64,000 nucleotides of DNA from Zhongshania marina (GTDB lineage Bacteria; Pseudomonadota; Gammaproteobacteria; Pseudomonadales; Spongiibacteraceae). The stretch lies in contig NZ_PQGG01000030.1 of NCBI RefSeq assembly GCF_002915595.1, positions 1 through 64,000 of the forward strand. The letters are read 5' to 3'. The first letter of the stretch is position 1; every line of letters begins with the position of its first letter. The translations under genes and the position numbers were made by a program. Below the pieces are notes generated by a model. It made no database searches. It worked only from the letters and a program-made list of their open reading frames with translations, and was not told the DNA's origin. Of this stretch, positions 1-64,000 are shown piece after piece.

Positions 1-5
1 ATCAG

Positions 6-358
6 ATGCCTGATTTTAGCAAAAAACACTGGTTTTTAAGAGAAAATCTACAGCCTCAACGCTCAAAGCAGCGACGCGGTTACACATCCGACTGCCTTTG
101 CTTGTATGTCTAATGTCGAGACCTCCCTAAGTCATTTAGCAGAACAGCGCTCTTGCTCTACAAATACCCAACGAATCGCCCTCAATGCCTTGGTTTAATT
201 ATATAAGCGGTTCATGGGGCTAGATATTAGTGATCTTGTGTTTAAACCCGCGCTGGGTGCACCCCTGTGATCTATAGCGGTGAAAAAATCTCAGCGATTC
301 TCTCCAATCTTCGATGTGCTCACCGTTTACAAGTTGAGCTGATATATGGCGTTAGCTA
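6..358 (+). pseudogene. integron integrase (IntI-type tyrosine recombinase) relic, N-terminal part
   Basis: Three frames together give the N-terminal third of an integron integrase. A start-like MPDFSKKHWFL in the frame of base 6 is followed, in the frame of base 1, by a stretch reading VETSLSHLAEQRS, then STNTQRIALNALV, a stop, and LYKRFMGLDI. After another shift comes PVIYSGEKISAIL...HRLQVELIYG, ending in a TAA at 356-358. These match the IntI core-binding domain (the aFLtHLA and QnqALnALlFLY blocks) and the start of the catalytic domain (PVVL..eEv, LLYGsGLR). At least two frameshifts, one internal stop and loss of the catalytic Arg/His/Tyr region make it non-functional. intI genes normally point away from their cassette array, so any cassettes would lie left of this window. 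Family assignment rests on remembered consensus. Confidence 0.72.
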
Positions 359-400
359 AAGAAGGCTCAGGCTTATAAGTTATCGCAGTAGCCATCCACA

Positions 401-1528
401 TCAATAGAGTGCCGCACCGCAAACGGCGAACACCACAATAATAGCCATAATCGGCACACGTTTGCTGCGCAGCGCAATTAATCCCACCACCGCCAATAGA
501 AGAGCAAACCAATCGTGGGGGGCACTACTCGCCACGGGGTTTATCCACGCCGCCGCCAACATACCAACGGCAACGGCATTAACACCGGCAATGGCCGCAA
601 CGATACGGGGCCGCGTTGATAATTGCTGCCAAATTCCCCGGAATCCTGAAAGAAGTAAAAAGCCCGGTGCGAATACCGCAGCCGTTGCGATTAAGGCATA
701 CGACAAAGCCGCGTTTGGATTTATGGCGGCACCAAGGTAGGCGCTGAGGGAAAACATGGGGCCAGGCACGGCCTGCGCGGCGGCGTAGCCTAATAGAAAC
801 TGATCTTTGCTCAAAGCCTCACCAACTAAAGGCTCTAACAGCGGCAAGACCACGTGGCCGCCACCAAATACCAAGCTGCCCGCTTGATAAAATATTGCGA
901 AGATACCAGTAGGAAAGAAAAGGCACACGGCAAATAGCAGCACGAAAGCCGTAAGACAAGTCAGTAAGGTACGGTCTGTTTTAATACCAACAAGATTCTG
1001 CGCTGGTTCGGCTCGCCACGCCATAACAGCTGCTGCTAGCGCCATTAATGAGAACTGCCATAGCGGTGTCATTGCCCACGTGAGTACGGCGGTACTTAAC
1101 ACGGCCAATATAATCGTAAGCGCTTGCCGACAAAATTGATTCGCCATGCCCCAAACTGCATCTGCCACCACCGCTACTGCTAGCAATTTTAAACCGCTAA
1201 CAATACCAAATTGGAGAGTGCCTTCAGCAATGTTTAATTGCCAAACCGCGAGGCCATACATAAGAAGAAATGAAGGTAAGGTAAATCCGAGGAATGCCGC
1301 GATGCCTGCAGGAATACCGCCGCGCCGACAGGCAATAGCGTAGCCTAGCTGACTAGAGGATGGACCAGGAAGAAATTGACATAGGGCTAAATCAGCGGCA
1401 AATTCTTGTTCATTTAGCCAAGATTTTTGCTCTACAAATACTTTTCGGAAATAGCCAATATGTGCTGCTGGGCCGCCAAAACTGACACAGCCCAAATACA
1501 GGAATTGCAGAAAAACACGCCAGACCAC
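401..1528 (-). CDS. chrA: chromate transporter, ChrA (long-chain CHR family)
   Basis: Multi-pass inner-membrane protein of 375 residues, the size of the two-domain CHR family that exports chromate. The N-terminal half has the FGGP block (near residue 18) and GPSSSQLGYAIA. The C-terminal half repeats the pattern with FGGGHVVLPLLEP and VPGPMFSLSAYLGA, as expected for two homologous CHR domains in antiparallel topology. The gene stands alone: no chrB-type regulator or other metal-resistance gene is beside it, and deaD ends 55 bases upstream on the same strand. Chromate as the substrate is family knowledge. Confidence 0.9.
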   Translation of the reverse strand: MVWRVFLQFLYLGCVSFGGPAAHIGYFRKVFVEQKSWLNEQEFAADLALCQFLPGPSSSQLGYAIACRRGGIPAGIAAFLGFTLPSFLLMYGLAVWQLNIAEGTLQFGIVSGLKLLAVAVVADAVWGMANQFCRQALTIILAVLSTAVLTWAMTPLWQFSLMALAAAVMAWRAEPAQNLVGIKTDRTLLTCLTAFVLLFAVCLFFPTGIFAIFYQAGSLVFGGGHVVLPLLEPLVGEALSKDQFLLGYAAAQAVPGPMFSLSAYLGAAINPNAALSYALIATAAVFAPGFLLLSGFRGIWQQLSTRPRIVAAIAGVNAVAVGMLAAAWINPVASSAPHDWFALLLAVVGLIALRSKRVPIMAIIVVFAVCGAALY

Positions 1529-1583
1529 GTTTACACTCTCAGCTCAAATAAGCATGAAGAGTGTAAACGAAGCGTATTACGGA

Positions 1584-3365
1584 TTATAGCTTGCCGCGTT
1601 TTTCTCGTGGTGCAGATGGCTTAGCCGATTTGGCTTTTACCTTGGTAACAGGCTTGCGGCCGCCTTTGTCGCCCGCCTTACTTATACGAGGTTTGCGCGG
1701 ACGCTCACGCTCAATAGGCATATCCCCGCCTTCATGCACAGAGATATTCAAAGCCTGCCCAGCAACGCGGGTGGTTTTCAAACACTCGAATGCACCTTCT
1801 GGTAAATCCGCCGGCAAATCGACTGTGCTGAAATCTGGGTAGATTGAAATACGGCCAATGTTCGCGCTATCAATATTAGCTTCGTTGGCGATTGCGCCAA
1901 CAATATTGCCCGCGCTCACACCGTGCTGACGCCCAACTTCTAAACGGTAGCGCTGCAAACTTGATTCTGGCACACGCTTGCCGCCGCTCACTTTGTCGCG
2001 GGCACGGGCTTCCGTCATCAGCTTGGGCGCGTCTTTTACCAATAAGGGTTTGTCACCCTGCAACTGGCTGGCCAAGGCCGCCGCCACATCGATTTCAGAT
2101 ACGTCGTGCTTAGTAACGTATTCCTGAAGCATTTTGCGGAAGAAACTCAAATCCGTACCGGCAAGTGTGTCGGTGATTTTTTGCATAAAACGATCGACGC
2201 GCAAAGCGTTGATATTTTCTGCCGTCGGCAAGCCCATTTCTTCAATTGACTGGCGAGTGGCGCGTTCGATCGCCTGCAACATACGCTTTTCACGCGGCGC
2301 CACAAACAGGATCGCGTCACCGGTGCGGCCAGCACGACCAGTACGGCCAATACGGTGAACATAGGCTTCTGTGTCGTGGGGAATATCGTAGTTAATTACG
2401 TGGCTAATACGCTCTACGTCTAAACCACGGGCGGCAACGTCCGTAGCAATAACGATATCAAGACGGCCATTTTTCAGTTGATCGACTGTGCGCTCGCGCT
2501 GGGCTTGGGCAATATCGCCATTGAGTGCCGCTGCGGCATAACCACGGGCCTGCAGTTTTTCGGCAAGCTCGGTGGTAACCAATTTGGTCCGCACGAAAAT
2601 AATCATGCCGTCAAACGGTTCAGCCTCAAGAATGCGGGTGAGCGCATCCAGCTTATTCAAGCCACGCGCCATCCAATAACGCTGACGAATCGTCACCGCT
2701 GTTGAGGTTTTTGTTTGAATGGTGACTTGTTCAGGGTTATTTAAATACGTTGTCGCAATACGGCGAATCGCCGAAGGCATCGTCGCCGAGAAAAGCGCAA
2801 TTTGACGTTTTTCTGGCATCTGCGACATGATCCACTCAACGTCGTCGATGAATCCCATACGCAGCATTTCGTCTGCTTCGTCTAAAACCAAATGGCTTAG
2901 ATCATCTAACTTCAGGGTGCCGCGACGCATATGGTCCATCACTCGGCCAGGCGTACCAACAACAACCTGCACACCGCGTTTAAGTGCCGCTAACTGACCA
3001 CGGTAATCTTGACCACCATAGATAGGCAACACATTAAAGCCTGGCATTTGCGCCGCATAGCTCTGCAGCGCCTCTGCAACCTGAATCGCTAATTCACGGG
3101 TTGGCGCCAAAATTAAGGCTTGGGTACGACGGCTATTTACGTCGAGACGTGACAATAGAGGCAAAGCAAATGCTGCGGTTTTACCCGTACCCGTTTGAGC
3201 CTGACCAACAAGGTCTCTGCCCGCTAGAATAAAAGGAATTGTCGCTGCTTGAATTGGTGAAGGTGTTTCGTAACCAACCGCTTTCACAGCGGCAAGAACC
3301 ATGGGCGATAAGCCCAAATCATCAAAAGTCATAGTTTCCGCTGCCGCGGCCGTATCAGAGGGCAT
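1584..3365 (-). CDS. deaD: ATP-dependent DEAD-box RNA helicase, DeaD/CsdA type
   Basis: Cytosolic RNA helicase for ribosome assembly and cold adaptation. It has the Q-motif region TFDDLGLSP...PSPIQ, Walker A AQTGTGKT, VGTPGRV, the DEAD box VLDEADEMLRMGF, SAT, and HRIGRTGRAGR. The C-terminal RNA-binding (DbpA-like) domain reads VSAGNIVGAIANEANI...GRISIYPDF, followed by a Lys/Arg-rich tail. I start it at MPSDTAAAAETMTFDDLG (593 residues). The frame stays open for 49 more codons upstream, but that extension is Arg/His-rich and unlike the family. Long 5' leaders are common for cold-shock deaD genes, so the open upstream stretch is probably leader RNA. Confidence 0.93.
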   Translation of the reverse strand: MPSDTAAAAETMTFDDLGLSPMVLAAVKAVGYETPSPIQAATIPFILAGRDLVGQAQTGTGKTAAFALPLLSRLDVNSRRTQALILAPTRELAIQVAEALQSYAAQMPGFNVLPIYGGQDYRGQLAALKRGVQVVVGTPGRVMDHMRRGTLKLDDLSHLVLDEADEMLRMGFIDDVEWIMSQMPEKRQIALFSATMPSAIRRIATTYLNNPEQVTIQTKTSTAVTIRQRYWMARGLNKLDALTRILEAEPFDGMIIFVRTKLVTTELAEKLQARGYAAAALNGDIAQAQRERTVDQLKNGRLDIVIATDVAARGLDVERISHVINYDIPHDTEAYVHRIGRTGRAGRTGDAILFVAPREKRMLQAIERATRQSIEEMGLPTAENINALRVDRFMQKITDTLAGTDLSFFRKMLQEYVTKHDVSEIDVAAALASQLQGDKPLLVKDAPKLMTEARARDKVSGGKRVPESSLQRYRLEVGRQHGVSAGNIVGAIANEANIDSANIGRISIYPDFSTVDLPADLPEGAFECLKTTRVAGQALNISVHEGGDMPIERERPRKPRISKAGDKGGRKPVTKVKAKSAKPSAPREKRGKL

Positions 3366-3532
3366 AATCGCTACCGTAAAAAATGCATGAGTCGCCGCAA
3401 CATTAGACCTCACACTCGGCCGAACGCAGATATGGCGTTGAGGCCGCATTATACCGGCATGACGCAACAAATACCCTGAAACCTTTGGCCTTTTTTGGCA
3501 TTCACCGCGCAAGAACGGCTTATAGGTCTTGA

Positions 3533-3919
3533 TTAACTCAGTTTTTCTAAGCCAACACGCTGCTCAGCGGTAATTTCCAATTTACACTGCACCGCAAAAT
3601 CAAAATAAATCATCACCGCCGTGCCTTTGGCCACTAGCTCACCTCGCTGCCAAGCCTCGTGATCACAAATAAATGAAGTGCTGCCAACGTGGGCAATACG
3701 CGTTGTAATATCTACCGAATGGCCGTGGTATATCTGAGCAATAAAATCAACATCCATTTTTCGCAGAATCACATTCCACTTCGTCAAATCCTGCCCAGGA
3801 TTGAATATTTCGAATATCGGCCCCCTAGCGGTCTCAAACCACATGGGAACAACCGTATTGTTTATATGACCCAAAGCATCTGTTTCACAGAAGCGTGGTT
3901 CCATCGTACACCGCAACAT
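3533..3919 (-). CDS. acyl-CoA thioesterase, 4HBT hot-dog fold
   Basis: Protein of 128 residues from MLRCTMEPRFCETDALGHINN. The FxETDALGHINN block is the substrate-binding and catalytic signature (Asp of TD-xxGHxN) of YbgC/FadM-type 4-hydroxybenzoyl-CoA thioesterases, followed by VDFIAQIYHGHSVDITTRIAHVGSTS. The open frame extends 24 codons further upstream and would overlap the neighbouring membrane-protein gene. The shorter start removes the overlap and fits family length. It probably hydrolyses acyl-CoA esters in the cytosol; the substrate is not readable from sequence. Confidence 0.85.
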   Translation of the reverse strand: MLRCTMEPRFCETDALGHINNTVVPMWFETARGPIFEIFNPGQDLTKWNVILRKMDVDFIAQIYHGHSVDITTRIAHVGSTSFICDHEAWQRGELVAKGTAVMIYFDFAVQCKLEITAEQRVGLEKLS

Positions 3920-3947
3920 ATTATTTCTCTGACTCTGAAGGAAGTCT

Positions 3948-4220
3948 TTACTGTGTAAGCCAGCGCAGAGCCATACACAGCCACAGCACATAACTCATAA
4001 TGGCTGCCGGAAACGCTTTGTGCCCCAAATCGCTTCCACGCATTTTTTCCTTGGCGGCATACACCATGGCTGCGCTCACCAAAGCATGAAAAATCATCAG
4101 TGATGGCGCCTGCACCCAGCCATAACTAAGCCCCTTAATTACCACGGGCGAGACCGCTGCAATAGCAAGAAACAGGCAATTTACCAGCCCAAAGCCCATT
4201 GCTACACGAGATATAATCAA
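3948..4220 (-). CDS. small multi-pass membrane protein, unknown function
   Basis: About 90 residues with three likely membrane helices (GLVNCLFLAIAAVSPVVI, SLMIFHALVSAAMVYAA, AAIMSYVLWLCMALRWL). I choose the TTG at 4220 (MIISRVAMGFG) because a strong GCGGAGGCG ribosome site lies about 9 bases before it. The longest open frame would run back to 4316 and overlap trhA by 67 bases. ATG at 4199 is the alternative. It sits between the trhA-like gene and the thioesterase on the same strand, so co-transcription is likely. I do not recognise the family. Confidence 0.55.
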   Translation of the reverse strand: MIISRVAMGFGLVNCLFLAIAAVSPVVIKGLSYGWVQAPSLMIFHALVSAAMVYAAKEKMRGSDLGHKAFPAAIMSYVLWLCMALRWLTQ

Positions 4221-4249
4221 GAATCTACGCCTCCGCTCGCCGGCATTTT

Positions 4250-4867
4250 TCAGGCGACATAGTAATAAATTGTAAAGAAATGGCAGACACTGCCCGCCAA
4301 CACGAACAGATGCCAAATACCGTGAAAGTGGGGAATTTTCTTATCAAACACATAAAAAATAATCCCCGCCGTATAGGCAAGGCCGCCGGCCAGCAACAAG
4401 CTAAAGCCGCCCTCTGGCAACGCCGCGCTCAGGGGTTTTATTAAAAATATTGCCAACCAACCCATCAACAAATACACCGCGATAGCCCATGCCCGCCGCC
4501 CAGCTTTAGGCACCATCTCTAGCACCATGCCAATAGCGGCCAAAGACCAAATGGTCGCAAACATCCACCAGCCGCCATTTTCGCGCAAAGTCACCACCAA
4601 AAAAGGGGTATAGGTGCCCGCAATAAGCAGGTAAATCGCCAGATGATCTAGCTGCCGATACAGCGCTTTATGTGGCCCCTTGGTGCTGTGATACAGGGTA
4701 GAAAACACATACAAGGCTAACAGAGAGACGCAATACACCGAAAAACCGAGTAGCTTCCAACCCTCACCACTTTGTAGCACCGGCCAAACCAGCGCGACAC
4801 TCCCCACTACAGCCGCTAAAACACCGGCTAAGTGAGAAAAACTGTTAAAACGCTCGCCTTTATACAC
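4250..4867 (-). CDS. trhA: hemolysin III / TrhA (PAQR-type) membrane protein
   Basis: Protein of 205 residues with about seven membrane helices. PAQR/HlyIII signatures are visible: FNSFSHLAGVLAA near the N-terminus, STLYHSTKG, HLAIYLLIAGTYTPF, and HGIWHLFVLAGSVCHF at the end. The conserved His, Ser and Asp residues are those of the putative zinc site. The start is GTG. In E. coli the homologue (YqfA/TrhA) affects membrane energetics and phospholipid homeostasis; despite the family name, haemolytic activity should not be assumed. Confidence 0.88.
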   Translation of the reverse strand: MYKGERFNSFSHLAGVLAAVVGSVALVWPVLQSGEGWKLLGFSVYCVSLLALYVFSTLYHSTKGPHKALYRQLDHLAIYLLIAGTYTPFLVVTLRENGGWWMFATIWSLAAIGMVLEMVPKAGRRAWAIAVYLLMGWLAIFLIKPLSAALPEGGFSLLLAGGLAYTAGIIFYVFDKKIPHFHGIWHLFVLAGSVCHFFTIYYYVA

Positions 4868-5181
4868 CTTGCGACTACCGCCCTAAGACTATTGATACAA
4901 AAAGGAAAACACCCACCAAAACAGCAATTTTGAGGGTATATTTGCTAATTTGGCGCCAATTTAACAGAAATTAAGCTGTAGGGCCTGCTCGCAGCCCGCA
5001 AAAATTTTACTCAGGTTTTATTTAAGAAGGAGCAAGAGAAACACACGTGACTAAACGAAAGAAGTGAAAAAGAGGCCCAAAATAAGATTGCTGACGCCGC
5101 CATTACAGCAGAAAAACGAGAGAAGCCTTACTCGCCGTAATACAGCGCCATTATTGACCTAGAAACAAAGCAAAAAACTAA
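4868..5181. other. gene-free stretch between trhA and a hypothetical gene
   Basis: No convincing gene. On the plus strand a good-looking AGAAGGAG ribosome site near 5029 precedes GTG ACT AAA CGA AAG AAG TGA, which stops after six codons. A neighbouring frame continues for about 28 Lys/Glu/Ala-rich codons to a TAA near 5141. This could be a broken small basic protein gene, but nothing identifies it. Confidence 0.3.
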
Positions 5182-5466
5182 TTAGGCTGCGCCCGCTTCG
5201 ACATCCAAACGACCAAGGCCTTCAAACAGCAGCTCAACATGCAAAGAACCGTTGGTATTGACCACTTTGCGGATGCGAATCTCACCCAAGCGCCCGTCGC
5301 GCAAGCGGATACGATAATCGGTTCCGTGTAGACGTTCGCTAATCTGCTTATTCAAATGCAGGCAACCGCCCCACTTCACATAATCGCTGCTTGCAGAAAT
5401 ATACATGGGAACATCAGACAATAATTCCCGATCCCCTAGCAGCACACTGCCATGCGTCAAATCCAT
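5182..5466 (-). CDS. hypothetical protein, about 94 residues
   Basis: Starts at MDLTHGSVLLGDRELL, seven bases after GGAG; an upstream in-frame start at 5496 has no such site. Soluble, with no signal peptide or membrane segment. It has alternating short hydrophobic strands (YRIRLRDGRLGEIRIRKVV, LHVELLFEGLGRLDVE) that suggest a small beta-barrel. A PilZ-like or Tudor-like barrel would fit the strand pattern, but the RxxxR...DxSxxG signature of PilZ is absent. Single gene between non-coding stretches. Function unknown. Confidence 0.6.
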   Translation of the reverse strand: MDLTHGSVLLGDRELLSDVPMYISASSDYVKWGGCLHLNKQISERLHGTDYRIRLRDGRLGEIRIRKVVNTNGSLHVELLFEGLGRLDVEAGAA

Positions 5467-5635
5467 TGACCTACTCCGCGCTATATTCAAAATCAAATAC
5501 GTACTTCAACCTATAGCATCCTTGCCAATGTTGCAGTTATAACACAATAACGTAGGGGATTCCCGCCTGCCGGCTAGATCAAAAAATATCAAAAATCAGT
5601 GATTTTCATAACCAAAAAGCATTAAAAGCCCCACT

Positions 5636-6838
5636 TTATGGCGTAATTCCCAGCAGGCTGGCCGCATTGCCACGCATCATTTGAAAAATTTCTCGCTCCG
5701 AAAAGCCACTCATTTCCTCTGTCATTTCGCAAGGCCACAGCAAGCCCTCTGGATGGGGGTAATCCGAACCATTGACGATTGCCTCGACACCGACGCTTTT
5801 AGCGATGTGACCAAAGTCATCTTCATGAAAGGGCACAATCTTAAAATGCCGTTTAAATACTTCGCTAGGTAGCTCCGGCTTACCATAGGCCCAGCGACTT
5901 TTGTGGTCGCCTAGGCGATAAATTTTGTCCATTGTTTTCAATAAATGCGGCAGCCACGCCGCACCAAATTCAACAATTAAAAACTGCAGGCGAGGAAACC
6001 GACCAAACAGGTTTTGAAAAATAGTCGCCGCAATTTGATCAACCACCGTGCGCTCTCCCATCCCCACATAGGTATTAAATGCGGTAAAACGATGGGATGG
6101 TGGATTGGCAGGCTCGCCCCAGGGCGCGGCATATAATTCGGTAAAGGGGCCGCTGCCGATATGGTATGCAACAATCAGCCCCGCCTCCTGCACCCGCGCC
6201 CAAAAGGGATCAAAATGCGGATCTGCCGGCGAACGCCCCTCGATAGGACCGGTATTAATATGCACCAAGCGGCAACCTTCCCTAATGATTCGCTCCAGCT
6301 CCACCAAGGCTTGCTCTACACCGACGAGACTCATCATAGCGGTGGCGTAAATCCGGCCATCGCCGCCCCACCCCCAATCCTCAGCTACCCAGCGATTAAA
6401 GGCGCGGATACTTGGATAGGCAATATCGCGATGCTTTGGCTTACGGAGCTGGTATTCAACACCACATCCCAGAGTAGGAATCATCACGCAGGCCTCTACA
6501 CCCTGCTCATCCATCCGCGCTAAGCGCGCCGTTTTATTGATAAATTCAGGGCAATCAATGGCGCGAATGGCATTGGCATTTACCGCACCGCCGGTCTCGA
6601 CATCGCCTTTAAAAAAAGCCTTCATCGCGCCAGGGGGGCCAACATAGTCGCCCACACCGACGCTAAAGAAATTAAGGCGTTCATCCCCTAACTTCATAAT
6701 ACCGAAGCCGTCGTCACGTTCGCGCTCAACCCACACGGTACGATCCCGAAAGCGAGACTCTATATGCCGACTAAAGCAATCGTCTGGCTCGTAGTAGTGG
6801 TTGTCGCAATCGATTAAGGAGTAAGGAAGTGAGTTCAT
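5636..6838 (-). CDS. amidohydrolase family (COG2159-type) metal-dependent hydrolase
   Basis: Protein of 400 residues from MNSLPYSLIDCDNHYYEP. It has the amidohydrolase-2 TIM-barrel landmarks: IDCDNHYYEP at the first strand, YHIGSGPF mid-protein, FGAAWLPHLL, and NGSDYPHPEGL near the C-terminus, where the SDxPHxEG motif carries a metal-binding or catalytic Asp/His. Members act as decarboxylases or hydrolases and recur in aromatic and steroid catabolism clusters. The adjacent MaoC hydratase on the same strand fits a small degradation unit. The exact substrate is not readable. The longer frame to 6907 adds 23 atypical residues and is rejected as start. Confidence 0.85.
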   Translation of the reverse strand: MNSLPYSLIDCDNHYYEPDDCFSRHIESRFRDRTVWVERERDDGFGIMKLGDERLNFFSVGVGDYVGPPGAMKAFFKGDVETGGAVNANAIRAIDCPEFINKTARLARMDEQGVEACVMIPTLGCGVEYQLRKPKHRDIAYPSIRAFNRWVAEDWGWGGDGRIYATAMMSLVGVEQALVELERIIREGCRLVHINTGPIEGRSPADPHFDPFWARVQEAGLIVAYHIGSGPFTELYAAPWGEPANPPSHRFTAFNTYVGMGERTVVDQIAATIFQNLFGRFPRLQFLIVEFGAAWLPHLLKTMDKIYRLGDHKSRWAYGKPELPSEVFKRHFKIVPFHEDDFGHIAKSVGVEAIVNGSDYPHPEGLLWPCEMTEEMSGFSEREIFQMMRGNAASLLGITP

Positions 6839-6952
6839 AGCAGGTGGCCTTATTACTGATATGGCACCTACTCTACGCCGGCTTTTAGAGGAACACAGTA
6901 GCCACAACTATCACCCAGCGGTGACAAAAAAGCTCACCGCCAGTTGATTAAT

Positions 6953-7411
6953 TTACGAGGGAAAGTAACGACTAATGGTATCGGCAACGCAGGCGGGTCT
7001 ATCGTTGCCTTCAATTTCAACGGTAACCCTGACTATCGACTGCACGCCGCCTTTAATTTCTTCAATAGACAGCAATTCACCGACACCCCGCACCCGCGAG
7101 CCAACCGGCACCGGCGCGGGGAAACGAATACGATCACAGCCGACATTTACCCCCATAGCGATTCCCTGCACTTCGACAATCTGAGGCAAAAACAAATTAA
7201 CCAACGACAAAGTCAAATAGCCGTGGGCGATACACGTGCCAAAGGGGCCATCTTTTGCGCGCTCTGGATCAACATGTATCCACTGATGATCGCCAGTTGC
7301 GTCAGCAAATAAATTAATACGCTGCTGATCTATCTCTAACCAGTCGCTGGCACCGAGTACGGTGCCAACGGCGGCGATAAGATCCTGTGGTTGTTTAAAG
7401 ACCGTGGTCAT
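6953..7411 (-). CDS. MaoC-family acyl dehydratase / (R)-enoyl-CoA hydratase
   Basis: Protein of 152 residues, a complete single hot-dog MaoC domain. The catalytic hydratase-2 signature FADATGDHQWIHVDPERAKDGPFG is clear (Asp/His of D-xxxxHxD), followed by IAHGYLTLSLVNLFLP and VNVGCDRIRFPAPVPVGSRVRG. It would hydrate an enoyl-CoA in a beta-oxidation-like route. A GGAG site precedes the ATG. The amidohydrolase gene follows after about 115 bases on the same strand, so the two may be one transcript. Confidence 0.9.
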   Translation of the reverse strand: MTTVFKQPQDLIAAVGTVLGASDWLEIDQQRINLFADATGDHQWIHVDPERAKDGPFGTCIAHGYLTLSLVNLFLPQIVEVQGIAMGVNVGCDRIRFPAPVPVGSRVRGVGELLSIEEIKGGVQSIVRVTVEIEGNDRPACVADTISRYFPS

Positions 7412-7468
7412 AGCTACTCCGGTGTCTGGCCGACATCTTGTCTGCCCCTGTTTTTATAGGGCTTAATT

Positions 7469-7651
7469 ATGGATGAGATGGGCACAAACTTTAGCATTCA
7501 GGCAGATTTGCCTGAAATAGTCTATCAGGACGACAAGGTTCTCATTCGGCTAGAAACTAGCGGCGAACTTATCCGCTACAATGGAGCTTACAACTTATCA
7601 GCTAAGATGTGTTCTAAGTTGCCACACAAGGAACACGCAACAATAAGATAA
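7469..7651 (+). CDS. possible small protein, 60 residues, unknown
   Basis: An open frame MDEMGTNFSIQADLPEIV...LETSGELIRYNGAYNL ends 15 bases before the cardiolipin synthase start. Composition is plausible for a soluble protein, but there is no clear ribosome site and no recognised family. It may instead be part of the cls leader. Low confidence. Confidence 0.25.
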   Translation: MDEMGTNFSIQADLPEIVYQDDKVLIRLETSGELIRYNGAYNLSAKMCSKLPHKEHATIR

Positions 7652-7666
7652 GGACTCGTATAAGGC

Positions 7667-9133
7667 ATGGGCAACTACTCATCACCGGAACTATTGAATT
7701 GGTTAACGGACAACCTCGCCGGCATTGGAGCCTTATTAACCGCAATTTTCCTTGTGCTTGGCATAGTCTCAGCATTAGAGGCCATACTAAAAACCCGAAC
7801 CGCCCAAGGCGCGGTAGCTTGGGCAATTGTGCTAATTGGCTTTCCCCCAGTATTTGTGCCTTTGTATTGGATATTCGGCCGTCGCAAATTTCGCGGCTAT
7901 GCCTTAGCCAAACGCACCAACCATCTACAGATCGACGAAGTCGCCCAAGACCTTCTTAAACACTTTCCCGCCTTTGGGGCAGAACAAAGTAGTAGTGATC
8001 CGCGCCTAATCGCCTTAGAGCAGCTATCGACACTCCCCTTTTGCAGTGGAAATCAATGCGAATTACTGATCAACGGCAAGCGCGCTTATAGCGAAATTTT
8101 CAGCCGCATAGAGGCGGCGAAAAGCTATATTTTGCTAGAGTTTTACATCATCCGCGACGACCAAATCGGGCGCCAACTAGCCGAGCTACTCATTCAAAAA
8201 GCCCAGCAGGGTCTTAGCGTTTACTGTGTTTATGACGAAATCGGCTGCTTAAAACTATCTAATAATTATCTGCAAAAACTGCGCAGCAACGGCGTTAACA
8301 TTCGCCCCTTTAACAGCACCAAGGGCTTGGGGAATCGCCTGCAGCTCAATTTTCGCAACCACCGCAAAATAGTAGTGTGCGACGGCGACTACGCCTTTAT
8401 TGGCGGCATGAATATCGGCGATGAATATCGCGACATGCACCCCGTACTCACCCCTTGGCGCGACACCGGCATAGCCATACAAGGCCCCGCCGTGCAGGCA
8501 GTGCAATTAGCCTTTGCCGAAGACTGGTTTTGGGCAAACGAGTCCCTGCCAAAACTCAATTGGCAAACCAGCACCGCCGACGGGCCGCTCAACACCTTGG
8601 TTTTGGCGACCGGGCCCGCCGACAATACCGATAGCTGCGCGCTGTATTTTTTAAATATGATTCACCAAGCTCGTGAACGCTTATGGATCGTCAGCCCCTA
8701 TTTTGTACCAGACGCACCGGTTATCTGCGCTTTGCAATTAGCAGCAATGCGCGGTGTAGACGTGCGAATCATGCTGCCCGCCAAACCTGACAAATTATTA
8801 ATTCAACTTTCGTCCTATACCGCCATCAAAGAAACCCTCGCCAGAGGCGTACAGTTTTATTACTACCAAGACGGTTTCTTGCATCAGAAAGTGATGTTAG
8901 TGGATGATGATATTAGCGTGGTGGGAACGGCCAATATGGATAACCGCTCCTTCCGACTTAATTTTGAACTCTGCGTGATTAATCACAGCAAAGAATTTGC
9001 CCAGACAATGGAAAATATGCTCAAGAGCGATTTTCAAAAATGCACCCAACTGCTACCGCGGGAAGTGGCGAAATGGTCGTTTAGGCGCCGCCTGCTCAGC
9101 CGCTGCGCCTATCTTTTCGCCCCGCTGCAATAA
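7667..9133 (+). CDS. cls: cardiolipin synthase, phospholipase D superfamily
   Basis: Inner-membrane enzyme that joins two phosphatidylglycerol molecules into cardiolipin and glycerol. At 488 residues it is typical of ClsA. Two N-terminal membrane helices (LAGIGALLTAIFLVLGIVSAL; GAVAWAIVLIGFPPVFVPLYWIFGRRKFRGY) precede two PLD catalytic motifs: NHRKIVVCDGDYAFIGGMNIGDEY near residue 230 and HQKVMLVDDDISVVGTANMDNRSF near residue 405, both with intact HxK. The LetA/PqiA-like genes follow after 8 bases, so this is likely the first gene of an envelope-lipid operon. Confidence 0.94.
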   Translation: MGNYSSPELLNWLTDNLAGIGALLTAIFLVLGIVSALEAILKTRTAQGAVAWAIVLIGFPPVFVPLYWIFGRRKFRGYALAKRTNHLQIDEVAQDLLKHFPAFGAEQSSSDPRLIALEQLSTLPFCSGNQCELLINGKRAYSEIFSRIEAAKSYILLEFYIIRDDQIGRQLAELLIQKAQQGLSVYCVYDEIGCLKLSNNYLQKLRSNGVNIRPFNSTKGLGNRLQLNFRNHRKIVVCDGDYAFIGGMNIGDEYRDMHPVLTPWRDTGIAIQGPAVQAVQLAFAEDWFWANESLPKLNWQTSTADGPLNTLVLATGPADNTDSCALYFLNMIHQARERLWIVSPYFVPDAPVICALQLAAMRGVDVRIMLPAKPDKLLIQLSSYTAIKETLARGVQFYYYQDGFLHQKVMLVDDDISVVGTANMDNRSFRLNFELCVINHSKEFAQTMENMLKSDFQKCTQLLPREVAKWSFRRRLLSRCAYLFAPLQ

Positions 9134-9141
9134 GTGAGCTC

Positions 9142-9771
9142 ATGGCAGAACCCAGTCATATCCCACATGAATTTACAGCCTGCCCAGATTGCGACTTGCT
9201 ACTGCAAACCGCGCAGTCTGATCACACGCTAGAAGGCCGCTGCCCGCGCTGCAAGGCGGTGCTGTGGCACGCCGCCAAACACACCGACACCGTCAGCTTT
9301 GCCGCCGCCATTAGCGGCCTGATACTGTTTTATCCGGCAATGACATTGCCCATTCTCAAACTGAAAATGGTCGGCCAACACGGCAGCAACTCCCTGCTCG
9401 GTGGCATTTATCGCATGTGGGTGGAGCAGGAACAAATTCTCGCGGTATTAATTATGCTGTGCTCTTTGCTGGCGCCGCTTCTGCATTTATTACTCACCGC
9501 GGTCGTGTGTTTCAGCGTTAGATTCAATCATTATCCAAGCCACTTTCCGCTATGGATAAAATACAAATGCTGGATGCAAAGCTGGAATATGCTCGAAGTC
9601 TACGCCATGGGTATTATCGTCGCTTATGTAAAAATGATGCACGACGGTGAAGTCACCGTGTCCGCTGGCACCTACTGCCTGAGTGGGCTGCTACTTTGCG
9701 TCATATTGTGTAGCCAATATTTTCACGAAGAACAGGCATGGCAACACTGGGAGAAAAATAAACCCGCATGA
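9142..9771 (+). CDS. pqiA: PqiA/LetA-type membrane protein, N-terminal-half-like
   Basis: Protein of 209 residues: one zinc-ribbon (CPDCDLLLQT near residue 15, CPRCKAVLWH near residue 34) followed by about four membrane helices. E. coli PqiA and LetA are single proteins of about 420 residues holding two such modules. Here each module is its own gene, and the next one overlaps by 4 bases. Family members are inner-membrane partners of MCE proteins in inner-to-outer-membrane lipid transport. The following MCE gene supports that role. Confidence 0.88.
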   Translation: MAEPSHIPHEFTACPDCDLLLQTAQSDHTLEGRCPRCKAVLWHAAKHTDTVSFAAAISGLILFYPAMTLPILKLKMVGQHGSNSLLGGIYRMWVEQEQILAVLIMLCSLLAPLLHLLLTAVVCFSVRFNHYPSHFPLWIKYKCWMQSWNMLEVYAMGIIVAYVKMMHDGEVTVSAGTYCLSGLLLCVILCSQYFHEEQAWQHWEKNKPA

Positions 9772-10388
9772 GTATCAGCGCCCAACAACGCGGTATTGCT
9801 CGCTGCACCGAATGCGGCAAACTCAGTCACTTACCGGACCTCGGCCACAAGACCACAGCCGCTTGCCCACGCTGTAATACCGAGCTGAGTTTCCGCAAGC
9901 CGCAAAGTTTACAACGCAGCTGGGCCTACACCATTGCCGCTACTGCGCTGATGATTCCGGCCAATATTTTGCCCATTCTTACCGTCATCAGCTTTGGCCA
10001 AGGTGACCCAGACACCATCATGTCTGGGGTTGTGAAATTATGGGTAGCCGATTTGCAAGCCATTGCTGTCATCGTGTTCATCGCCAGCATTGCGGTGCCG
10101 GTTTTAAAACTGCTTATCTTGGTTATTTTAATGCTGGTCGTACAATGGCAACTGCCTTTAAGCCGGCAACAATGCACCATACTTTATCGCTTTATTCACT
10201 TTATCGGCCGCTGGTCGATGCTCGACTTATTCATGATTTCTATCTTGGTGACGCTGGTGCACCTCGGCAATATCGCCACCGTTGAAAGTGGCCCCGCGGC
10301 AACCGCCTTCGCTGCCGTGGTCGTGCTTACACTCTTTGCCGCAAATAGTTTTGACCCGCGCTTAATATGGGACTTAGACAATGACTGA
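9768..10388 (+). CDS. pqiA: PqiA/LetA-type membrane protein, C-terminal-half-like
   Basis: Protein of 206 residues, the second PqiA module. Its zinc-ribbon RCTECGKLSHL...ACPRCNTELSF precedes about four helices, including AYTIAATALMIPANILPILTVISFGQGD, a conserved PqiA block. Its ATG overlaps the stop of the first half by 4 bases and its own stop overlaps the MCE gene by 8, which suggests translational coupling and equal production of all three. The two halves probably pair in the membrane as the fused protein does. Confidence 0.88.
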   Translation: MSISAQQRGIARCTECGKLSHLPDLGHKTTAACPRCNTELSFRKPQSLQRSWAYTIAATALMIPANILPILTVISFGQGDPDTIMSGVVKLWVADLQAIAVIVFIASIAVPVLKLLILVILMLVVQWQLPLSRQQCTILYRFIHFIGRWSMLDLFMISILVTLVHLGNIATVESGPAATAFAAVVVLTLFAANSFDPRLIWDLDND

Positions 10389-12702
10389 CCGCAATATTTC
10401 GTCCGCTGTACTCACACCCAAGCGCGGCCTTTCCGCCATCTGGTTGCTGCCTATTATCGCCCTCGGTATTGCGGTTTGGCTGATGTATAAAAGCCTTAGC
10501 GACACAGGGCTCAGCGTTACCGTTGCCTTCGACAATGGCAGCGGCATAAATATTGGAAAAACCCCCGTCATCTATCAGGGCATCAATGTCGGCCATGTGC
10601 AAAGTTTGCAACTCGACGATGATTTAGAGGGAGTCACCGCCACCCTTGAGCTCTCTCGTCAGATCGAGCCGCTGATCAAGAAAAACACCGAATTTTGGCT
10701 GGTAAAACCGCAAATCTCCCTGTCAGGCGTGTCTGGCTTAGACACATTGGTAGCGGGCAATTACATCAGTTTCAATCCTGGCGATGGCGAAGCCGCCCAA
10801 CACTTCACGGCATTAAATACGCCGCCGCCACAAACCAATAATCTGCCGGGACTGCGTTTGGTATTAAATGCCGAGGAGCTTGGGTCACTCACCGTGGGCG
10901 CGCCGGTGCTCTATCAACAAATAGATGTTGGTGACATTGAGGGCTACCAACTCAAAGACGACAATATCGACGTCAATATTCGCATCGATCCCCAGTACAG
11001 CCATCTGGTCAATAGCAGTTCACGTTTTTGGGTACATAGCGGCGTAAAAATTAATGCCGGCCTGCAAGGTATCGACATCGAAACAGGCTCAATGGCAAGT
11101 ATTTTGGCGGGGGGCGTTACCTTCGACACCCCAGCGAAAGGTGATCCTGAGGTTGAAAATAATGCGCATTTTAAATTATTTCAAAATCAGGATCGCGCCA
11201 AGGGCAGCAAAATTATCAGCGTGTATTTCCGCAATCCCGACGGTTTAAATGTCGGCAGCAATGTGCGCCTAATGGGCATGGACATTGGCAAGGTTGAGTC
11301 ACTCAAATTTATTGACGACAACCCCAACCTCGGCGCCAATGTACGCGTTGCCATTCATTCACCTCACCACCGTTACTTAAACGAAAAAACCCAGTTTTGG
11401 CTGGTTAAGCCCGAGGTTTCCAGCAGCGGTGTGAGCGGCTTAGACGCTTTAATTGGTGGGCCATATATTAATCTACGCGTAGAGGGCAAAGGCAGCACCA
11501 TCCCTGAACAATACACCGCCCTGCTAAGAGCGCCGGAAAGTCGCGTTCAACAACCGGGGCTGCGGCTTACGCTACGCAGCGACGAACTCAGCTCGGTCAG
11601 TATCGGCAGTAAAATTTACTACCGCAAAATTGCTGTCGGACAGGTTGAATCCGTTGAGCTTGATAAAAACGGCGTCAATATCGGCATTTTTATTCATGAG
11701 CAATACGCGAATTTAGTGCATCGTGAATCGCAATTTTGGAATGCCAGCGGCCTTAGCATTAGCGGTGGCTTAAGCGGACTAGACATTCACGCCGACTCGC
11801 TGGCAACCATAGTCGCCGGTGGTATTGCATTTCACACCCCCGAAGTCAGCAAGCCGCAGTTAGCCTGGGAAGGTTTGCGTTACACCCTATACCCAGACTT
11901 TCAAAGCACCTACGCAGAGAAAGGCCGCGATATTAGCCTGTACTTTGCAACCGGCAGCAACATTAACAAGGGCACCGAAATTAAATACCAAGGCATAAAA
12001 GTCGGGGAAGTGGTCGCCGTAGAATTAGACAGTAATATGGAGCGAGTAAAGGTAAGCGCACGGCTCGCCCCCTCTGCCAAAGCCCTAGCGCGCACCGGAA
12101 GCCAGTTCTGGGTAGTGCGCCCTCAGCTAGGCCTCATCGGCACACGCAACTTAGAAACGCTGGTAACCGGTAGTTATATCAGTGTTCGTCCCGGCTATGG
12201 CAGCAGCGCCACCCAGTTTGTGGCGTTAGACAAACCACCACCGCTGAGCAAACCCAGCTCGGGCTTAAACTTAATTGTGACCGCAGCTCAGCGCGGCTCA
12301 ATCAAAGAAGGCGTAAAAGTCTTTTACCGCGATATTCCAGTTGGGGAGGTATTTGGCTACGAACTAGCCGAAGATGCGACTCAAACCCTGATCCATATCA
12401 ATATCGAACCACGCTATGCCGGCCTCGTAAGAGAGAATAGTAAATTCTGGAACTCTAGCGGAATCGCCGTGAAATTCGGCTTGTTTAGCGGCGCAACGAT
12501 TCGCAGCAAGTCGATAGAATCGCTATTAGAGGGCGGCATTGCCTTTGCCACTCCAGATGGCGAGCAACTCGCCGCCGCAGTAAGTGATGGCAAAACCTTC
12601 GCCCTTCATCAAACACTTGATCAGCAATGGCTGGAGTGGACACCGCAAATTCCGCTGCCGAAGGAAGCAGACACCGGAGAGAACTGGATACGGGCGGATT
12701 AA
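10381..12702 (+). CDS. pqiB: MCE-domain lipid-transport protein, PqiB/LetB-like with six MCE domains
   Basis: Protein of 773 residues: one N-terminal membrane anchor (LSAIWLLPIIALGIAVWLMYKSL) and a periplasmic chain of MCE domains. I count six, beginning near residues 43, 156, 276, 392, 516 and 626. Odd ones read GxNIGKTPVIYQGINVGHV-like and even ones GLRLVLNAEELGSL...IDVGDIEGY-like. E. coli PqiB has three (546 residues) and LetB/YebT seven (877), so this lies between them. MCE rings stack into a tube that carries lipids across the periplasm. No PqiC lipoprotein gene follows. Confidence 0.92.
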   Translation: MTDRNISSAVLTPKRGLSAIWLLPIIALGIAVWLMYKSLSDTGLSVTVAFDNGSGINIGKTPVIYQGINVGHVQSLQLDDDLEGVTATLELSRQIEPLIKKNTEFWLVKPQISLSGVSGLDTLVAGNYISFNPGDGEAAQHFTALNTPPPQTNNLPGLRLVLNAEELGSLTVGAPVLYQQIDVGDIEGYQLKDDNIDVNIRIDPQYSHLVNSSSRFWVHSGVKINAGLQGIDIETGSMASILAGGVTFDTPAKGDPEVENNAHFKLFQNQDRAKGSKIISVYFRNPDGLNVGSNVRLMGMDIGKVESLKFIDDNPNLGANVRVAIHSPHHRYLNEKTQFWLVKPEVSSSGVSGLDALIGGPYINLRVEGKGSTIPEQYTALLRAPESRVQQPGLRLTLRSDELSSVSIGSKIYYRKIAVGQVESVELDKNGVNIGIFIHEQYANLVHRESQFWNASGLSISGGLSGLDIHADSLATIVAGGIAFHTPEVSKPQLAWEGLRYTLYPDFQSTYAEKGRDISLYFATGSNINKGTEIKYQGIKVGEVVAVELDSNMERVKVSARLAPSAKALARTGSQFWVVRPQLGLIGTRNLETLVTGSYISVRPGYGSSATQFVALDKPPPLSKPSSGLNLIVTAAQRGSIKEGVKVFYRDIPVGEVFGYELAEDATQTLIHINIEPRYAGLVRENSKFWNSSGIAVKFGLFSGATIRSKSIESLLEGGIAFATPDGEQLAAAVSDGKTFALHQTLDQQWLEWTPQIPLPKEADTGENWIRAD

Positions 12703-12761
12703 CAAGTTTTCACAACATCGCCACACGGATAACGATACAATAGCCCCACTTTGACACCCTG

Positions 12762-12781
12762 TGCACGCATACTTTGCGTGC
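12762..12781. repeat. inverted repeat between pqiB-like and MFP genes
   Basis: GCACGC and GCGTGC arms about 7 bases apart form a short GC-rich hairpin just after the pqiB-like gene. There is no T-run, so it is at best a weak pause site or mRNA-processing site. Confidence 0.3.
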
Positions 12782-12846
12782 GCGTGTCGTTTCAAACTGC
12801 GACGAAAAAGCCATTGGGTGCCATCACGCAATTAGAGAACATCAGT

Positions 12847-14070
12847 GTGTTAAAACCTTCAAAACAAGTTCTGCAGTCCACCGTCGTCATTGTAGTCGCC
12901 ATTGTTATCGCCGGCGTCTTTTTCGCTTTAAGGCCACCACCAGAAACCGTCACAATTGAACCGCCAACGCTGACCATCGACCTTGCCGTTGCGGAAAAAC
13001 AAACCCTCTCCATCGCCGTTAGCTCACAAGGCACGGTGCAACCGCGAACCGAAACCATATTAATCACCGAAGTAAGCGGCAAAATAATCGAACTCTCACC
13101 GCAATTTCAAAGCGGTGGCCTAGTGGAAAAAGACGAGGTTTTACTCAGCATTGACCCACGCAATTACGAGGTTGAAGTTAAGCGCGCAGAAGCCAATGTC
13201 GCCACAGCATTCAGTAATTTAGTACAAGAAAAAGGCCGCGCCGCAGTCGCTAGACAAGACATTAAAAAGTATCCGCGAAAGTACGCGAGTAAAGAAGCCC
13301 ATTACCTCGCCCTGCGATTACCACAGCTTAAAGAAGCCCAAGCCCGCTTAGATTCCGCCAAGGCCGACCTAGAACACGCCAACAATAATTTAGACCGTAC
13401 AAAAATTCGCGCGCCTTACCGCGGCATCATAAAAGCCCGCAGTGTTGATCTGGGCCAGTTTGTCGGTTCGGGCACGCAGCTTGGCCAAGTATTTGCTGTC
13501 GATTTTGCTGAAGTGAGACTCCCCATCCCCGCTGACCGCCTAAATTACTTAGACCTACCTGACAGCCACAACAAAGAAAGCGCACCCAGCGTTATCGTCG
13601 AAAACGAGTTGGGCGCCAAATGGCAGGGTACTATTGTGCGTACCGAAGGGGTTCTCGATGAACGCAGCAGGGTACTATTTGCCGTCGCCAAGGTGGATGA
13701 CCCTTATGGCGTTGAAAATGGTCGCGACGCCCTGTTGATGGGCAGCTTCATCAAAGCGCAAATAGGCGGCAAACGCATAGACAATTTAATCGCCATTCCC
13801 CGCTACATTTTACGTACGGGCAACAAGGTTTGGGTGCTGGACGAACAACAGCGCCTCCGCAATCGCGATGTAAAAATACTTCATACCGAAGGAAAGCTGG
13901 TCTATGTGTATGAAGGCTTAAATGATGGCGACCGCATCTGCCTCTCTACCATTCCCAATGCTGTCGCCGGCACCAAGGTAAATGTTAACGCAACAACCAG
14001 CACTAGTGCCTTGGTCAGCGCCAACGCAGACCATATCGCCGACGCCAGCACCGAGACAAATGCCCTATGA
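12847..14070 (+). CDS. RND efflux periplasmic adaptor (membrane fusion protein)
   Basis: HlyD/AcrA-type adaptor of about 407 residues, with an N-terminal anchor (STVVIVVAIVIAGVFFAL), a split lipoyl/barrel-sandwich domain (VSSQGTVQPRTETILITEVSGKI; later TKIRAPYRGIIKARSVDLGQFV), and a coiled-coil hairpin between them (VKRAEANVATAFSN to ADLEHANNNLDR). The open frame reaches back to a TTG at 12751, but GTG at 12847 (LKPSKQVLQST) directly before the anchor, after AGAGAACATCA, is more natural. Its stop overlaps the RND gene by 4 bases. The pair probably recruits an outer-membrane channel encoded elsewhere. Confidence 0.88.
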   Translation: MLKPSKQVLQSTVVIVVAIVIAGVFFALRPPPETVTIEPPTLTIDLAVAEKQTLSIAVSSQGTVQPRTETILITEVSGKIIELSPQFQSGGLVEKDEVLLSIDPRNYEVEVKRAEANVATAFSNLVQEKGRAAVARQDIKKYPRKYASKEAHYLALRLPQLKEAQARLDSAKADLEHANNNLDRTKIRAPYRGIIKARSVDLGQFVGSGTQLGQVFAVDFAEVRLPIPADRLNYLDLPDSHNKESAPSVIVENELGAKWQGTIVRTEGVLDERSRVLFAVAKVDDPYGVENGRDALLMGSFIKAQIGGKRIDNLIAIPRYILRTGNKVWVLDEQQRLRNRDVKILHTEGKLVYVYEGLNDGDRICLSTIPNAVAGTKVNVNATTSTSALVSANADHIADASTETNAL

Positions 14071-17000
14071 GTTCGCTGCCGGAGTTTGATACCAACAGGG
14101 GTATTATCCCGTGGTTTGCTCGCAATTCAGTCGCTGCCAATTTATTGATGATCGTTATTATCGCGGTTGGACTTGGCACCGCGTTTAACATTCAGCGCAC
14201 CATACAACCCGATTTTGAAATAAATATTGTACAGATTACCGTCCCCTACCCTGGCGCCACGCCGGACGAAGTAGAGCGCGGCGTTGTCTTAAAAATTGAA
14301 GAAGCACTCAAAGATATCGAATCGATTGAGAGCTTGGAATCTACTGCCAGCGAATCCATAGCTATACTGACAGCGGAAGTCTACGAAGGCTACGACACCC
14401 TAGCAGTGATGGACGAAATTAAAAGCGCCGTCGACGGCATTGTTAGTTTTCCTGAGCAAGCAGAACGTCCCATCATCAAGCGGGTCGAATTTCAAAACCA
14501 CGCTCTCAACGTACAACTTTACGGTGACATCGACGAACGCGGGCTGAAAGAACTCGCAGAACAAGTCAAGCTAGAACTTACCCTCGACGAAAATATCGCC
14601 TTTGTGCAAATCAATGGCGCGCGGGATTTTGAAATCAGCATCGAGGTGTCGGAAAACACCTTGCTTCAATACGGGCTAACACTCTCCGAAGTCGCAGACG
14701 CTATTCGCCGCTCCTCGCTAGATCTACCAGGTGGATCAATCAAAACCGCCAACGGCGACATATTGCTGCGCACCCGAGGCCAAGCCCGCAGCCAGCATGA
14801 GTTTGAGCGAGTTGTACTCATCACTTACCCAGACGGCACCCGTCTCACCCTTGGCGATATCGCAACGATTAACGACGGCTTTGTCGAGCAAGACGGCTTT
14901 TCATTTTTTGACAGCCAAAACAGCATCGGCCTGCAAGTGTTTGCGGTTGGCAATCAAGATCTAATCAAAGTTGCTACCGCAGCCAAGCAATATGTAGAGA
15001 AAAAACGTGGCAATCTTCCCGAGGGCGTAAACATCGCCACCTGGGCGGATATTACGTTTTATCTTGAAGGCCGCATGACGATGATGATGGAAAATCTCGG
15101 CATGGGTGCCCTGCTAGTATTTATTGTGCTGGGCATGTTCCTCAATATAAAACTCGCCTTCTGGGTAATGGTCGGCCTGCCCATTTGCTTTCTTGGCGCC
15201 TTAGTTATGATGCCTTTTGCCGGCATTAGTCTAAACATGCTGAGCCTTTTTGGATTTATTTTAGTCTTGGGTATTGTGGTTGATGACGCCATTATTATTG
15301 GTGAAAGCGCCTATGCCGAGGCAGAGAACAAAGGCCACTCCATTGATTCCGTAATCACTGGCGCACTGCGGGTCGCCACCCCCGCCACTTTTGGCGTGCT
15401 CACCACCATTATGGCTTTTTCGCCTACGCTATTTACCGAAGGTGCATTCTCCCCCTTCCCAGAAGCAGTCGGCTGGGTGGTTATTTTGTGCTTAAGCTTT
15501 TCGCTAATAGAATCCAAGTGGATACTACCTGCACACCTTGCCCACAGTACCCCGGGCACCACCGGCATCTGGCTAAAGATAGATAAAATTCCACAGTTTT
15601 TTAACGGCAAACTCAATCATTTTGTCACTGAGTATTATCGTCCTTTCATCCACAAGGCGATCGAAAATCGCTACCTAACCGGCTCAATCTTTAGTGCGAT
15701 GTTAATCATCACAATTGGCTTAATCGCCGGCGGCATTGTTCGCTTTGTGATGATTCCCGAAGTACCGTCGGACTTCATTAAAGCCAATCTTGAAATGATT
15801 GAAGGTACCCCCGAGGCGCAAACGCGACAGGCTTTTGAGTACATGGATAAGGCGCTAACGAAGGTCGACCTCGACTATCAGCGCGAGCATCTAAATTCGT
15901 CTAACAAACGTTTAATTAGTCATGTGCAAGCCTTTGCCACATCGGGAAGAACCGTCAGCTTTATGGTAGAGCTAACCAAAAATGAACTGCGTGACATTGA
16001 CGGCAACGAAATTGCGCGGCGCTGGCGTGAAGAAATAGGCGACATTCCTGGCTCTAAAATCTTGGCAATCAGCAGTGCTGACCAAACTTCTGGGCCAGCG
16101 ATATCACTTAAACTTAGCAGTAGTTCAAACACCGAACTCGATGCCGCCGCCAAAGAAATTGAAGAAGCCTTGAGTCATTACAAAGGCGTATTCGATATCC
16201 GCAACGGCGCCAGCGCAATTCAGGATGAAATAGTATTAGACATAAAGCCCAGCGCTGAAGTGCTAGGTATTTCCTCCGCAACGCTAGGGCGCCAACTGAG
16301 AGATGCATTCTACGGCGCTGAAGCTCAACGTATTCAGCGGGGCAACGACGAAGTGAAAGTTATGGTGCGCTACCCAAGCGACGCTCGCACCACCATATCT
16401 GATTTGCAAAATATGTATATTCGCTCTGCAGACAGTGCTTATGTGCCTTTAAGCAGTGTTGCGAGCATGAGCATTGAACCGGGTTTTAGCGAACGCAAGC
16501 GAGTCGATGGCGAGCGCTCCGTCACGGTTACCGCCCAAGTAGACAAAACCTATACGGCCCCCGATAAAGTCACATCAACCATTATGAACACTTTGGTAAA
16601 AGACATTTTCCCTGAAAAGTATCCTTCGGTCATTGTACAGCTCAGCGGTGAAAGTGAGGAAAGCGGCGTACTCATGAAAAGCCTCGCCATTGGTTTTGTG
16701 CTCGCCCTATTCGGCATATATGCGCTGCTTGCTATTCCCCTGCGCTCCTACCTGCAACCCCTCATTATTATGGGTGTTATTCCCTTTGGCATCATCGGCG
16801 CGGTGGTAGGACACATTGTGCTTAATATGTCCTTCAGCATGATGTCTTTTTTTGGGGTCATCGCGCTATCTGGTGTGGTTGTCAACGACAGCCTCATCAT
16901 GGTTGATTTTATAAACTCAGCCATTGCCCGTGGCGACCGCCTAATTGATGCTGTGGTAGATTCCGGCTGCCTGCGCTTCCGCGCTATTTTGCTCACCTCA

Positions 17001-17207
17001 TTAACCACATTCTTCGGACTGCTGCCAATGCTGCTAGAAAGCAGCCTGCAAGCCCAGTTCGTCATTCCGATGGCGGTATCGCTGGGGTTCGGCATTATCT
17101 TCGCCACCGTCATTACTCTGATTCTTATTCCCTGCTTATACATCGTCTTAGATGACGTTAAAGCATTCTTCGGCTCATCTAAAGCGTTGGCAAACAGCAG
17201 CCACTAA
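14067..17207 (+). CDS. RND-family efflux transporter, inner-membrane pump
   Basis: Protein of 1046 residues, full AcrB/HAE1-like length. The N-terminus ARNSVAANLLMIVIIAVGLG begins TM1. The proton-relay region LVLGIVVDDAIIIGESAYAEAEN in the first half carries the paired Asp residues, mirrored by ALSGVVVNDSLIMVDFINSAIARG in the second half. Two large periplasmic loops follow TM1 and TM7. It is coupled to the adaptor by a 4-base overlap, and its stop codon overlaps the convergent dgkA stop. Substrate unknown; the lipid-transport neighbours hint at envelope or hydrophobic compounds. Confidence 0.93.
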   Translation: MSSLPEFDTNRGIIPWFARNSVAANLLMIVIIAVGLGTAFNIQRTIQPDFEINIVQITVPYPGATPDEVERGVVLKIEEALKDIESIESLESTASESIAILTAEVYEGYDTLAVMDEIKSAVDGIVSFPEQAERPIIKRVEFQNHALNVQLYGDIDERGLKELAEQVKLELTLDENIAFVQINGARDFEISIEVSENTLLQYGLTLSEVADAIRRSSLDLPGGSIKTANGDILLRTRGQARSQHEFERVVLITYPDGTRLTLGDIATINDGFVEQDGFSFFDSQNSIGLQVFAVGNQDLIKVATAAKQYVEKKRGNLPEGVNIATWADITFYLEGRMTMMMENLGMGALLVFIVLGMFLNIKLAFWVMVGLPICFLGALVMMPFAGISLNMLSLFGFILVLGIVVDDAIIIGESAYAEAENKGHSIDSVITGALRVATPATFGVLTTIMAFSPTLFTEGAFSPFPEAVGWVVILCLSFSLIESKWILPAHLAHSTPGTTGIWLKIDKIPQFFNGKLNHFVTEYYRPFIHKAIENRYLTGSIFSAMLIITIGLIAGGIVRFVMIPEVPSDFIKANLEMIEGTPEAQTRQAFEYMDKALTKVDLDYQREHLNSSNKRLISHVQAFATSGRTVSFMVELTKNELRDIDGNEIARRWREEIGDIPGSKILAISSADQTSGPAISLKLSSSSNTELDAAAKEIEEALSHYKGVFDIRNGASAIQDEIVLDIKPSAEVLGISSATLGRQLRDAFYGAEAQRIQRGNDEVKVMVRYPSDARTTISDLQNMYIRSADSAYVPLSSVASMSIEPGFSERKRVDGERSVTVTAQVDKTYTAPDKVTSTIMNTLVKDIFPEKYPSVIVQLSGESEESGVLMKSLAIGFVLALFGIYALLAIPLRSYLQPLIIMGVIPFGIIGAVVGHIVLNMSFSMMSFFGVIALSGVVVNDSLIMVDFINSAIARGDRLIDAVVDSGCLRFRAILLTSLTTFFGLLPMLLESSLQAQFVIPMAVSLGFGIIFATVITLILIPCLYIVLDDVKAFFGSSKALANSSH

Positions 17208-17590
17208 AAAGGCCAAAACGCCCACAGCGCAACAATGACTGAAAACGCCGCCGCAATTAACACTGCGGCGGCGGCCACATCCTTAGCCTTTGCGACCAGC
17301 TCGTGGGTCTCGGGCACCGCCGCATCAGCCAATGACTCCAGCGCGGTATTCAAAGCCTCAGCCATCCACACCAGGCATATTGCCAGTATCACCATCATCC
17401 ATTCTATCGATTCCAAACCGGTTAATAGACCGAGCGCTAGGACGGCAAGTGTGACTACCAAATGGATACGGGCGTTGTGCTGCTCGAATATCATGGTGAT
17501 CAAACCGTCAAAGGCGTAACGAAAACTATCAAGACGCGCCCGCAGCGAAAACCGCTGATTGCGGCGACGGCGTTCTGTTTTATGCTTCAT
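17204..17590 (-). CDS. dgkA: diacylglycerol / undecaprenol kinase family protein
   Basis: Protein of 128 residues. An Arg-rich N-terminus precedes a membrane-surface helix and three membrane helices. Family motifs are RLDSFRYAFDGLITMIFEQHNARIHLVV, and AEALNTALESLADA with the catalytic and metal Glu residues, then AKDVAAAAVLIAA. It phosphorylates diacylglycerol or undecaprenol at the inner membrane. The RxxYAxxGL..EHNARIHL form resembles the undecaprenol-kinase branch as much as E. coli DgkA, so the substrate is open. Tail-to-tail with the RND gene (4 bases shared). Confidence 0.87.
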   Translation of the reverse strand: MKHKTERRRRNQRFSLRARLDSFRYAFDGLITMIFEQHNARIHLVVTLAVLALGLLTGLESIEWMMVILAICLVWMAEALNTALESLADAAVPETHELVAKAKDVAAAAVLIAAAFSVIVALWAFWPF

Positions 17591-17632
17591 CGCGGTACCA
17601 TAAGCCCTTTAGTCTGCACAGATAGGTATATC

Positions 17633-17953
17633 ATGCCTGAGTTTAAACATATCTCACCACAAGACGCCCACGCAATGATCGAAGCGGGATGTCAGCTAGC
17701 GGATATTCGCGACGAGCAATCCTACGCGATGGCACATATCCCCAAGGCCAATCACTTAGACAATCACAGCTTGCAGCAATTTATTGAACAAGCCGATCCT
17801 GATCAAGCACTTATTATTTATTGTTATCACGGCAATAGCAGTCAAAGTGCTGCGCAATATTTTGTCGAGAAAGACTTTACCGAGGTCTACAGCATGGACG
17901 GCGGTTTTGAAATGTGGCGCCAGCTATACCCGCAAAATACGGTAGCTAGCTAA
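17633..17953 (+). CDS. glpE: thiosulfate sulfurtransferase GlpE, single-domain rhodanese
   Basis: Protein of 106 residues from MPEFKHISPQDAHAMIEAG, the usual GlpE size. The active-site loop is CYHGNSSQSAA, with the catalytic Cys and the CxxGxSS/R-type loop, and ADIRDEQSYAMAHIPKANHL is the CH1 motif. It moves sulfane sulfur from thiosulfate to cyanide or thiols in the cytosol. The open frame runs 57 codons further upstream into the dgkA antisense region and is not used. Confidence 0.92.
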   Translation: MPEFKHISPQDAHAMIEAGCQLADIRDEQSYAMAHIPKANHLDNHSLQQFIEQADPDQALIIYCYHGNSSQSAAQYFVEKDFTEVYSMDGGFEMWRQLYPQNTVAS

Positions 17954-17971
17954 ATTTTTCAGACCAGCAAA

Positions 17972-18015
17972 AGTGATTATTTTCATCCACCTATGGGAGG
18001 GTGAAAATAATCACT
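17972..18015. terminator. long inverted repeat, likely bidirectional terminator between glpE and fur
   Basis: Arms 17972-17990 and 17997-18015 pair over 19 positions with two mismatches around a 6-base loop. The outer arm is AGTGATTATTTTCA. It lies between two convergent genes and is A/T-rich on both flanks, as bidirectional terminators often are, although no long T-run follows. The arm sequence recurs in front of fur (18488-18499), so a protein-binding role is also possible. Confidence 0.6.
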
Positions 18016-18056
18016 CTATGAATCATTCAGAACTCTATTTTCAAATAAATTGTTCG

Positions 18057-18470
18057 TCAATTACTTTTTCTCACATACAACACCAGAGTGTGATCAACTA
18101 ACTCAACATTATGCTGCTGCGCTATTTCCTGTTGGCGGCGTTCGATTATATGGTCCCTAAATTCAATAATTTCACTCGAGTCTAAGCACACAATATGATC
18201 GTGATGATCATCGCTCGCCAGCTCGAACACAGACCGCCCCTTAAATAAATGCCGACGTACAACCAAACCCGCAGATTCAAATTGCGCTAATACTCTATAC
18301 ACCGTGGGCAAACCAATGCTTTCACCACGTTTTAGAAGATGATGATATACGTCCTCCGCGCTGACGTGCTCATTCTGCAAGCTCATGGTTTCTAAAAGCT
18401 TAAATATCTTTACTCTTGGCAAGGTAATCTTTAATCCGACCTTACGTAGCTCGAGATTTTCTGATGTCAT
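18057..18470 (-). CDS. fur: ferric uptake regulator, Fur family
   Basis: Protein of 137 residues: winged-helix N-terminus (LRKVGLKITLPRVKIFKLLE, VSAEDVYHHLL, GLPTVYRVLAQFESAGLV) and a metal-binding dimer domain with the HHDHIVCLDSSEIIEF block. Only one Cys of the E. coli CxxC pair is present, as in Pseudomonas-type Fur. It represses iron-uptake genes when Fe(II) is plentiful. It lies directly downstream of the receptor/fecR/fecI block, which has Fur-box-like sites. Confidence 0.9.
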   Translation of the reverse strand: MTSENLELRKVGLKITLPRVKIFKLLETMSLQNEHVSAEDVYHHLLKRGESIGLPTVYRVLAQFESAGLVVRRHLFKGRSVFELASDDHHDHIVCLDSSEIIEFRDHIIERRQQEIAQQHNVELVDHTLVLYVRKSN

Positions 18471-18487
18471 ATACAGGCCCTTGTCAT

Positions 18488-18499
18488 AAAAATAATCAC
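18488..18499. promoter_or_regulatory. copy of the GTGATTATTTT motif upstream of fur
   Basis: The minus strand reads GTGATTATTTTT about 20-30 bases before the fur start, nearly identical to both arms of the hairpin after fur. It could be part of an autoregulatory site. There are three copies of an A/T-rich word within 0.5 kb, so chance cannot be excluded. Confidence 0.3.
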
Positions 18500-18590
18500 G
18501 CTTCGCGGTGAATAGTGGACATTACTCTGACGGGACTTACTTTAAAAAACAGGGGCAGAGACTGCCCCTTATCGCCAGCTAAGCTATTAA

Positions 18591-21203
18591 TTAAAAGCTT
18601 ACGTTTACACTCAGCCAAAAGTTTCGCGACTTATCTTTATTGTTATAGTCATCGCTAAATTCCACTTCGCCATCAGCGTCTGCATCATAAATACCATCGC
18701 CGTTCACGTCGTTAAATCGCGTGGTGTAGCTGGTGAAGTCCTGATCTAGCAAATTATTAATACGAGCATTTACAGTCACAGACTCATTAATTTTAAATGC
18801 AGCACCTAGGTGAAATACTTCGTAGTCATCGTAATATAAATGTTCACCCGACGTGCCCACGCCACGGTAGCGATCAGAGCGCGCTTCTAAGGTAAGAAAA
18901 ACATTCATACGATCATTGTATTGCCAATCCAAGGTCGCATTCGCCATATTTTCAGCAGTATTTGTCAAGGGCTGACCTTTATTCGCACCACTGGTTTGCT
19001 CGCTATCCGTGTAGGTATAGTTAGCACGCAGTACCAATGCAGAGGAAATATAATAACGACCAGCAAGCTCCAAACCTTGGATTTCAGCCTTATCAATATT
19101 AATGTTTTGCGCGTAGCTGGTGTAATTCAATTGCTCATACGCACCTAGATTTGCACAAGGGCGCACACCACCAGTCTGAGAGCAGGACAAGTTTGTTTCA
19201 CCACGGGTGATTTTGTCCTTAAACTCATTTTGAAAGAGGGTGATATTAAAATTATGACCTCCCGTTGGGGCTTCCCAATATGCAGCAAGCTCCGTGTTGA
19301 TGCTGGTTTCTGGTTTCAAATCTGGGTTGCCCACAAAAGGACTCGTGCCCTGCCCACCAAATCCTGTAATACCATCGAATAAATCGGTGGTTTTAGGTGT
19401 TTTATAGCCCGTGCTTACGCCGCCTTTTAAGGTCCAACTGTCATTCAATAAATACACGCCATACAATCTTGGGCTGGTGTTACTACCAAACAGTTTGTGA
19501 TCGTCGTAGCGAATACCTGCAGTGACGGTAAGCGGGTCTATGAACGTCCAGTTATCTTCAACAAACAAAGAATACATAGTGAAATCTGATACCACACCGG
19601 CACCGGTGCCGCCGTCTTCCATACCAAATACGCCGTCGTCCAGCTCGCCATCAATGTATTGGGTACCAACAACTAGTAAATGATCACCGGCCATGTCAGT
19701 AATGGGGATGTCTAATTTTGCGTCGAAGGTATATTGACGACTTTCCATCTCACGCTTAGGACGCGGCAAAAATTCCGCCTCCATAATGTCACGCCGCTCG
19801 CTTTCACTCAGCCCCGCGTACGCGCCGGTGCCCTCAAAAATCTCTTTCTGTAAAAGACGCTCGCTTGCCGTTAATGGCAGCGTCCGGCCTTTATTGGCCG
19901 TTTCAATATAAGCTAGGGATACCGCGCTGCTACCAAAGCTCCAATCACCATCGTGACTTATTGACCATTGGTCACGAGTAAACTCTTGATCCTTTGCGTA
20001 ACCAGCGCGAGGGCGGCTAGAAAACAATTGATCGATACTGTCTACCGTTCCCAGCGGGAAGCTGCCATCTGCAGATGGCGTATTATCGTAAACCTGCTCA
20101 GATACGTCGTAATCAAACACCACCGACTGTTTCTCGTCTGGCGTCCAGCTCAATCTAAAGCCCAAGCTTTTATTGGTATTGTCTACCGTCTTGCCACCAC
20201 CGCCAAAACCCAGCGAGCGAGTTTGCAGATTACCGGCGGGATCACGCACCGGCGCATACTCTGGATTAGACGCGTCGCGATCATACACGCTACCGCGAAC
20301 CGCAAGACCAAGGGTATTTGGAATTAATGGCCCCTGCACATTAAAGTCTAGGGTTGAATCTTCGCCAAACTCATCGTCTTCCTGAAAGCTACGGCTAAAG
20401 CTAATCGCGCCGCCCCAAGTGTCGGTGATTTTTTTCGTGATCACGTTTATCACACCACCTAGCGCATCAGCGCCGTACAAGGTCGAGGCTGGACCGCGAA
20501 TAACCTCTACTCGCTCAATCGCCGCCAAGGGTGGAATATGGTTAAACTGATTGCCGCCAAAATTATTGGGGTATATATCACCGTGGTTATTCTGGCGACG
20601 TCCATCAATAAGGATCAGGGTATAGTCTGCCCCCATACCCCGCATACTAATGGTGCCCTGCCCAGTTTTGTCACGTGTTTCGCCAATATCTACACCCTCC
20701 AGATCACGAACAACATCCAGCAATGTCGTGTAAGGGCGAGACTCAATTTCTTCGCGATTCACCACCGAGATACTGGCCGGCGCATCGGTAATTTTTTGTT
20801 CGAAGCCCGCAGCAGACACCACAACCTTCTTTAAGGTAATCAGTTCATTCTGAGGCACCGTCTCAGCCTGCGGCGCGGCCTTAATGAGGAAACTGCCATT
20901 GCTTTGGGCCTGTGCTTCTAAACCGGTGCCAGCCAACAAAATCATGAGCGCTTGAGAAACGGTAAAATCACCCTGCACCCCAAAACTACTTTTACCGCGG
21001 GTTAGACTCGCCGCAGCACTAAGGTGGATGCCCGCCTGCTGCGCGAACTCAGTCAGCGACTGCGACAAATCACCTTTTGGAACATTGTACTGAGCCATAG
21101 CTTGGCTCTGAGGGCTAGGGGATTGAGCCGCAGCAAGTGGCGAGGCAATCAGTGCTGAGGCAAAAGCCAGCGGTATTGCGCTGCGGGCAAGATCAAAGTT
21201 CAT
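18591..21203 (-). CDS. TonB-dependent receptor with N-terminal signalling (STN) domain, FecA/siderophore type
   Basis: Outer-membrane receptor of 870 residues. A signal peptide (IPLAFASALIASPLAAAQ) is followed by an STN domain (YNVPKGDLSQSLTEFAQQAGI...VSQALMILLAGTGLEAQ) that touches FecR. Next come a plug domain (DAPASISVVNREEIE, SMRGMGADYTLILIDGRRQN, VEVIRGPASTLYGADALGGVINVITKK) and a beta-barrel ending in the aromatic FWLSVNVSF. The plug resembles catecholate/CirA-like receptors. The start is the ATG at 21203, after GGAGCACATG. With fecR and fecI upstream on the same strand it forms a trans-envelope signalling unit for ferric-siderophore uptake. Confidence 0.93.
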   Translation of the reverse strand: MNFDLARSAIPLAFASALIASPLAAAQSPSPQSQAMAQYNVPKGDLSQSLTEFAQQAGIHLSAAASLTRGKSSFGVQGDFTVSQALMILLAGTGLEAQAQSNGSFLIKAAPQAETVPQNELITLKKVVVSAAGFEQKITDAPASISVVNREEIESRPYTTLLDVVRDLEGVDIGETRDKTGQGTISMRGMGADYTLILIDGRRQNNHGDIYPNNFGGNQFNHIPPLAAIERVEVIRGPASTLYGADALGGVINVITKKITDTWGGAISFSRSFQEDDEFGEDSTLDFNVQGPLIPNTLGLAVRGSVYDRDASNPEYAPVRDPAGNLQTRSLGFGGGGKTVDNTNKSLGFRLSWTPDEKQSVVFDYDVSEQVYDNTPSADGSFPLGTVDSIDQLFSSRPRAGYAKDQEFTRDQWSISHDGDWSFGSSAVSLAYIETANKGRTLPLTASERLLQKEIFEGTGAYAGLSESERRDIMEAEFLPRPKREMESRQYTFDAKLDIPITDMAGDHLLVVGTQYIDGELDDGVFGMEDGGTGAGVVSDFTMYSLFVEDNWTFIDPLTVTAGIRYDDHKLFGSNTSPRLYGVYLLNDSWTLKGGVSTGYKTPKTTDLFDGITGFGGQGTSPFVGNPDLKPETSINTELAAYWEAPTGGHNFNITLFQNEFKDKITRGETNLSCSQTGGVRPCANLGAYEQLNYTSYAQNINIDKAEIQGLELAGRYYISSALVLRANYTYTDSEQTSGANKGQPLTNTAENMANATLDWQYNDRMNVFLTLEARSDRYRGVGTSGEHLYYDDYEVFHLGAAFKINESVTVNARINNLLDQDFTSYTTRFNDVNGDGIYDADADGEVEFSDDYNNKDKSRNFWLSVNVSF

Positions 21204-21290
21204 CAAACATGTGCTCCTATTTGGGTGGCTTATATGGGTCTACTTCCTATCTACCGAATAAGCCAATCAAAAAGGAAACCAATTAAGAAA

Positions 21291-21309
21291 AGTAATGATA
21301 ATAATTTCT
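21291..21309. promoter_or_regulatory. Fur-box-like site before the TonB receptor gene
   Basis: AGTAATGATAATAATTTCT matches 13 of 19 positions of the classical GATAATGATAATCATTATC box. It lies about 90 bases upstream of the receptor start and touches the end of fecR. It suggests direct iron control of the receptor besides FecI. Confidence 0.5.
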
Positions 21310-22300
21310 ATTTATTTTTAGATCGAATATGAACCCACCAAGGAATAGGCTTATCGATGCGGATATCTAAGCTAGCAGCCAGCATTTCTAGCGCGACATC
21401 AGGCTCATCTAGTGGGAAAGAACCCATCACCCGCATTTGCGCCACCTCTGGCTCAACGTATATATAACCAAATCGATAGCGCTCTAACTGGCTGAGCAAA
21501 TCAACTAGCGGAATATCGTTGGCCAAGAGCACATGATTTACCCATGCCTGCCGCGCCGGATCGGCCCTGCGTAAAACACCCCACGTCTCTTTTGAGAAAC
21601 TAATCTGCTCACCCGTGTCGATTATGCGGTTCAGTCCCTGACCAATATCCACCTCGACTCGCCCCTCAAATACGGCTAGCACGGTGTGCCCCCCCTCCTC
21701 AGCCACCGAGAAACGGGTACCCAATGCGCGCAAGCGGCCATGCGAGGTTTCTACAATTAATGGACGATTCGAATCCGCCGCAGTATCGATGAATATATCG
21801 CCGCTCAATAAATGAATTAATCGCTGTTCGGTGGTGTAGTGCACATCCATATGGCTAGAGGTATTCAACCACGCCTTACTGCCGTCACTTAAGGCCAGTT
21901 CTTTTATTTCACCTTTGGCGCTAACGTAGTCAGCCATTTGCAAATAGGGTGACTCGGACAGCGACAGCCATGTGGCGCTGCCAATACCAGCAAGCACCAA
22001 CATGGTTTTCAATGTGCGCCGCCGTGTTACGCGCCGCTCTTGCAAACTATGAAGTGTTTCACTGGCGGGAGCGCGAGTCCCTATGCCGTCATCGCGTAAT
22101 TGATCAAAGCGCTTCGCGACCGATTCAATACGCGCCCAGGCTTCGCCGTGGGCAGAACTGGCTGAAATCCAGTGCTGCCATTGCGGCTTAATATCCGCAG
22201 CCAGAGTCTCGTCGGCAAGCGCAGCGTACCACTCGGCAGCTTCTTTTATATGCTGCTTGCTGACAGCAGCTTGATCCTGCGTTTTTTCTACATCAGTCAT
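21308..22300 (-). CDS. fecR: FecR-family anti-sigma / sigma-regulator protein
   Basis: Protein of 330 residues. The cytosolic N-terminal part (AAEWYAALADETLAADIKPQWQHWISAS...HGEAWARIES) is the sigma-binding DUF4880 region. A single membrane helix (TLKTMLVLAGIGSATWLSL) leads to the periplasmic FecR domain (ALSDGSKAWLNTSSHMDV, RLIHLLSGDIFIDTA, RALGTRFSV). It should transmit the receptor's signal to FecI. Its ATG overlaps the fecI stop by 4 bases. Confidence 0.92.
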   Translation of the reverse strand: MTDVEKTQDQAAVSKQHIKEAAEWYAALADETLAADIKPQWQHWISASSAHGEAWARIESVAKRFDQLRDDGIGTRAPASETLHSLQERRVTRRRTLKTMLVLAGIGSATWLSLSESPYLQMADYVSAKGEIKELALSDGSKAWLNTSSHMDVHYTTEQRLIHLLSGDIFIDTAADSNRPLIVETSHGRLRALGTRFSVAEEGGHTVLAVFEGRVEVDIGQGLNRIIDTGEQISFSKETWGVLRRADPARQAWVNHVLLANDIPLVDLLSQLERYRFGYIYVEPEVAQMRVMGSFPLDEPDVALEMLAASLDIRIDKPIPWWVHIRSKNK

Positions 22301-22832
22301 TTGATGATTTCGTCAGCCACGTCTAGCTCAAAGACCGCGCACTCATACATAGCTCTAGCCATATATTTTTTCACCATGCGCTCAGATACATCGAGGCGCA
22401 CCGCGATCTCCCTATAGGGCAAACCATCGAGCTGAGAAAAAATAAATGCCTTCGCAACCTTTTGAGGTAAACCGCGCAGCATATGATTTAGGTCATACAG
22501 CGTTTCGAGAACAATCGCGGTGTGCTCGGGAGACGGCGCAAACACCTCTGGCTTGGCGGCAATTGCGTCTAACCAGGCCTTCTCGACATCGCGCCTACGC
22601 CACAGATCAACGCATAAGCCCTTGGCTACCGTCGTCAAATACGCCCTAGCCCCACCCGAGTTATCGAATTCTTGGGGACGAAGTAATAAACGTATAAATG
22701 CATCCTGCGCTAAATCGGCAGCATCTTCTGCGCAACCTAGGCGGCGCGCTTTAATAGATTAAACAGCCACCCATGATGATGACTATATAAGGTATGGAGT
22801 TGCTCGCCGTGGACGGAGCTAGGTGTGGTCAT
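22297..22832 (-). pseudogene. fecI: FecI-type ECF sigma factor with a frameshift in region 2
   Basis: Two frames make one FecI. From ATG 22832 (after GGGAGGAG) the frame reads MTTPSSVHGEQLHTLYSHHHGWLFNLLKRA then a stop. The neighbouring frame continues LGCAEDAADLAQDAFIRLLLRP...ARAYLTTVAKGLCVDLWRRRDVEKAW, through region 4 (LPQKVAKAFIFSQLDGLPYREIAVRLDVSERMVKKYMARAM). The joint lies in a GC-repeat at about 22741-22750, where the coding strand reads AAGCGCGCCGCC. Losing two bases (one GC unit) or adding one base would restore KRRLGC-like sequence. It may be a real mutation, a phase-variable site or an assembly error. A 113-residue product from an internal start would lack most of region 2. Confidence 0.8.
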
Positions 22833-22881
22833 CGCTCCTCCCTGCCTGAGCACATTAAAATGGGCGAATTAAAATCCGCAA

Positions 22882-22900
22882 ATAACAACGATTCTCATTA
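22882..22900. promoter_or_regulatory. Fur box upstream of fecI
   Basis: On the minus strand TAATGAGAATCGTTGTTAT closely matches the Fur consensus (AATGAGAATCxTT core). It sits about 50-70 bases before the fecI start, where Fur would block the promoter when iron is sufficient. Confidence 0.68.
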
Positions 22901-23005
22901 TAGTTAGCAATCACATACATATACAAGCACTGAATAAAGCCGACGGCTCTCAGCAATATCAGTACAAGCAGGTAAACCAAAAAAAGAGGGCGTAATCGAC
23001 GACCC

Positions 23006-23404
23006 TTAAGACACTTCGAGTATGTGCTTAAGCGTTTGTAAGTCCGCCTCAACGGCGGCTATATCTGCGGCGTATTCTTGATCGGACATCGTCTCGCGCC
23101 TAAACAGGGTAAAGACCAACTCGCTACCATCACCATTGCTCACGACCCGCATGGGGTTATTCACAACCATGCCCGACTCAAGCTCAACATCGTGATCCAT
23201 CACCCCAAAGGAGTTATGCGCAGCGAAACGTATTTTCACTCGCCCGAAGGGCGCCTGAGCAATCCAAACGTCGCCATCTTGACTAAGTTCCGTGCTTGTT
23301 AGCCCAGCAGCCCAACGCGGTAAGTTCTCAGGATTAGATGCAAACCGGTAAACCTTGCTAGGGCTACACGCGATAAAAATACTGACATATTGCACATCAA
23401 GCAT
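23006..23404 (-). CDS. SRPBCC-fold protein (polyketide-cyclase/START-like)
   Basis: Protein of 132 residues. The N-terminal VSIFIACSPSKVYRFASNPENLPRWAAGL is the typical opening of SRPBCC ligand-binding domains, followed by beta-strands (VWIAQAPFGRVKIRFA, DVELESG, SELVFTLF) and a long C-terminal helix. Such proteins bind hydrophobic ligands; none is predicted here. No operon partner is obvious: sppA ends about 90 bases upstream. Confidence 0.75.
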   Translation of the reverse strand: MLDVQYVSIFIACSPSKVYRFASNPENLPRWAAGLTSTELSQDGDVWIAQAPFGRVKIRFAAHNSFGVMDHDVELESGMVVNNPMRVVSNGDGSELVFTLFRRETMSDQEYAADIAAVEADLQTLKHILEVS

Positions 23405-23496
23405 AGAACCGTTCCTAGCAAATTACCGTTACACCATCGCGGTGTCACTCTTCAGGCTGAGTACGCGAGATAGCGCAATCAAGCCCGATTAGTTTA

Positions 23497-25317
23497 TTAA
23501 GGCGCCACGCACATCAGACAGTAGGCGTATACACCACGACTATCCTTGAGTGCCAAAACATCACGCCATGCCGGTAGCACGCTGTTTAACACCGACACCA
23601 ATGGTGATGACGCACTCAGCGCGGATTTCACTAAGCCAGAGCCCAAGATCATACGCATCAATTCTTCTTCTGGGCTAAGGGGTAGCGACAATAAGCGGGT
23701 ATCAGCGGGGTCCAAGCCTGCCAAGCTCGCTGCAGAGTTTATGGCTTGCTGCAGGCCACCTAACTTATCGACCAAGCCGAGCTGCTGAGCGTCGATACCA
23801 CTCCATACCCGTCCTTCGGCAATGGGCTCGACCTGCTCCACTAATTTATTTCTGCCATCGGCAACGATATTAATAAAGCGACGGTAGCCATATTCAACAC
23901 CGGACTGAATTGCGCTGGCCAAAATAGGATCTAGGGGTAAGTCTGGGCGAAGCTTGCCCGCCACCGCGGTTGTACCAACGCCGTCTGTGCTAACGCCCAA
24001 ATCCTGCAACATATTATCTACAGTGGGAAAGGCACCAAAAATTCCGATTGAGCCGGTTAACGTCGCTGGGGTTGCCCAAACTTCATCAGCGCCCGCGGCT
24101 ATCCAGTATCCGCCAGAGGCAGCCATGCTGCCCATCGACACCACCAAGGGTTTACCGGCCTCTTGAAGCTTTTGTAGCTCAGCGCGAATAACTTCCGACG
24201 CAAACGCGGAGCCGCCACCACTGTCGATACGCAACACCAGCGCTTTTATATTTTTGTCGAGACGAGCTTTGCGGATCAGTCGCGCCAAGCTATCACCACC
24301 GATGCTGCCCTCTGGCCGCTCACCGTCAACGATATTGCCGCTGGCAACAATAATCCCAACCGAATCTTTCACCTCTATTAGCAAGCTGCGATTCAAGGCG
24401 AGGTAATCTCGGAAATAGCTTTGCTGAAAGCTGCCCTCGTCGTTTTCGCCAACGCGCTCTATCAGCATATCTCGCAACATGGGACGACTAATAATGCCAT
24501 CAACCAAGCCATAATCTAGGGCAGCCTGTGCAGCGTCGCCGCCCACCTCCGCCATAACGCGATCAATATGATTCACGTATTCGTCAAATTTGCTAACACT
24601 TATCCCGCGCCGTTCAACAACGGTATCGCGGTACAAATTCCACAGTTGATCCAGCCACGCCCTGTTTGCTTCTTTAGCAGCACTGGACATGTCGTTGCGC
24701 AATAATGGCTCAACCGCAGATTTAAAATTTCCGACTTTAAAAACGTGAAAACGAATATTTAATTTATCTATCGCCTCGCGAAAATAGTTTCGAATAACCG
24801 CAAAACCTTCTATGCCCACACCACCCATATTGTGAACAAAAATTTGATCGGCAAAACTCGCTAATAAATACTGATCTTGATTGTAGTGATTTGCCGTTGC
24901 GACAATTGTTTTGCCGTTTTCGCGAAAGCCCTGAATAGCCTCAGATAACTCCAAGGTTTTACTCATACCAATATGATCTAGGTCATCTAGCTTTAACAGC
25001 AGGATTTCAATGCGTGGATCTTCGCTTGCCAAATTCACAGTTTCAATTAAATCTGCCAGCAGCGTTTCCTGCGGCAAACCTTGAGCACTGAGCTGGCTAA
25101 AAGCGTCTACTGCAGATAACTGATCGACCACAACGCCCTCTGGCGCTAGTACCAATACGGCGCGATCCGGCACGGAGACTTCTTGCACCGAACTGAAGAT
25201 TGCCATCGCTATGCCGCCGACAATCACCAAAAAAATAATATTTAATGTCCAACGTCTAGTTGCGTCGATGGCACCGCCAAGCTTAGAAAAAAATCCGCGC
25301 TTCTTATTTTCACTCAT
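23497..25317 (-). CDS. sppA: signal peptide peptidase SppA, long (67K) type
   Basis: Inner-membrane serine protease of 606 residues that degrades cleaved signal peptides in the periplasm. One N-terminal membrane helix (RRWTLNIIFLVIVGGIAMAIFSS) precedes two tandem S49 domains. The catalytic Lys sits in VGNFKSAVEPLL (near residue 198) and the nucleophilic Ser in SMAASGGYWIA (near residue 398), with RIDSGGGSAFASEVIRAEL just before it. The start overlaps the DUF2069 stop by 4 bases. Confidence 0.93.
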   Translation of the reverse strand: MSENKKRGFFSKLGGAIDATRRWTLNIIFLVIVGGIAMAIFSSVQEVSVPDRAVLVLAPEGVVVDQLSAVDAFSQLSAQGLPQETLLADLIETVNLASEDPRIEILLLKLDDLDHIGMSKTLELSEAIQGFRENGKTIVATANHYNQDQYLLASFADQIFVHNMGGVGIEGFAVIRNYFREAIDKLNIRFHVFKVGNFKSAVEPLLRNDMSSAAKEANRAWLDQLWNLYRDTVVERRGISVSKFDEYVNHIDRVMAEVGGDAAQAALDYGLVDGIISRPMLRDMLIERVGENDEGSFQQSYFRDYLALNRSLLIEVKDSVGIIVASGNIVDGERPEGSIGGDSLARLIRKARLDKNIKALVLRIDSGGGSAFASEVIRAELQKLQEAGKPLVVSMGSMAASGGYWIAAGADEVWATPATLTGSIGIFGAFPTVDNMLQDLGVSTDGVGTTAVAGKLRPDLPLDPILASAIQSGVEYGYRRFINIVADGRNKLVEQVEPIAEGRVWSGIDAQQLGLVDKLGGLQQAINSAASLAGLDPADTRLLSLPLSPEEELMRMILGSGLVKSALSASSPLVSVLNSVLPAWRDVLALKDSRGVYAYCLMCVAP

Positions 25318-25706
25318 ACTACTTCATTCCTCTGCGCAGTAATTTCACGCCATAATTTCGCCTGCCAGCGAATATACACAGTGGCACTGCAAAACAGGAT
25401 AACGACCATCGCCAACTCAACATAATTGAACCAAATCGCCAGCGACGATAAAGCCTCGGTCACCGCCATAACAAAGTACAGCAAACTCGCAAAACACATC
25501 CACGCAATGCCGCGTAACTTTGCCTTAAACACCACGGGAGCAAAGATCAGCATAGGCAGCAGACGAATAATCCAGATTGTCACGCTGGGCTGACGCCCCT
25601 CTTGCATCCATACCCATGTACCTAAGGTTAGAGTGATTAAAAAGCCAATGTAGCTTAGCTTCATCACTGCGGCGGCAAATTCAGTGCGTTTTTCTAATGA
25701 GGTCAT
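25314..25706 (-). CDS. DUF2069 membrane protein
   Basis: Protein of 130 residues with four predicted membrane helices (LSYIGFLITLTLGTWVWM, IWIIRLLPMLIFAPVVF, GIAWMCFASLLYFVMAV, VELAMVVILFCSATVYI). The DUF2069 family is regularly found beside wrbA and arsC in gammaproteobacteria, as here (wrbA lies 7 bases upstream). No function is known. Confidence 0.82.
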   Translation of the reverse strand: MTSLEKRTEFAAAVMKLSYIGFLITLTLGTWVWMQEGRQPSVTIWIIRLLPMLIFAPVVFKAKLRGIAWMCFASLLYFVMAVTEALSSLAIWFNYVELAMVVILFCSATVYIRWQAKLWREITAQRNEVV

Positions 25707-25713
25707 ATGCTTC

Positions 25714-26319
<606 letters not shown>

Positions 26320-26327
26320 TCACAGAG

Positions 26328-26684
26328 TTATTTAGAAAGTAGGGCCAATACATTCTCGGGTGGACGACCTAATACTGCTTGTTCGCCTTTTACCACAATA
26401 GGGCGCTCTATCAACTTTGGCTCAGCAATCATTGCCGCAATAAGCTGTGCCTCGGTCAGCGCTGTATCGGCTAAACCACCCTCTTTATATGCCGCCTCAC
26501 CTTTGCGCAGCAGTTCGCGGGCGCTAATCCCGAGTTTGCTCAAAAGTTGTTTAAGTTGTGCGGCGCTAGGCGGGGTGTCTAGGTACAAAACGATCTCTGG
26601 CTCAACGCCGTTGTCGGTCAAAAGTTGCAAGGTTTGTCTGGACTTTGAACAGCGCGGATTGTGATAAATGCTATACTCGGACAT
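26328..26684 (-). CDS. arsC: arsenate reductase-like protein, ArsC/YfgD family
   Basis: Protein of 118 residues with the active-site loop YHNPRCSKSRQTLQLL (single catalytic Cys after the first strand), and ELLRKGEAAYKE and PIVVKGEQAVLGRPPENVLALL at the end with the conserved Arg. Glutaredoxin-dependent arsenate reduction is the family activity. The YfgD branch next to wrbA is often a housekeeping member without proven arsenate activity. No arsB or arsR lies nearby. Confidence 0.9.
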   Translation of the reverse strand: MSEYSIYHNPRCSKSRQTLQLLTDNGVEPEIVLYLDTPPSAAQLKQLLSKLGISARELLRKGEAAYKEGGLADTALTEAQLIAAMIAEPKLIERPIVVKGEQAVLGRPPENVLALLSK

Positions 26685-26774
26685 ATTTTTCTCTGTCTAA
26701 CTCGGTTATTACAAAATACTTTGCGAGCATTATACACGCCCGCTGCCGAGTCGGACCTGCAATTGAGTAATCGA

Positions 26775-27227
26775 ATGAATAGATCAATCCAGCGTTTTAT
26801 TTTATGCCTGTTTATAGCCAGCTTGGCGGCCTGCAGTAAGCCAGATTTCGGCACTGTATCAGGCGATGGCGGAAACTTTGCCCAAAACAAGTGGCTATTA
26901 GTTAATTACTGGGCGACCTGGTGCGGCCCCTGCCGCGAAGAGATTCCCGCACTCAACACTTTCGCAGCCAGTCGCAGCGATGTGGAAGTTTATGGCGTAA
27001 ATTACGACAATTTAAACGGCCAAGCCCTGCATGAGGCCATCGCCGAGATGGGAATCGAATTCGATTCGATGCTCGCCGACCCAGCACCGCAATTAGGCGT
27101 TCCACGCCCAAAAGTACTGCCCACTACCCTGCTCATTGGCCCCGATGGCAACGTAAAAGCGACCCTCACCGGCCCGCAAACAGCGGAAACCTTAAGCGCC
27201 GCCATCACTCAAGTGTCAGCGCCATAA
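26775..27227 (+). CDS. TlpA-like thioredoxin-fold lipoprotein
   Basis: Protein of 150 residues. The N-terminus MNRSIQRFILCLFIASLAACSKP is a lipoprotein signal with lipobox LAAC. A thioredoxin fold with active site WATWCGPCREEIPALN and the cis-Pro loop PKVLPTTLLIGPDG follows. It probably acts as a thiol-disulfide reductant outside the inner membrane. I start it at 26775, since the longer frame to 26661 would put 38 residues before the signal peptide and overlap arsC. Confidence 0.88.
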   Translation: MNRSIQRFILCLFIASLAACSKPDFGTVSGDGGNFAQNKWLLVNYWATWCGPCREEIPALNTFAASRSDVEVYGVNYDNLNGQALHEAIAEMGIEFDSMLADPAPQLGVPRPKVLPTTLLIGPDGNVKATLTGPQTAETLSAAITQVSAP

Positions 27228-27263
27228 AAATCCGTTCACCTTTATACCCATCATCTCGTCATT

Positions 27264-27293
27264 GAACACCAGCTCCGCTGCGGAGCGGTGTTC
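27264..27293. terminator. strong inverted repeat after the TlpA-like gene
   Basis: GAACACC-x-GCTCCGC pairs with GCGGAGC-GGTGTTC over 14 base pairs with one bulged A and a 1-2 base turn. It begins 36 bases after the stop codon. There is no T-run, so this could be a Rho-independent-like end, an mRNA stabiliser or a REP-like element. Confidence 0.5.
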
Positions 27294-27405
27294 TGCGGCG
27301 AGTCCGAAGCAAACCATTAAGGGAAGTTATACCGATATAGAATAAGGAATATTGTTTCCAAATTCAGAAATATACCTTTAAATTCAATTAGATGAAAAAT
27401 AATGT

Positions 27406-27445
27406 AGCAACATTTCTCCAGCAACATTTCTCCAGCAACATTTTC
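27406..27445. repeat. three tandem copies of a 14-base unit
   Basis: Unit AGCAACATTTCTCC at 27406-27419 and 27420-27433, and a 12-base third copy AGCAACATTTTCC-like at 27434-27445. The copies are directly abutting, so this is a minisatellite, not a spaced CRISPR repeat. Confidence 0.85.
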
Positions 27446-27901
27446 CATATAATCACCAAACACACGATTTTGGCGTAAAAACGACCAATACTGCGCCCCT
27501 CACCTCATCAATCTTATTAATGCGAATACCTTAATAGATGTAAACATATGCTAACAAAACATAACCTACCGATGCTGGCAAAAGAAAAACGCCAATTTGA
27601 ACGCCAGAATAACGCGTGCTACGGGTAAATAAACCAACACAGGCCACAATCGCCTACTAATGAATTATATAAAAAGGGGACATTTGGTAACTCGAAAAAA
27701 GAAATATTGCCAACTGTAGTATATAGGGGCTCTAACGATTAATATAAAGTTTCGGCGAGCACGACACTAGAATAAGATTAGCTTTCCAAGCTCTCACAAC
27801 GAGTACACAACTAACTATAGCTCTTATCGGGGCACCTCATCAGTGTATATTTTCCATTAGGACTCTATAAATGCACTAGCTGGCCCTTACAATACGAGAG
27901 G

Positions 27902-28228
27902 TTACTCTCGGCTTTTAAGCTGACTCAATAAAACCCGCTTCTCACTTTCAGTTAATCTTTCAAGCTGACAAACAATTTCGGCTACTACATCACTCTCACA
28001 AAAAAAATATGTAACAGGCACACCTAGTTCTGCTGCAATTCGCTTCAACGTTGGATAATCTGGCGTATGGCGCCCTTTCTCATAATGATTCATACGGCCG
28101 CTCGCCGAACTAGGCTCCATCCCGAGGAGAATGCCCAACCTCTTTTGACTAATGCCTTTGAGCGTGCGCGCTTCGAGTAGACGCCTTGGTAAAGGACTGC
28201 AATCTGCCAACTTTGAACCATCTTTCAA
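27902..28228 (-). CDS. XRE/Cro-type helix-turn-helix regulator
   Basis: Protein of 108 residues. The helix-turn-helix domain is LLEARTLKGISQKRLGILLGMEP...GRMNHYEKGRHTPDYPTLKRIAAELGVPVTYFF, with the NHYEKGRHxPD block typical of Cro/CI-type repressors. A short helical tail (AEIVCQLERLTESEKRVLLSQL) may dimerise. The start is TTG at 28228 with only a weak AGG before it; a nearby start could be true. It is divergent from the next gene across a region with repeated CTAAG sites, which suggests autoregulation. Confidence 0.85.
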   Translation of the reverse strand: MKDGSKLADCSPLPRRLLEARTLKGISQKRLGILLGMEPSSASGRMNHYEKGRHTPDYPTLKRIAAELGVPVTYFFCESDVVAEIVCQLERLTESEKRVLLSQLKSRE

Positions 28229-28249
28229 GACCTGGAGAGCTTAGATTGT

Positions 28250-28288
28250 CTAAGTATATTAAGTTAAAGTATACTTAGGAATACTAAG
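28250..28288. promoter_or_regulatory. operator cluster with CTAAGTAT-type inverted repeats
   Basis: CTAAGTATA (28250-28258) pairs with TATACTTAG (28270-28278), a perfect 9-base inverted repeat. CTTAG (28274-28278) pairs with CTAAG (28284-28288) to form a second, overlapping repeat. The cluster lies 20-60 bases in front of the XRE gene and 57 bases before the divergent gene, the ideal place for a Cro-like repressor. Confidence 0.68.
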
Positions 28289-28344
28289 CACCAAAGCTGG
28301 CTATTTATCGACCAAACTCTGTAAAATTTAGACGTACGACCCAT

Positions 28345-28881
28345 ATGCATAAATTGAAAATCAAACCCGAACTCTTGTCATTACTGAGCTCTACTGAATT
28401 TAGTACATTTAGCAGCGACGAACTTTCAGAAGCTTACTTGAAGCTGGATATCAACCCAGCCCTAAGCAAAAAGCGGGTTCAACAATTTATAAACCGGAAT
28501 ATCGAGCGATTAATGAGTGCTGGGCTCGTAATAGAAGAACAGACACGATCAGGGACTGCTAAACATTACCATATTACAAACAAATTTCACCCCGCAAACT
28601 ACTCGGTTGGCTCACCACACGGAAATCGATTACCTAATGATCTAGTCAACACAAAAAGTAATACCAGCTGTTTCAGCAATCTCAAGAAACAATTGCAAAT
28701 CCATAAGCTTGATTTACTAACAACTATCAGCGAAACAGAAGAATATGAAGTTCTTAGCAATAAATTACCCAATCAGCGCGAAGAACTTCAAGAACTTTAT
28801 AACGATGCTCGTATCCGCTACTCGAAAACTCTTGGCCGCATCAAAGCAATAGAATTGCTCCTATCAAAATGCTTAGCCTAA
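28345..28881 (+). CDS. winged-helix-like protein with coiled-coil tail, unknown family
   Basis: Protein of 178 residues. Residues 1-75 look like a winged helix (FSSDELSEAYLKLD, KKRVQQFINRNIERLMSAGLVIEEQ, then a KHYHIT wing). A linker follows, then residues 110-178 form heptad-rich helices (LKKQLQIHKLDLLTTISETEEYEVLSNKL, REELQELYNDARIRYSKTLGRIKAIELLL), probably a coiled-coil dimer. It is divergent from the XRE regulator with shared operators. I do not recognise the family; a DNA-binding partner or effector of that regulator is the best inference. Confidence 0.6.
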   Translation: MHKLKIKPELLSLLSSTEFSTFSSDELSEAYLKLDINPALSKKRVQQFINRNIERLMSAGLVIEEQTRSGTAKHYHITNKFHPANYSVGSPHGNRLPNDLVNTKSNTSCFSNLKKQLQIHKLDLLTTISETEEYEVLSNKLPNQREELQELYNDARIRYSKTLGRIKAIELLLSKCLA

Positions 28882-29060
28882 CAACAATGAAATTAAGACA
28901 ATTAGCACTAAGGCTGCATCAAAAAAGTAATATCTCATTTTAAAAACTCACACTCTTATAGATTCAATTGATCAACGCTAGGCCAGTATTACAATGTGGC
29001 CTAACGGAGGATCACTAAAAAAGCGTATATTTATAATACAAGAAAAAGGAGTTCATTTTT

Positions 29061-29439
29061 GACTTATGGAAGCGAGGTATAGGGTTTAGTGATATCGCTG
29101 AAATAATGGCATCAAAGCCAGGAACTATATTCACCGTTTTGCGTGATTCCGGTGGGATAAGGACAAAACCCAGAAAACAACCACCACATCATTTAACGCT
29201 GCCAGAACGAGAAGAAATACTTGCAGGCCTTTCTGCGAAGAAAGCATCAGATACATCGCTCGATCGCTAAACCGATCGCCTTTAACTATCTCTCGTGAGA
29301 TTCAATGAAATCAGGGGAAAAAGTATTACAAAGCCGTAGATGCAAACAATCGCTCTAAGTGCATGGCCAACCGGCCTAAACAATGTCTACTGGATAAAAA
29401 CAGTGAATTGAAGTTGCTGGCATTACGGAAGCAATAGTT
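29061..29439 (+). pseudogene. IS30-family transposase relic
   Basis: One frame reads DLWKRGIGFSDIAEIMASKPGTIFTVLRDSGGIRTKP..LTLPEREEILAGLSA, the IS30 N-terminal helix-turn-helix block. After a frameshift near 29250 the text continues RYIARSLNRSPLTISREI, a stop, then KKYYKAVDANNRSKCMANRPKQC, the classic IS30 second block (S-TISREI-xxxxG..YRA..A). Several stops and shifts, and no DDE catalytic part, show a decayed fragment. About 280 bases to the right (to 29716) and 180 to the left hold no gene. I could not define terminal repeats. Confidence 0.75.
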
Positions 29440-29716
29440 CACAACGGGGCCGCATACCTCGCATAAGTATGTTCGACAATAGTTTAATAATACGTGGTTT
29501 CAAATACTGCCACTTTTTACTTCACACCAGCTGCAATTTATTGATCAAATCTTCACTTAAAGAAACTGTAGAGTAGGATCATCGACGTATAAAGCAAATA
29601 TCACAGTCTATGCTAAGTTTTAAAAGCGTTTACTGCACCCAAAGTGCCAGGGCTGGAATCGAGCTGGTTACAAAGATACGCTACTCGGTGGCTTTAATGT
29701 CATACAGCGCAAAAGA

Positions 29717-30538
29717 CTATAAGTCGGTAATGAATCTAGAATAAGTGCGGGCTAGTAGTTTCGCAGTTAATCCGGGGAATACAATACTAGCTAACTTCAA
29801 AAGTGTAGCGTCTGCGCCGATCGTCATACTACGTGTATTTCGCTTAATTCCCCTTACTATTTTTTTGGCTGCAAACTCTGCTGAAACGCCAAAGCGTTGT
29901 GCCAGCATCATATTCTTATGCGCCTGCTCCAGATCATCTGACTCATTTAGCGTAGCCATAATCATATTGGTTTGAATAGCCCCCGGATGAATGCAGCTAA
30001 CACTTATACCATCGCGACTAAGCTCAGCGCGCAGTGATTCGCTGTAGGCCTGCAAGGCAGCCTTACTACTACTATAAGAACCTTGGCTTGGTAATCCATG
30101 AAACGCAGCCATGCTCGACAGATTAACGATATGCGCACTATTTTGTTGCCGAAGAAATGGAAGCAAAGTTTGACACATAGATACCGCAGCCCAAAAATTC
30201 AGATCGAAAACCCGCTGCCAATCTTCCGCATTGTGATTTTCAATGCTCTTTTGCAATGTCATTCCAGCATTGTTAACAATCACATTGATTGACTGATGGG
30301 CGGCCAGCAACTCTGCCGGCAACTTATATATATCTGTTTTCTCACATAAATTCGCAACGTGATAGCTAACCCTTAGCTTCGATGATTGCAAATCTTTAAC
30401 TAAACTCAACAATTCACGCTGATTAATATCAATAAGGGCAAGATGACAGCCTTCACTTGCCAACGCCTTTGCTAATGCACTACCCAATCCACCAGCCGCG
30501 CCGGTAATAACAACGGTTTTTCCACGCAAGTGCTTCAT
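29717..30538 (-). CDS. short-chain dehydrogenase/reductase (SDR)
   Basis: Classical SDR of 273 residues: NAD(P)-binding TGAAGGLGSALA, NNAGMTL, catalytic Ser in NLSSMAAF and YSSSKAA (YxxxK), and a PG motif in IHPGAIQTNMI. An Asp in ALIDINQRE after strand 2 favours NAD(H). The C-terminal extension TIGADATLLKLASIVFPGL is seen in SDRs of lipid and steroid clusters. It is the last gene of the run with the receptor, epimerase and flavin reductase. Confidence 0.9.
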   Translation of the reverse strand: MKHLRGKTVVITGAAGGLGSALAKALASEGCHLALIDINQRELLSLVKDLQSSKLRVSYHVANLCEKTDIYKLPAELLAAHQSINVIVNNAGMTLQKSIENHNAEDWQRVFDLNFWAAVSMCQTLLPFLRQQNSAHIVNLSSMAAFHGLPSQGSYSSSKAALQAYSESLRAELSRDGISVSCIHPGAIQTNMIMATLNESDDLEQAHKNMMLAQRFGVSAEFAAKKIVRGIKRNTRSMTIGADATLLKLASIVFPGLTAKLLARTYSRFITDL

Positions 30539-30560
30539 AATACTACTCAGGAGAAAGAAA

Positions 30561-30590
30561 GTAGCCGGATAAATTTTCGTGGCCGGCTAC
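30561..30590. terminator. hairpin between TonB receptor and SDR genes
   Basis: GTAGCCGG and CCGGCTAC form an 8-bp stem with a 14-base loop, followed on the minus strand by TTTCTTTCTCC. It sits in the 72-base gap after the receptor stop and could reduce SDR expression relative to the receptor. Confidence 0.5.
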
Positions 30591-30610
30591 CTAAAAATCA
30601 TAAAAATTGC

Positions 30611-33211
30611 TTAGAACGTTTTACGAACTTCAATACCGTAGGTCCGCGGATCACCTAGCACACTTGTAAAAGTACCAATACTATCCCCAGCGGATACTGC
30701 ACCTATATCGTAACGCTCATCGGTCAGGTTCTTCACATAGGCTGCGAGACTTAAGCTTTCGTCATCGCCAGTCCAGCTCACCCGTGCATCATACAAAATA
30801 TACGCATCTGCATAAGCGAGAGACTTATCCTGTTTAGAAGCAGTCCACGCTCCGCGATCAAGACCGAGATAAATATCACTTTTATAACTAGCATCTAAAC
30901 GCGGTACGAAACGGCCAAACTGCGTATCTAATGTGTGCTGAATACCTAGTGCCGCCGTCACCTCCGGTGAGACAGCAAATTCCTCATCAGACCGATCAAT
31001 AGGAACAAACTCACCACGCAGAGCAAGTGATTTCAGGTCGTTATCCATAAACTCATCATAACGATAATTATTATTACTATAAGTAAAGTTAATCATGGTA
31101 TTCATAGATGGGAACCACATCACTTCTAGCTCGGCGCCTTCTATTGATGAAGCACCAGCGTTTTGCGAGCCGACAACTAAGGCGTTATTTGAATCTACAT
31201 TTACTGTAATTAAGTGCATATTTGTAAAGCTCATTGAGTACGCCGCAACATTCACTCGAAGAGAACGATCAAGAGCATCAATTTTTATACCAATTTCTCG
31301 GTTTTCAAGTTCTTCTGGTTCCACCACGGTGAGTCCATCAAGACCAAACGGCTCTTGAAAGCCAGACTTAAAGCCATTGCTCCATGTTGCATAAATCATT
31401 GCCGAGTCTATTAGGCTGCCATACAGCAGATCTTCAGGAATAATATATGCGGCCGATGCCATTGGAGTAAACTGACGAAATGTGTCGCTACGTCGGTCAA
31501 TTCTAGCTTCACCAAGCGGCGCGTGAATCTCACCGGGAAAGCGCTCCTTTAAAATATTATTGGCAATAGTTAAAGGATCCTGAGACCATCGCCCCAAGAA
31601 AGCCAACGCTGCCATATCTGGAAGAATGGGCACAAAGCGAGGGTCTGCACTGCTGATAATCGAGGTTACTTCAGCAAGGTCGGCACCACGTGTTTCCAAG
31701 TATGATGTGCGCGTCTCTTCGGTATAGCGCCCCCCCAAAGTCAACTCAAAATTATCAGTAATATGCCAAGTCGCCTGTGAAAATGCTGCAAAGGTTTTAC
31801 CGTCGATTTCAAAATCTTGAACCGTGGCCAAAGGCGCTGCAGCTGCAACAAGCGGCACCGTTCCACCGGGAACTAAACCAGTAACACTACCAAGTAAATC
31901 GGTGATTTCAGCAAGATCAAATCCAGCTTGACCGGAAGCTAACCCTAAAAAGGCTATTGGCTCTGCACCAACGATAGGATTACTTGTATTAAAACGCTCC
32001 GACTTGTACTCGTCCTGCCAGAATATTCCAGCGGCATAATCTATATCGTCAAATAATTCACCGCTAAATTGGAGCTCAAACGTAAATGACTCCTGAATGC
32101 TATTGCCTAAAAGATCTGCCCGTAAATATTCCGCAGGACCACCATCATCAGCTGTTGTTTGTGGATTGTATTTTGTGGCATCACGATAGCCAATAATCGA
32201 TTTAACGCTGTGATTCTCGTTGAATTGATAATCAAAAGTTAAGCCAAGCATGAGCTCGTCTTGGTCTTTATTTTGACGCTGACTATCCCCCTGATTGGTG
32301 TGGAGGTCACCTTGTGATTCACGCGAATTAGCTTCGCAATTATCGCGGTATGCACTCGGATTATTAGGATCGGTATCGCCTGGCCAAAGTATGCCCAAAC
32401 CATTGACGAATAACGCATCGTCACTAACGATACGGCAATGGTATGAAGGAAAATTTTCGCGGGTGCGACCTAAAAATGCAAAACCATCTAAGACTATATC
32501 GTCGCTAGCCAGCCAGCGAGTTTGAAATATTGCCGATAAGCGATCAATAGACTGATTTTCCCGACCTGTCGCATCTTTTAAAAAGCCATCGCGACGACGA
32601 GTATTAACAGAAACTCGCGTAAATAGCTCATCATTCACCGGTAAATCTAAGGCTGCTTGCAAACGTTGTTCATTATAGTTACCAAGACTGGTTTCTATGT
32701 ATCCACCGGACTCTTCACCGGGCTTAGTGAGGGTAAAAACCAAGGCCCCGCCGGTATTATTCTTACCAAATAAAGTCCCTTGGGGACCGCGCAATACCTG
32801 TACGCTATCCACATCGATTGTATCTAATAGCTGGCCATCAGGGCGCGGAATAAAAATCCCGTCCAAATAAACACTTACCGAGGGGTCAAATCGCGCAAAA
32901 GGTGCACGTTGGCCAATTCCTCTAATAAATATTTGCGGCGAAGTGCTATTGTTAATTTGCAAACTAGGCACGGACTTACTCAGCTCTTGAGCACTTAGAA
33001 TACCTTGCTCGCGCAGCGAGTCACCCGTAATCGCGGTTACCGCTACCGGCGTTTCTTGAATATTTTCTGAACGTTTACGAGCGGTGACAATCACCTCCTC
33101 TATCAAACCCTGTACTTTTTTATTTGTAGTATCGCTACCGCCCTGCCCATAGCCTGGCATTGCGATTGTGGTAAGTAATAATGGGAGTAGCGTTCTTTTA
33201 TTAATATTCAT
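30611..33211 (-). CDS. TonB-dependent receptor without signalling domain, catabolic type
   Basis: Protein of 866 residues. A signal peptide (LLPLLLTTIAMPGYGQ) is followed by the TonB-box-like IEEVIVTARKRSENIQETPVAVTAI, a plug (QELSKSVPSLQINNST, IFIRGIGQ, VQVLRGPQGTLFGKNNTGGAL) and a barrel ending VLGDPRTYGIEVRKTF. The IEEVIVTARKR..ENIQ..PVAV form is typical of the many receptors in sphingomonads and marine gammaproteobacteria that serve hydrophobic organic substrates rather than siderophores. Co-orientation with oxidoreductases supports uptake of the substrate they degrade. Confidence 0.92.
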   Translation of the reverse strand: MNINKRTLLPLLLTTIAMPGYGQGGSDTTNKKVQGLIEEVIVTARKRSENIQETPVAVTAITGDSLREQGILSAQELSKSVPSLQINNSTSPQIFIRGIGQRAPFARFDPSVSVYLDGIFIPRPDGQLLDTIDVDSVQVLRGPQGTLFGKNNTGGALVFTLTKPGEESGGYIETSLGNYNEQRLQAALDLPVNDELFTRVSVNTRRRDGFLKDATGRENQSIDRLSAIFQTRWLASDDIVLDGFAFLGRTRENFPSYHCRIVSDDALFVNGLGILWPGDTDPNNPSAYRDNCEANSRESQGDLHTNQGDSQRQNKDQDELMLGLTFDYQFNENHSVKSIIGYRDATKYNPQTTADDGGPAEYLRADLLGNSIQESFTFELQFSGELFDDIDYAAGIFWQDEYKSERFNTSNPIVGAEPIAFLGLASGQAGFDLAEITDLLGSVTGLVPGGTVPLVAAAAPLATVQDFEIDGKTFAAFSQATWHITDNFELTLGGRYTEETRTSYLETRGADLAEVTSIISSADPRFVPILPDMAALAFLGRWSQDPLTIANNILKERFPGEIHAPLGEARIDRRSDTFRQFTPMASAAYIIPEDLLYGSLIDSAMIYATWSNGFKSGFQEPFGLDGLTVVEPEELENREIGIKIDALDRSLRVNVAAYSMSFTNMHLITVNVDSNNALVVGSQNAGASSIEGAELEVMWFPSMNTMINFTYSNNNYRYDEFMDNDLKSLALRGEFVPIDRSDEEFAVSPEVTAALGIQHTLDTQFGRFVPRLDASYKSDIYLGLDRGAWTASKQDKSLAYADAYILYDARVSWTGDDESLSLAAYVKNLTDERYDIGAVSAGDSIGTFTSVLGDPRTYGIEVRKTF

Positions 33212-33237
33212 TGTGCACCAGTCTCTTTTACAATTTA

Positions 33238-34185
33238 TTATATTTTTGCTAATGCATAGGGCATTAAGCGATTTAAAATTGGGCGTAGCGGCCAGATCCC
33301 AATTCGAATGAAACGCAATTTTTTCGCCATTTCCTGCTCGTAGTCTTCAAAAGAATAATTCTGAAACTCAAGCAGCTCCTGCGCTTCTGCAGAATCCATC
33401 CAATGTGTGTAGTAGCTTTCGCGATTCGTATTGTTATAAGGCAGTCTTAAAGAAAGAGCGGTAAACGCTGCTTTTAAAAAACGATAGTGATTAACTTGGC
33501 AACTCTTCCCGCCGCCAATCAATAGTATTTTTCTATTTACTGACTTAGACGACACTGCATTGCACATTGCCACCGCAACGTCTTTAGGATGTACAAACTC
33601 CAATGGAGACTCTGGATGTATTTTTAGCAGTTGGCGCAATGTAGCTCTATCAGTTTTCAGAGTCCGCGAATCTACCGAAACTCCCACTCGCAAAATTACC
33701 CATTGCAAACTTGAGCGCTGTAAAATTTGCTCAATTGTTAGCTTGTGACGGGTGTAGTTATCGCTAGGTGAAACGCTATCTGTGATTGTTTTAACGCCTT
33801 CACCCGGACACGATTTGCCAAATACGGTTACTGACGAAGGAAATATTAGCCGAGGTAATCTCTTACAGGCCTCCATACTGCGGATTAGCGCGTGAGTCGC
33901 GCCTACATTAACTTCTTCTGCCAGCGCTGCTTGAGTTTCAGATAAGGGCGGTAACAGCGAAGCGTTGTGAATTACTACATCAATTCCGTCCAGTAAGTCT
34001 GGATGTAAATAAGTATTGCGGATATCACCCAAAATCACTTCACAACGACGCTCATAATGGCGCTTTATTTTTTGATTATGGCTGCTATCTAGATCAAAAC
34101 AGCGTACTCGATAGCCTTGTTCTAGCGCTTTGTGAACACACATCTGGCCAAGATTTCCAAACGCGCCCGTAATCAAAACGTTCAC
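33238..34185 (-). CDS. NAD-dependent epimerase/dehydratase, 3beta-HSD-like
   Basis: Extended SDR of 315 residues. The N-terminal TGAFGNLGQMCV (GxxGxxG), an Asp after strand 2 (CFDLDSSH), GDIRN and VIHNASLLPPLS are epimerase/3beta-hydroxysteroid dehydrogenase features. The catalytic region reads FPSSVTVFG..., NYTRHKLTIEQIL, where Tyr is followed by TRHK, i.e. YxxxK. It begins with GTG overlapping the flavin-reductase stop by 4 bases, so translation is coupled. It probably oxidises or reduces a hydroxyl on an alicyclic substrate. Confidence 0.85.
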   Translation of the reverse strand: MNVLITGAFGNLGQMCVHKALEQGYRVRCFDLDSSHNQKIKRHYERRCEVILGDIRNTYLHPDLLDGIDVVIHNASLLPPLSETQAALAEEVNVGATHALIRSMEACKRLPRLIFPSSVTVFGKSCPGEGVKTITDSVSPSDNYTRHKLTIEQILQRSSLQWVILRVGVSVDSRTLKTDRATLRQLLKIHPESPLEFVHPKDVAVAMCNAVSSKSVNRKILLIGGGKSCQVNHYRFLKAAFTALSLRLPYNNTNRESYYTHWMDSAEAQELLEFQNYSFEDYEQEMAKKLRFIRIGIWPLRPILNRLMPYALAKI

Positions 34186-35387
34186 AATTGCGCACCGTTA
34201 AAAAATACTGGACAGTGGATGCCTTGGGGACTTTCAATGGTGCCGACGCATTGATTACAGTGTGTGCAACGGCTCTTATAATTTGGATTTTTCGCGAGCA
34301 TCTGTGGCAGGTCAGGATCTGCTAAAAGAACCCTACCTAGCTGAATAAAATCAAATCCAGCGTCTAATATTTGCGTAAAGCTACTAGCACTCGCGGCCCC
34401 GCCAATATAAACCATCTTGCACTTCACGACGTCGCGAATACGTTTAGCTTGCTCGAGTAAATACATTTCATAAAATGGTAGTGAGGGGAACATCTTCCGC
34501 CCCATGAGTCTTAATATTATTCGCATTAGGCGATTTTTTTCATGCCTAAGTAAGGCTGGTAATATGCTTGCACCGCGAAACATGAGCATTGGACTCATTG
34601 TGCTAGTGCCGTTACTGGGGATAAGGGCATCAATGCCAGCATCATCAAGTGCTTTACAAATTTTGATGGAATCATCGTAACGGATCCCATTGCGAGGCCC
34701 CTCCGACATACTAACTTTGCCGAGAATCGGGAAGTCACTACCGACCGCTTTTCGCACAGCGGCAAGCACACGAAGCGGGAGGCGGAGCCGATTCTCTAAA
34801 CTACCTCCATAAATATCCTTACGTTTATTGGTCAGCGGACTCAGAAATTGGCACAAGCCGTAGCCATGTCCAAAATGAATTTCTAATGCGTCGAAGCCCA
34901 CGGATTTCATAAATATCGCAGCATCTCTATAAGCATCAACTAAATTGTCGATATCGCTTAGGGTCATCGCATCGCAAAACCACATCCCCTCGGCAAAACC
35001 CAAGATATTCAAACCACCAGTAGCGCCCTTAGGGCGCCCTTTCAATGTGTGGTTTTTAGAAAAAGCGCCGCAATGCCCCATTTGGCCAGACACCTTGCAG
35101 CCATGATCTTGAATTCCCCTCACGAGGTCTCGCAGACCTTCTCGGTAATCCTCGTGCATCGTGAGCATATGCGCATTCAAACGACCTGCATTTTCTACTG
35201 CGCAATAACCGATTGTTGTCATGGCTATACCACCACAAGCAAATTTCTTGTGGAAATTGAGTAAATCTACGCTTGGAATACCATTCGGGCTCAAGTTTTC
35301 AAAAGTACCTGCCTTGATAAATCTATTTTTCAGCGTGAGTCCGTTCAAATTACCCGTGGTCAGTGCGGGATTACTAATACTCTGCAT
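34182..35387 (-). CDS. NADH:flavin oxidoreductase (old yellow enzyme family) with C-terminal Cys cluster
   Basis: FMN TIM-barrel protein of 401 residues: LKNRFIKAGTFENLS, GQMGHCG, FGHGYGLCQFLSPLTNKRKDIYGGSLENRLRL (catalytic and flavin region), YIGGAAS and FIQLGRVLLADPDLP. The C-terminus carries a C-x2-C-x2-C-x11-C set like the 4Fe-4S motif of 2,4-dienoyl-CoA reductase and BaiCD/BaiH. The FAD/NAD domains that normally follow (about 250 residues) are absent. It may receive electrons from a separate protein or use the cysteines structurally. It is the first gene of the operon opposite tetR. Confidence 0.88.
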   Translation of the reverse strand: MQSISNPALTTGNLNGLTLKNRFIKAGTFENLSPNGIPSVDLLNFHKKFACGGIAMTTIGYCAVENAGRLNAHMLTMHEDYREGLRDLVRGIQDHGCKVSGQMGHCGAFSKNHTLKGRPKGATGGLNILGFAEGMWFCDAMTLSDIDNLVDAYRDAAIFMKSVGFDALEIHFGHGYGLCQFLSPLTNKRKDIYGGSLENRLRLPLRVLAAVRKAVGSDFPILGKVSMSEGPRNGIRYDDSIKICKALDDAGIDALIPSNGTSTMSPMLMFRGASILPALLRHEKNRLMRIILRLMGRKMFPSLPFYEMYLLEQAKRIRDVVKCKMVYIGGAASASSFTQILDAGFDFIQLGRVLLADPDLPQMLAKNPNYKSRCTHCNQCVGTIESPQGIHCPVFFNGAQL

Positions 35388-35475
35388 AAGCCCTCTGTCA
35401 TTATTATTAATATGGGTCTATTGGTTTTATATGACCGCACAATATTGCAGGCACCCAACAACATAAGAATCGATG

Positions 35476-35496
35476 TTATATATTTAAGTTATATAA
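35476..35496. promoter_or_regulatory. candidate TetR operator
   Basis: TTATATA, a 7-base spacer and TATATAA form a perfect inverted repeat in the 174-base gap between the divergent OYE-family gene and tetR. AT-rich, so chance is possible. Confidence 0.38.
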
Positions 35497-35561
35497 GTCA
35501 ATTACATGGATTGCCGCAACACCGAACGGTATACTTCTGAATTGGTAACGATGAAGCGAGA

Positions 35562-36215
35562 ATGACCTTGGCAAACGAAAACTCAAGCGCAAGAAAGATA
35601 AACATCCGCTCGGCCAGCCCTAAGCCAAAACGGCAAACTCAGGCCGAACGCCGAGAGCTCACGCAAACAAAGGTACTAGAAAGTGCCTGCCGAATTTTTG
35701 GCTCAAAAGGCTATGCCGATACGTCTCTAAAGGACATTGCCGAAGATCTAGGGCTCACAATCACCCCGATCTACCATTATTTTGGAAATAAGCAGTCGCT
35801 GTTTCTAGCAGTCACCGAAGCAATGGAGCTGGAGTTTAGCAAGCAGATTGAGGGGATTAGCTTCAAAGCAGGAAAAGTAAATCTCATAGAAATATGGGAT
35901 ATTTTGATCGAAATGACTCAGCAACCTAATTTTGCTCGAATAGTCTTAAGCGATGCACCGATCATATTAGGACGTGAACGCTGGGAAGATACCAGTGTTG
36001 TTCAAGCGGTTTCGAAAATATTTCGCGACCAACTATCCTTGTTTTTCGAGAATGACAGCGTAGATTCACTCCTCTCAGAAAATGATATCGTGCTATTACA
36101 AAGAATGTTGATGGGGTGTTTTACTGAGGCCGCGTTAATGTTGGCAGCTAATCCACACTACGATAGCCGACCATTAATATTGAAAATACTTACAATTCCT
36201 ATCCCCGACCAATAG
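35562..36215 (+). CDS. TetR-family transcriptional regulator
   Basis: Protein of 217 residues. A basic N-terminal arm precedes the TetR helix-turn-helix (TQTKVLESACRIFGSKGYADTSLKDIAEDLGLTITPIYHYFGNKQSLF). The C-terminal ligand domain is helical and variable, with MLMGCFTEAALMLAANP near the end. It is divergent from the catabolic operon and is its probable repressor, released by the substrate or a CoA-thioester. Confidence 0.9.
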   Translation: MTLANENSSARKINIRSASPKPKRQTQAERRELTQTKVLESACRIFGSKGYADTSLKDIAEDLGLTITPIYHYFGNKQSLFLAVTEAMELEFSKQIEGISFKAGKVNLIEIWDILIEMTQQPNFARIVLSDAPIILGRERWEDTSVVQAVSKIFRDQLSLFFENDSVDSLLSENDIVLLQRMLMGCFTEAALMLAANPHYDSRPLILKILTIPIPDQ

Positions 36216-36232
36216 CACCGATTGTGTCGCAA

Positions 36233-36954
36233 AAATTGTAATTGATGGCTTCAGGAAAGCCCTTCAGGCCATCGACACAGGCGATCTATATGTTTTTAAC
36301 CCCTCGGTTCTGCAATTCAGCCAGGACGTTGAGGCAGAGCTTCGCACCTTCGTTTTCAGACAGCCACATCCCCAGTAAATCCTTATGCTCTTCCATCGTG
36401 ACGCCGAGGGCCAGATAAATAGCCTTATTAACGATCTCCTTGTCCTACCGAATATTGACCACGATACAGTCGAGGTAAACAATGGGGTAAACCGTATTCA
36501 GGGGACGGGATTGCCAGTCGTTTACTCGCTCAATAACGCTGTCGGTGACCTTGGAAATGAGCGTTGAGACATTGGCATCATACATTTCTTTGAATGTTGC
36601 GACGATCTCGCGTGTTGTCATGCCTTTGACTTAAAGGCTGAGAACCTTGTTATCCATTGAGGTAAAACGAGTTTGTTGCTTCTTGACCAGCTGAGGCTCA
36701 AAGCTACCGGCCCGGCCCATTGGGGTGTCGAGTTCAAATTGGCCATCTTCGGTTTTGAGTGTCTTCCTGGAATAGCCGTTACGGCTATTGCTCGACTCGG
36801 ACTGCTGGTGCCGCCCGTAGCCAAGATGATCGCCCAGCTCCGCATTCAATGCCGTTTCAACCGTCCTTAGTGAGCATTTGACGAACGTCGTTGAGATCAC
36901 TCTCTGACTTGATCGACTTAGCTGCCTCCCGAGCAAAGACTTCCAGTTCTTTCA
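36233..36954 (-). pseudogene. IS256-family transposase relic
   Basis: Read from about 36954 downward, the frames give MKELEVFAREAAKSIKSES, a stop, then VETALNAELGDHLGYGRH..., NSRNGYSRKTLKTEDG, FEPQLVKKQQTRF...DNKVLSL, a further break, YLDCIVV-like text, LALGV-like text, and ACVDGLKGFPEAIN where homology ends at about 36241. These are the ordered IS256 (mutator-type) blocks with several stops and frameshifts. About half of the transposase is missing at the right. A candidate terminal repeat lies at 37001-37027. Confidence 0.85.
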
Positions 36955-37000
36955 TGTTTATAACTGCCTATCCTTAGCCATTACTGGCTTTCAATGATAA

Positions 37001-37027
37001 GCAGTTACACAGTTTTATCTACAGTCC
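37001..37027. repeat. probable terminal inverted repeat of the IS256 relic
   Basis: On the minus strand it begins GGACTGTAGATAAAACTGTG and lies about 45 bases before the transposase start. This fits IS256-family ends, which begin with GG and carry a GTGTAA core. The partner end is lost. Confidence 0.45.
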
Positions 37028-37052
37028 CAACCGAGACCTATGAATCATACAT

Positions 37053-37841
37053 CTAAAACTGCCTAAAATTCGGCTTACGTTTATCGTTAAACGCATTTAC
37101 CCCTTCTTTCGACTCATCAGTATCATAAAATAATTTAACCGCGTTAAGTCCCATCATGCTGATTCCCCGAATAGACTCTGAATCACAATTAAAGGAGCGC
37201 TTAGCGAGCGCAATTGATGTCGGACTGTGTCCCATAATTGTATTGCACCAACTAGTCACCTCAGCTTCTAAGTCTGCGGCAGGAACCACCCTATTCACCA
37301 AGCCCATATCCATCATTTCTTGTGATGTATAGCGTTTACACAGATACCAAATTTCACGCGCTTTCTTTTCACCAACGATGCGAGATAAATATGCAGTGCC
37401 CCATCCAGCGTCAACCGAGCCAACTTTAGGCCCAGCTTGCCCCATTTTTGCCGTATCCGCAGCAATTGTTATATCACAGATTGTTGCTAATACATGGCCA
37501 CCGCCTATAGCAAAACCATTAACAGCTGCTATGACAGGCTTAGGAATATCTCGAATCGCAGATTGCAATTCATCGATTGGCAAGCCCACTACTCCGCGGC
37601 CATCATAATCACTATCATGATTCGATTGATCTCCTCCTGTACAAAATGCTTTATCACCAGCTCCTGTCAACACTACAACACCAATGCTCTTGTCATTAGC
37701 AGCAATTAAAAATGCATGGATAAGCTCTTCTATTGTTTTACCGCGAAAAGCATTGTATACCGCTGGACGATTAATGGTGATCCATGCAGCCCCATTTCGA
37801 TTTTCATAGACAATATCTTCGTATGGCACAGCCGAAAACAT
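37053..37841 (-). CDS. badI: 2-ketocyclohexanecarboxyl-CoA hydrolase, BadI-like (crotonase family)
   Basis: Crotonase-fold enzyme of 262 residues. It matches Rhodopseudomonas BadI along its length as I recall it: NGAAWITINRPxxxNAFRGKTIEEL, GAGDKAFCTGGDQSNHDxxYDGRGVVGLP, IRDIPKPVIAAVNGFAIGGGHVLATICD, GPKVGSVDAGWGTAYLSRIVGEKKAREIWYLCKRY, YDTDESKEGVNAF. BadI cleaves the alicyclic ring of 2-oxocyclohexanecarboxyl-CoA to pimelyl-CoA; its closest relative is MenB. No badDEFGH-like genes are adjacent, so the rest of the pathway must lie elsewhere. MenB activity is less likely given the absence of men genes. Confidence 0.82.
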   Translation of the reverse strand: MFSAVPYEDIVYENRNGAAWITINRPAVYNAFRGKTIEELIHAFLIAANDKSIGVVVLTGAGDKAFCTGGDQSNHDSDYDGRGVVGLPIDELQSAIRDIPKPVIAAVNGFAIGGGHVLATICDITIAADTAKMGQAGPKVGSVDAGWGTAYLSRIVGEKKAREIWYLCKRYTSQEMMDMGLVNRVVPAADLEAEVTSWCNTIMGHSPTSIALAKRSFNCDSESIRGISMMGLNAVKLFYDTDESKEGVNAFNDKRKPNFRQF

Positions 37842-38308
37842 AGAAACCTACCTTTTTAATGGAGAATTTATCTGAATAAATCATTAAATTAAAATTTACG
37901 ATTTAAATTTTTAAACTGAGCACTAACTTAGGTGACAAAAGATCCCAATCTTTTGGGCAATCTATAGTTATATTATAATAATCTAAAGTTTAAATTTGGT
38001 AATGAAAAATATCGTTAATTTATAGCATTATTATTGATACTAACAATAACCTTGCACACTACGTGAGCTAAATCACTCGCCCACTCGGATAATTCTGCAG
38101 TCCCAAAACTCAAATTTCTGATATCTACCCAAATAAGACAAGTCCAAACCGCAAGCACTCTGAATCCTCGGCTATTGCTAGTATTATATTAACCATATTA
38201 TCAATACCGTAGACTCTTCCCGATGATAGTACCGAATAGATTATGATGCAGGACAAAAACCCTCTACATTAAAATAGAGAATTTTACGGAAATGCTCGCG
38301 AATTTTTA
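37842..38308. other. gene-free AT-rich stretch between badI and metR
   Basis: No coding frame seen. Probably the badI promoter and leader plus AT-rich spacer. I see no terminator-like hairpin next to metR and no mobile-element ends. Confidence 0.5.
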
Positions 38309-39202
38309 TTAAAATTCGACAATACTCTTGCCTGCTAATACCATGAAATACGACAAGTACTCATCTTCGGCTTCTGACTCACGCTGACCAATAAAAATTT
38401 GTTTTTTAACCCCATTTTCGCCCATTTTCACTCCTCTTAAAGGCATTTTCTTAGCGTACTCTGCGACCAGCCAATCGGGTAACGCGGTAAAACCCCGCTC
38501 TGCCGCCACCATTTGCAACAAAATATCCGTTGTCTCAATAGTTTTATGCCTACGAGGTGCGCGGCCAGCAGGAAGAAAAAATTGGTTAAAAATATCTAAA
38601 CGTTCAACTTCTACGGGATAGCTTAATAGCACTTCATCAATAAGCTGTGACGGAGCAAGCCACTCTTGATCGGCCAATAGGTGGTTCTCAGGTAATACGA
38701 TCACCTGCTCGTAATCAAATACGGGCGTGAATTTTAATCCCGGTTTGTATAAAGGATCGGGCGTGACCAAGAGATCGATATCGTAGTTAAACAAGGCCGC
38801 AATACCGCCAAACTGGAAAGCCTGCTTTACATCCACATCCACATCCGGCCAATCTCGCAAGAAGGGAGCAACGATCGTCAGCAACCATTGGTAACAAGGA
38901 TGACACTCCATGCCTATGCGCAGGGATCCACGATGCCCTTTCGCGATTTGTGCAATCTGCATTTCGGTATGTTCGATTTGAGGTATTAATCGATTCGCTA
39001 ATGCAAGCAACTGCTGACCAGCTTGGCTTAGACGTAAACTTCTCCCCTCTCTAAGCCAGACTACCGTACCTAGCTGCAGCTCTAGTTTTTTGATGGCATG
39101 GCTTAAGGCCGACTGGGTCAGGCACAAACTGTCTGCAGCACCAGTCAGCGTACCGATACGGTCAACCTCACGAATTATAGCTAGATGAGAACGCTCAATC
39201 AT
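38309..39202 (-). CDS. metR: LysR-family regulator MetR
   Basis: Protein of 297 residues from MIERSHLAIIREVDRIGTLTGAADSLCLTQSALSHAIKKLE, a MetR-type helix-turn-helix. The effector domain retains IGMECHPCYQWLL, the MetR homocysteine-responsive block. It is divergent from metE with a 128-base intergenic region, the classical metR-metE arrangement in which MetR with homocysteine activates metE. I start at the ATG at 39202, after GAGGTTTGTTC. Confidence 0.92.
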   Translation of the reverse strand: MIERSHLAIIREVDRIGTLTGAADSLCLTQSALSHAIKKLELQLGTVVWLREGRSLRLSQAGQQLLALANRLIPQIEHTEMQIAQIAKGHRGSLRIGMECHPCYQWLLTIVAPFLRDWPDVDVDVKQAFQFGGIAALFNYDIDLLVTPDPLYKPGLKFTPVFDYEQVIVLPENHLLADQEWLAPSQLIDEVLLSYPVEVERLDIFNQFFLPAGRAPRRHKTIETTDILLQMVAAERGFTALPDWLVAEYAKKMPLRGVKMGENGVKKQIFIGQRESEAEDEYLSYFMVLAGKSIVEF

Positions 39203-39330
39203 GAACAAACCTCATGTACTTATGCAGAAATACCATTATTATTCATAGTTAAGACATTCTACCATATCTCCATCAAATAATTTTCGCCCCTAGCCTACCA
39301 GCTATGGGTCTACGTAATTGGAGAGACACG

Positions 39331-41670
39331 ATGGCCATAACCCACAATTTGGGTTTCCCGCGCATTGGCGCCAACCGAGAACTTAAATTTTCGCTTGAAA
39401 GTTACTGGAAGGGACAGCAAAGCAGCAATGATCTGCTCAAGGTTGCAGCCGAACTGCGGCGCGTGCACTGGCAGCAACAACAGAAATTAGATTGGCTGCC
39501 GATAGGTGATTTCTCACTTTACGACCAAGTGCTGGATATGAGCCTTACTCTTGGGAACATTCCCACTCGAGCCGTGCATAACGGCAATGAATTGGAAAGC
39601 TATTTTCGCGCTGCCCGAGGACGTTCTACTAGTGACGTAGGTGAACAACACTGTGTACACGCAGCGGAGATGACTAAATGGTTTGATACGAATTACCATT
39701 ATCTCGTGCCTGAGGTAAGTGCAGACAGCCAATTTACGCTTAACCCCTCTCGTTTACTGACCCAATTAGGTGAGGCCAAGGCGCAGGGTATTAACGCAAA
39801 GCCGGTTATTATTGGGCCAATAACCTACCTCTCGCTGTGTAAGCCCAAAGATAATAGCCAAGCACTAACACTATTAGATCGATTGCTACCGGTATATCGA
39901 GAACTTCTCACAGCGCTCCAAAGTATGGGAGTGCAATGGCTACAAATAGATGAACCTCTACTGGTGACCGACCTAGATAAAAACTGGCGAGACGCATTTG
40001 AAAAAGCCTATACGTACTTAAATGTCAGCGGGGTTAAAATATTATTAGCGAGCTACTTCGGAACACTAGAGGAAAATCTTACCTTGGCAGCAGCTCTGCC
40101 AGTAGACGGGCTGCACCTTGATTGCGTTAGCAATAATGCTCAGGGTCGACGCGATGCTCGGACTTTATTAGCAGCATTGCCAAAAGATCGAATTTTGTCC
40201 TTAGGGATAATTAATGGTCGAAATATCTGGAAAGCCGATTTAAACGAAACCTTGGATTGGTTGGAACCACTGTCAAAGCAACTCGGCGATCGCCTGTGGC
40301 TAGCCCCATCCTGCTCATTACTGCACGTACCTTACTCCCTAAACCGTGAGGAAGAACTTGATGCGGAAGTAAGGTCTTGGCTTGCATTTGCAGATGAAAA
40401 ACTTGAAGAACTTTATATTGTAGGTCGTGCACTTAACGAAGGACGAAATTCCGTCGCATCAAAATTAACCGACAACGCCCAAGCTCTTAGCAGTCGTCGT
40501 CAGTCTGTACGAGTGATCAATCCAGCCGTGCGAAAAAATGTCGCATCTATTACGACCAGCATGGGCCAGCGTCAAAGCCCTTATTCCCAGCGCGCTGTCA
40601 TTCAATCCGAAAGGCTCAAACTTCCTCTCTTTCCCACCACCACTATTGGATCCTTTCCGCAAACGGCAGAAATACGACAGCTTCGTCAGCGTCACAAGCG
40701 CGGCGAACTTAGCCTAGAGCAATACCAACAGTATATTAAGGAGGAGATCGCCTTCTGTATCGCCGAACAAGAACAGCTTGGATTAGATGTGCTGGTACAT
40801 GGCGAGGCCGAACGCAATGACATGGTGGAATATTTTGGCCAGCAGCTGAATGGGTACGCATTCAGCCAATATGGCTGGGTACAATCCTATGGATCCCGTT
40901 GTGTAAAGCCACCGATACTTTACGGTGATATCAGTCGCCCGAGAGGCATGACGCTCGAGTGGATTTGCTACGCCCAATCGCTCACTAAAAGACATGTGAA
41001 AGGCATGCTTACGGGACCAGTAACTATTCTTAACTGGTCGTTTGTGAGAGACGACCAACCTCGGAAAGACAGCTGCTACCAACTTGCGCTGGCTATTCGA
41101 GAAGAAGTGCTAGACTTAGAAGCTGCTGGCGTTAGTATTATTCAAATTGACGAAGCAGCACTCCGTGAAGGCTTGCCCCTACGTCATGGAGAATGGCAGC
41201 ACTACCTAGGCTGGGCGGTTGAGTCGTTTAGGATTACCGCTAATGGCGTTGCAGACAAGACCCAGATTCATACCCATATGTGCTATTCGGAGTTTAATGA
41301 CATTATTGAAAGCATCGCCCATATGGATGCCGATGTCATCACCATAGAAACCTCTCGCTCAGACATGGAGCTACTGAATGCCTTCGATCATTTCAACTAC
41401 CCCAATGATATTGGACCTGGGGTTTACGACATTCACTCACCAAACATTCCGTCAGTGGAGTCAATTGTCGCACTAATGAACAAAGCGGCGAAACAACTCC
41501 CTAGCGAAAAATTATGGATAAACCCAGATTGTGGGTTGAAGACACGAAACTGGGAAGAAGTTTTACCAGCGCTGAAAAATATGGTGGCAGCGGCAAAACA
41601 ATTACGGGAACTTAATAATGGTATTTTAGTAGACGAAACGGTATTACTAGATAAATTAACAACATCTTAA
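39331..41670 (+). CDS. metE: cobalamin-independent methionine synthase MetE
   Basis: Protein of 779 residues, standard size. The N-terminal barrel begins [23 protein letters not shown]. The catalytic barrel holds [30 protein letters not shown] and the zinc site: [12 protein letters not shown] (His and Cys), ETSRSDME (Glu region) and [11 protein letters not shown] (Cys). It transfers a methyl group from 5-methyl-tetrahydrofolate polyglutamate to homocysteine. I start at ATG 39331 after GGAGAGACACG rather than the 39304 frame start. No B12 riboswitch was seen upstream; MetR is the likely control. Confidence 0.96.
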
Positions 41671-42293
41671 AAAATACTATGTTTGACAACGGTTCGCGCT
41701 CGAATTGGTAAAAACCACAAATGCGCAGATCGTTGCAAGCCGTATTACTGGGGACAGTTAATAAAAAGCTTCTTCGCCCATAATTATTCTGCCGAATTAG
41801 GCAGCCGCTATAAAGCGGTATTTTCTAATTAATATTAACATCTAAAGAAATTACGGATAGCCAATACAATTCAGAATATCGAACAAGTATCTCACTCAGA
41901 TTTACGTCATCGAGAGATCGAGAGCTATCAGACCTAACGTAGCCACGGAAAACGCATAAACGGGTACAACCTGTAACCGATCACAAACCATCGAGTAATC
42001 AACCAGAATAAAAAGCGTAGCGTAAAACCCCATGAACCGCTGTAAAAACTCTACCCTAATAACCGTGACTCACGCGAATTCCCTAGACATGCTAAACCAT
42101 CACCTACCTTTTCAAATAACTTAGCACTCGCACTCGAACATCGAAAAGATAAGCAGTGCTACCCTCTTCAATTCCATGACATTACAAAAAAGTATAGTTC
42201 TAGCCACCACCACACAAACTCACTTTTGCTATAACTAAGGCCGTCGACAACCGTCGCAAAGACAATACGATGACAACTCGTAAGGAGAATATT
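41671..42293. other. gene-free stretch between metE and the PepSY gene
   Basis: No gene supported. It contains two small hairpins 120 bases after metE (listed separately) and, near the right end, the promoter region of the PepSY/two-component unit. A 20-codon frame starting ATG CGC AGA TCG near 41721 is too short to call. Confidence 0.5.
41789..41826 (+). terminator. tandem hairpins, possible metE terminator
   Basis: CTGCC-6-GGCAG is followed directly by CCGCT-4-AGCGG and then TATTTTCT. The second hairpin with its T-rich tail could end metE transcription, though it lies about 130 bases after the stop codon. Confidence 0.45.
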
Positions 42294-42593
42294 ATGAAAA
42301 TTCGCAAAAAACACGCTATTGTATCCACTGCTTTTACTGGACTGCTGTTCAGCGGAATTGTTCTAGCAGACAAAGAGGACATCCATCTTCTTGAGCAAAC
42401 CAAAATAAGCCTAACAGAAGCCATCACTATTGCTGAAAACAAGCAGAAAGGGCGAGCTTATGAGGCATCACTAGACGATGACAGCTTCTCACCACGCTAT
42501 GAGATTGGTGTGATAGCAGCAGACAAAATTTACGAACTTGAGGTAGATGGAGTGTCCGGTGAAGTACTCGGCGTTCGCGAAGATATGGATTAA
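42294..42593 (+). CDS. PepSY-domain periplasmic protein
   Basis: Protein of 99 residues: a signal peptide (HAIVSTAFTGLLFSGIVLA) followed by one PepSY domain (QTKISLTEAITIAENKQKGRAYEASLDD...YEIGVIAADKIYELEVDGVSGEVL). PepSY proteins next to OmpR/QseC-type systems are often induced by them and may modulate the sensor. A TAAGGAGAATATT ribosome site fixes the start. The response regulator follows 51 bases later. Confidence 0.86.
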   Translation: MKIRKKHAIVSTAFTGLLFSGIVLADKEDIHLLEQTKISLTEAITIAENKQKGRAYEASLDDDSFSPRYEIGVIAADKIYELEVDGVSGEVLGVREDMD

Positions 42594-42644
42594 CATCTAT
42601 ATCGGCAAATACGTTCACGTTGAGTAGCTCTTGATGGCAGCCAT

Positions 42645-43322
42645 ATGAAATTATTACTAATTGAAGACGACCAGGCAACTGCGGATTTCATTGTGCGCGG
42701 GCTGAAGGAGCACGGTCATATCACAGACCATGCAAACAATGGTTTGGACGGCCTAGTGCTGGCTCAAAATGAGCACTACGACGTGTTCATTCTTGATCGC
42801 ATGCTGCCAAAACTCGATGGCCTAACGTTACTACGAACCATTAGGAACGCCGGCAATCTTACCCCAGTCTTAATGCTTACTGCGATGGGAAGCATAGAAG
42901 ACCGGGTTACAGGACTGACAGCAGGCGCCGAAGACTATCTTATGAAACCATTTGCATTCACCGAGCTTCACGCGCGTGTTTGTGCACTAGCTAGACGACC
43001 GCCTCTCAGCCAAGCTGTCATCAGCCTGAGTATTGCCGATCTTGAAATGGACCTAATCAAACGTCGGGTAACACGTGCAAATCAGATTATCGAACTGCAG
43101 CCTACCGAATTTAAACTACTCGAATTCTTGCTACGTCACGCTGGTCAGGTCATCACACGCGCTATGCTGCTCGAGGGCGTCTGGGATTTCCACTTTGACC
43201 CGAAAACCAACATGGTGGAAACCCACATCAGTCGCCTTCGCACAAAAGTCGACAAGAATTTTGATTTCCCCCTGATACACACTGTCCGCGGCTCAGGTTA
43301 TAGAATTGATGCGCCTACCTAA
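42645..43322 (+). CDS. OmpR-family response regulator
   Basis: Protein of 225 residues. The receiver domain has the acidic pair in IEDDQ, the phosphorylated Asp in DVFILDRMLPKLDGL, the Thr in LMLTAMG and the Lys in MKPFAF. The OmpR winged-helix domain follows (ELQPTEFKLLEFLLRHAGQVITRAMLLEGVWDFHFDPKTNMVETHISRLRTKV...HTVRGSGYRI). It overlaps the kinase start by 14 bases, so the two are translationally coupled. Confidence 0.93.
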   Translation: MKLLLIEDDQATADFIVRGLKEHGHITDHANNGLDGLVLAQNEHYDVFILDRMLPKLDGLTLLRTIRNAGNLTPVLMLTAMGSIEDRVTGLTAGAEDYLMKPFAFTELHARVCALARRPPLSQAVISLSIADLEMDLIKRRVTRANQIIELQPTEFKLLEFLLRHAGQVITRAMLLEGVWDFHFDPKTNMVETHISRLRTKVDKNFDFPLIHTVRGSGYRIDAPT

Positions 43323-44637
43323 ACCCTTTGACTCCGCCACCTTCCGCCTCACTGGCTTATACCTAATCCTGTTCGTGATCTCAGTTTCAGTCTTTGTAGC
43401 GCTTCTATTTATTCAGGTACAAAAAGTACTAGAACACGAAACACGCAGCCAAATCACAATAGAAACCAATCTGCTCTTGTTTGAATACCGTGAAGACGGA
43501 ATGGACGAGCTGCTGGAAGAGACAGAAGAGAGGATCGAAAAAAGCCGTACTCGCGACCGATTCATCTACATGGTGCAAAACCCCTCCGGCCGAGTCATTT
43601 TCGACAAAGTCGAGCCAGTAAATGCCCCATACGGCTGGCGCCAAACTAAAGGTGAGCAGCCTACTCTATTTTTTTATACACAATTGGAGAGTGGCTTCAT
43701 CCTCGGGGTCGGTAAAGACATGGGCGTGCTGGCGACCCTAGAGCGCGCGTTCGAGCAAACTCTATTCTGGTCACTTACCTTAGCGCTTGTACTTGGCACC
43801 TCAGGAGGGCTCATTTTAAGCCGACGTACGCTGTCGAGACTGGAGTCCATCAATCGCACGGCCAAGGCCATTGGAGCCGGGCAATTGGCCCTAAGAATTC
43901 CGTGCCGTAACAACGGTGACGAGCTGGATGCTCATTGCAATACCCTCAATCAAATGTTCGACCGCATAGAACAACTTGTGAATAACGTGCGTCAGGTGTC
44001 CACCGGCGTCGCCCACGACCTGAGAACTCCCCTCGCGCGCCTCCGCGGTCGTCTAGAAACCCTCCAGAACAGCAGCTTGCCAATCCCCCCCGAGTCACTC
44101 GAGGAAGCAATTGGTGAAGTCGATAAAATACTCGACATTTTTGCTGCGCTCCTACGTCTTGCAGAGCTGGAGGCAGGTAGCCTTAGATCCGGCTTTTGCC
44201 CCGTAAAATTACATACTTTAATTCAAAATATTACGGAGGCTTATCAACCCATCGCAGAAGATGATGGCAACACGCTAAAACTGGCCACAGTCGATGATGT
44301 CAGCATTGCTGGCGACGTAAATCTATTGCAACAGTTACTCGCCAATCTAATTGAAAATGCCCTTGAGCATGGCGGCAAGCCGAGTGAAGTAACCATCGGG
44401 CTGCAAAAGTCCAGAAAAAAAATCGTATTATCGGTTGCCGACAGAGGGCCGGGGGTAATTAATGAGGAGCACTCATATATTGTCAAACCATTTCATCGAC
44501 TTGAAAACAGCAACGGTACCGGAATGGGATTGGCTATGGTCTCGGCTATCACGCGATTACATGACGGCACTTTGATATTTGTTGACAACGAACCAGGGCT
44601 GCGCTGCGAAATCCATTTTCCAGCGACGTCCAGATAA
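43309..44637 (+). CDS. sensor histidine kinase
   Basis: Protein of 442 residues. TM1 (LTGLYLILFVISVSVFVALLFIQ) and TM2 (TLFWSLTLALVLGTSGGLIL) flank a periplasmic sensor of about 120 residues. Then come HAMP, the H-box VSTGVAHDLRTPLARLRGRLE, the N-box LLANLIENALEHGG and the ATP lid DRGPGV...GTGMGLAMVSAI. The periplasmic segment is rich in acidic residues (EYREDGMDELLEETEER), as in sensors of cations or antimicrobial peptides. The signal is unknown. Confidence 0.92.
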   Translation: MRLPKPFDSATFRLTGLYLILFVISVSVFVALLFIQVQKVLEHETRSQITIETNLLLFEYREDGMDELLEETEERIEKSRTRDRFIYMVQNPSGRVIFDKVEPVNAPYGWRQTKGEQPTLFFYTQLESGFILGVGKDMGVLATLERAFEQTLFWSLTLALVLGTSGGLILSRRTLSRLESINRTAKAIGAGQLALRIPCRNNGDELDAHCNTLNQMFDRIEQLVNNVRQVSTGVAHDLRTPLARLRGRLETLQNSSLPIPPESLEEAIGEVDKILDIFAALLRLAELEAGSLRSGFCPVKLHTLIQNITEAYQPIAEDDGNTLKLATVDDVSIAGDVNLLQQLLANLIENALEHGGKPSEVTIGLQKSRKKIVLSVADRGPGVINEEHSYIVKPFHRLENSNGTGMGLAMVSAITRLHDGTLIFVDNEPGLRCEIHFPATSR

Positions 44638-44716
44638 TTGAGCATAAAGGGCACTCATAGTGTACCTCTTGATTCAACAACGACAATATAGACACAAAAT
44701 ATTTTTCAGATAAAAA

Positions 44717-44738
44717 TGGGCGCCCTACCAGGCGCCCA
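44717..44738 (-). terminator. intrinsic terminator of the small Lys-rich gene
   Basis: TGGGCGCC and GGCGCCCA form a perfect 8-bp GC-rich stem with a 6-base loop. On the minus strand the stem is followed by TTTTTA. It lies between the convergent kinase gene and the 34-codon gene. Confidence 0.82.
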
Positions 44739-44748
44739 CCCACTACAA

Positions 44749-44853
44749 TTATAAAAATTTACCTTTACTTTGCTTTTTTTCTTTCTTCTCCCTACGCTTC
44801 TCTTTAATAGTTTTTAATGCTACTTTTTTCTCATCCACCTTACCTTTACTCAT
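44749..44853 (-). CDS. small lysine-rich protein, 34 residues
   Basis: Reads MSKGKVDEKKVALKTIKEK and continues with Arg/Lys/Glu repeats to KGKFL. It is highly charged, probably one amphipathic helix. An AAAGGTGAT ribosome site stands 5 bases before the ATG, and a strong intrinsic terminator follows the stop, so this is a complete monocistronic gene despite its size. The composition suggests RNA, DNA or membrane-surface binding. I cannot name a family with certainty. Confidence 0.65.
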   Translation of the reverse strand: MSKGKVDEKKVALKTIKEKRREKKEKKQSKGKFL

Positions 44854-44978
44854 TTCATCACCTTTAAAATTATTTAGTTAAAAAACAATTCAACGATGCT
44901 GCCATTCGTCGCCAACATGGACAATATTACTACACTAGCAGCAAGCAATTGCCTTCAAAATACACCCCTCCTTCATAT

Positions 44979-45377
44979 TTATGGATTCTGATCAACGGAA
45001 ATAATACAAAACATATTTTCAGAATTGCCTAGACACAGCTTTATAAGCTCCCCTCTATTACGTCCAATTAATGTCGAACCCAATGGTGATAAAACACTGA
45101 TTTTACCCTCCGCAGGATTACTCTCACTCGGAAGCGAAATAACTATCGAAGCCTCAGTAAAATCACTCATATTCATTAAGCCCACTTTCGTCCCTATTAA
45201 CACGGTAACGCTAGAAGCACTCTTTACAGGAACATCATATATCCCCTCCAGCTTATCCAATAAGCTAGCCAGCTCGATGGGACGCAATGTAATAGGGCGA
45301 AATTCAACCATTCTAGAATAATCGTCTTTCAGCCAGGAAATAAACCGACGAACATCTACAAAAATATCAGTATTCAC
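44979..45377 (-). CDS. GreA/GreB C-terminal-domain protein (Rnk-like)
   Basis: Protein of 132 residues with a short helical start and then a GreA/GreB-C-like domain (DFTEASIVISLPSESNPAEGKISVLSPLGSTLIGRNRGE). It lacks the GreA N-terminal coiled coil with its acidic tip. Rnk proteins bind RNA polymerase near the secondary channel and alter nucleotide metabolism and stress responses. The start appears to be GTG. The family call is from the LSPLGSxLIGxxxGE motif. Confidence 0.75.
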   Translation of the reverse strand: MNTDIFVDVRRFISWLKDDYSRMVEFRPITLRPIELASLLDKLEGIYDVPVKSASSVTVLIGTKVGLMNMSDFTEASIVISLPSESNPAEGKISVLSPLGSTLIGRNRGELIKLCLGNSENMFCIISVDQNP

Positions 45378-45448
45378 AAGACTTAACCCATAGAATCTCT
45401 TCGACTCTAAAATTAAAATTAACTTATAATATATCTATGAATAATTTT

Positions 45449-45475
45449 CCGGATGTAATAGAAAGTTACATCCGG
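45449..45475. repeat. perfect inverted repeat between carbonic anhydrase and the Gre-like gene
   Basis: CCGGATGTAA and TTACATCCGG with a 7-base loop. No T-run follows on either strand. It could be a transcript end or a binding site. The rest of this 292-base gap shows nothing. Confidence 0.55.
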
Positions 45476-45669
45476 CTAAACGAGGAAGGTGAGAGGAGGC
45501 GTTAATACGCGATTGAAATATATAGTCATTTTATTTAAGTGTTTACATTAAATATTCAACATACAAGTATAACCATCTAATTATTTTAAACAAGCCCATA
45601 GCTATTAATATACAAATATCGCCGATATCTTACTCTTTACCGCTATTGTGATTTCATTCACCATTACTA

Positions 45670-46305
45670 TTAAAGAAAATCCCCCACATGATTGTCATAA
45701 AAAAAATCTACGCCACCAGTTTCCAGAGAGTACTCAGCACCAACAACCATAAGCCGGCCATTACCAATAAGTTCTTCAAGTATTGGGGAACCACTACTAA
45801 TATGCTCAACAGAACTTCGAACATTGGCGCGCACACAATGCTTAACTAAATCCTTCTGATTATTGCGCAGCTCTGTAGACAACAATGTTTCAACTGATGG
45901 GCGTATGCGCTTAACAATCGAATGTAGATTGTGAGATGGAATTTCACTCCTACCACTCAGCACCTCAATAGTAGCCGTAATGGCGCCACAACCTGAATGA
46001 CCGAGTACAATCACCAGAGGAGTACCAAAATTTAAAGCAGCGAATTCAATACTACCTATACCAGATGGGGCTACAATATTCCCCGCAACTCGGATCACGA
46101 ACAAATCGCCAAGCCCCTGATCAAATATTAATTCAGCTGGAACACGAGCATCCGAACACCCCAACACAATGGCAAATGGTGCCTGAATTTCAACAAGCTC
46201 AGGACGCTTGCTATTAATATCTCCCGGATAATCGCTACTAACATTCGTGACAAAACGGGTATTACCTTCCTTTAACCTAATTAATGCCTCTTGAGCCGAA
46301 ATCAT
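45670..46305 (-). CDS. can: beta-class carbonic anhydrase
   Basis: Protein of 211 residues from MISAQEALIRLKEGNTRFV, after GAGAGGGAACGC. Zinc ligands are the Cys of LGCSDARVPAE and the His and Cys of LGHSGCGAITA; the Asp-Arg dyad of SDAR is intact. It interconverts CO2 and bicarbonate. It is cytosolic, with no signal peptide. The longer frame to 46371 has no ribosome site. Confidence 0.94.
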   Translation of the reverse strand: MISAQEALIRLKEGNTRFVTNVSSDYPGDINSKRPELVEIQAPFAIVLGCSDARVPAELIFDQGLGDLFVIRVAGNIVAPSGIGSIEFAALNFGTPLVIVLGHSGCGAITATIEVLSGRSEIPSHNLHSIVKRIRPSVETLLSTELRNNQKDLVKHCVRANVRSSVEHISSGSPILEELIGNGRLMVVGAEYSLETGGVDFFYDNHVGDFL

Positions 46306-46623
46306 GCGTTCCCTCTCTTCGTCTATTTTACAAAATCTTCCTGAATTAAACATCATCAACCAACTAACCAATAAAATTCACATGCCAACACTACTCCGCA
46401 ACATATCTACACGCCTGAACCACTCTTAAAAAACCCTTCAAGGCCTGCAACCACTTAGCCATACCACACCAAATATAGACCATTATATATAGTTACACTC
46501 CATGAAAAATACCTGCATTTATTATCAAATTTTATAATGAGTAAACTGATACCAATTTTATAAATTTTAAGCATACAATGCATGACACATAATTATTTCC
46601 AATAATTACGCGGAGGTGTATTA
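46306..46623. other. divergent promoter region
   Basis: AT-rich intergenic region between carbonic anhydrase (minus) and the DUF6306-like gene (plus). No gene and no clear operator. An ACGCGGAGG ribosome site stands before 46624. Confidence 0.45.
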
Positions 46624-47064
46624 ATGAGCACACAGGACTCATTATCAAACAAGGAAATTTTCGACCTACTATTGCAGCTTCTACACGCCGAGCGCGCTGG
46701 AGCAAAAGTTTGCATGCAATCGATACAAGAAGCGCCATCCGATGAGTATCGACAAATCTTATTAGATATTCATCGCGATGAATCAAATTCTTGTGCAGGC
46801 CTGCTTAACAGCATCAAAATAATCGGTGCAACTGCAGACCATAGAGTTGGAGACTTTGCAAAGAAATGCCTGATCATTTCAAATTTTAATGATCGCCTAC
46901 AATATCTCAATCGAGGTCAACAATGGGTCGTGCGAAAAATTGAAGATGCCATAACGAAAATTCATATCAATCAAGTGCAGAGTCAACTAAGAGAAATGCT
47001 CGACGTTCATCGTGACAACGTGACACGAATAGATCAATTTTTAGAGCAGCGTACACCTGACTAA
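46624..47064 (+). CDS. DUF6306-like helical-bundle protein
   Basis: Protein of 146 residues, all-helical, ferritin-like in pattern. HAERAGAKV (helix 1), ILLDIHRDESNSCAGLL (helix 2), RLQYLNRGQQWVVRKIEDAI (helix 3) and MLDVHRDNVTRIDQFL (helix 4) supply Glu, His and Asp that could bind metal. The RLxxLNRGQxWVVRK block is the DUF6306 hallmark as I remember it. Such genes are often near stress or nitrogen functions. Function unknown. Confidence 0.7.
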   Translation: MSTQDSLSNKEIFDLLLQLLHAERAGAKVCMQSIQEAPSDEYRQILLDIHRDESNSCAGLLNSIKIIGATADHRVGDFAKKCLIISNFNDRLQYLNRGQQWVVRKIEDAITKIHINQVQSQLREMLDVHRDNVTRIDQFLEQRTPD

Positions 47065-47156
47065 TTTGTAGTGGCACGCTGCTTACTCTATAAATTAAAT
47101 TTCAGACTAAATATAGTAGCCCAGATCACACAACAACCTCATTTTTACCAAAATCA

Positions 47157-48527
<1,371 letters not shown>

Positions 48528-48562
48528 TTATATAATCAAGACTAAAAATTTTATTGAAATTG

Positions 48563-48796
48563 TTAGTGCATCGAAATTCTTATAACAACCTGAGATGCAA
48601 CGAAACATATTGCAAAGAAAATAGACATAGCCACTACTCCGGACAATATTACAGGAAATGGATTATCTTCCACTAAGCTCATCATTCTTCTACGGCCTTC
48701 CTTATTTTGTAACGCAAATAGCAGTGATATTGCTTGAAATATTGTTTCCACAATACCCAGGTATCGTCGAACCCGACTTTTATCCAATGCATTCAT
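48563..48796 (-). CDS. small membrane protein, 77 residues, unknown
   Basis: One or two hydrophobic segments (IVETIFQAISLLFAL and FPVILSGVVAMSIFFAICFVASQVVI) separated by a basic loop with KEGRRRMMSLVED. ATG 48796 has a modest TAGGATAAC site. It lies upstream of gdhA on the same strand but 57 bases away. No family recognised. Confidence 0.5.
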   Translation of the reverse strand: MNALDKSRVRRYLGIVETIFQAISLLFALQNKEGRRRMMSLVEDNPFPVILSGVVAMSIFFAICFVASQVVIRISMH

Positions 48797-49236
48797 TTAA
48801 ATAGTTATCCTAAATTTTTAATCATACTAAAAGAGTATTAAAATCCTTTATGACTAGCACAAACTGATAGCAACACGCCAGTGTGAAGCTCAGAAAGCCA
48901 ATTCTCGTTAAGGGTGATGTCGTAATTGTTACGCAAAAAACTTATGGTGGTAGCAATTATACTCGTCAGGATGCCGACTGGATGCGAGCGTCCGCCAACT
49001 TAGCTACTCCCAAGAATTGAGCGATATCAGGAAAAGTAGGATTGGCGCTTGAAACAATACAAATCAAGCGCCAAAAACATGTCGAACGCAGATAACGAGT
49101 ATCTTATTCGTAACAATAGAGAGGTATTTAAGGAAAGTTTGATTTTTCATTAGACGATTATGTCACTGGCTATATATTTGTCAAGGAGTCGCGACCACTG
49201 TTTTTCATCGCATATCCCCCTATGTAGCCTATTGCA
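48797..49236. other. intergenic stretch with one possible gene fragment and an inverted repeat
   Basis: On the plus strand a frame from GTG 48883 reads MKLRKPILVKGDVVIVTQK to a stop at 49020 (45 residues). It has protein-like composition but no family or ribosome site, so it may be a fragment. TTGGCGCTTG (49042-49051) and CAAGCGCCAA (49065-49074) form a perfect 10-base inverted repeat. Nothing else seen. Confidence 0.4.
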
Positions 49237-49884
49237 TCAAGCGTCCATTATTGCCTCCTCAAAACTTTTTTGGAAACATAAACATTCATTAATTAACACG
49301 GATAATTGGTGGAGCTGGTTACTATAAGTCATTCTAAGTTGAGCCTCGTCATCCAGAGAATCATTTATCACACATTGAATTCTCAACTTCTGATTACTTA
49401 AGTACTGATATACTGAAAACCCAACATTTCTTTTATATCCTGCCTGCAAGTAAACATATCCTCCTTTACAAACTAAACTATTAACTAATTTAGATATACG
49501 TTTTACAATACTATCAAGGCCTTCTTGGTCGGCAGCTACAACTAATTTAATATGCTCAACTATTTCTAACCAAATATCATTTAAAATAAGCCATTTATCA
49601 ACGCTAGTATCGCAGTCAAAGCATCTAAAAAGCATATAGAATACGCTTTTCAGTTTTAGTGCTATTTCTTGCTCTGCAATGAGTCGCATTCTTTTATCGT
49701 GGTCAACAAATGCAATAATCCATTTAGACTCCCAATATAGATACGATGTTAAAATGTATTCTATTTCTATGTCAGGCAATGCAGGCAACTTGTTCTTAAC
49801 GGTTTCACCTCGCTTATACTTCTTAATCATCTTAGATCCATATAGAGTGACAATTAGCATAAGAAGTATCATTTCCGCATCCAC
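49237..49884 (-). CDS. hypothetical protein, 215 residues
   Basis: GTG start after AGAGGTATTCCC. The N-terminal hydrophobic segment (MILLMLIVTLYGSKMI) may be a membrane anchor followed by KKYKRGETVK on the cytosolic side. The rest is helical and rich in Leu, Ile, Tyr and Cys (RCFDCDTSVDKW, CLCFQKSFEEA). High A+T, unlike the flanking housekeeping genes, suggests acquired DNA. No family recognised. Confidence 0.5.
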   Translation of the reverse strand: MDAEMILLMLIVTLYGSKMIKKYKRGETVKNKLPALPDIEIEYILTSYLYWESKWIIAFVDHDKRMRLIAEQEIALKLKSVFYMLFRCFDCDTSVDKWLILNDIWLEIVEHIKLVVAADQEGLDSIVKRISKLVNSLVCKGGYVYLQAGYKRNVGFSVYQYLSNQKLRIQCVINDSLDDEAQLRMTYSNQLHQLSVLINECLCFQKSFEEAIMDA

Positions 49885-49960
49885 GGGAATACCTCTATAT
49901 ACCAGAATTTATCCACCTTAATACTTTTTTCATGATTAAAGTAAATGAAAAATTACTAAA

Positions 49961-49987
49961 TTTAATATCATTATCGTTGATATTAAA
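49961..49987. promoter_or_regulatory. perfect 10-base inverted repeat upstream of a membrane-protein gene
   Basis: TTTAATATCA and TGATATTAAA with a 7-base spacer containing TTATCG. The repeat lies about 200 bases before the 50187 gene. The ATTATC element resembles half a Fur box, so Fur or a dedicated regulator could bind. Confidence 0.5.
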
Positions 49988-50079
49988 ATGTTGACACCTG
50001 AATCATTGACCGTATATATCGAAAATTCAATCGCACATCGACCCGAGCATCATCAGTTGACTTTGTCCGGGGCGCAAAG

Positions 50080-50095
50080 TATAACGATCGTTATA
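50080..50095. promoter_or_regulatory. 16-base perfect palindrome, candidate operator
   Basis: TATAACGATCGTTATA reads the same on both strands. It is 92 bases before the start of the membrane-protein gene, near where its promoter should lie. TetR- or MarR-type operators look like this. No tetR/marR gene is adjacent. Confidence 0.6.
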
Positions 50096-50186
50096 TAGGT
50101 ACATCTTGCTTTCCTATATAACGGCAATCCGACTACCAAGGCGCTGCCGCCTCAAAACCACCATAAAATATTGGAGAACATTTACT

Positions 50187-51110
50187 ATGTCTAATTTATC
50201 ACAATACGGTATTCCTCCTGGGCTCCCCCCCAACGTCAAGCCCCTGCCTGCAGGCTTTGAAGCAGGGGCTGCCAATGAATGGATATTTTTCTTTGTATGC
50301 GGGGCTGCAGTTGTAATTTTCGCGTTACCATGGGCATTGAAAGCCGCAGCGAAAAAAAACTACATCCCACTATTAGTGATGTTAAGCGGCTTAATTTGCT
50401 CGCTAGAAGAAGCGATGCTCGATATGCTGGGCCACCTGCACTGGGCGGACGACCTCATCCCTGTTTATACAAACTTTGGGATCACAGTCCCACTACTTAT
50501 TCCTCTATGCTATGTCGCCTTTCTCGGCTTGCAATCTTACTTCTGCTATTTTGTTATTCGTAATGGCGCTACCTTTAAGCATTTTGTATTACTCTTAGCA
50601 ATGGGCGGCATTTTAGACGCCATTATGGAGACTATAGGGATTAATCTTAACGTGTATGAATATTATGGTATTCAACCATTCACGCTATTTGGGTTCCCTT
50701 ACTGGTGGGCATTTATCAATAGCGCCTCATTTGTAACGGTTGGATGCATTTTGGCTTATGCTGTGCCCCGCCTCACCGGCTGGAAACAACTGCTAATATT
50801 ATTGGCAGCCCCTTATGGCATGGCCATGACCTATTTCACGGTAGGGTGGATACATATTCTTGCGCACAACTCAGGACTGCCTGAATGGGCTCGCTGGGGT
50901 GCGGCAGCAATCATGATGATTGAGTGCGTTTTCTACATGAAACTTCTACATTACTTATTCGGCGCAAAAGACAAAGAACCCACAGCCAACTGGACGCTCA
51001 TGAGAATGCTCCAATACACTATGATTCCTAGCGCGGCGAGGAATCGGCTATGGCAAAAAATGGCCGAAGAAGGCGGGCTGCCAAAGGATCGTCACACAGC
51101 AGCTTACTAA
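50187..51110 (+). CDS. multi-pass inner-membrane protein, unknown family
   Basis: Protein of 307 residues. After the soluble start MSNLSQYGIPPGLPPNVKP come about eight membrane helices (EWIFFFVCGAAVVIFALPWAL, IPLLVMLSGLICSLEEAMLDML, FGITVPLLIPLCYVAFLGLQSY, HFVLLLAMGGILDAIMETIG, WAFINSASFVTVGCILAYAV and others). Acidic residues inside helices (CSLEEAMLD, ILDAIMETIGIN) and His residues (GHLHWADD, WIHILAHN) could bind metal or a cofactor. The start is fixed by TTGGAGAACA. Monocistronic, with two palindromes upstream and a hairpin downstream. Not recognised. Confidence 0.6.
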   Translation: MSNLSQYGIPPGLPPNVKPLPAGFEAGAANEWIFFFVCGAAVVIFALPWALKAAAKKNYIPLLVMLSGLICSLEEAMLDMLGHLHWADDLIPVYTNFGITVPLLIPLCYVAFLGLQSYFCYFVIRNGATFKHFVLLLAMGGILDAIMETIGINLNVYEYYGIQPFTLFGFPYWWAFINSASFVTVGCILAYAVPRLTGWKQLLILLAAPYGMAMTYFTVGWIHILAHNSGLPEWARWGAAAIMMIECVFYMKLLHYLFGAKDKEPTANWTLMRMLQYTMIPSAARNRLWQKMAEEGGLPKDRHTAAY

Positions 51111-51167
51111 TAAACCATGGAATCAATATCAACTTAAAGTCGAAACTTATTGAACTCTAAGCCCTGC

Positions 51168-51223
51168 GGGAAGTGCACACTTTGATCAAATACAGCCCTC
51201 TTGAATCAAATTGTACACTTCCC
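51168..51223. terminator. long inverted repeat after the membrane-protein gene
   Basis: GGGAAGTGCAC (51168-51178) pairs with GTACACTTCCC (51213-51223) with one mismatch, enclosing a loop that holds the palindrome TTTGATCAAA. It may be a terminator without a T-run or a second regulatory site. The remaining bases to 51400 show nothing. Confidence 0.45.
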
Positions 51224-51400
51224 ACATTAAATATAGTCAGGGAAATTGCAGTCATAACCATCTATTTACCAGTCGTGTCATCATGTGAGAGGGCTCATTT
51301 ACACTTATAAGAAATCCAACCTTCTACACCATATTGCAAACCCCATGCTCGATGTAGCGTATCTTTTCTTCTTTTATTATTAGAGGACAACTATTACTAC

Positions 51401-52246
51401 CTAGAACTCTCCATGCCCCGCAACTTCTACAGCACAACTTAGTGCCTCTAATGCAATACCCATCAATTTAGATGCATTACCGCGAGAATATATAACATAT
51501 ATCGGATAGCTGAATTCCGGTACGCCATCCATGCGCTCAACAAGACCGCTATCAATATATGGCTTAACCACTCGGCTCCTAAAGTACCCGCTGCCGCCGT
51601 GACAAGCTAAATGTTCCAAAGCTAGAGGGCCATAATCTACATATAAATCGCTACGGCACAGCTCTGGAAGAGCGGCATCATGCTGGCGACAGAAATGCTC
51701 ACCCCAATCTACATATATATACGGATCTGCACTCTTTACCGACTTCACTTTGATTAACTTTTCTTCTAATACTTGCTCTGCCTGGATACCTGGCCAGTAA
51801 TCCGGTTGATGAACAAGCGCGGCATCTAACACGCCACGCTCGATTTTTTCATGAAGACTCGAGCGCTCCGCCACCTCTATTCGAACACCTACATCGCCTT
51901 TATTAATTCTCAATTCATGCAGCCATTCCAATAGCAGAGGATTCCAAAGGCTCGCCTCCCCACCCAAAGTTAAGATCGTATCTGCTCCCTTTGGGAGAGG
52001 AAGCTCTCTACGAGCCACTTCCCACACTTGAACCAATTGGCTCGCATGGGAAATAAATCGCTCACCATCATTAGTAACCTTTGCTCCCGCTCGATTACGA
52101 ACAAACAATCTACAACCCAATTGCCCTTCAAGGTTTCTGATCCGGGCAGTAACAGTAGTTTGAGTAACATGCAGACGTTCACCTGCAGCAATGAAACTAC
52201 CTGTTTTAACTATTTCAAGAAAAGTCCGTGCAAGTTCAATATCCAT
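51401..52246 (-). CDS. LysR-family transcriptional regulator
   Basis: Protein of 281 residues. The helix-turn-helix is ELARTFLEIVKTGSFIAAGERLHVTQTTVTARIRNLEGQLGCRLFVRN. The effector domain is short and differs from CysB, which is longer (about 324 residues) with its own signature. It is divergent from the cysJ-like gene across 106 bases, so it should control the sulfur/pyruvate operon. The inducer is unknown. Confidence 0.9.
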   Translation of the reverse strand: MDIELARTFLEIVKTGSFIAAGERLHVTQTTVTARIRNLEGQLGCRLFVRNRAGAKVTNDGERFISHASQLVQVWEVARRELPLPKGADTILTLGGEASLWNPLLLEWLHELRINKGDVGVRIEVAERSSLHEKIERGVLDAALVHQPDYWPGIQAEQVLEEKLIKVKSVKSADPYIYVDWGEHFCRQHDAALPELCRSDLYVDYGPLALEHLACHGGSGYFRSRVVKPYIDSGLVERMDGVPEFSYPIYVIYSRGNASKLMGIALEALSCAVEVAGHGEF

Positions 52247-52352
52247 AAGTCTCTATCAATATTTTTCAATTAAACTGACATTATATTTCATTATTCATCA
52301 AAATATCTGCTTGTCATACTGTCAGAAATATAATCTGAAAGCAGTACTTTCA

Positions 52353-54086
52353 ATGCAAGCACCTAACCATATATTTTCAAAACAGCAGTGGCGCGAACTA
52401 CACAGCTTACTCAATGAACTAGATGGCAAACAATCATTGTGGCTAAGCGGCTACCTTGCAGCCACTGCAATAGAATCAACAGCGACTGAAAACAGTACCG
52501 ATCTAAACATTCCGCTAATTGCATTTGGCACCGAGACTAATAATTGCAAGCAACTTGCCTACCTATTCGGCGACTTATGTCGCAAGTCTGGAGTCAATGT
52601 AGATGTTTCCGACCTTTCAGACATCAAACCCCGAGCATTAAACAAACGAGATCATTTTTTAGTCATCACTTCAACTCACGGTGATGGCGCCCCCCCTGAG
52701 CCGATAACACCTTTTTATGAAGCACTATTCAGCAACGAAGCACCTAAACTTAATAATATCAAATTTTCTGTACTAGCTTTAGGCGATAGCAGCTATGAGA
52801 AATTCTGCGCTACCGGTATACAAATTGATCAGCGCTTAGAGGAGCTAGGTGCTCACCGCTTTTTACCACGACAAGATTGTGATGTTGACTATGAAGAATC
52901 TGCAAAAAAATGGATGGCATCACTACTGACGTTACTTCCCAGAAGTTCAAAGAACTCTAGCGATAAACTACATTTAAGCATACCGATCGAGTCTACCGAA
53001 TGCAGTATAAGTAATCCCTTCACTCTTGAAGTACTATCAAATTTGAATCTTAGCAGCAAAAGTAGAAACGAACCCATTCACCACCTTGAGCTAGCGATCG
53101 GCTCCAATACCATCTCTGTCGAACCAGGGGATGCAGTAGGCGTTTATGTTGCCAATCCACCCGAACTTGTAGCGGCATTATTAGATGCGACCGGTCTCTC
53201 CGGTGAGCACCCGGTGACACTAGATGGTCATGCTCTTCAACTAGTTGAAGCATTAAGGGAGCACCGCGATCTAACCATCCCGAGCTTAGCACTTTTAGAA
53301 TATTGGTCTAATTTAACGAACGATGCGGAACTAACTACCATTGCAAACAGCGCAAAACCAGATCAACGCCGTTATTTACGCACAATACAAGTGTCAGATC
53401 TGATAATTAAGTGGCCCGCCCATCCAGACCCACAATCCCTAATTAATACATTGCGCCCATTACAGCCGCGGCTATATGACGTAGCTAATTCGCTTTCAGC
53501 AATCGATGATGAGATTCACCTTACTGTCAAAATGTATAGATATCCATTTGGAAAACGCAGAGAGGAAGGTATTGCGTCACGATTCCTGCTTGAATTACAG
53601 CCCGGTGATAGCATTACACTTTACCCCCACCAAAATGCTCGGTTCCACTTACCAAAGGACAAAACCACCCCTGTAATTTTCTTTGCCGAAGGCACAGGTA
53701 TCGCACCCTACCGAGCCTTTATTCAAAAATTATCAACTCTGGAACAAGCACCTCAATGTTGGCTGCTATTTAAAGAACAACACTTTGAAGAAGACTTTCT
53801 TTATCAGATTGATATTCAACGAGCTCACATCAATAGCGTTATCACCCACATAGACACTGTATTTTACGACGATAGCTGCGAAGCCACACTGCATTCAATC
53901 GCTCTCAAAAATGAGCAACGACTCATGTCGTGGATCGACAAAGGAGCACACCTCTACTTTTGCGGAAATAGAGCCACTTTAGAGCACTGCGAGTCCCAAT
54001 TAAAACGACATTACGATTTTTGTTTAGGCGAAGGAAAGTGGACGTCTCTTTCTAAAAGTAAGCGTATCCATCGCAACCTATACTAG
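52353..54086 (+). CDS. cysJ: sulfite reductase flavoprotein (CysJ-like)
   Basis: Protein of 577 residues. A flavodoxin domain (FGTETNNCKQLAYLFG, STHGDGAPPEPITPFYEAL, LALGDSSYEKFCATG) is followed by a CPR-type FAD/NAD(P) module (PRLYDVANS, AEGTGIAPYRAFIQ, HLYFCGNRATLE, ending SKRIHRNLY). It would pass electrons to CysI. Two departures from E. coli CysJ: RxYS becomes RLYD, and the SRxxxKxYVQ segment that binds the NADPH 2'-phosphate is replaced by YDDSCEATLHS. NADH or another donor is therefore possible. I start at ATG 52353; the upstream frame overlaps the lysR gene. Confidence 0.87.
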   Translation: MQAPNHIFSKQQWRELHSLLNELDGKQSLWLSGYLAATAIESTATENSTDLNIPLIAFGTETNNCKQLAYLFGDLCRKSGVNVDVSDLSDIKPRALNKRDHFLVITSTHGDGAPPEPITPFYEALFSNEAPKLNNIKFSVLALGDSSYEKFCATGIQIDQRLEELGAHRFLPRQDCDVDYEESAKKWMASLLTLLPRSSKNSSDKLHLSIPIESTECSISNPFTLEVLSNLNLSSKSRNEPIHHLELAIGSNTISVEPGDAVGVYVANPPELVAALLDATGLSGEHPVTLDGHALQLVEALREHRDLTIPSLALLEYWSNLTNDAELTTIANSAKPDQRRYLRTIQVSDLIIKWPAHPDPQSLINTLRPLQPRLYDVANSLSAIDDEIHLTVKMYRYPFGKRREEGIASRFLLELQPGDSITLYPHQNARFHLPKDKTTPVIFFAEGTGIAPYRAFIQKLSTLEQAPQCWLLFKEQHFEEDFLYQIDIQRAHINSVITHIDTVFYDDSCEATLHSIALKNEQRLMSWIDKGAHLYFCGNRATLEHCESQLKRHYDFCLGEGKWTSLSKSKRIHRNLY

Positions 54087-54095
54087 GAATTAATT

Positions 54096-55805
54096 ATGTA
54101 TCTAAATACTAAATTACCCAGTCAACCAATAGATAATCTTCATGAAAATGAAAAATTAAAAGCGACTAGTCGACATCTACGTGGAAACATCTCAAATGGA
54201 TTAGATAACCCCATTACCGGCGCAGTTCCTGGGGACGACCATCTTTTAATGAAATTCCATGGCGTCTATCAACAAGATGATCGAGATTTACGAAATGAAC
54301 GCCGTCAAAGGTACTTAGAAAAACTTTATCAATTCATGGTTCGCCTTCGTATACCCGGGGGCGTACTTACCAAAGATCAATGGCATGGACTCGATATTTT
54401 ATCAAGGCGATTTGCTGAACGAGGAATACGTATTACAACACGTCAAACAATACAGTTTCATGGCATTCGAAAGCGGAAATTGCGAGCACTCATGCAAGGA
54501 ATTCATAATCTAGGCTTAGATACTATTGCTGCATGTGGCGATGATAATCGTGGCGTTGTTTGTGGAGCAAATCCGTGCCTATCCGCACTAAATAAGCAAG
54601 TTAGCGAACTTGCTAAAGAGACAAGCAACCGCCTCATTCCAAAAACCGGCGCATACTCTGAGATATGGTACCAAAAACCCACAGTTAAAACCGATAACGA
54701 AGAACCTATTTACGGTGATTTATATTTGCCCCGAAAATTTAAGGTAGGCTACGCTATACCTCCCATCAATGACATAGATGTATACGGCCAAGACGTTGGT
54801 TACATTGCCATAATAGAAAACGGTGCACTTACTGGTTTCAACGTTTGCGTAGGTGGCGGTATGGGACAATTAGATGCAAGGACCGACAGCTATCCTAGAC
54901 TAGCCGATCTAATCGGGTTTATTGAGGCCGATAAAGCACCACGGCTTGCCGAGACGATAATGACCATACAGCGAGACTTTGGTGATCGGATAGACAGACA
55001 CCGTGCGCGCTTCAAATACACCCTAGACCGACTGGGATTAGATTGGTTTAACAATGAGCTAACTGCGCGTTTTGGCGAGACCTTGGGCTTACCACGCCCA
55101 TTCAAATTTGAACAAAATGGAGACAAATTAGGCTGGCATCAGGCTGATGATGGTCTTTGGCATACGACTATATATATCGAAAATGGCCGAATTGATGGCG
55201 CACTTCGTGATCAGTTATCTGGATTTTTTCAGTTTTACGGCGGACGCATTAGGCTTACCACCAATCAAAATTTGCAACTTACCCACATTGCCGATTACGA
55301 AAAGAGTCAAATACAATCACGCCTAGACGACCTCGATCTACTATGGCGATTAACACCACATCATCAAGCTAATCATCTTATAAGCTGTGTAGCATTACCC
55401 ACCTGCGGCTTAGCCATGGCCGAAGCGGAGCGCTACATGCCAAGATTATTAGATCTATTCGAGCGTTTAAAGGCACGTCACGGTGTAAACGACATTCCTA
55501 TCACAATACGACTTACTGGTTGCCCCAATGGCTGCGCCCGCCCCTATTTAGGTGAAATCGCCCTTACTGGCCGAGCACCTGGATTATACAATCTCTATTT
55601 AGGTGGCAGTTTTCATGGCGATCGTTTAGCGACTCTTTACGCTAGTAATATTGATGAGGAAACCTTCTCCATCTTACTTAGCCCATTACTCGAACACTAC
55701 AGTAATGAACGTTTGACCAACGAGCACTTTGGCGATTTTTTAGTTCGCCAAAACTTGCTAGATTCTCAATGCACATCCGTCAACCTAGGAACTCCCAATG
55801 TCTAA
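54096..55805 (+). CDS. cysI: sulfite reductase hemoprotein, beta subunit (CysI)
   Basis: Protein of 569 residues, the size of E. coli CysI. The siroheme/4Fe-4S ligands are present as CVALPTCGLAMAEAERYMP (C-x5-C) and TGCPNGCARPYLGEI (C-x3-C). The duplicated sirohaem-domain starts FHGVYQQDDRDLRNER and RLTTNQNLQLTHI, and the substrate Arg/Lys region RITTRQTIQFHGI, are intact. It reduces sulfite to sulfide with six electrons. It starts 9 bases after cysJ and overlaps the first DsrE-like gene by 8. Confidence 0.95.
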   Translation: MYLNTKLPSQPIDNLHENEKLKATSRHLRGNISNGLDNPITGAVPGDDHLLMKFHGVYQQDDRDLRNERRQRYLEKLYQFMVRLRIPGGVLTKDQWHGLDILSRRFAERGIRITTRQTIQFHGIRKRKLRALMQGIHNLGLDTIAACGDDNRGVVCGANPCLSALNKQVSELAKETSNRLIPKTGAYSEIWYQKPTVKTDNEEPIYGDLYLPRKFKVGYAIPPINDIDVYGQDVGYIAIIENGALTGFNVCVGGGMGQLDARTDSYPRLADLIGFIEADKAPRLAETIMTIQRDFGDRIDRHRARFKYTLDRLGLDWFNNELTARFGETLGLPRPFKFEQNGDKLGWHQADDGLWHTTIYIENGRIDGALRDQLSGFFQFYGGRIRLTTNQNLQLTHIADYEKSQIQSRLDDLDLLWRLTPHHQANHLISCVALPTCGLAMAEAERYMPRLLDLFERLKARHGVNDIPITIRLTGCPNGCARPYLGEIALTGRAPGLYNLYLGGSFHGDRLATLYASNIDEETFSILLSPLLEHYSNERLTNEHFGDFLVRQNLLDSQCTSVNLGTPNV

Positions 55806-56124
55806 TTACCTATTCATCCAAAGCCAAGATCCTTTCACGGAAACAAGCACAAGCAATCAGTATCGACTTGCTCAAGATCTACTGCTCGCCGGTAACACCG
55901 TCACCGTACTACTTGTTCAAAACGGTGTAATGCCTGCTAGACAGAAGGCTATCTCAAAAGAATTTGATGCCCTTTTGAATTCAACTGTCGTCGTCATCGC
56001 TGACAAATTTTCTTTACAACAAAGAGAAATATCTAATAACGAACTTAAAAATAATATTTATGTTGGAACATTAGAGCATGCCATCGACGCTCTACTTGCT
56101 GGTCACAAAGTTATTTGGAACTAG
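55798..56124 (+). CDS. DsrE-fold protein 1
   Basis: Protein of 108 residues: MSNYLFIQSQDPFTETSTSNQYRLAQDLLLAGNTVTVLLVQNGVMPAR is a DsrE/TusD-like beta-alpha-beta core, and YVGTLEHAIDALLAGHKVIW closes the fold. There are no cysteines, so it cannot itself carry a persulfide; it may be a structural subunit. It overlaps cysI by 8 bases. Confidence 0.75.
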   Translation: MSNYLFIQSQDPFTETSTSNQYRLAQDLLLAGNTVTVLLVQNGVMPARQKAISKEFDALLNSTVVVIADKFSLQQREISNNELKNNIYVGTLEHAIDALLAGHKVIWN

Positions 56125-56132
56125 GAGAAACT

Positions 56133-56552
56133 ATGAAAAGTACTAATGAACAAACATTAACATTTGCGTTCATGGATCCACCCTTTGAAAGTGAGAGAAC
56201 GGTAACATTCTTCCGCCTTCTGGATGCTGCACTTGATAAAGGTGCGAATATAAGAGTGTTTGCATACGAAGGTGCTGTATCTTTGTCACTTTCCTTACAA
56301 AAGGCCCATGGTAATTCGATTCATGGCAGAAACGCCGAAGAAGAAGACCACCCTTTGAGCAAAGATTGGATATCTAGCCTACAACATAAAGCAGCTAGCA
56401 ATAATTTGAAGTTTGAGTGGATTAACTGCGGACTTTGCGTCGACGAAAGAGGCGTCACCGATGTTATTGAAGGGTGCAACCGAGGAGGTCCTCCAGACCT
56501 TTGGCGATATGCTAGTGAATCACTAAACACCCTAACAATAGGAACGAGGTAG
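56133..56552 (+). CDS. DsrE-fold protein 2, with conserved cysteines
   Basis: Protein of 139 residues from MKSTNEQTLTFAFMDPPFESERTVTFFRLLDAALDKGANIRVFAYEGAV, a DsrE-like core. The C-terminal part has WINCGLCVDERG and IEGCNRGGPPDLWRY; the CxxC-like pair and third Cys are candidate sulfur carriers, at the position where DsrE-family proteins hold the persulfide Cys. A CTAGGAGAAACT site precedes the ATG. It is the only Cys-bearing member of the three. Confidence 0.77.
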   Translation: MKSTNEQTLTFAFMDPPFESERTVTFFRLLDAALDKGANIRVFAYEGAVSLSLSLQKAHGNSIHGRNAEEEDHPLSKDWISSLQHKAASNNLKFEWINCGLCVDERGVTDVIEGCNRGGPPDLWRYASESLNTLTIGTR

Positions 56553-56557
56553 GCCGA

Positions 56558-56938
56558 ATGAAAGTACTACAAGTTATTGACCAAGCCTTTCGCACAACAA
56601 CAGAAGAACAGGACGACACAATACTTTGGCTTACTCGATCCATGCGTAGTGTAGGTGGCGAACTCACAGTATTACTGGCTGGGCACGGCACAAATTACGC
56701 GGTTCTAAAAACTGCTCAGCCTTCTCTCACTCTAGGGAAATGGCATCAAAGCCAACCCGCTGATTTACCAAAGGACATCAATCAATTAATCGATAGTGGT
56801 GTGCCCGTATTTATTATTGAGGAAGACTTTATCGAACGCGGCTTACAACGACAATCTATTATCCAAGGCGTACAAACGATAGCACGACATAATTTACCAG
56901 TACTTTACGAACACGCCGACCAGGTGTGGCAATGGTAA
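56558..56938 (+). CDS. DsrE/DsrH-like protein 3
   Basis: Protein of 126 residues: MKVLQVIDQAFRTTTEEQDDTILWLTRSMRSVGGELTVLLAGHGTNYAVL, then IDSGVPVFIIEEDFIERGLQ and LPVLYEHADQVWQW. The DxVWQW ending and EED..ERG motif are typical of the third DsrE-like partner (TusB/DsrH-like). It lacks Cys. It starts 5 bases after protein 2 and overlaps the flavin enzyme. The three together would form a DsrEFH-like hetero-oligomer. Confidence 0.72.
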   Translation: MKVLQVIDQAFRTTTEEQDDTILWLTRSMRSVGGELTVLLAGHGTNYAVLKTAQPSLTLGKWHQSQPADLPKDINQLIDSGVPVFIIEEDFIERGLQRQSIIQGVQTIARHNLPVLYEHADQVWQW

Positions 56939-57921
56939 AAACTACCTCGCCTCTACATACCCCACTTTGTGACTTACTAGGCTGTCAATTTCCTATTATG
57001 CTTGCGGGAATGGGAGGCGTAGCTAGGCACCGCCTCGCAAGCGCCGTTGCTAACGCCGGCGGATTTCCAGTACTTGGCATGGTACGCGAACCTTGCGAGC
57101 GCATGCGCTTCGAAATAGCCGCACTCAAACAGCAATGTATTACTCCCTTTGCAGTCAATCTCATTCCTGCGGCAACAGATGCCAGCCTGCTTAAAGCACA
57201 AGTAAGTTTATGCATAGAACTAAATGTTCCATTTATAGCATTATTCTGGGATATCGATAAAAAACTGATTCACCAATTAAAGTTTGAAGGATGTAAAATT
57301 ATCCATCAAGTCGGTAATCTCGAGGACGCTGAAGCCGCATTAGATGCAGGAGTTGACGTCCTCATAGCACAAGGGCAAGAAGCCGGAGGACATGTACGCG
57401 GCAAAGTCAGCAGTCTCCCCCTCTTAGCAGAATTACTTCCAATAAGTCCTATACCGGTTGTAGCCGCTGGTGGCATAGGCAATGGTAAATCAATCGCCGC
57501 AGCACTAACTCTTGGCGCCCAAGGTGTAAGTTTAGGTACTGCTTTTTTAGCGACTACTGAGGCTAATGCCCATGAGCATCACAAGCAGCGGATCATCAAA
57601 GCAAATGCCAACGATACCGTTTACACCACTCAGTTTCACCGCAATTGGCATGAACCTGCTCCAGTAAGAGTACTTGCAAACGCTATCACTCGAGGGGAGC
57701 GTATAGACTCGAGCAAACAAGATCATCCTATTGTAATTGGCTATCAAGACAATCAATCCATACATCTCTGTTCCACAGACTCTCCGCTAACTGATGCTAT
57801 AGGTGCCATCGATGATATGGCGCTTTATTCCGGTCAATCGTGTGGTCAGATAGCGAAAGTAACTAGTGTGAAACAAAGAGTCGACACACTGGTTACAGAA
57901 GCCAAATTGGCGCTGAAATAG
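56932..57921 (+). CDS. nitronate monooxygenase-like FMN protein (NPD family)
   Basis: TIM-barrel FMN enzyme of about 329 residues: CDLLGCQFPIMLAGMGGVARHRLASAVANAGGFPVLG, PFAVNLIP, AQGQEAGGHVRG, VVAAGGIGNGKSIAAALTLGAQGVSLGTAFLATTEA. NPD enzymes oxidise nitronates, but relatives include enoyl reductases (FabK) and uncharacterised catabolic oxidoreductases. The His of EAGGH, the usual catalytic base, is present. ATG 56932 or 56926 may be used. Linkage to DsrE proteins suggests a sulfur-related or acyl substrate rather than a nitro compound. Confidence 0.85.
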   Translation: MVKTTSPLHTPLCDLLGCQFPIMLAGMGGVARHRLASAVANAGGFPVLGMVREPCERMRFEIAALKQQCITPFAVNLIPAATDASLLKAQVSLCIELNVPFIALFWDIDKKLIHQLKFEGCKIIHQVGNLEDAEAALDAGVDVLIAQGQEAGGHVRGKVSSLPLLAELLPISPIPVVAAGGIGNGKSIAAALTLGAQGVSLGTAFLATTEANAHEHHKQRIIKANANDTVYTTQFHRNWHEPAPVRVLANAITRGERIDSSKQDHPIVIGYQDNQSIHLCSTDSPLTDAIGAIDDMALYSGQSCGQIAKVTSVKQRVDTLVTEAKLALK

Positions 57922-58078
57922 CCCTAAATGATATCCCTAGAGATTATCTCAAAAACTGGAGAACAGTAATTTTCTTAAATTGCAGCGAAGAAAACCTACT
58001 TACACCGTACTCCACATTTAAATTTTTATTCACACAAAACTTATATTACGCAATTCCTTAAAGGGAGATCCACCCATC

Positions 58079-60736
58079 ATGCTTCTCGACAGTGATCCTC
58101 ACGAAACAAAGGAGTGGCTTGACGCTTTAGATTCCGTTATCCAGTTTAATGGTCAAGAACGAGCGCACTTTCTTGTTTCTCACCTCATTGATAAGGCGAC
58201 ATCATCAGGGATTCCACTGCAAAATGCAGTTACTACCCCCTTTCATAATACTATTGCGCCCCATCAGGAAAAATTAATGCCAGGCGACCTTTTTATGGAA
58301 CGCCGTATTCGTTCGCTAATTCGCTGGAACGCGCTCGCCATGGTAGTTAGGGCAAACACCAAAAATTCCGGAATCGGTGGTCATATAACAACTTTTTCCT
58401 CCTCAGCTACCTTATATGACATAGGCTTTAATTATTTTTTCCATGGCCGTGGGTCAGGTCATCTTGGTGATTTAGTTTACTTTCAAGGACACAGCTCCCC
58501 CGGAATCTATGCCCGCTCTTTTTTAGAGGGTCGCCTAACCGAGGAGCAACTGGAAAACTTTCGTTTAGAAGTCGACGGTAACGGCCTTTCTTCATACCCC
58601 CATCCTTGGTTGATGCCTGACTATTGGCAGTTCCCTACCGTGAGTATGGGTCTCGGTCCTATCCAAGCAATTTATCAAGCGCATGTTATGCAATATCAAC
58701 ACAGCCGCGGATTAATAGACCAAAATAATCGCAAGGTTTGGTGCTTTTTAGGGGACGGAGAATGTGATGAACCTGAATCTTTAGGTGCGATTTCATTAGC
58801 GGGTCGCGAAAAGCTCAACAACCTCATATTCGTCGTCAACTGTAATCTGCAGCGCCTAGACGGTCCAGTACGCGGCAATGGAAAAATAATACAAGAACTT
58901 GAAGGAGTGTTTCGCGGCGCGGGTTGGAATGTCATCAAAGTAGTATGGGGCCGACTATGGGATCAGTTATTGAAAAAAGACACCACTGGCTTACTCCTGC
59001 GCCGTATGGACGAAGTGGTTGACGGCGAATTACAGAATTACAAAGCCAACGGTGGAGCCTACACTAGGGAACATTTTTTCGGCAAATACCCTGAATTACT
59101 TGAATTAGTCAAAGACCTCTCTGACGATGAAATCATGTATCTTAATCGTGGCGGTCATGACCCATATAAAGTATACGCCGCATACGCAAACGCGATCGAG
59201 ACGAAGGACAAGCCAACCGTAATACTAGCTATGACGGTAAAGGGCTACGGTCTGGGTAGTAGTGGCGGAGAGGCACAAAACGAAGCCCACTCAGTAAAAA
59301 GTTTAGACATGGATGAAATGAAACGTTTCAGGGATCGCTTCGATATACCGATTAGCGATGAAGATCTTGTTAATGTCCCATATTACCGACCGCCAAATGA
59401 CAGCCCTGAAATCCAGTATATGCATGCCCAACGCCAAAAACTAGGCGGTTATTTACCAGCAAGAGTATCGGATTATGATTCTTTAACGGTTCCGGATCTC
59501 ACTAAATTTGAAAGCCAGCTTACAGGTACGGGGACTAGAGAAATATCCTCAACAATGGCCTTTGTTCGTGTTTTATCTACGCTAATAAAAGACAAAAATA
59601 TAGGCAGCAAAATCGTACCTATCGTGCCGGATGAGGCGCGCACTTTCGGCATGGAAGGCATGTTCCGACAACTTGGAATCTATTCATCACAAGGTCAGCG
59701 TTACACTCCGCAGGATGCCGGACAGATCATGTATTACAAAGAATCAAAAGAAGGTCAAATACTAGAGGAAGGCATTACTGAAGCTGGCGCCTTCTCTGCT
59801 TGGCTTGCGGTGGGAACATCTTATGCCAACCATAAAATGCCATTAATTCCATTTTACATATTTTATTCTATGTTTGGATTTCAACGAGTGATGGATCTCT
59901 GCTGGGCTGCCGGTGACTCTCAAGCTAGGGGATTCCTCATCGGTGGCACATCCGGACGCACCACCTTGAACGGAGAAGGCTTGCAACACCAAGATGGCCA
60001 TAGTCATCTGCTAGCGAATATGATCCCAAATTGCGTATCTTATGATCCGACCTACTCATACGAGGTAGCCGTGATTATCCAAGATGGCATTAAACGCATG
60101 TATCACAACAAAGAAAACATTTTCTACTATATAACCGTAATGAATGAAAACTACCCCCACCCAGTAATGCCAACCGGCTGCGAAGCCAACATCATTAAAG
60201 GCTTGTATAAGATACAGGGCATGACCGACGAGACATCCAAATTAAAAGTTCAATTACTAGGCAGTGGTGCCATTTTACGAGAAATTGAAGCAGCCGCTGA
60301 GATTCTCAAAGAAAATTACAATGTAGACGCGAACGTATGGAGTGCAACCAGTATTAATCAATTGCAACGTGACGGTATGGATTGCGAACGTTGGAATAGG
60401 CTTCATCCGTTAGAATCCCCCAAGACTTCTTTTGCTAGCCAGCAATTAAACCAAATAAATGCACCAGTAATATGTGCCACTGATTACATTAAAGCCTACG
60501 GAGAACAATTACGACCCTACATTAATTGCCGTTACGTGGTACTTGGCACTGATGGATATGGACGCTCTGACACTCGCCAAAAATTACGTGAGCATTTTGA
60601 AGTCGATCGCAAACACATCGTCGCGGCTGCCTTAAAGTCTCTAAGCGACGACGGAGTAATTACGGCGACTGAAGTAAACCAAGCCATCATAAACATGGAA
60701 ATTGAAACTAACGGTTTAAACCCACTTTATAAATAG
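58079..60736 (+). CDS. aceE: pyruvate dehydrogenase E1 component, homodimeric AceE type
   Basis: Protein of 885 residues, nearly the E. coli length (887) and alignable throughout by eye: ERRIRSLIRWNALAMVVRAN, GDLVYFQGHSSPGIYARSFLEGR, GNGLSSYPHPWLMPDYWQFPTVSMGLGP, the ThDP motif FLGDGECDEPES..NCNLQRLDGPV, DEARTFGMEGMFRQ and LNGEGLQHQDGHSH. It decarboxylates pyruvate and acetylates the E2 lipoyl group. A GGGAGATCC site precedes the ATG. It follows the flavin-enzyme gene by 157 bases on the same strand, which may hold an additional promoter. Confidence 0.96.
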   Translation: MLLDSDPHETKEWLDALDSVIQFNGQERAHFLVSHLIDKATSSGIPLQNAVTTPFHNTIAPHQEKLMPGDLFMERRIRSLIRWNALAMVVRANTKNSGIGGHITTFSSSATLYDIGFNYFFHGRGSGHLGDLVYFQGHSSPGIYARSFLEGRLTEEQLENFRLEVDGNGLSSYPHPWLMPDYWQFPTVSMGLGPIQAIYQAHVMQYQHSRGLIDQNNRKVWCFLGDGECDEPESLGAISLAGREKLNNLIFVVNCNLQRLDGPVRGNGKIIQELEGVFRGAGWNVIKVVWGRLWDQLLKKDTTGLLLRRMDEVVDGELQNYKANGGAYTREHFFGKYPELLELVKDLSDDEIMYLNRGGHDPYKVYAAYANAIETKDKPTVILAMTVKGYGLGSSGGEAQNEAHSVKSLDMDEMKRFRDRFDIPISDEDLVNVPYYRPPNDSPEIQYMHAQRQKLGGYLPARVSDYDSLTVPDLTKFESQLTGTGTREISSTMAFVRVLSTLIKDKNIGSKIVPIVPDEARTFGMEGMFRQLGIYSSQGQRYTPQDAGQIMYYKESKEGQILEEGITEAGAFSAWLAVGTSYANHKMPLIPFYIFYSMFGFQRVMDLCWAAGDSQARGFLIGGTSGRTTLNGEGLQHQDGHSHLLANMIPNCVSYDPTYSYEVAVIIQDGIKRMYHNKENIFYYITVMNENYPHPVMPTGCEANIIKGLYKIQGMTDETSKLKVQLLGSGAILREIEAAAEILKENYNVDANVWSATSINQLQRDGMDCERWNRLHPLESPKTSFASQQLNQINAPVICATDYIKAYGEQLRPYINCRYVVLGTDGYGRSDTRQKLREHFEVDRKHIVAAALKSLSDDGVITATEVNQAIINMEIETNGLNPLYK

Positions 60737-60758
60737 GCCTACACAAAAGGATCTCAGG

Positions 60759-62057
60759 ATGGCTACTCAAACAATTGAAACACCAGACCTAGGCAATGAT
60801 CAGGCCGCCGAAGTCATTGAGATCTGTGTTATGGCTGGCGACAGTGTCACCGAAGGTGATCCTCTCATTGTCTTAGAGTCTGATAAAGCCTCAATGGAAA
60901 TACCCTCACCATTAAGCGGCGTAATCCAGGAACTCAAAGTCAAAATTGGAGACAGTATCCAAAAAGGCAATATTATTGCAGACATAAAGGTAGCTAATCA
61001 GCCACCGTCTACTGAAAATAAATGCATAAAAGATGATGCGGCTGATGACCAAATACGATCCAACAGTGAATTTAATAGTCCAGCCGTACCACCATCTAAT
61101 GACCTTTGCGGCCCGCTCTCTGACAAGCCTATGCCGATCGATGCCAATAATAGTACCACCGAGATATACGCAGGGCCTGCAGTTCGAAAACTTGCGAGAG
61201 AGCTCGGTATTGATTTGAAAGAAATAGACTCCAGCGGCCCTAGAAATCGTATTATTAAAAAAGACATACACACTTATGTAAGAAAAATTATTTCCGGCAA
61301 CAGCATACAAAATATCGCCCCTAACCTATTGGCGACACCAGATATTGATTTTTCAAAATTTGGATTAATAGATGTATTTTCACTCAGCGAGAAAGATAAA
61401 ATAACCGCATCCACACACCACCAACACTGGTATAGCACACCTCATGTCACGCAGTTCAACGAAGTAGACATTAGCGATTTAGAGAATTTTCGACACTCTC
61501 TTCATAAGGAAGCTACACGCCGTAATATTAAATTAACATTGACGCCATTTATCCTTATGGCAACGGCATCAGCTATAAAACAAAACACTAAATTTACCGC
61601 GTCACTTAGCTCGGATAATGAAAAAATAATTTATAAAAAATTCATTAATATTGGTGTCATCGTAAATACAGCAGGCGGATTAATTGTCCCCGTACTCAGA
61701 GAGGTAGACCAAAAATCCATTTTTAAATTAGCAGAAGAATTGACACAACTCACACTTAAATCCCAAAATCAACCACTAACACAGGATGATATAGATGGCA
61801 GCTGTTTCACTATTTTTAATTTAGGGAAATATGGTGGTAACGGATTCACCTCCATCATTAATTTCCCAGAACCTGCCATTCTTGGTATTTCTCAGTTCAA
61901 TATCAAGCCTATGTGGAACGGCCAATGCTTCCAGCCACGAACAATACTCCCACTATGTCTTAGCTATAACCACAAACTAATCAACGGTGCGGAAGCTGGA
62001 AAATTTTTAACAGACTTAAGCACCACATTGGCAGATGTGCGTAAGTTGCTCCTCTGA
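60759..62057 (+). CDS. aceF: dihydrolipoamide acetyltransferase E2 (AceF), single lipoyl domain
   Basis: Protein of 432 residues: one lipoyl domain (residues 1-75, with the lipoylated Lys in VLESDKASMEIPSP), a polar linker, the E1/E3-binding domain (AGPAVRKLARELGIDLKEIDSSGPRNRIIKKDIHTYV, about residues 138-175), and a catalytic domain from about 210. The active-site motif reads LSYNHKLINGAEAGKF where the family has DHRxxDG: the His is kept, but the Asp/Arg flanks and the second Asp are Asn, Lys and Asn. No E3 (lpd) gene follows. E. coli AceF has three lipoyl domains. Confidence 0.92.
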   Translation: MATQTIETPDLGNDQAAEVIEICVMAGDSVTEGDPLIVLESDKASMEIPSPLSGVIQELKVKIGDSIQKGNIIADIKVANQPPSTENKCIKDDAADDQIRSNSEFNSPAVPPSNDLCGPLSDKPMPIDANNSTTEIYAGPAVRKLARELGIDLKEIDSSGPRNRIIKKDIHTYVRKIISGNSIQNIAPNLLATPDIDFSKFGLIDVFSLSEKDKITASTHHQHWYSTPHVTQFNEVDISDLENFRHSLHKEATRRNIKLTLTPFILMATASAIKQNTKFTASLSSDNEKIIYKKFINIGVIVNTAGGLIVPVLREVDQKSIFKLAEELTQLTLKSQNQPLTQDDIDGSCFTIFNLGKYGGNGFTSIINFPEPAILGISQFNIKPMWNGQCFQPRTILPLCLSYNHKLINGAEAGKFLTDLSTTLADVRKLLL

Positions 62058-62150
62058 CACTGTTTAATCAATAGCCTACACCCTTATTAGAGATACTTTC
62101 ATGATGCTGCGGTACTGATAGAGATGTAATTCGCATGTAACGTCACTGGA

Positions 62151-62178
62151 AAATTGTAAAGCAATATTTACAATTTTT
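62151..62178 (+). terminator. intrinsic terminator after aceF
   Basis: AAATTGTAAA and TTTACAATTT form a perfect 10-bp stem with a 6-base loop, running into further T residues. It lies 94 bases after aceF and closes the operon. Confidence 0.72.
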
Positions 62179-62228
62179 ACGGGGCCACCATTGTCTTCAT
62201 CTTTCTTACCGATTCTCGAAAAGAATGA

Positions 62229-63889
62229 TTAAGATTTTTCTCGACTATCAGGCCAACGAATATGACGAGACCGATCTTCTTTTGACGAAACCGATCGAGA
62301 ATGAGCTTTGATAATGTCACTCCGCGTGATGACTCCCCTTACCACATTGGAGGCACTTGGTACGACAACGACAAGTCGTCCAACCCCCATTCTTACCATC
62401 TGATCCGCCGCTTGCCGCAAAGTGCTACCCGCAGCAATAACGATCGGCGGCCGTCGAATCAAGTCAGCTACCAACGCATCACCAAGAATATCCAGTCGCC
62501 AAATATCTCGACGTGTCACGACACCTTGTAAATACCCATGAGCATCGATCACCGGAAAGCCCTGGTGGTGCGTAGACGCCATATTACCTGAAAGCCAATC
62601 TCGAACTTCCGCCACCCGTTGCTCGTCCCGAAGCGATACAACGTCTTGGCTATATACACTTGCGACATTCACTTGATCTAATGGATCGGCCGAATATTGA
62701 TCCGGCACAGTGACACCACGACGGCTAATTTTTTCCGTCATAATTGTCGTCCGCATAAACAGCGACGAGGTTAAATAGGCAAGGCCACAACCGCCCAGCA
62801 GCGGCAGCAAGCTATTCGGCTGATGTGTAACTTCCAGCGCAAAAACAATGGCTGTAAGCAGGGCTCTTGAGGAGCCAGCGAACATCGCTGCCATCCCGAC
62901 TAATCCCGCCAATTCAGGGCTTACCCCCCACTGAGGAAAAACACCTACCAGCCATATAGCCAAACCTCCGCCCAGTGAACCGCCAATAATAAATAGCGGC
63001 GCCAATGTACCACCAGAAGTACCACTACCAAGCGCAATAGACCAAGATAGCCACTTAGCAAACCCCAAGAGCGCCAAGGCTGATAACGCCAAGTTTCCAT
63101 TAATAATGTCTGAAATCAGGTCATAGCCAACGCCCATAGTCTGCGACACCCAATAACCAACTAAGCCAACAGCGAGCCCACCCAGTGCCGGCCACCACAT
63201 CCAATGCAAGGGTAGACGCTCAAACCCGTCTTCAATCCAGTAAAGCCCCCGTGTTACCACCACACTAGCGCCACCAAGGAGCACACCCAATAAAACATAA
63301 AAAAGTATCGCCGCCGTGCTTGGTACCACGACTGTAAACATAGCGAATACGGGCTCAGATCCAAGTAGTAAAAAGCGACTACTCGTTGCGGCAACGGTGG
63401 CAATAATGACTGGCAATAATGACCGGCTATGAAATTCAAATAGTAATAACTCTACCGCTAACAAGACCGCCGATAAGGGCGCTGAAAACACCGCTGCCAT
63501 TCCCGCTGCCGCGCCCGCAGCCAACAACACTTTTCGTTCAAGCGCGGTAATATGCACCAGCTGCCCAAGTAACGAACCCAGCGCGCCATCACACCAATAA
63601 TAAGTCCACCCAGCACAGGAATAAGTATGACCCAAGCCCCCAGATGGTGGCCTGCAGGTGAAATCTCTCGAGTAGAAATGCGGCCGTAGAAAAACAACTG
63701 CGCGAAGAAGTGAATTAAATCAATTAATAACTTGGCCACCGGCGCAGCAAGCAAGCCCAGACCCAGCGCAAGAAAACACACCCAAAGTAATCTGCGCCCT
63801 GACATCGCGGCAGATTGGACTTGGTTATCTAGGGACAATGCAGGCATTGATGGTGAAACGGGGATAGACGTAGGCCTTGGTTTAGTCAT
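62229..63889 (-). pseudogene. ClC-family chloride channel/transporter with CBS domains, internally deleted
   Basis: The N-terminal frame from 63889 reads MTKPRPTSIPV..., then LLWVCFLALGLGLLAAPVAKLLIDLIHFF and VLGGLIIGVMARW. At about 63580-63588 the reading frame changes and the protein resumes as GALGSLLGQLVHITALERKVLLAAGAAAGMAAVFSAPLSAVLLAVELLLFEF, on through the membrane part and two CBS domains (HHQGFPVIDAHGYLQGVVTRRD; MGVGRLVVV...GVITRSDI). Between the two blocks a normal ClC has about 60 residues with the GxGIPE and GxFGAEGPIIATG selectivity-filter motifs. They are missing, so no working channel can be made. Confidence 0.82.
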
Positions 63890-64000
63890 CGGGCTACTCG
63901 ATATCTAGGAAATCAGGGAGGCGCATTATACCCCTCTTGGTTAAAATATTTCCAATCTAGGCACCAGCGTGAGTATCGTAGCTGCTACCGATCTACTACA

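Follow-up and report, generated by a model that had tools for sequence, protein, structure and literature searches.

What does an additional set of sulfite reductase genes do when it is joined to three genes for DsrE-like proteins and followed by a copy of aceE-aceF? This question is raised by a block of nine genes in Zhongshania marina (assembly GCF_002915595.1), located in the stretch of 64,000 nucleotides analyzed here (the window; contig NZ_PQGG01000030.1, positions 1–64,000, forward strand). No printed description of the operon was found in the open literature searched, subscription papers lying mostly outside this search.

Gene content and conserved unit

All nine genes named in the original prediction were confirmed by open reading frames and domain models. 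A LysR-type regulator (51401–52246, minus strand; Pfam HTH_1 and LysR_substrate) diverges from the operon across an intergenic region of 52247–52352. On the plus strand follow a CysJ-like NADPH flavoprotein with flavodoxin, FAD and NAD-binding domains (52353–54086), a CysI-like siroheme sulfite reductase subunit (54096–55805) and the DsrE trio, designated D1, D2 and D3 in gene order after cysI (55798–56124, 56133–56552 and 56558–56938, respectively; D2 has an alternative TTG start at 56115). Translation of cysJ likely starts at ATG 52353, because the open reading frame beginning at 52191 overlaps the LysR gene and most relatives align only from about residue 61. The next gene (56926–57921, plus strand) had been predicted to encode a flavin oxidase; its product is indeed an FMN protein (PF03060, 177 bits), but of the nitronate monooxygenase (NMO)/FabK-like type, and scores far below the cut-off of the curated FabK model (188.9 vs. 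453.1 bits). Paralogues of pyruvate dehydrogenase E1 (AceE, 58079–60736, plus strand; TIGR00759 above cut-off) and E2 (AceF, 60759–62057, plus strand; Biotin_lipoyl, E3_binding and 2-oxoacid_dh, below the equivalog cut-off) complete the block. The tight spacing of most genes does not extend to aceEF: a gap of 157 bases separates the NMO gene from aceE, and spacing is therefore no proof of aceEF co-transcription. The single terminator postulated downstream of aceF fared poorly, as the AT-only hairpin with T run at ~62151–62178 is missing from the listing of the consensus scan and folds no better than shuffled sequences (z –0.63). Rfam families were not found in 36–64 kb, nor tRNAs in the whole window.

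The block does not represent the housekeeping set, in agreement with the original prediction. Elsewhere the genome encodes a second siroheme reductase (with DUF934), a second aceE-aceF, an ordinary TusD-TusE pair and MetH, which rules out that these are simply the housekeeping copies.

Relatives of D2 were present 168 times in named genomes, and the best 80 of these 168 were used for comparison of loci. D1 is located beside D2 in 79 and D3 in all 80 of these loci (partial in L085, with an intervening ORF in L060). In 27 of the 80, cysJI adjoins the trio; two of the loci considered (L037, L042) come from one metagenome-assembled genome, and L025, being the same contig as L029, was not counted. 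Among the 27 named cysJI loci, the divergent LysR gene is found in 25, the contigs of the remaining two ending inside cysJ, and the NMO gene in 22, with five Methylophilaceae lacking it. Since the order cysJ-cysI-D1-D2-D3 recurs in other genera, it is not due to chance. By sequence comparison, the conserved unit thus consists of the divergent LysR gene and cysJ-cysI-D1-D2-D3, usually followed by the NMO-family gene. The neighborhood proposed to be conserved had also included aceE, and this part did not hold: aceEF adjoins the module in one of the 27 loci, which belongs to another Zhongshania, and in the window. AceE matches the genome's other AceE at 75%, and this close AceE paralogue occurs in only 2 of 18 genomes of the genus (G000 and G005), the same two that carry the block. 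AceF has one lipoyl domain, the genome's other AceF two lipoyl stretches. We therefore rejected aceEF as member of the conserved unit and regard both genes as a local addition.

A sulfite reductase clade linked to a divergent DsrE-like trio

Domains and models agree on the presence of both a SiRHP-type siroheme/4Fe-4S hemoprotein and its NADPH flavoprotein partner. CysI exceeds the cut-off of NF010029 (681 vs. 457 bits) and stays below that of TIGR02041 (664 vs. 757 bits); CysJ reaches 475.9 bits with TIGR01931, under the equivalog cut-off of 668. In PDB sequences, CysI scores 503 bits to E. coli SiRHP compared to 112 bits to NirA. CysJI would be expected to reduce sulfite to sulfide. In a midpoint-rooted tree, the trio-linked CysI proteins form one clade, which is split from 29 sampled other CysI by a branch with support of 99/96; the trio-linked set was picked via D2, the 29 others via a CysI sample, and two sequences (L084, L037) have unusual composition. 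No matches to D1 or D2 were found in short loci around the 29 other CysI. The block shares both subunits and the siroheme reductase family with assimilatory NADPH sulfite reductase CysJI, but differs by its separate CysI clade, the joining to the DsrE trio and a LysR regulator of its own.

D1 and D2 exceed the Pfam cut-off for DsrE (PF02635), and D3 has no Pfam match. Structure models of the monomers predict the DsrE/TusD fold for D2 and D3; D1 is assigned by Pfam only. A CxxC motif (C99 and C102, counted from ATG 56133), which within the trio only D2 possesses, is invariant in 53 of 53 aligned D2 rows. No conserved cysteine column exists in D1 (cysteine in no more than 3 of the 32 rows aligned, out of 56 available; L063, with an in-frame stop, and L080 were dropped) or in D3 (at most 16 of 54 rows). 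Because the DsrE/TusD fold is predicted for D2 and D3 and D2 alone carries an invariant CxxC, we classify the trio as a putative divergent sulfurtransferase of the DsrEFH/TusBCD type. The proposed relay of sulfur through the second DsrE protein is plausible given this motif. C99 aligns with the cysteine of the genome's own TusD at only 6% profile probability, the D1 profile matches the protein adjoining this TusD at 1.8%, and the D2 profile had no match in PDB sequences. The active cysteine of DsrE/TusD is Cys78, and the conserved Cys20 of DsrH is needed for sulfur oxidation in Allochromatium vinosum. Complexes of this type are hexamers that pass sulfur on to DsrC/TusE.

Like type I DsrEFH of A. 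vinosum and TusBCD, the trio comprises three adjacent subunits of DsrE fold. However, identity to DsrE is ~20%, D3 lacks a conserved cysteine, no conserved cysteine in D1 or D3 corresponds to Cys20 of DsrH, the presumed catalytic gene is in the middle, and the partner is CysJI rather than DsrAB. Type II DsrEFH of cable bacteria (YTD cluster), as described in two reports (PMC13293266, PMC13047784), is another DsrEFH-like trio whose sequences are remote from those of type I; our comparison with it is by description. Type II accompanies yeeE and tusA and mostly reductive dsrAB, whereas a TusA motif was absent from ORFs of 70–129 aa within 9.5 kb of D2. A motif search detected no DsrC-like neighbors of the trio either. 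DsrEFH complexes are taken as markers of dissimilatory sulfur metabolism; the divergent trio is widespread among carriers that are not known for such a lifestyle.

Nitric oxide genes in the neighborhood and candidate regulatory sites

Just beyond the window end, Z. marina carries hmp and an Rrf2 gene, which is NsrR-like but reaches only 119 bits with the NsrR model (cut-off 182). The island carrying the block is common to a second Zhongshania genome (G005). A tblastn search, run on loci that differ in length, located hmp, NsrR-like, NnrS, NorB, NorR and NirK genes in 12 of 28 records with cysJI, compared with 3 of 54 that have the trio alone (Fisher p 8e-5); these last three matches (L068, L075, L098) may be other genes. 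Weighing against a link to nitric oxide (NO), 16 of the 28 cysJI records have no such gene in the available stretch. All of the 27 named core genomes except L033 and L042 were searched for hmp and NnrS. Among these 25, hmp is a single-copy gene in 20 and lies no more than 9.5 kb from the trio in 5, and NnrS is present in 18 and equally close in 4; related genomes in these counts are not independent, and chance estimates for the closeness assume random positions and one genome size of 3.6 Mb. When three syntenic Alloalcanivorax/Alcanivorax loci are counted once, 3 of ~11 genera have hmp close to the trio. CysI carries siroheme and an Fe-S cluster, so it may itself be NO-sensitive, which also weighs against a role in NO defense.

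The conserved sequence TATTTCATTATT, at 52284–52295 in the lysR-cysJ region, is a candidate LysR site. With up to two mismatches it occurs in 21 of the 27 lysR-cysJ gaps compared (base shuffles: mean 1.4, largest 6), the pattern having been derived from the same gap sequences. The window contains one exact match and one with three mismatches (1.4 expected), and no copy precedes aceE. Neither the lysR-cysJ gaps nor the sequence preceding aceE gave a match to patterns for NsrR, FNR/DNR or NorR; these simple patterns missed the hmp site, too. In a mismatch scan of the 75.4 kb contig with an NsrR consensus, an NsrR-like palindrome in the hmp/Rrf2 gap was the best match, and no listed match fell at cysJ or aceE. 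The Hmp/NsrR/NnrS/Nor defense genes are repeated neighbors of the cysJI-bearing trio, but the operon differs from them by its own LysR and the absence of a visible NsrR-type site.

Proposed role and alternatives

Our best explanation, which we put forward tentatively, is that the core operon moved horizontally with its own divergent LysR gene and represents an acquired module for sulfite reduction and persulfide relay tied to NO stress, to which a spare pyruvate dehydrogenase was added in Zhongshania. We infer its chemistry and regulation as follows. An extra NADPH sulfite reductase CysJI would be coupled to the sulfurtransferase D1-D2-D3, usually together with the NMO-family FMN protein. CysJI would supply sulfide from sulfite; Cys99 of D2 would bear sulfur as persulfide and pass it to an acceptor, for which housekeeping TusE is one candidate. 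In this way the module might maintain sulfide and persulfide for thiol protection and Fe-S repair when the usual enzymes are poisoned by NO. Its island in Zhongshania also carries hmp, the NsrR-like gene and the spare enzymes AceEF and B12-independent MetE; AceEF would act as backup for the NO-sensitive housekeeping pyruvate dehydrogenase rather than as partner in sulfur chemistry. In Salmonella, pyruvate dehydrogenase is inhibited by reactive nitrogen species, which also bring about a need for methionine (PMC6221366). It is doubtful, though conceivable, that the trio is a third kind of DsrEFH-like complex, forming with an assimilatory-type sulfite reductase a Dsr-like module of aerobic heterotrophs; on this view, the module would convert sulfite and protein-bound persulfide into one another to buffer sulfur during NO stress, and the spare enzymes on its island in Zhongshania would be NO-tolerant. 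If the link to NO is true, genes now called merely 'DsrE family protein' would gain a possible role, and the module would provide a testable gene set for crosstalk between sulfide/persulfide and NO defense in marine hydrocarbon degraders and methylotrophs. One branch of the trio has crossed the boundaries of bacterial families, accompanied by a CysJI of its own.

Among the alternatives, it is unlikely that CysJI is simply another assimilatory sulfite reductase, which happens to travel with a sulfur-handling trio, and that its NO-related neighbors reflect shared genomic islands only. In favor of this view, every enzyme is from a known family, the operon is equipped with a LysR regulator of its own, and no site for an NO regulator was detected. 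The separate clade of trio-linked CysI and the recurrence of different NO genes across different genera argue against it. That CysJI has nitrogen oxides (nitrite, hydroxylamine or NO) as its main substrates and yields ammonium for assimilation by glutamate dehydrogenase, with NMO freeing nitrite from nitronates and the trio supplying or repairing sulfur sites, appears improbable. In favor of such a function are the NO genes close by, the frequent NMO-family gene and a gene for NADP glutamate dehydrogenase, which precedes the block by 4 kb and is found inside the locus in 2 of the 27 (L032 and L033, close relatives); in Aspergillus fumigatus, NO detoxification is reported to require siroheme (PMC6240589). 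However, CysI is far closer to sulfite than to nitrite reductase, and the fold of the trio is that of a sulfurtransferase; elsewhere, the trio is located near persulfide-dioxygenase-like genes.

The latter genes, present in 7 of 53 named trio-only loci and with sulfite as presumed product, are also compatible with the opposite direction, in which the trio delivers persulfide and CysI oxidizes it to sulfite like DsrAB of sulfur oxidizers, as a small aerobic route for disposal of sulfane sulfur. We consider this very unlikely: a siroheme reductase with a DsrEFH-like complex does resemble dsr gene sets, but CysJ is a donor from NADPH to siroheme, and DsrC- or TusA-like neighbors were absent by motif. 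Least credible is the sulfur-carbon pathway of the original prediction, in which sulfonate-derived sulfite and pyruvate would be processed by CysJI, DsrE and AceEF with lipoyl as sulfur acceptor. The cysJI-trio-NMO genes do adjoin aceEF on the same strand in both block-carrying Zhongshania genomes, and a lipoate-binding protein participates in sulfane-sulfur oxidation in sHdr systems (PMC12423496). Against this stand the rarity of aceEF at other loci, the absence of any sulfonate-enzyme family (Pfam) from the 31 upstream ORFs of at least 150 aa in window positions 1–48.5 kb, and the difference from sHdr-LbpA sulfane-sulfur oxidation: among ten block proteins scanned there are no sHdr proteins and no small lipoate-binding carrier, the sole lipoyl protein, AceF, being a full E2 including the catalytic domain.

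As a side observation, two plasmid contexts hint at a role in connection with heavy metals, and L032 and L033 share a similar P-type ATPase.

Conservation of the DsrE-like trio and its linkage to CysJI

All nine genes claimed for the block at 51401-62178, i.e. lysR, cysJ-cysI, the DsrE-like trio (D1, D2, D3), the gene of an NMO-family FMN protein (NMO) and aceE-aceF, were found in the window. The tight spacing described in the original prediction holds from cysJ through NMO, but aceE begins 157 bases past NMO, and the sole element following aceF, where a terminator had been claimed, is an AT-rich hairpin. The window belongs to contig C24; the genome totals 4.13 Mb in 46 contigs.

D2 was present in 2 of 57 sampled relatives, namely the own genome and one of 17 congeners, and in four of 369 class genomes, own genome counted. 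When one genome was scanned for each species, 168 relatives of D2 were confirmed, and the best 80 of these underlie the following locus counts. Since D1 and D3 accompanied D2 in 79/80 and 80/80 loci, respectively (each partial in one locus), D1-D2-D3 represent a unit. In a Symploca MAG (L060), an ORF judged transposase-like by eye lies between D2 and D3 at about 10400-11850.

The association of the trio with CysJI is secure, as is the gene content: cysJ and cysI lie upstream of the trio in 27 of the 80 named loci and likewise on a Methylophaga plasmid. Among the 27 cysJI loci, LysR was detected in 25 (the contigs of the other two are cut) and the NMO-family gene in 22, the five loci without it being Methylophilaceae. 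Co-occurrence across genomes thus extended to cysJI, trio and NMO but not to AceE, which was found in one of the 27 loci. As aceEF does not accompany the module, the proposal that sulfonate-derived sulfite and pyruvate are handled jointly loses its main support. The trio likely acts as a sulfurtransferase, and we infer a mechanism of sulfite reduction and persulfide relay. AceEF is a local addition.

Most Methylophaga loci carry a ccoN-type gene between D3 and NMO; in two Methylobacillus loci (L049, L050) such a gene and further small genes lie 2-3 kb downstream of D3. A gene of the DUF488 family is a repeated neighbour of NMO (L030-L036, L038, L040, L043, L045, L084), and in L084 it stands between D3 and NMO. 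The trio occurs without cysJI in 53 named loci from cyanobacteria, various proteobacteria, Planctomycetota, an Acidobacteria MAG and others. Seven of these contain a metallo-beta-lactamase-fold gene, putatively of the persulfide-dioxygenase type, which according to Pfam is fused to rhodanese in L076 and L078, not in L075. Among cyanobacteria, endosymbionts of the diatoms Rhopalodia and Epithemia have kept the trio (L054, L056, L059). The trio also occurs on plasmids: in Methylophaga, the cysJI-trio operon has cadR, a cation transporter gene and ISPpu12 close by, and in Paraburkholderia the trio has merB and metal ATPase genes as neighbours (L023/L024).

A distinct CysI clade beside other copies in the genome

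A PDB search assigned CysI to the E. coli sulfite reductase type. A tree built from 29 CysI proteins linked to the trio and 29 others has one branch that separates the two sets (support 99/96). CysI matches were obtained in 49/369 class genomes, the best besides the own being 52% identical, while the 27 trio-linked proteins are 50-98% identical, 26 of them at least 59%. Their clade intermixes Alcanivoracaceae, Methylophilaceae, Methylophaga, Halieaceae and Zhongshania, a pattern suggestive of horizontal transfer.

The block is not the housekeeping set, as the check for further copies detected another siroheme reductase and another AceE-AceF. The former, on contig C4, is followed by DUF934 and scores under every NCBIfam equivalog cut-off; we infer that it is the usual sulfite reductase of this genome. 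C37 carries the single PAPS-reductase-family match and the other AceE, which is 75% identical and paired with an AceF that has two lipoyl domains; C21 encodes TusD and a member of the TusE/DsrC family.

Nitric oxide-related neighbours and regulation

Genes for hmp, NsrR-type, NnrS, NorB, NorR or NirK proteins were present in 12 of the 28 records with cysJI (27 named loci plus one plasmid) versus 3 of the 54 with the trio alone (53 plus one plasmid); family models confirmed examples of NnrS, NorB, NorR and NirK. Within 25 core genomes, 20 possess a single hmp and 18 NnrS, lying no more than 9.5 kb from the trio in five and four cases, respectively, far over the chance estimate. Contig positions 66.8-69.3 kb, shortly after the window ends, encode an ECF sigma factor, Hmp (438 bits against a cut-off of 432) and an Rrf2 protein whose nearest family is NsrR (119 bits against a cut-off of 182); the hmp/Rrf2 gap contains an NsrR-like palindrome. 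The tie of the module to nitric oxide (NO) is thus probable, on circumstantial grounds. An NsrR-like site was found at neither cysJ nor aceE, and therefore the operon is probably controlled by its own LysR; the block TATTTCATTATT is common to 21/27 lysR-cysJ gaps.

A shared island with candidate spare enzymes

Window positions 37049-47072 and 51390-62058 and contig positions 66573-69308 match two contigs of G005, the other Zhongshania genome carrying the block, at 92-97%, and window positions 49172-49986 at 83%. Just upstream of the block, carbonic anhydrase and NADP-specific glutamate dehydrogenase are encoded at 45670-48506; the part with glutamate dehydrogenase falls between the two matching G005 contigs. 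L032 and L033 likewise have a glutamate dehydrogenase gene close to the trio. A membrane-protein-like ORF at 50106-51110 has no Pfam or NCBIfam match and is missing from the same place in G005.

The shared island further contains a LysR-type gene and B12-independent MetE (38309-41670), despite MetH on C4. Among 18 genus genomes, full-length MetE occurs in three (own, G005 at 99%, G007 at 72%), with a weak partial match in a fourth, and a close second AceE in two. G015 and G016 carry other AceE copies of about 50% identity, that of G016 being interrupted (contig C3, 391983-395593). Full-length Hmp matches occur in four of the 18, two of these merely 40 and 47% identical. B12-dependent MetH is NO-sensitive. 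A Salmonella study describes inhibition of pyruvate dehydrogenase by reactive nitrogen species, which also cause methionine need (PMC6221366). Given these effects, AceEF and MetE may fit as spare enzymes during NO exposure.

The 62.1-66.6 kb stretch (chloride channel, acyl-CoA dehydrogenase) is absent from the G005 island. The ClC chloride channel gene is split across two frames at 62229-63635 and 63458-63889 (minus strand); its homologues in L035 and L036 each occupy one ORF, and the split reflects a frameshift or an assembly error.
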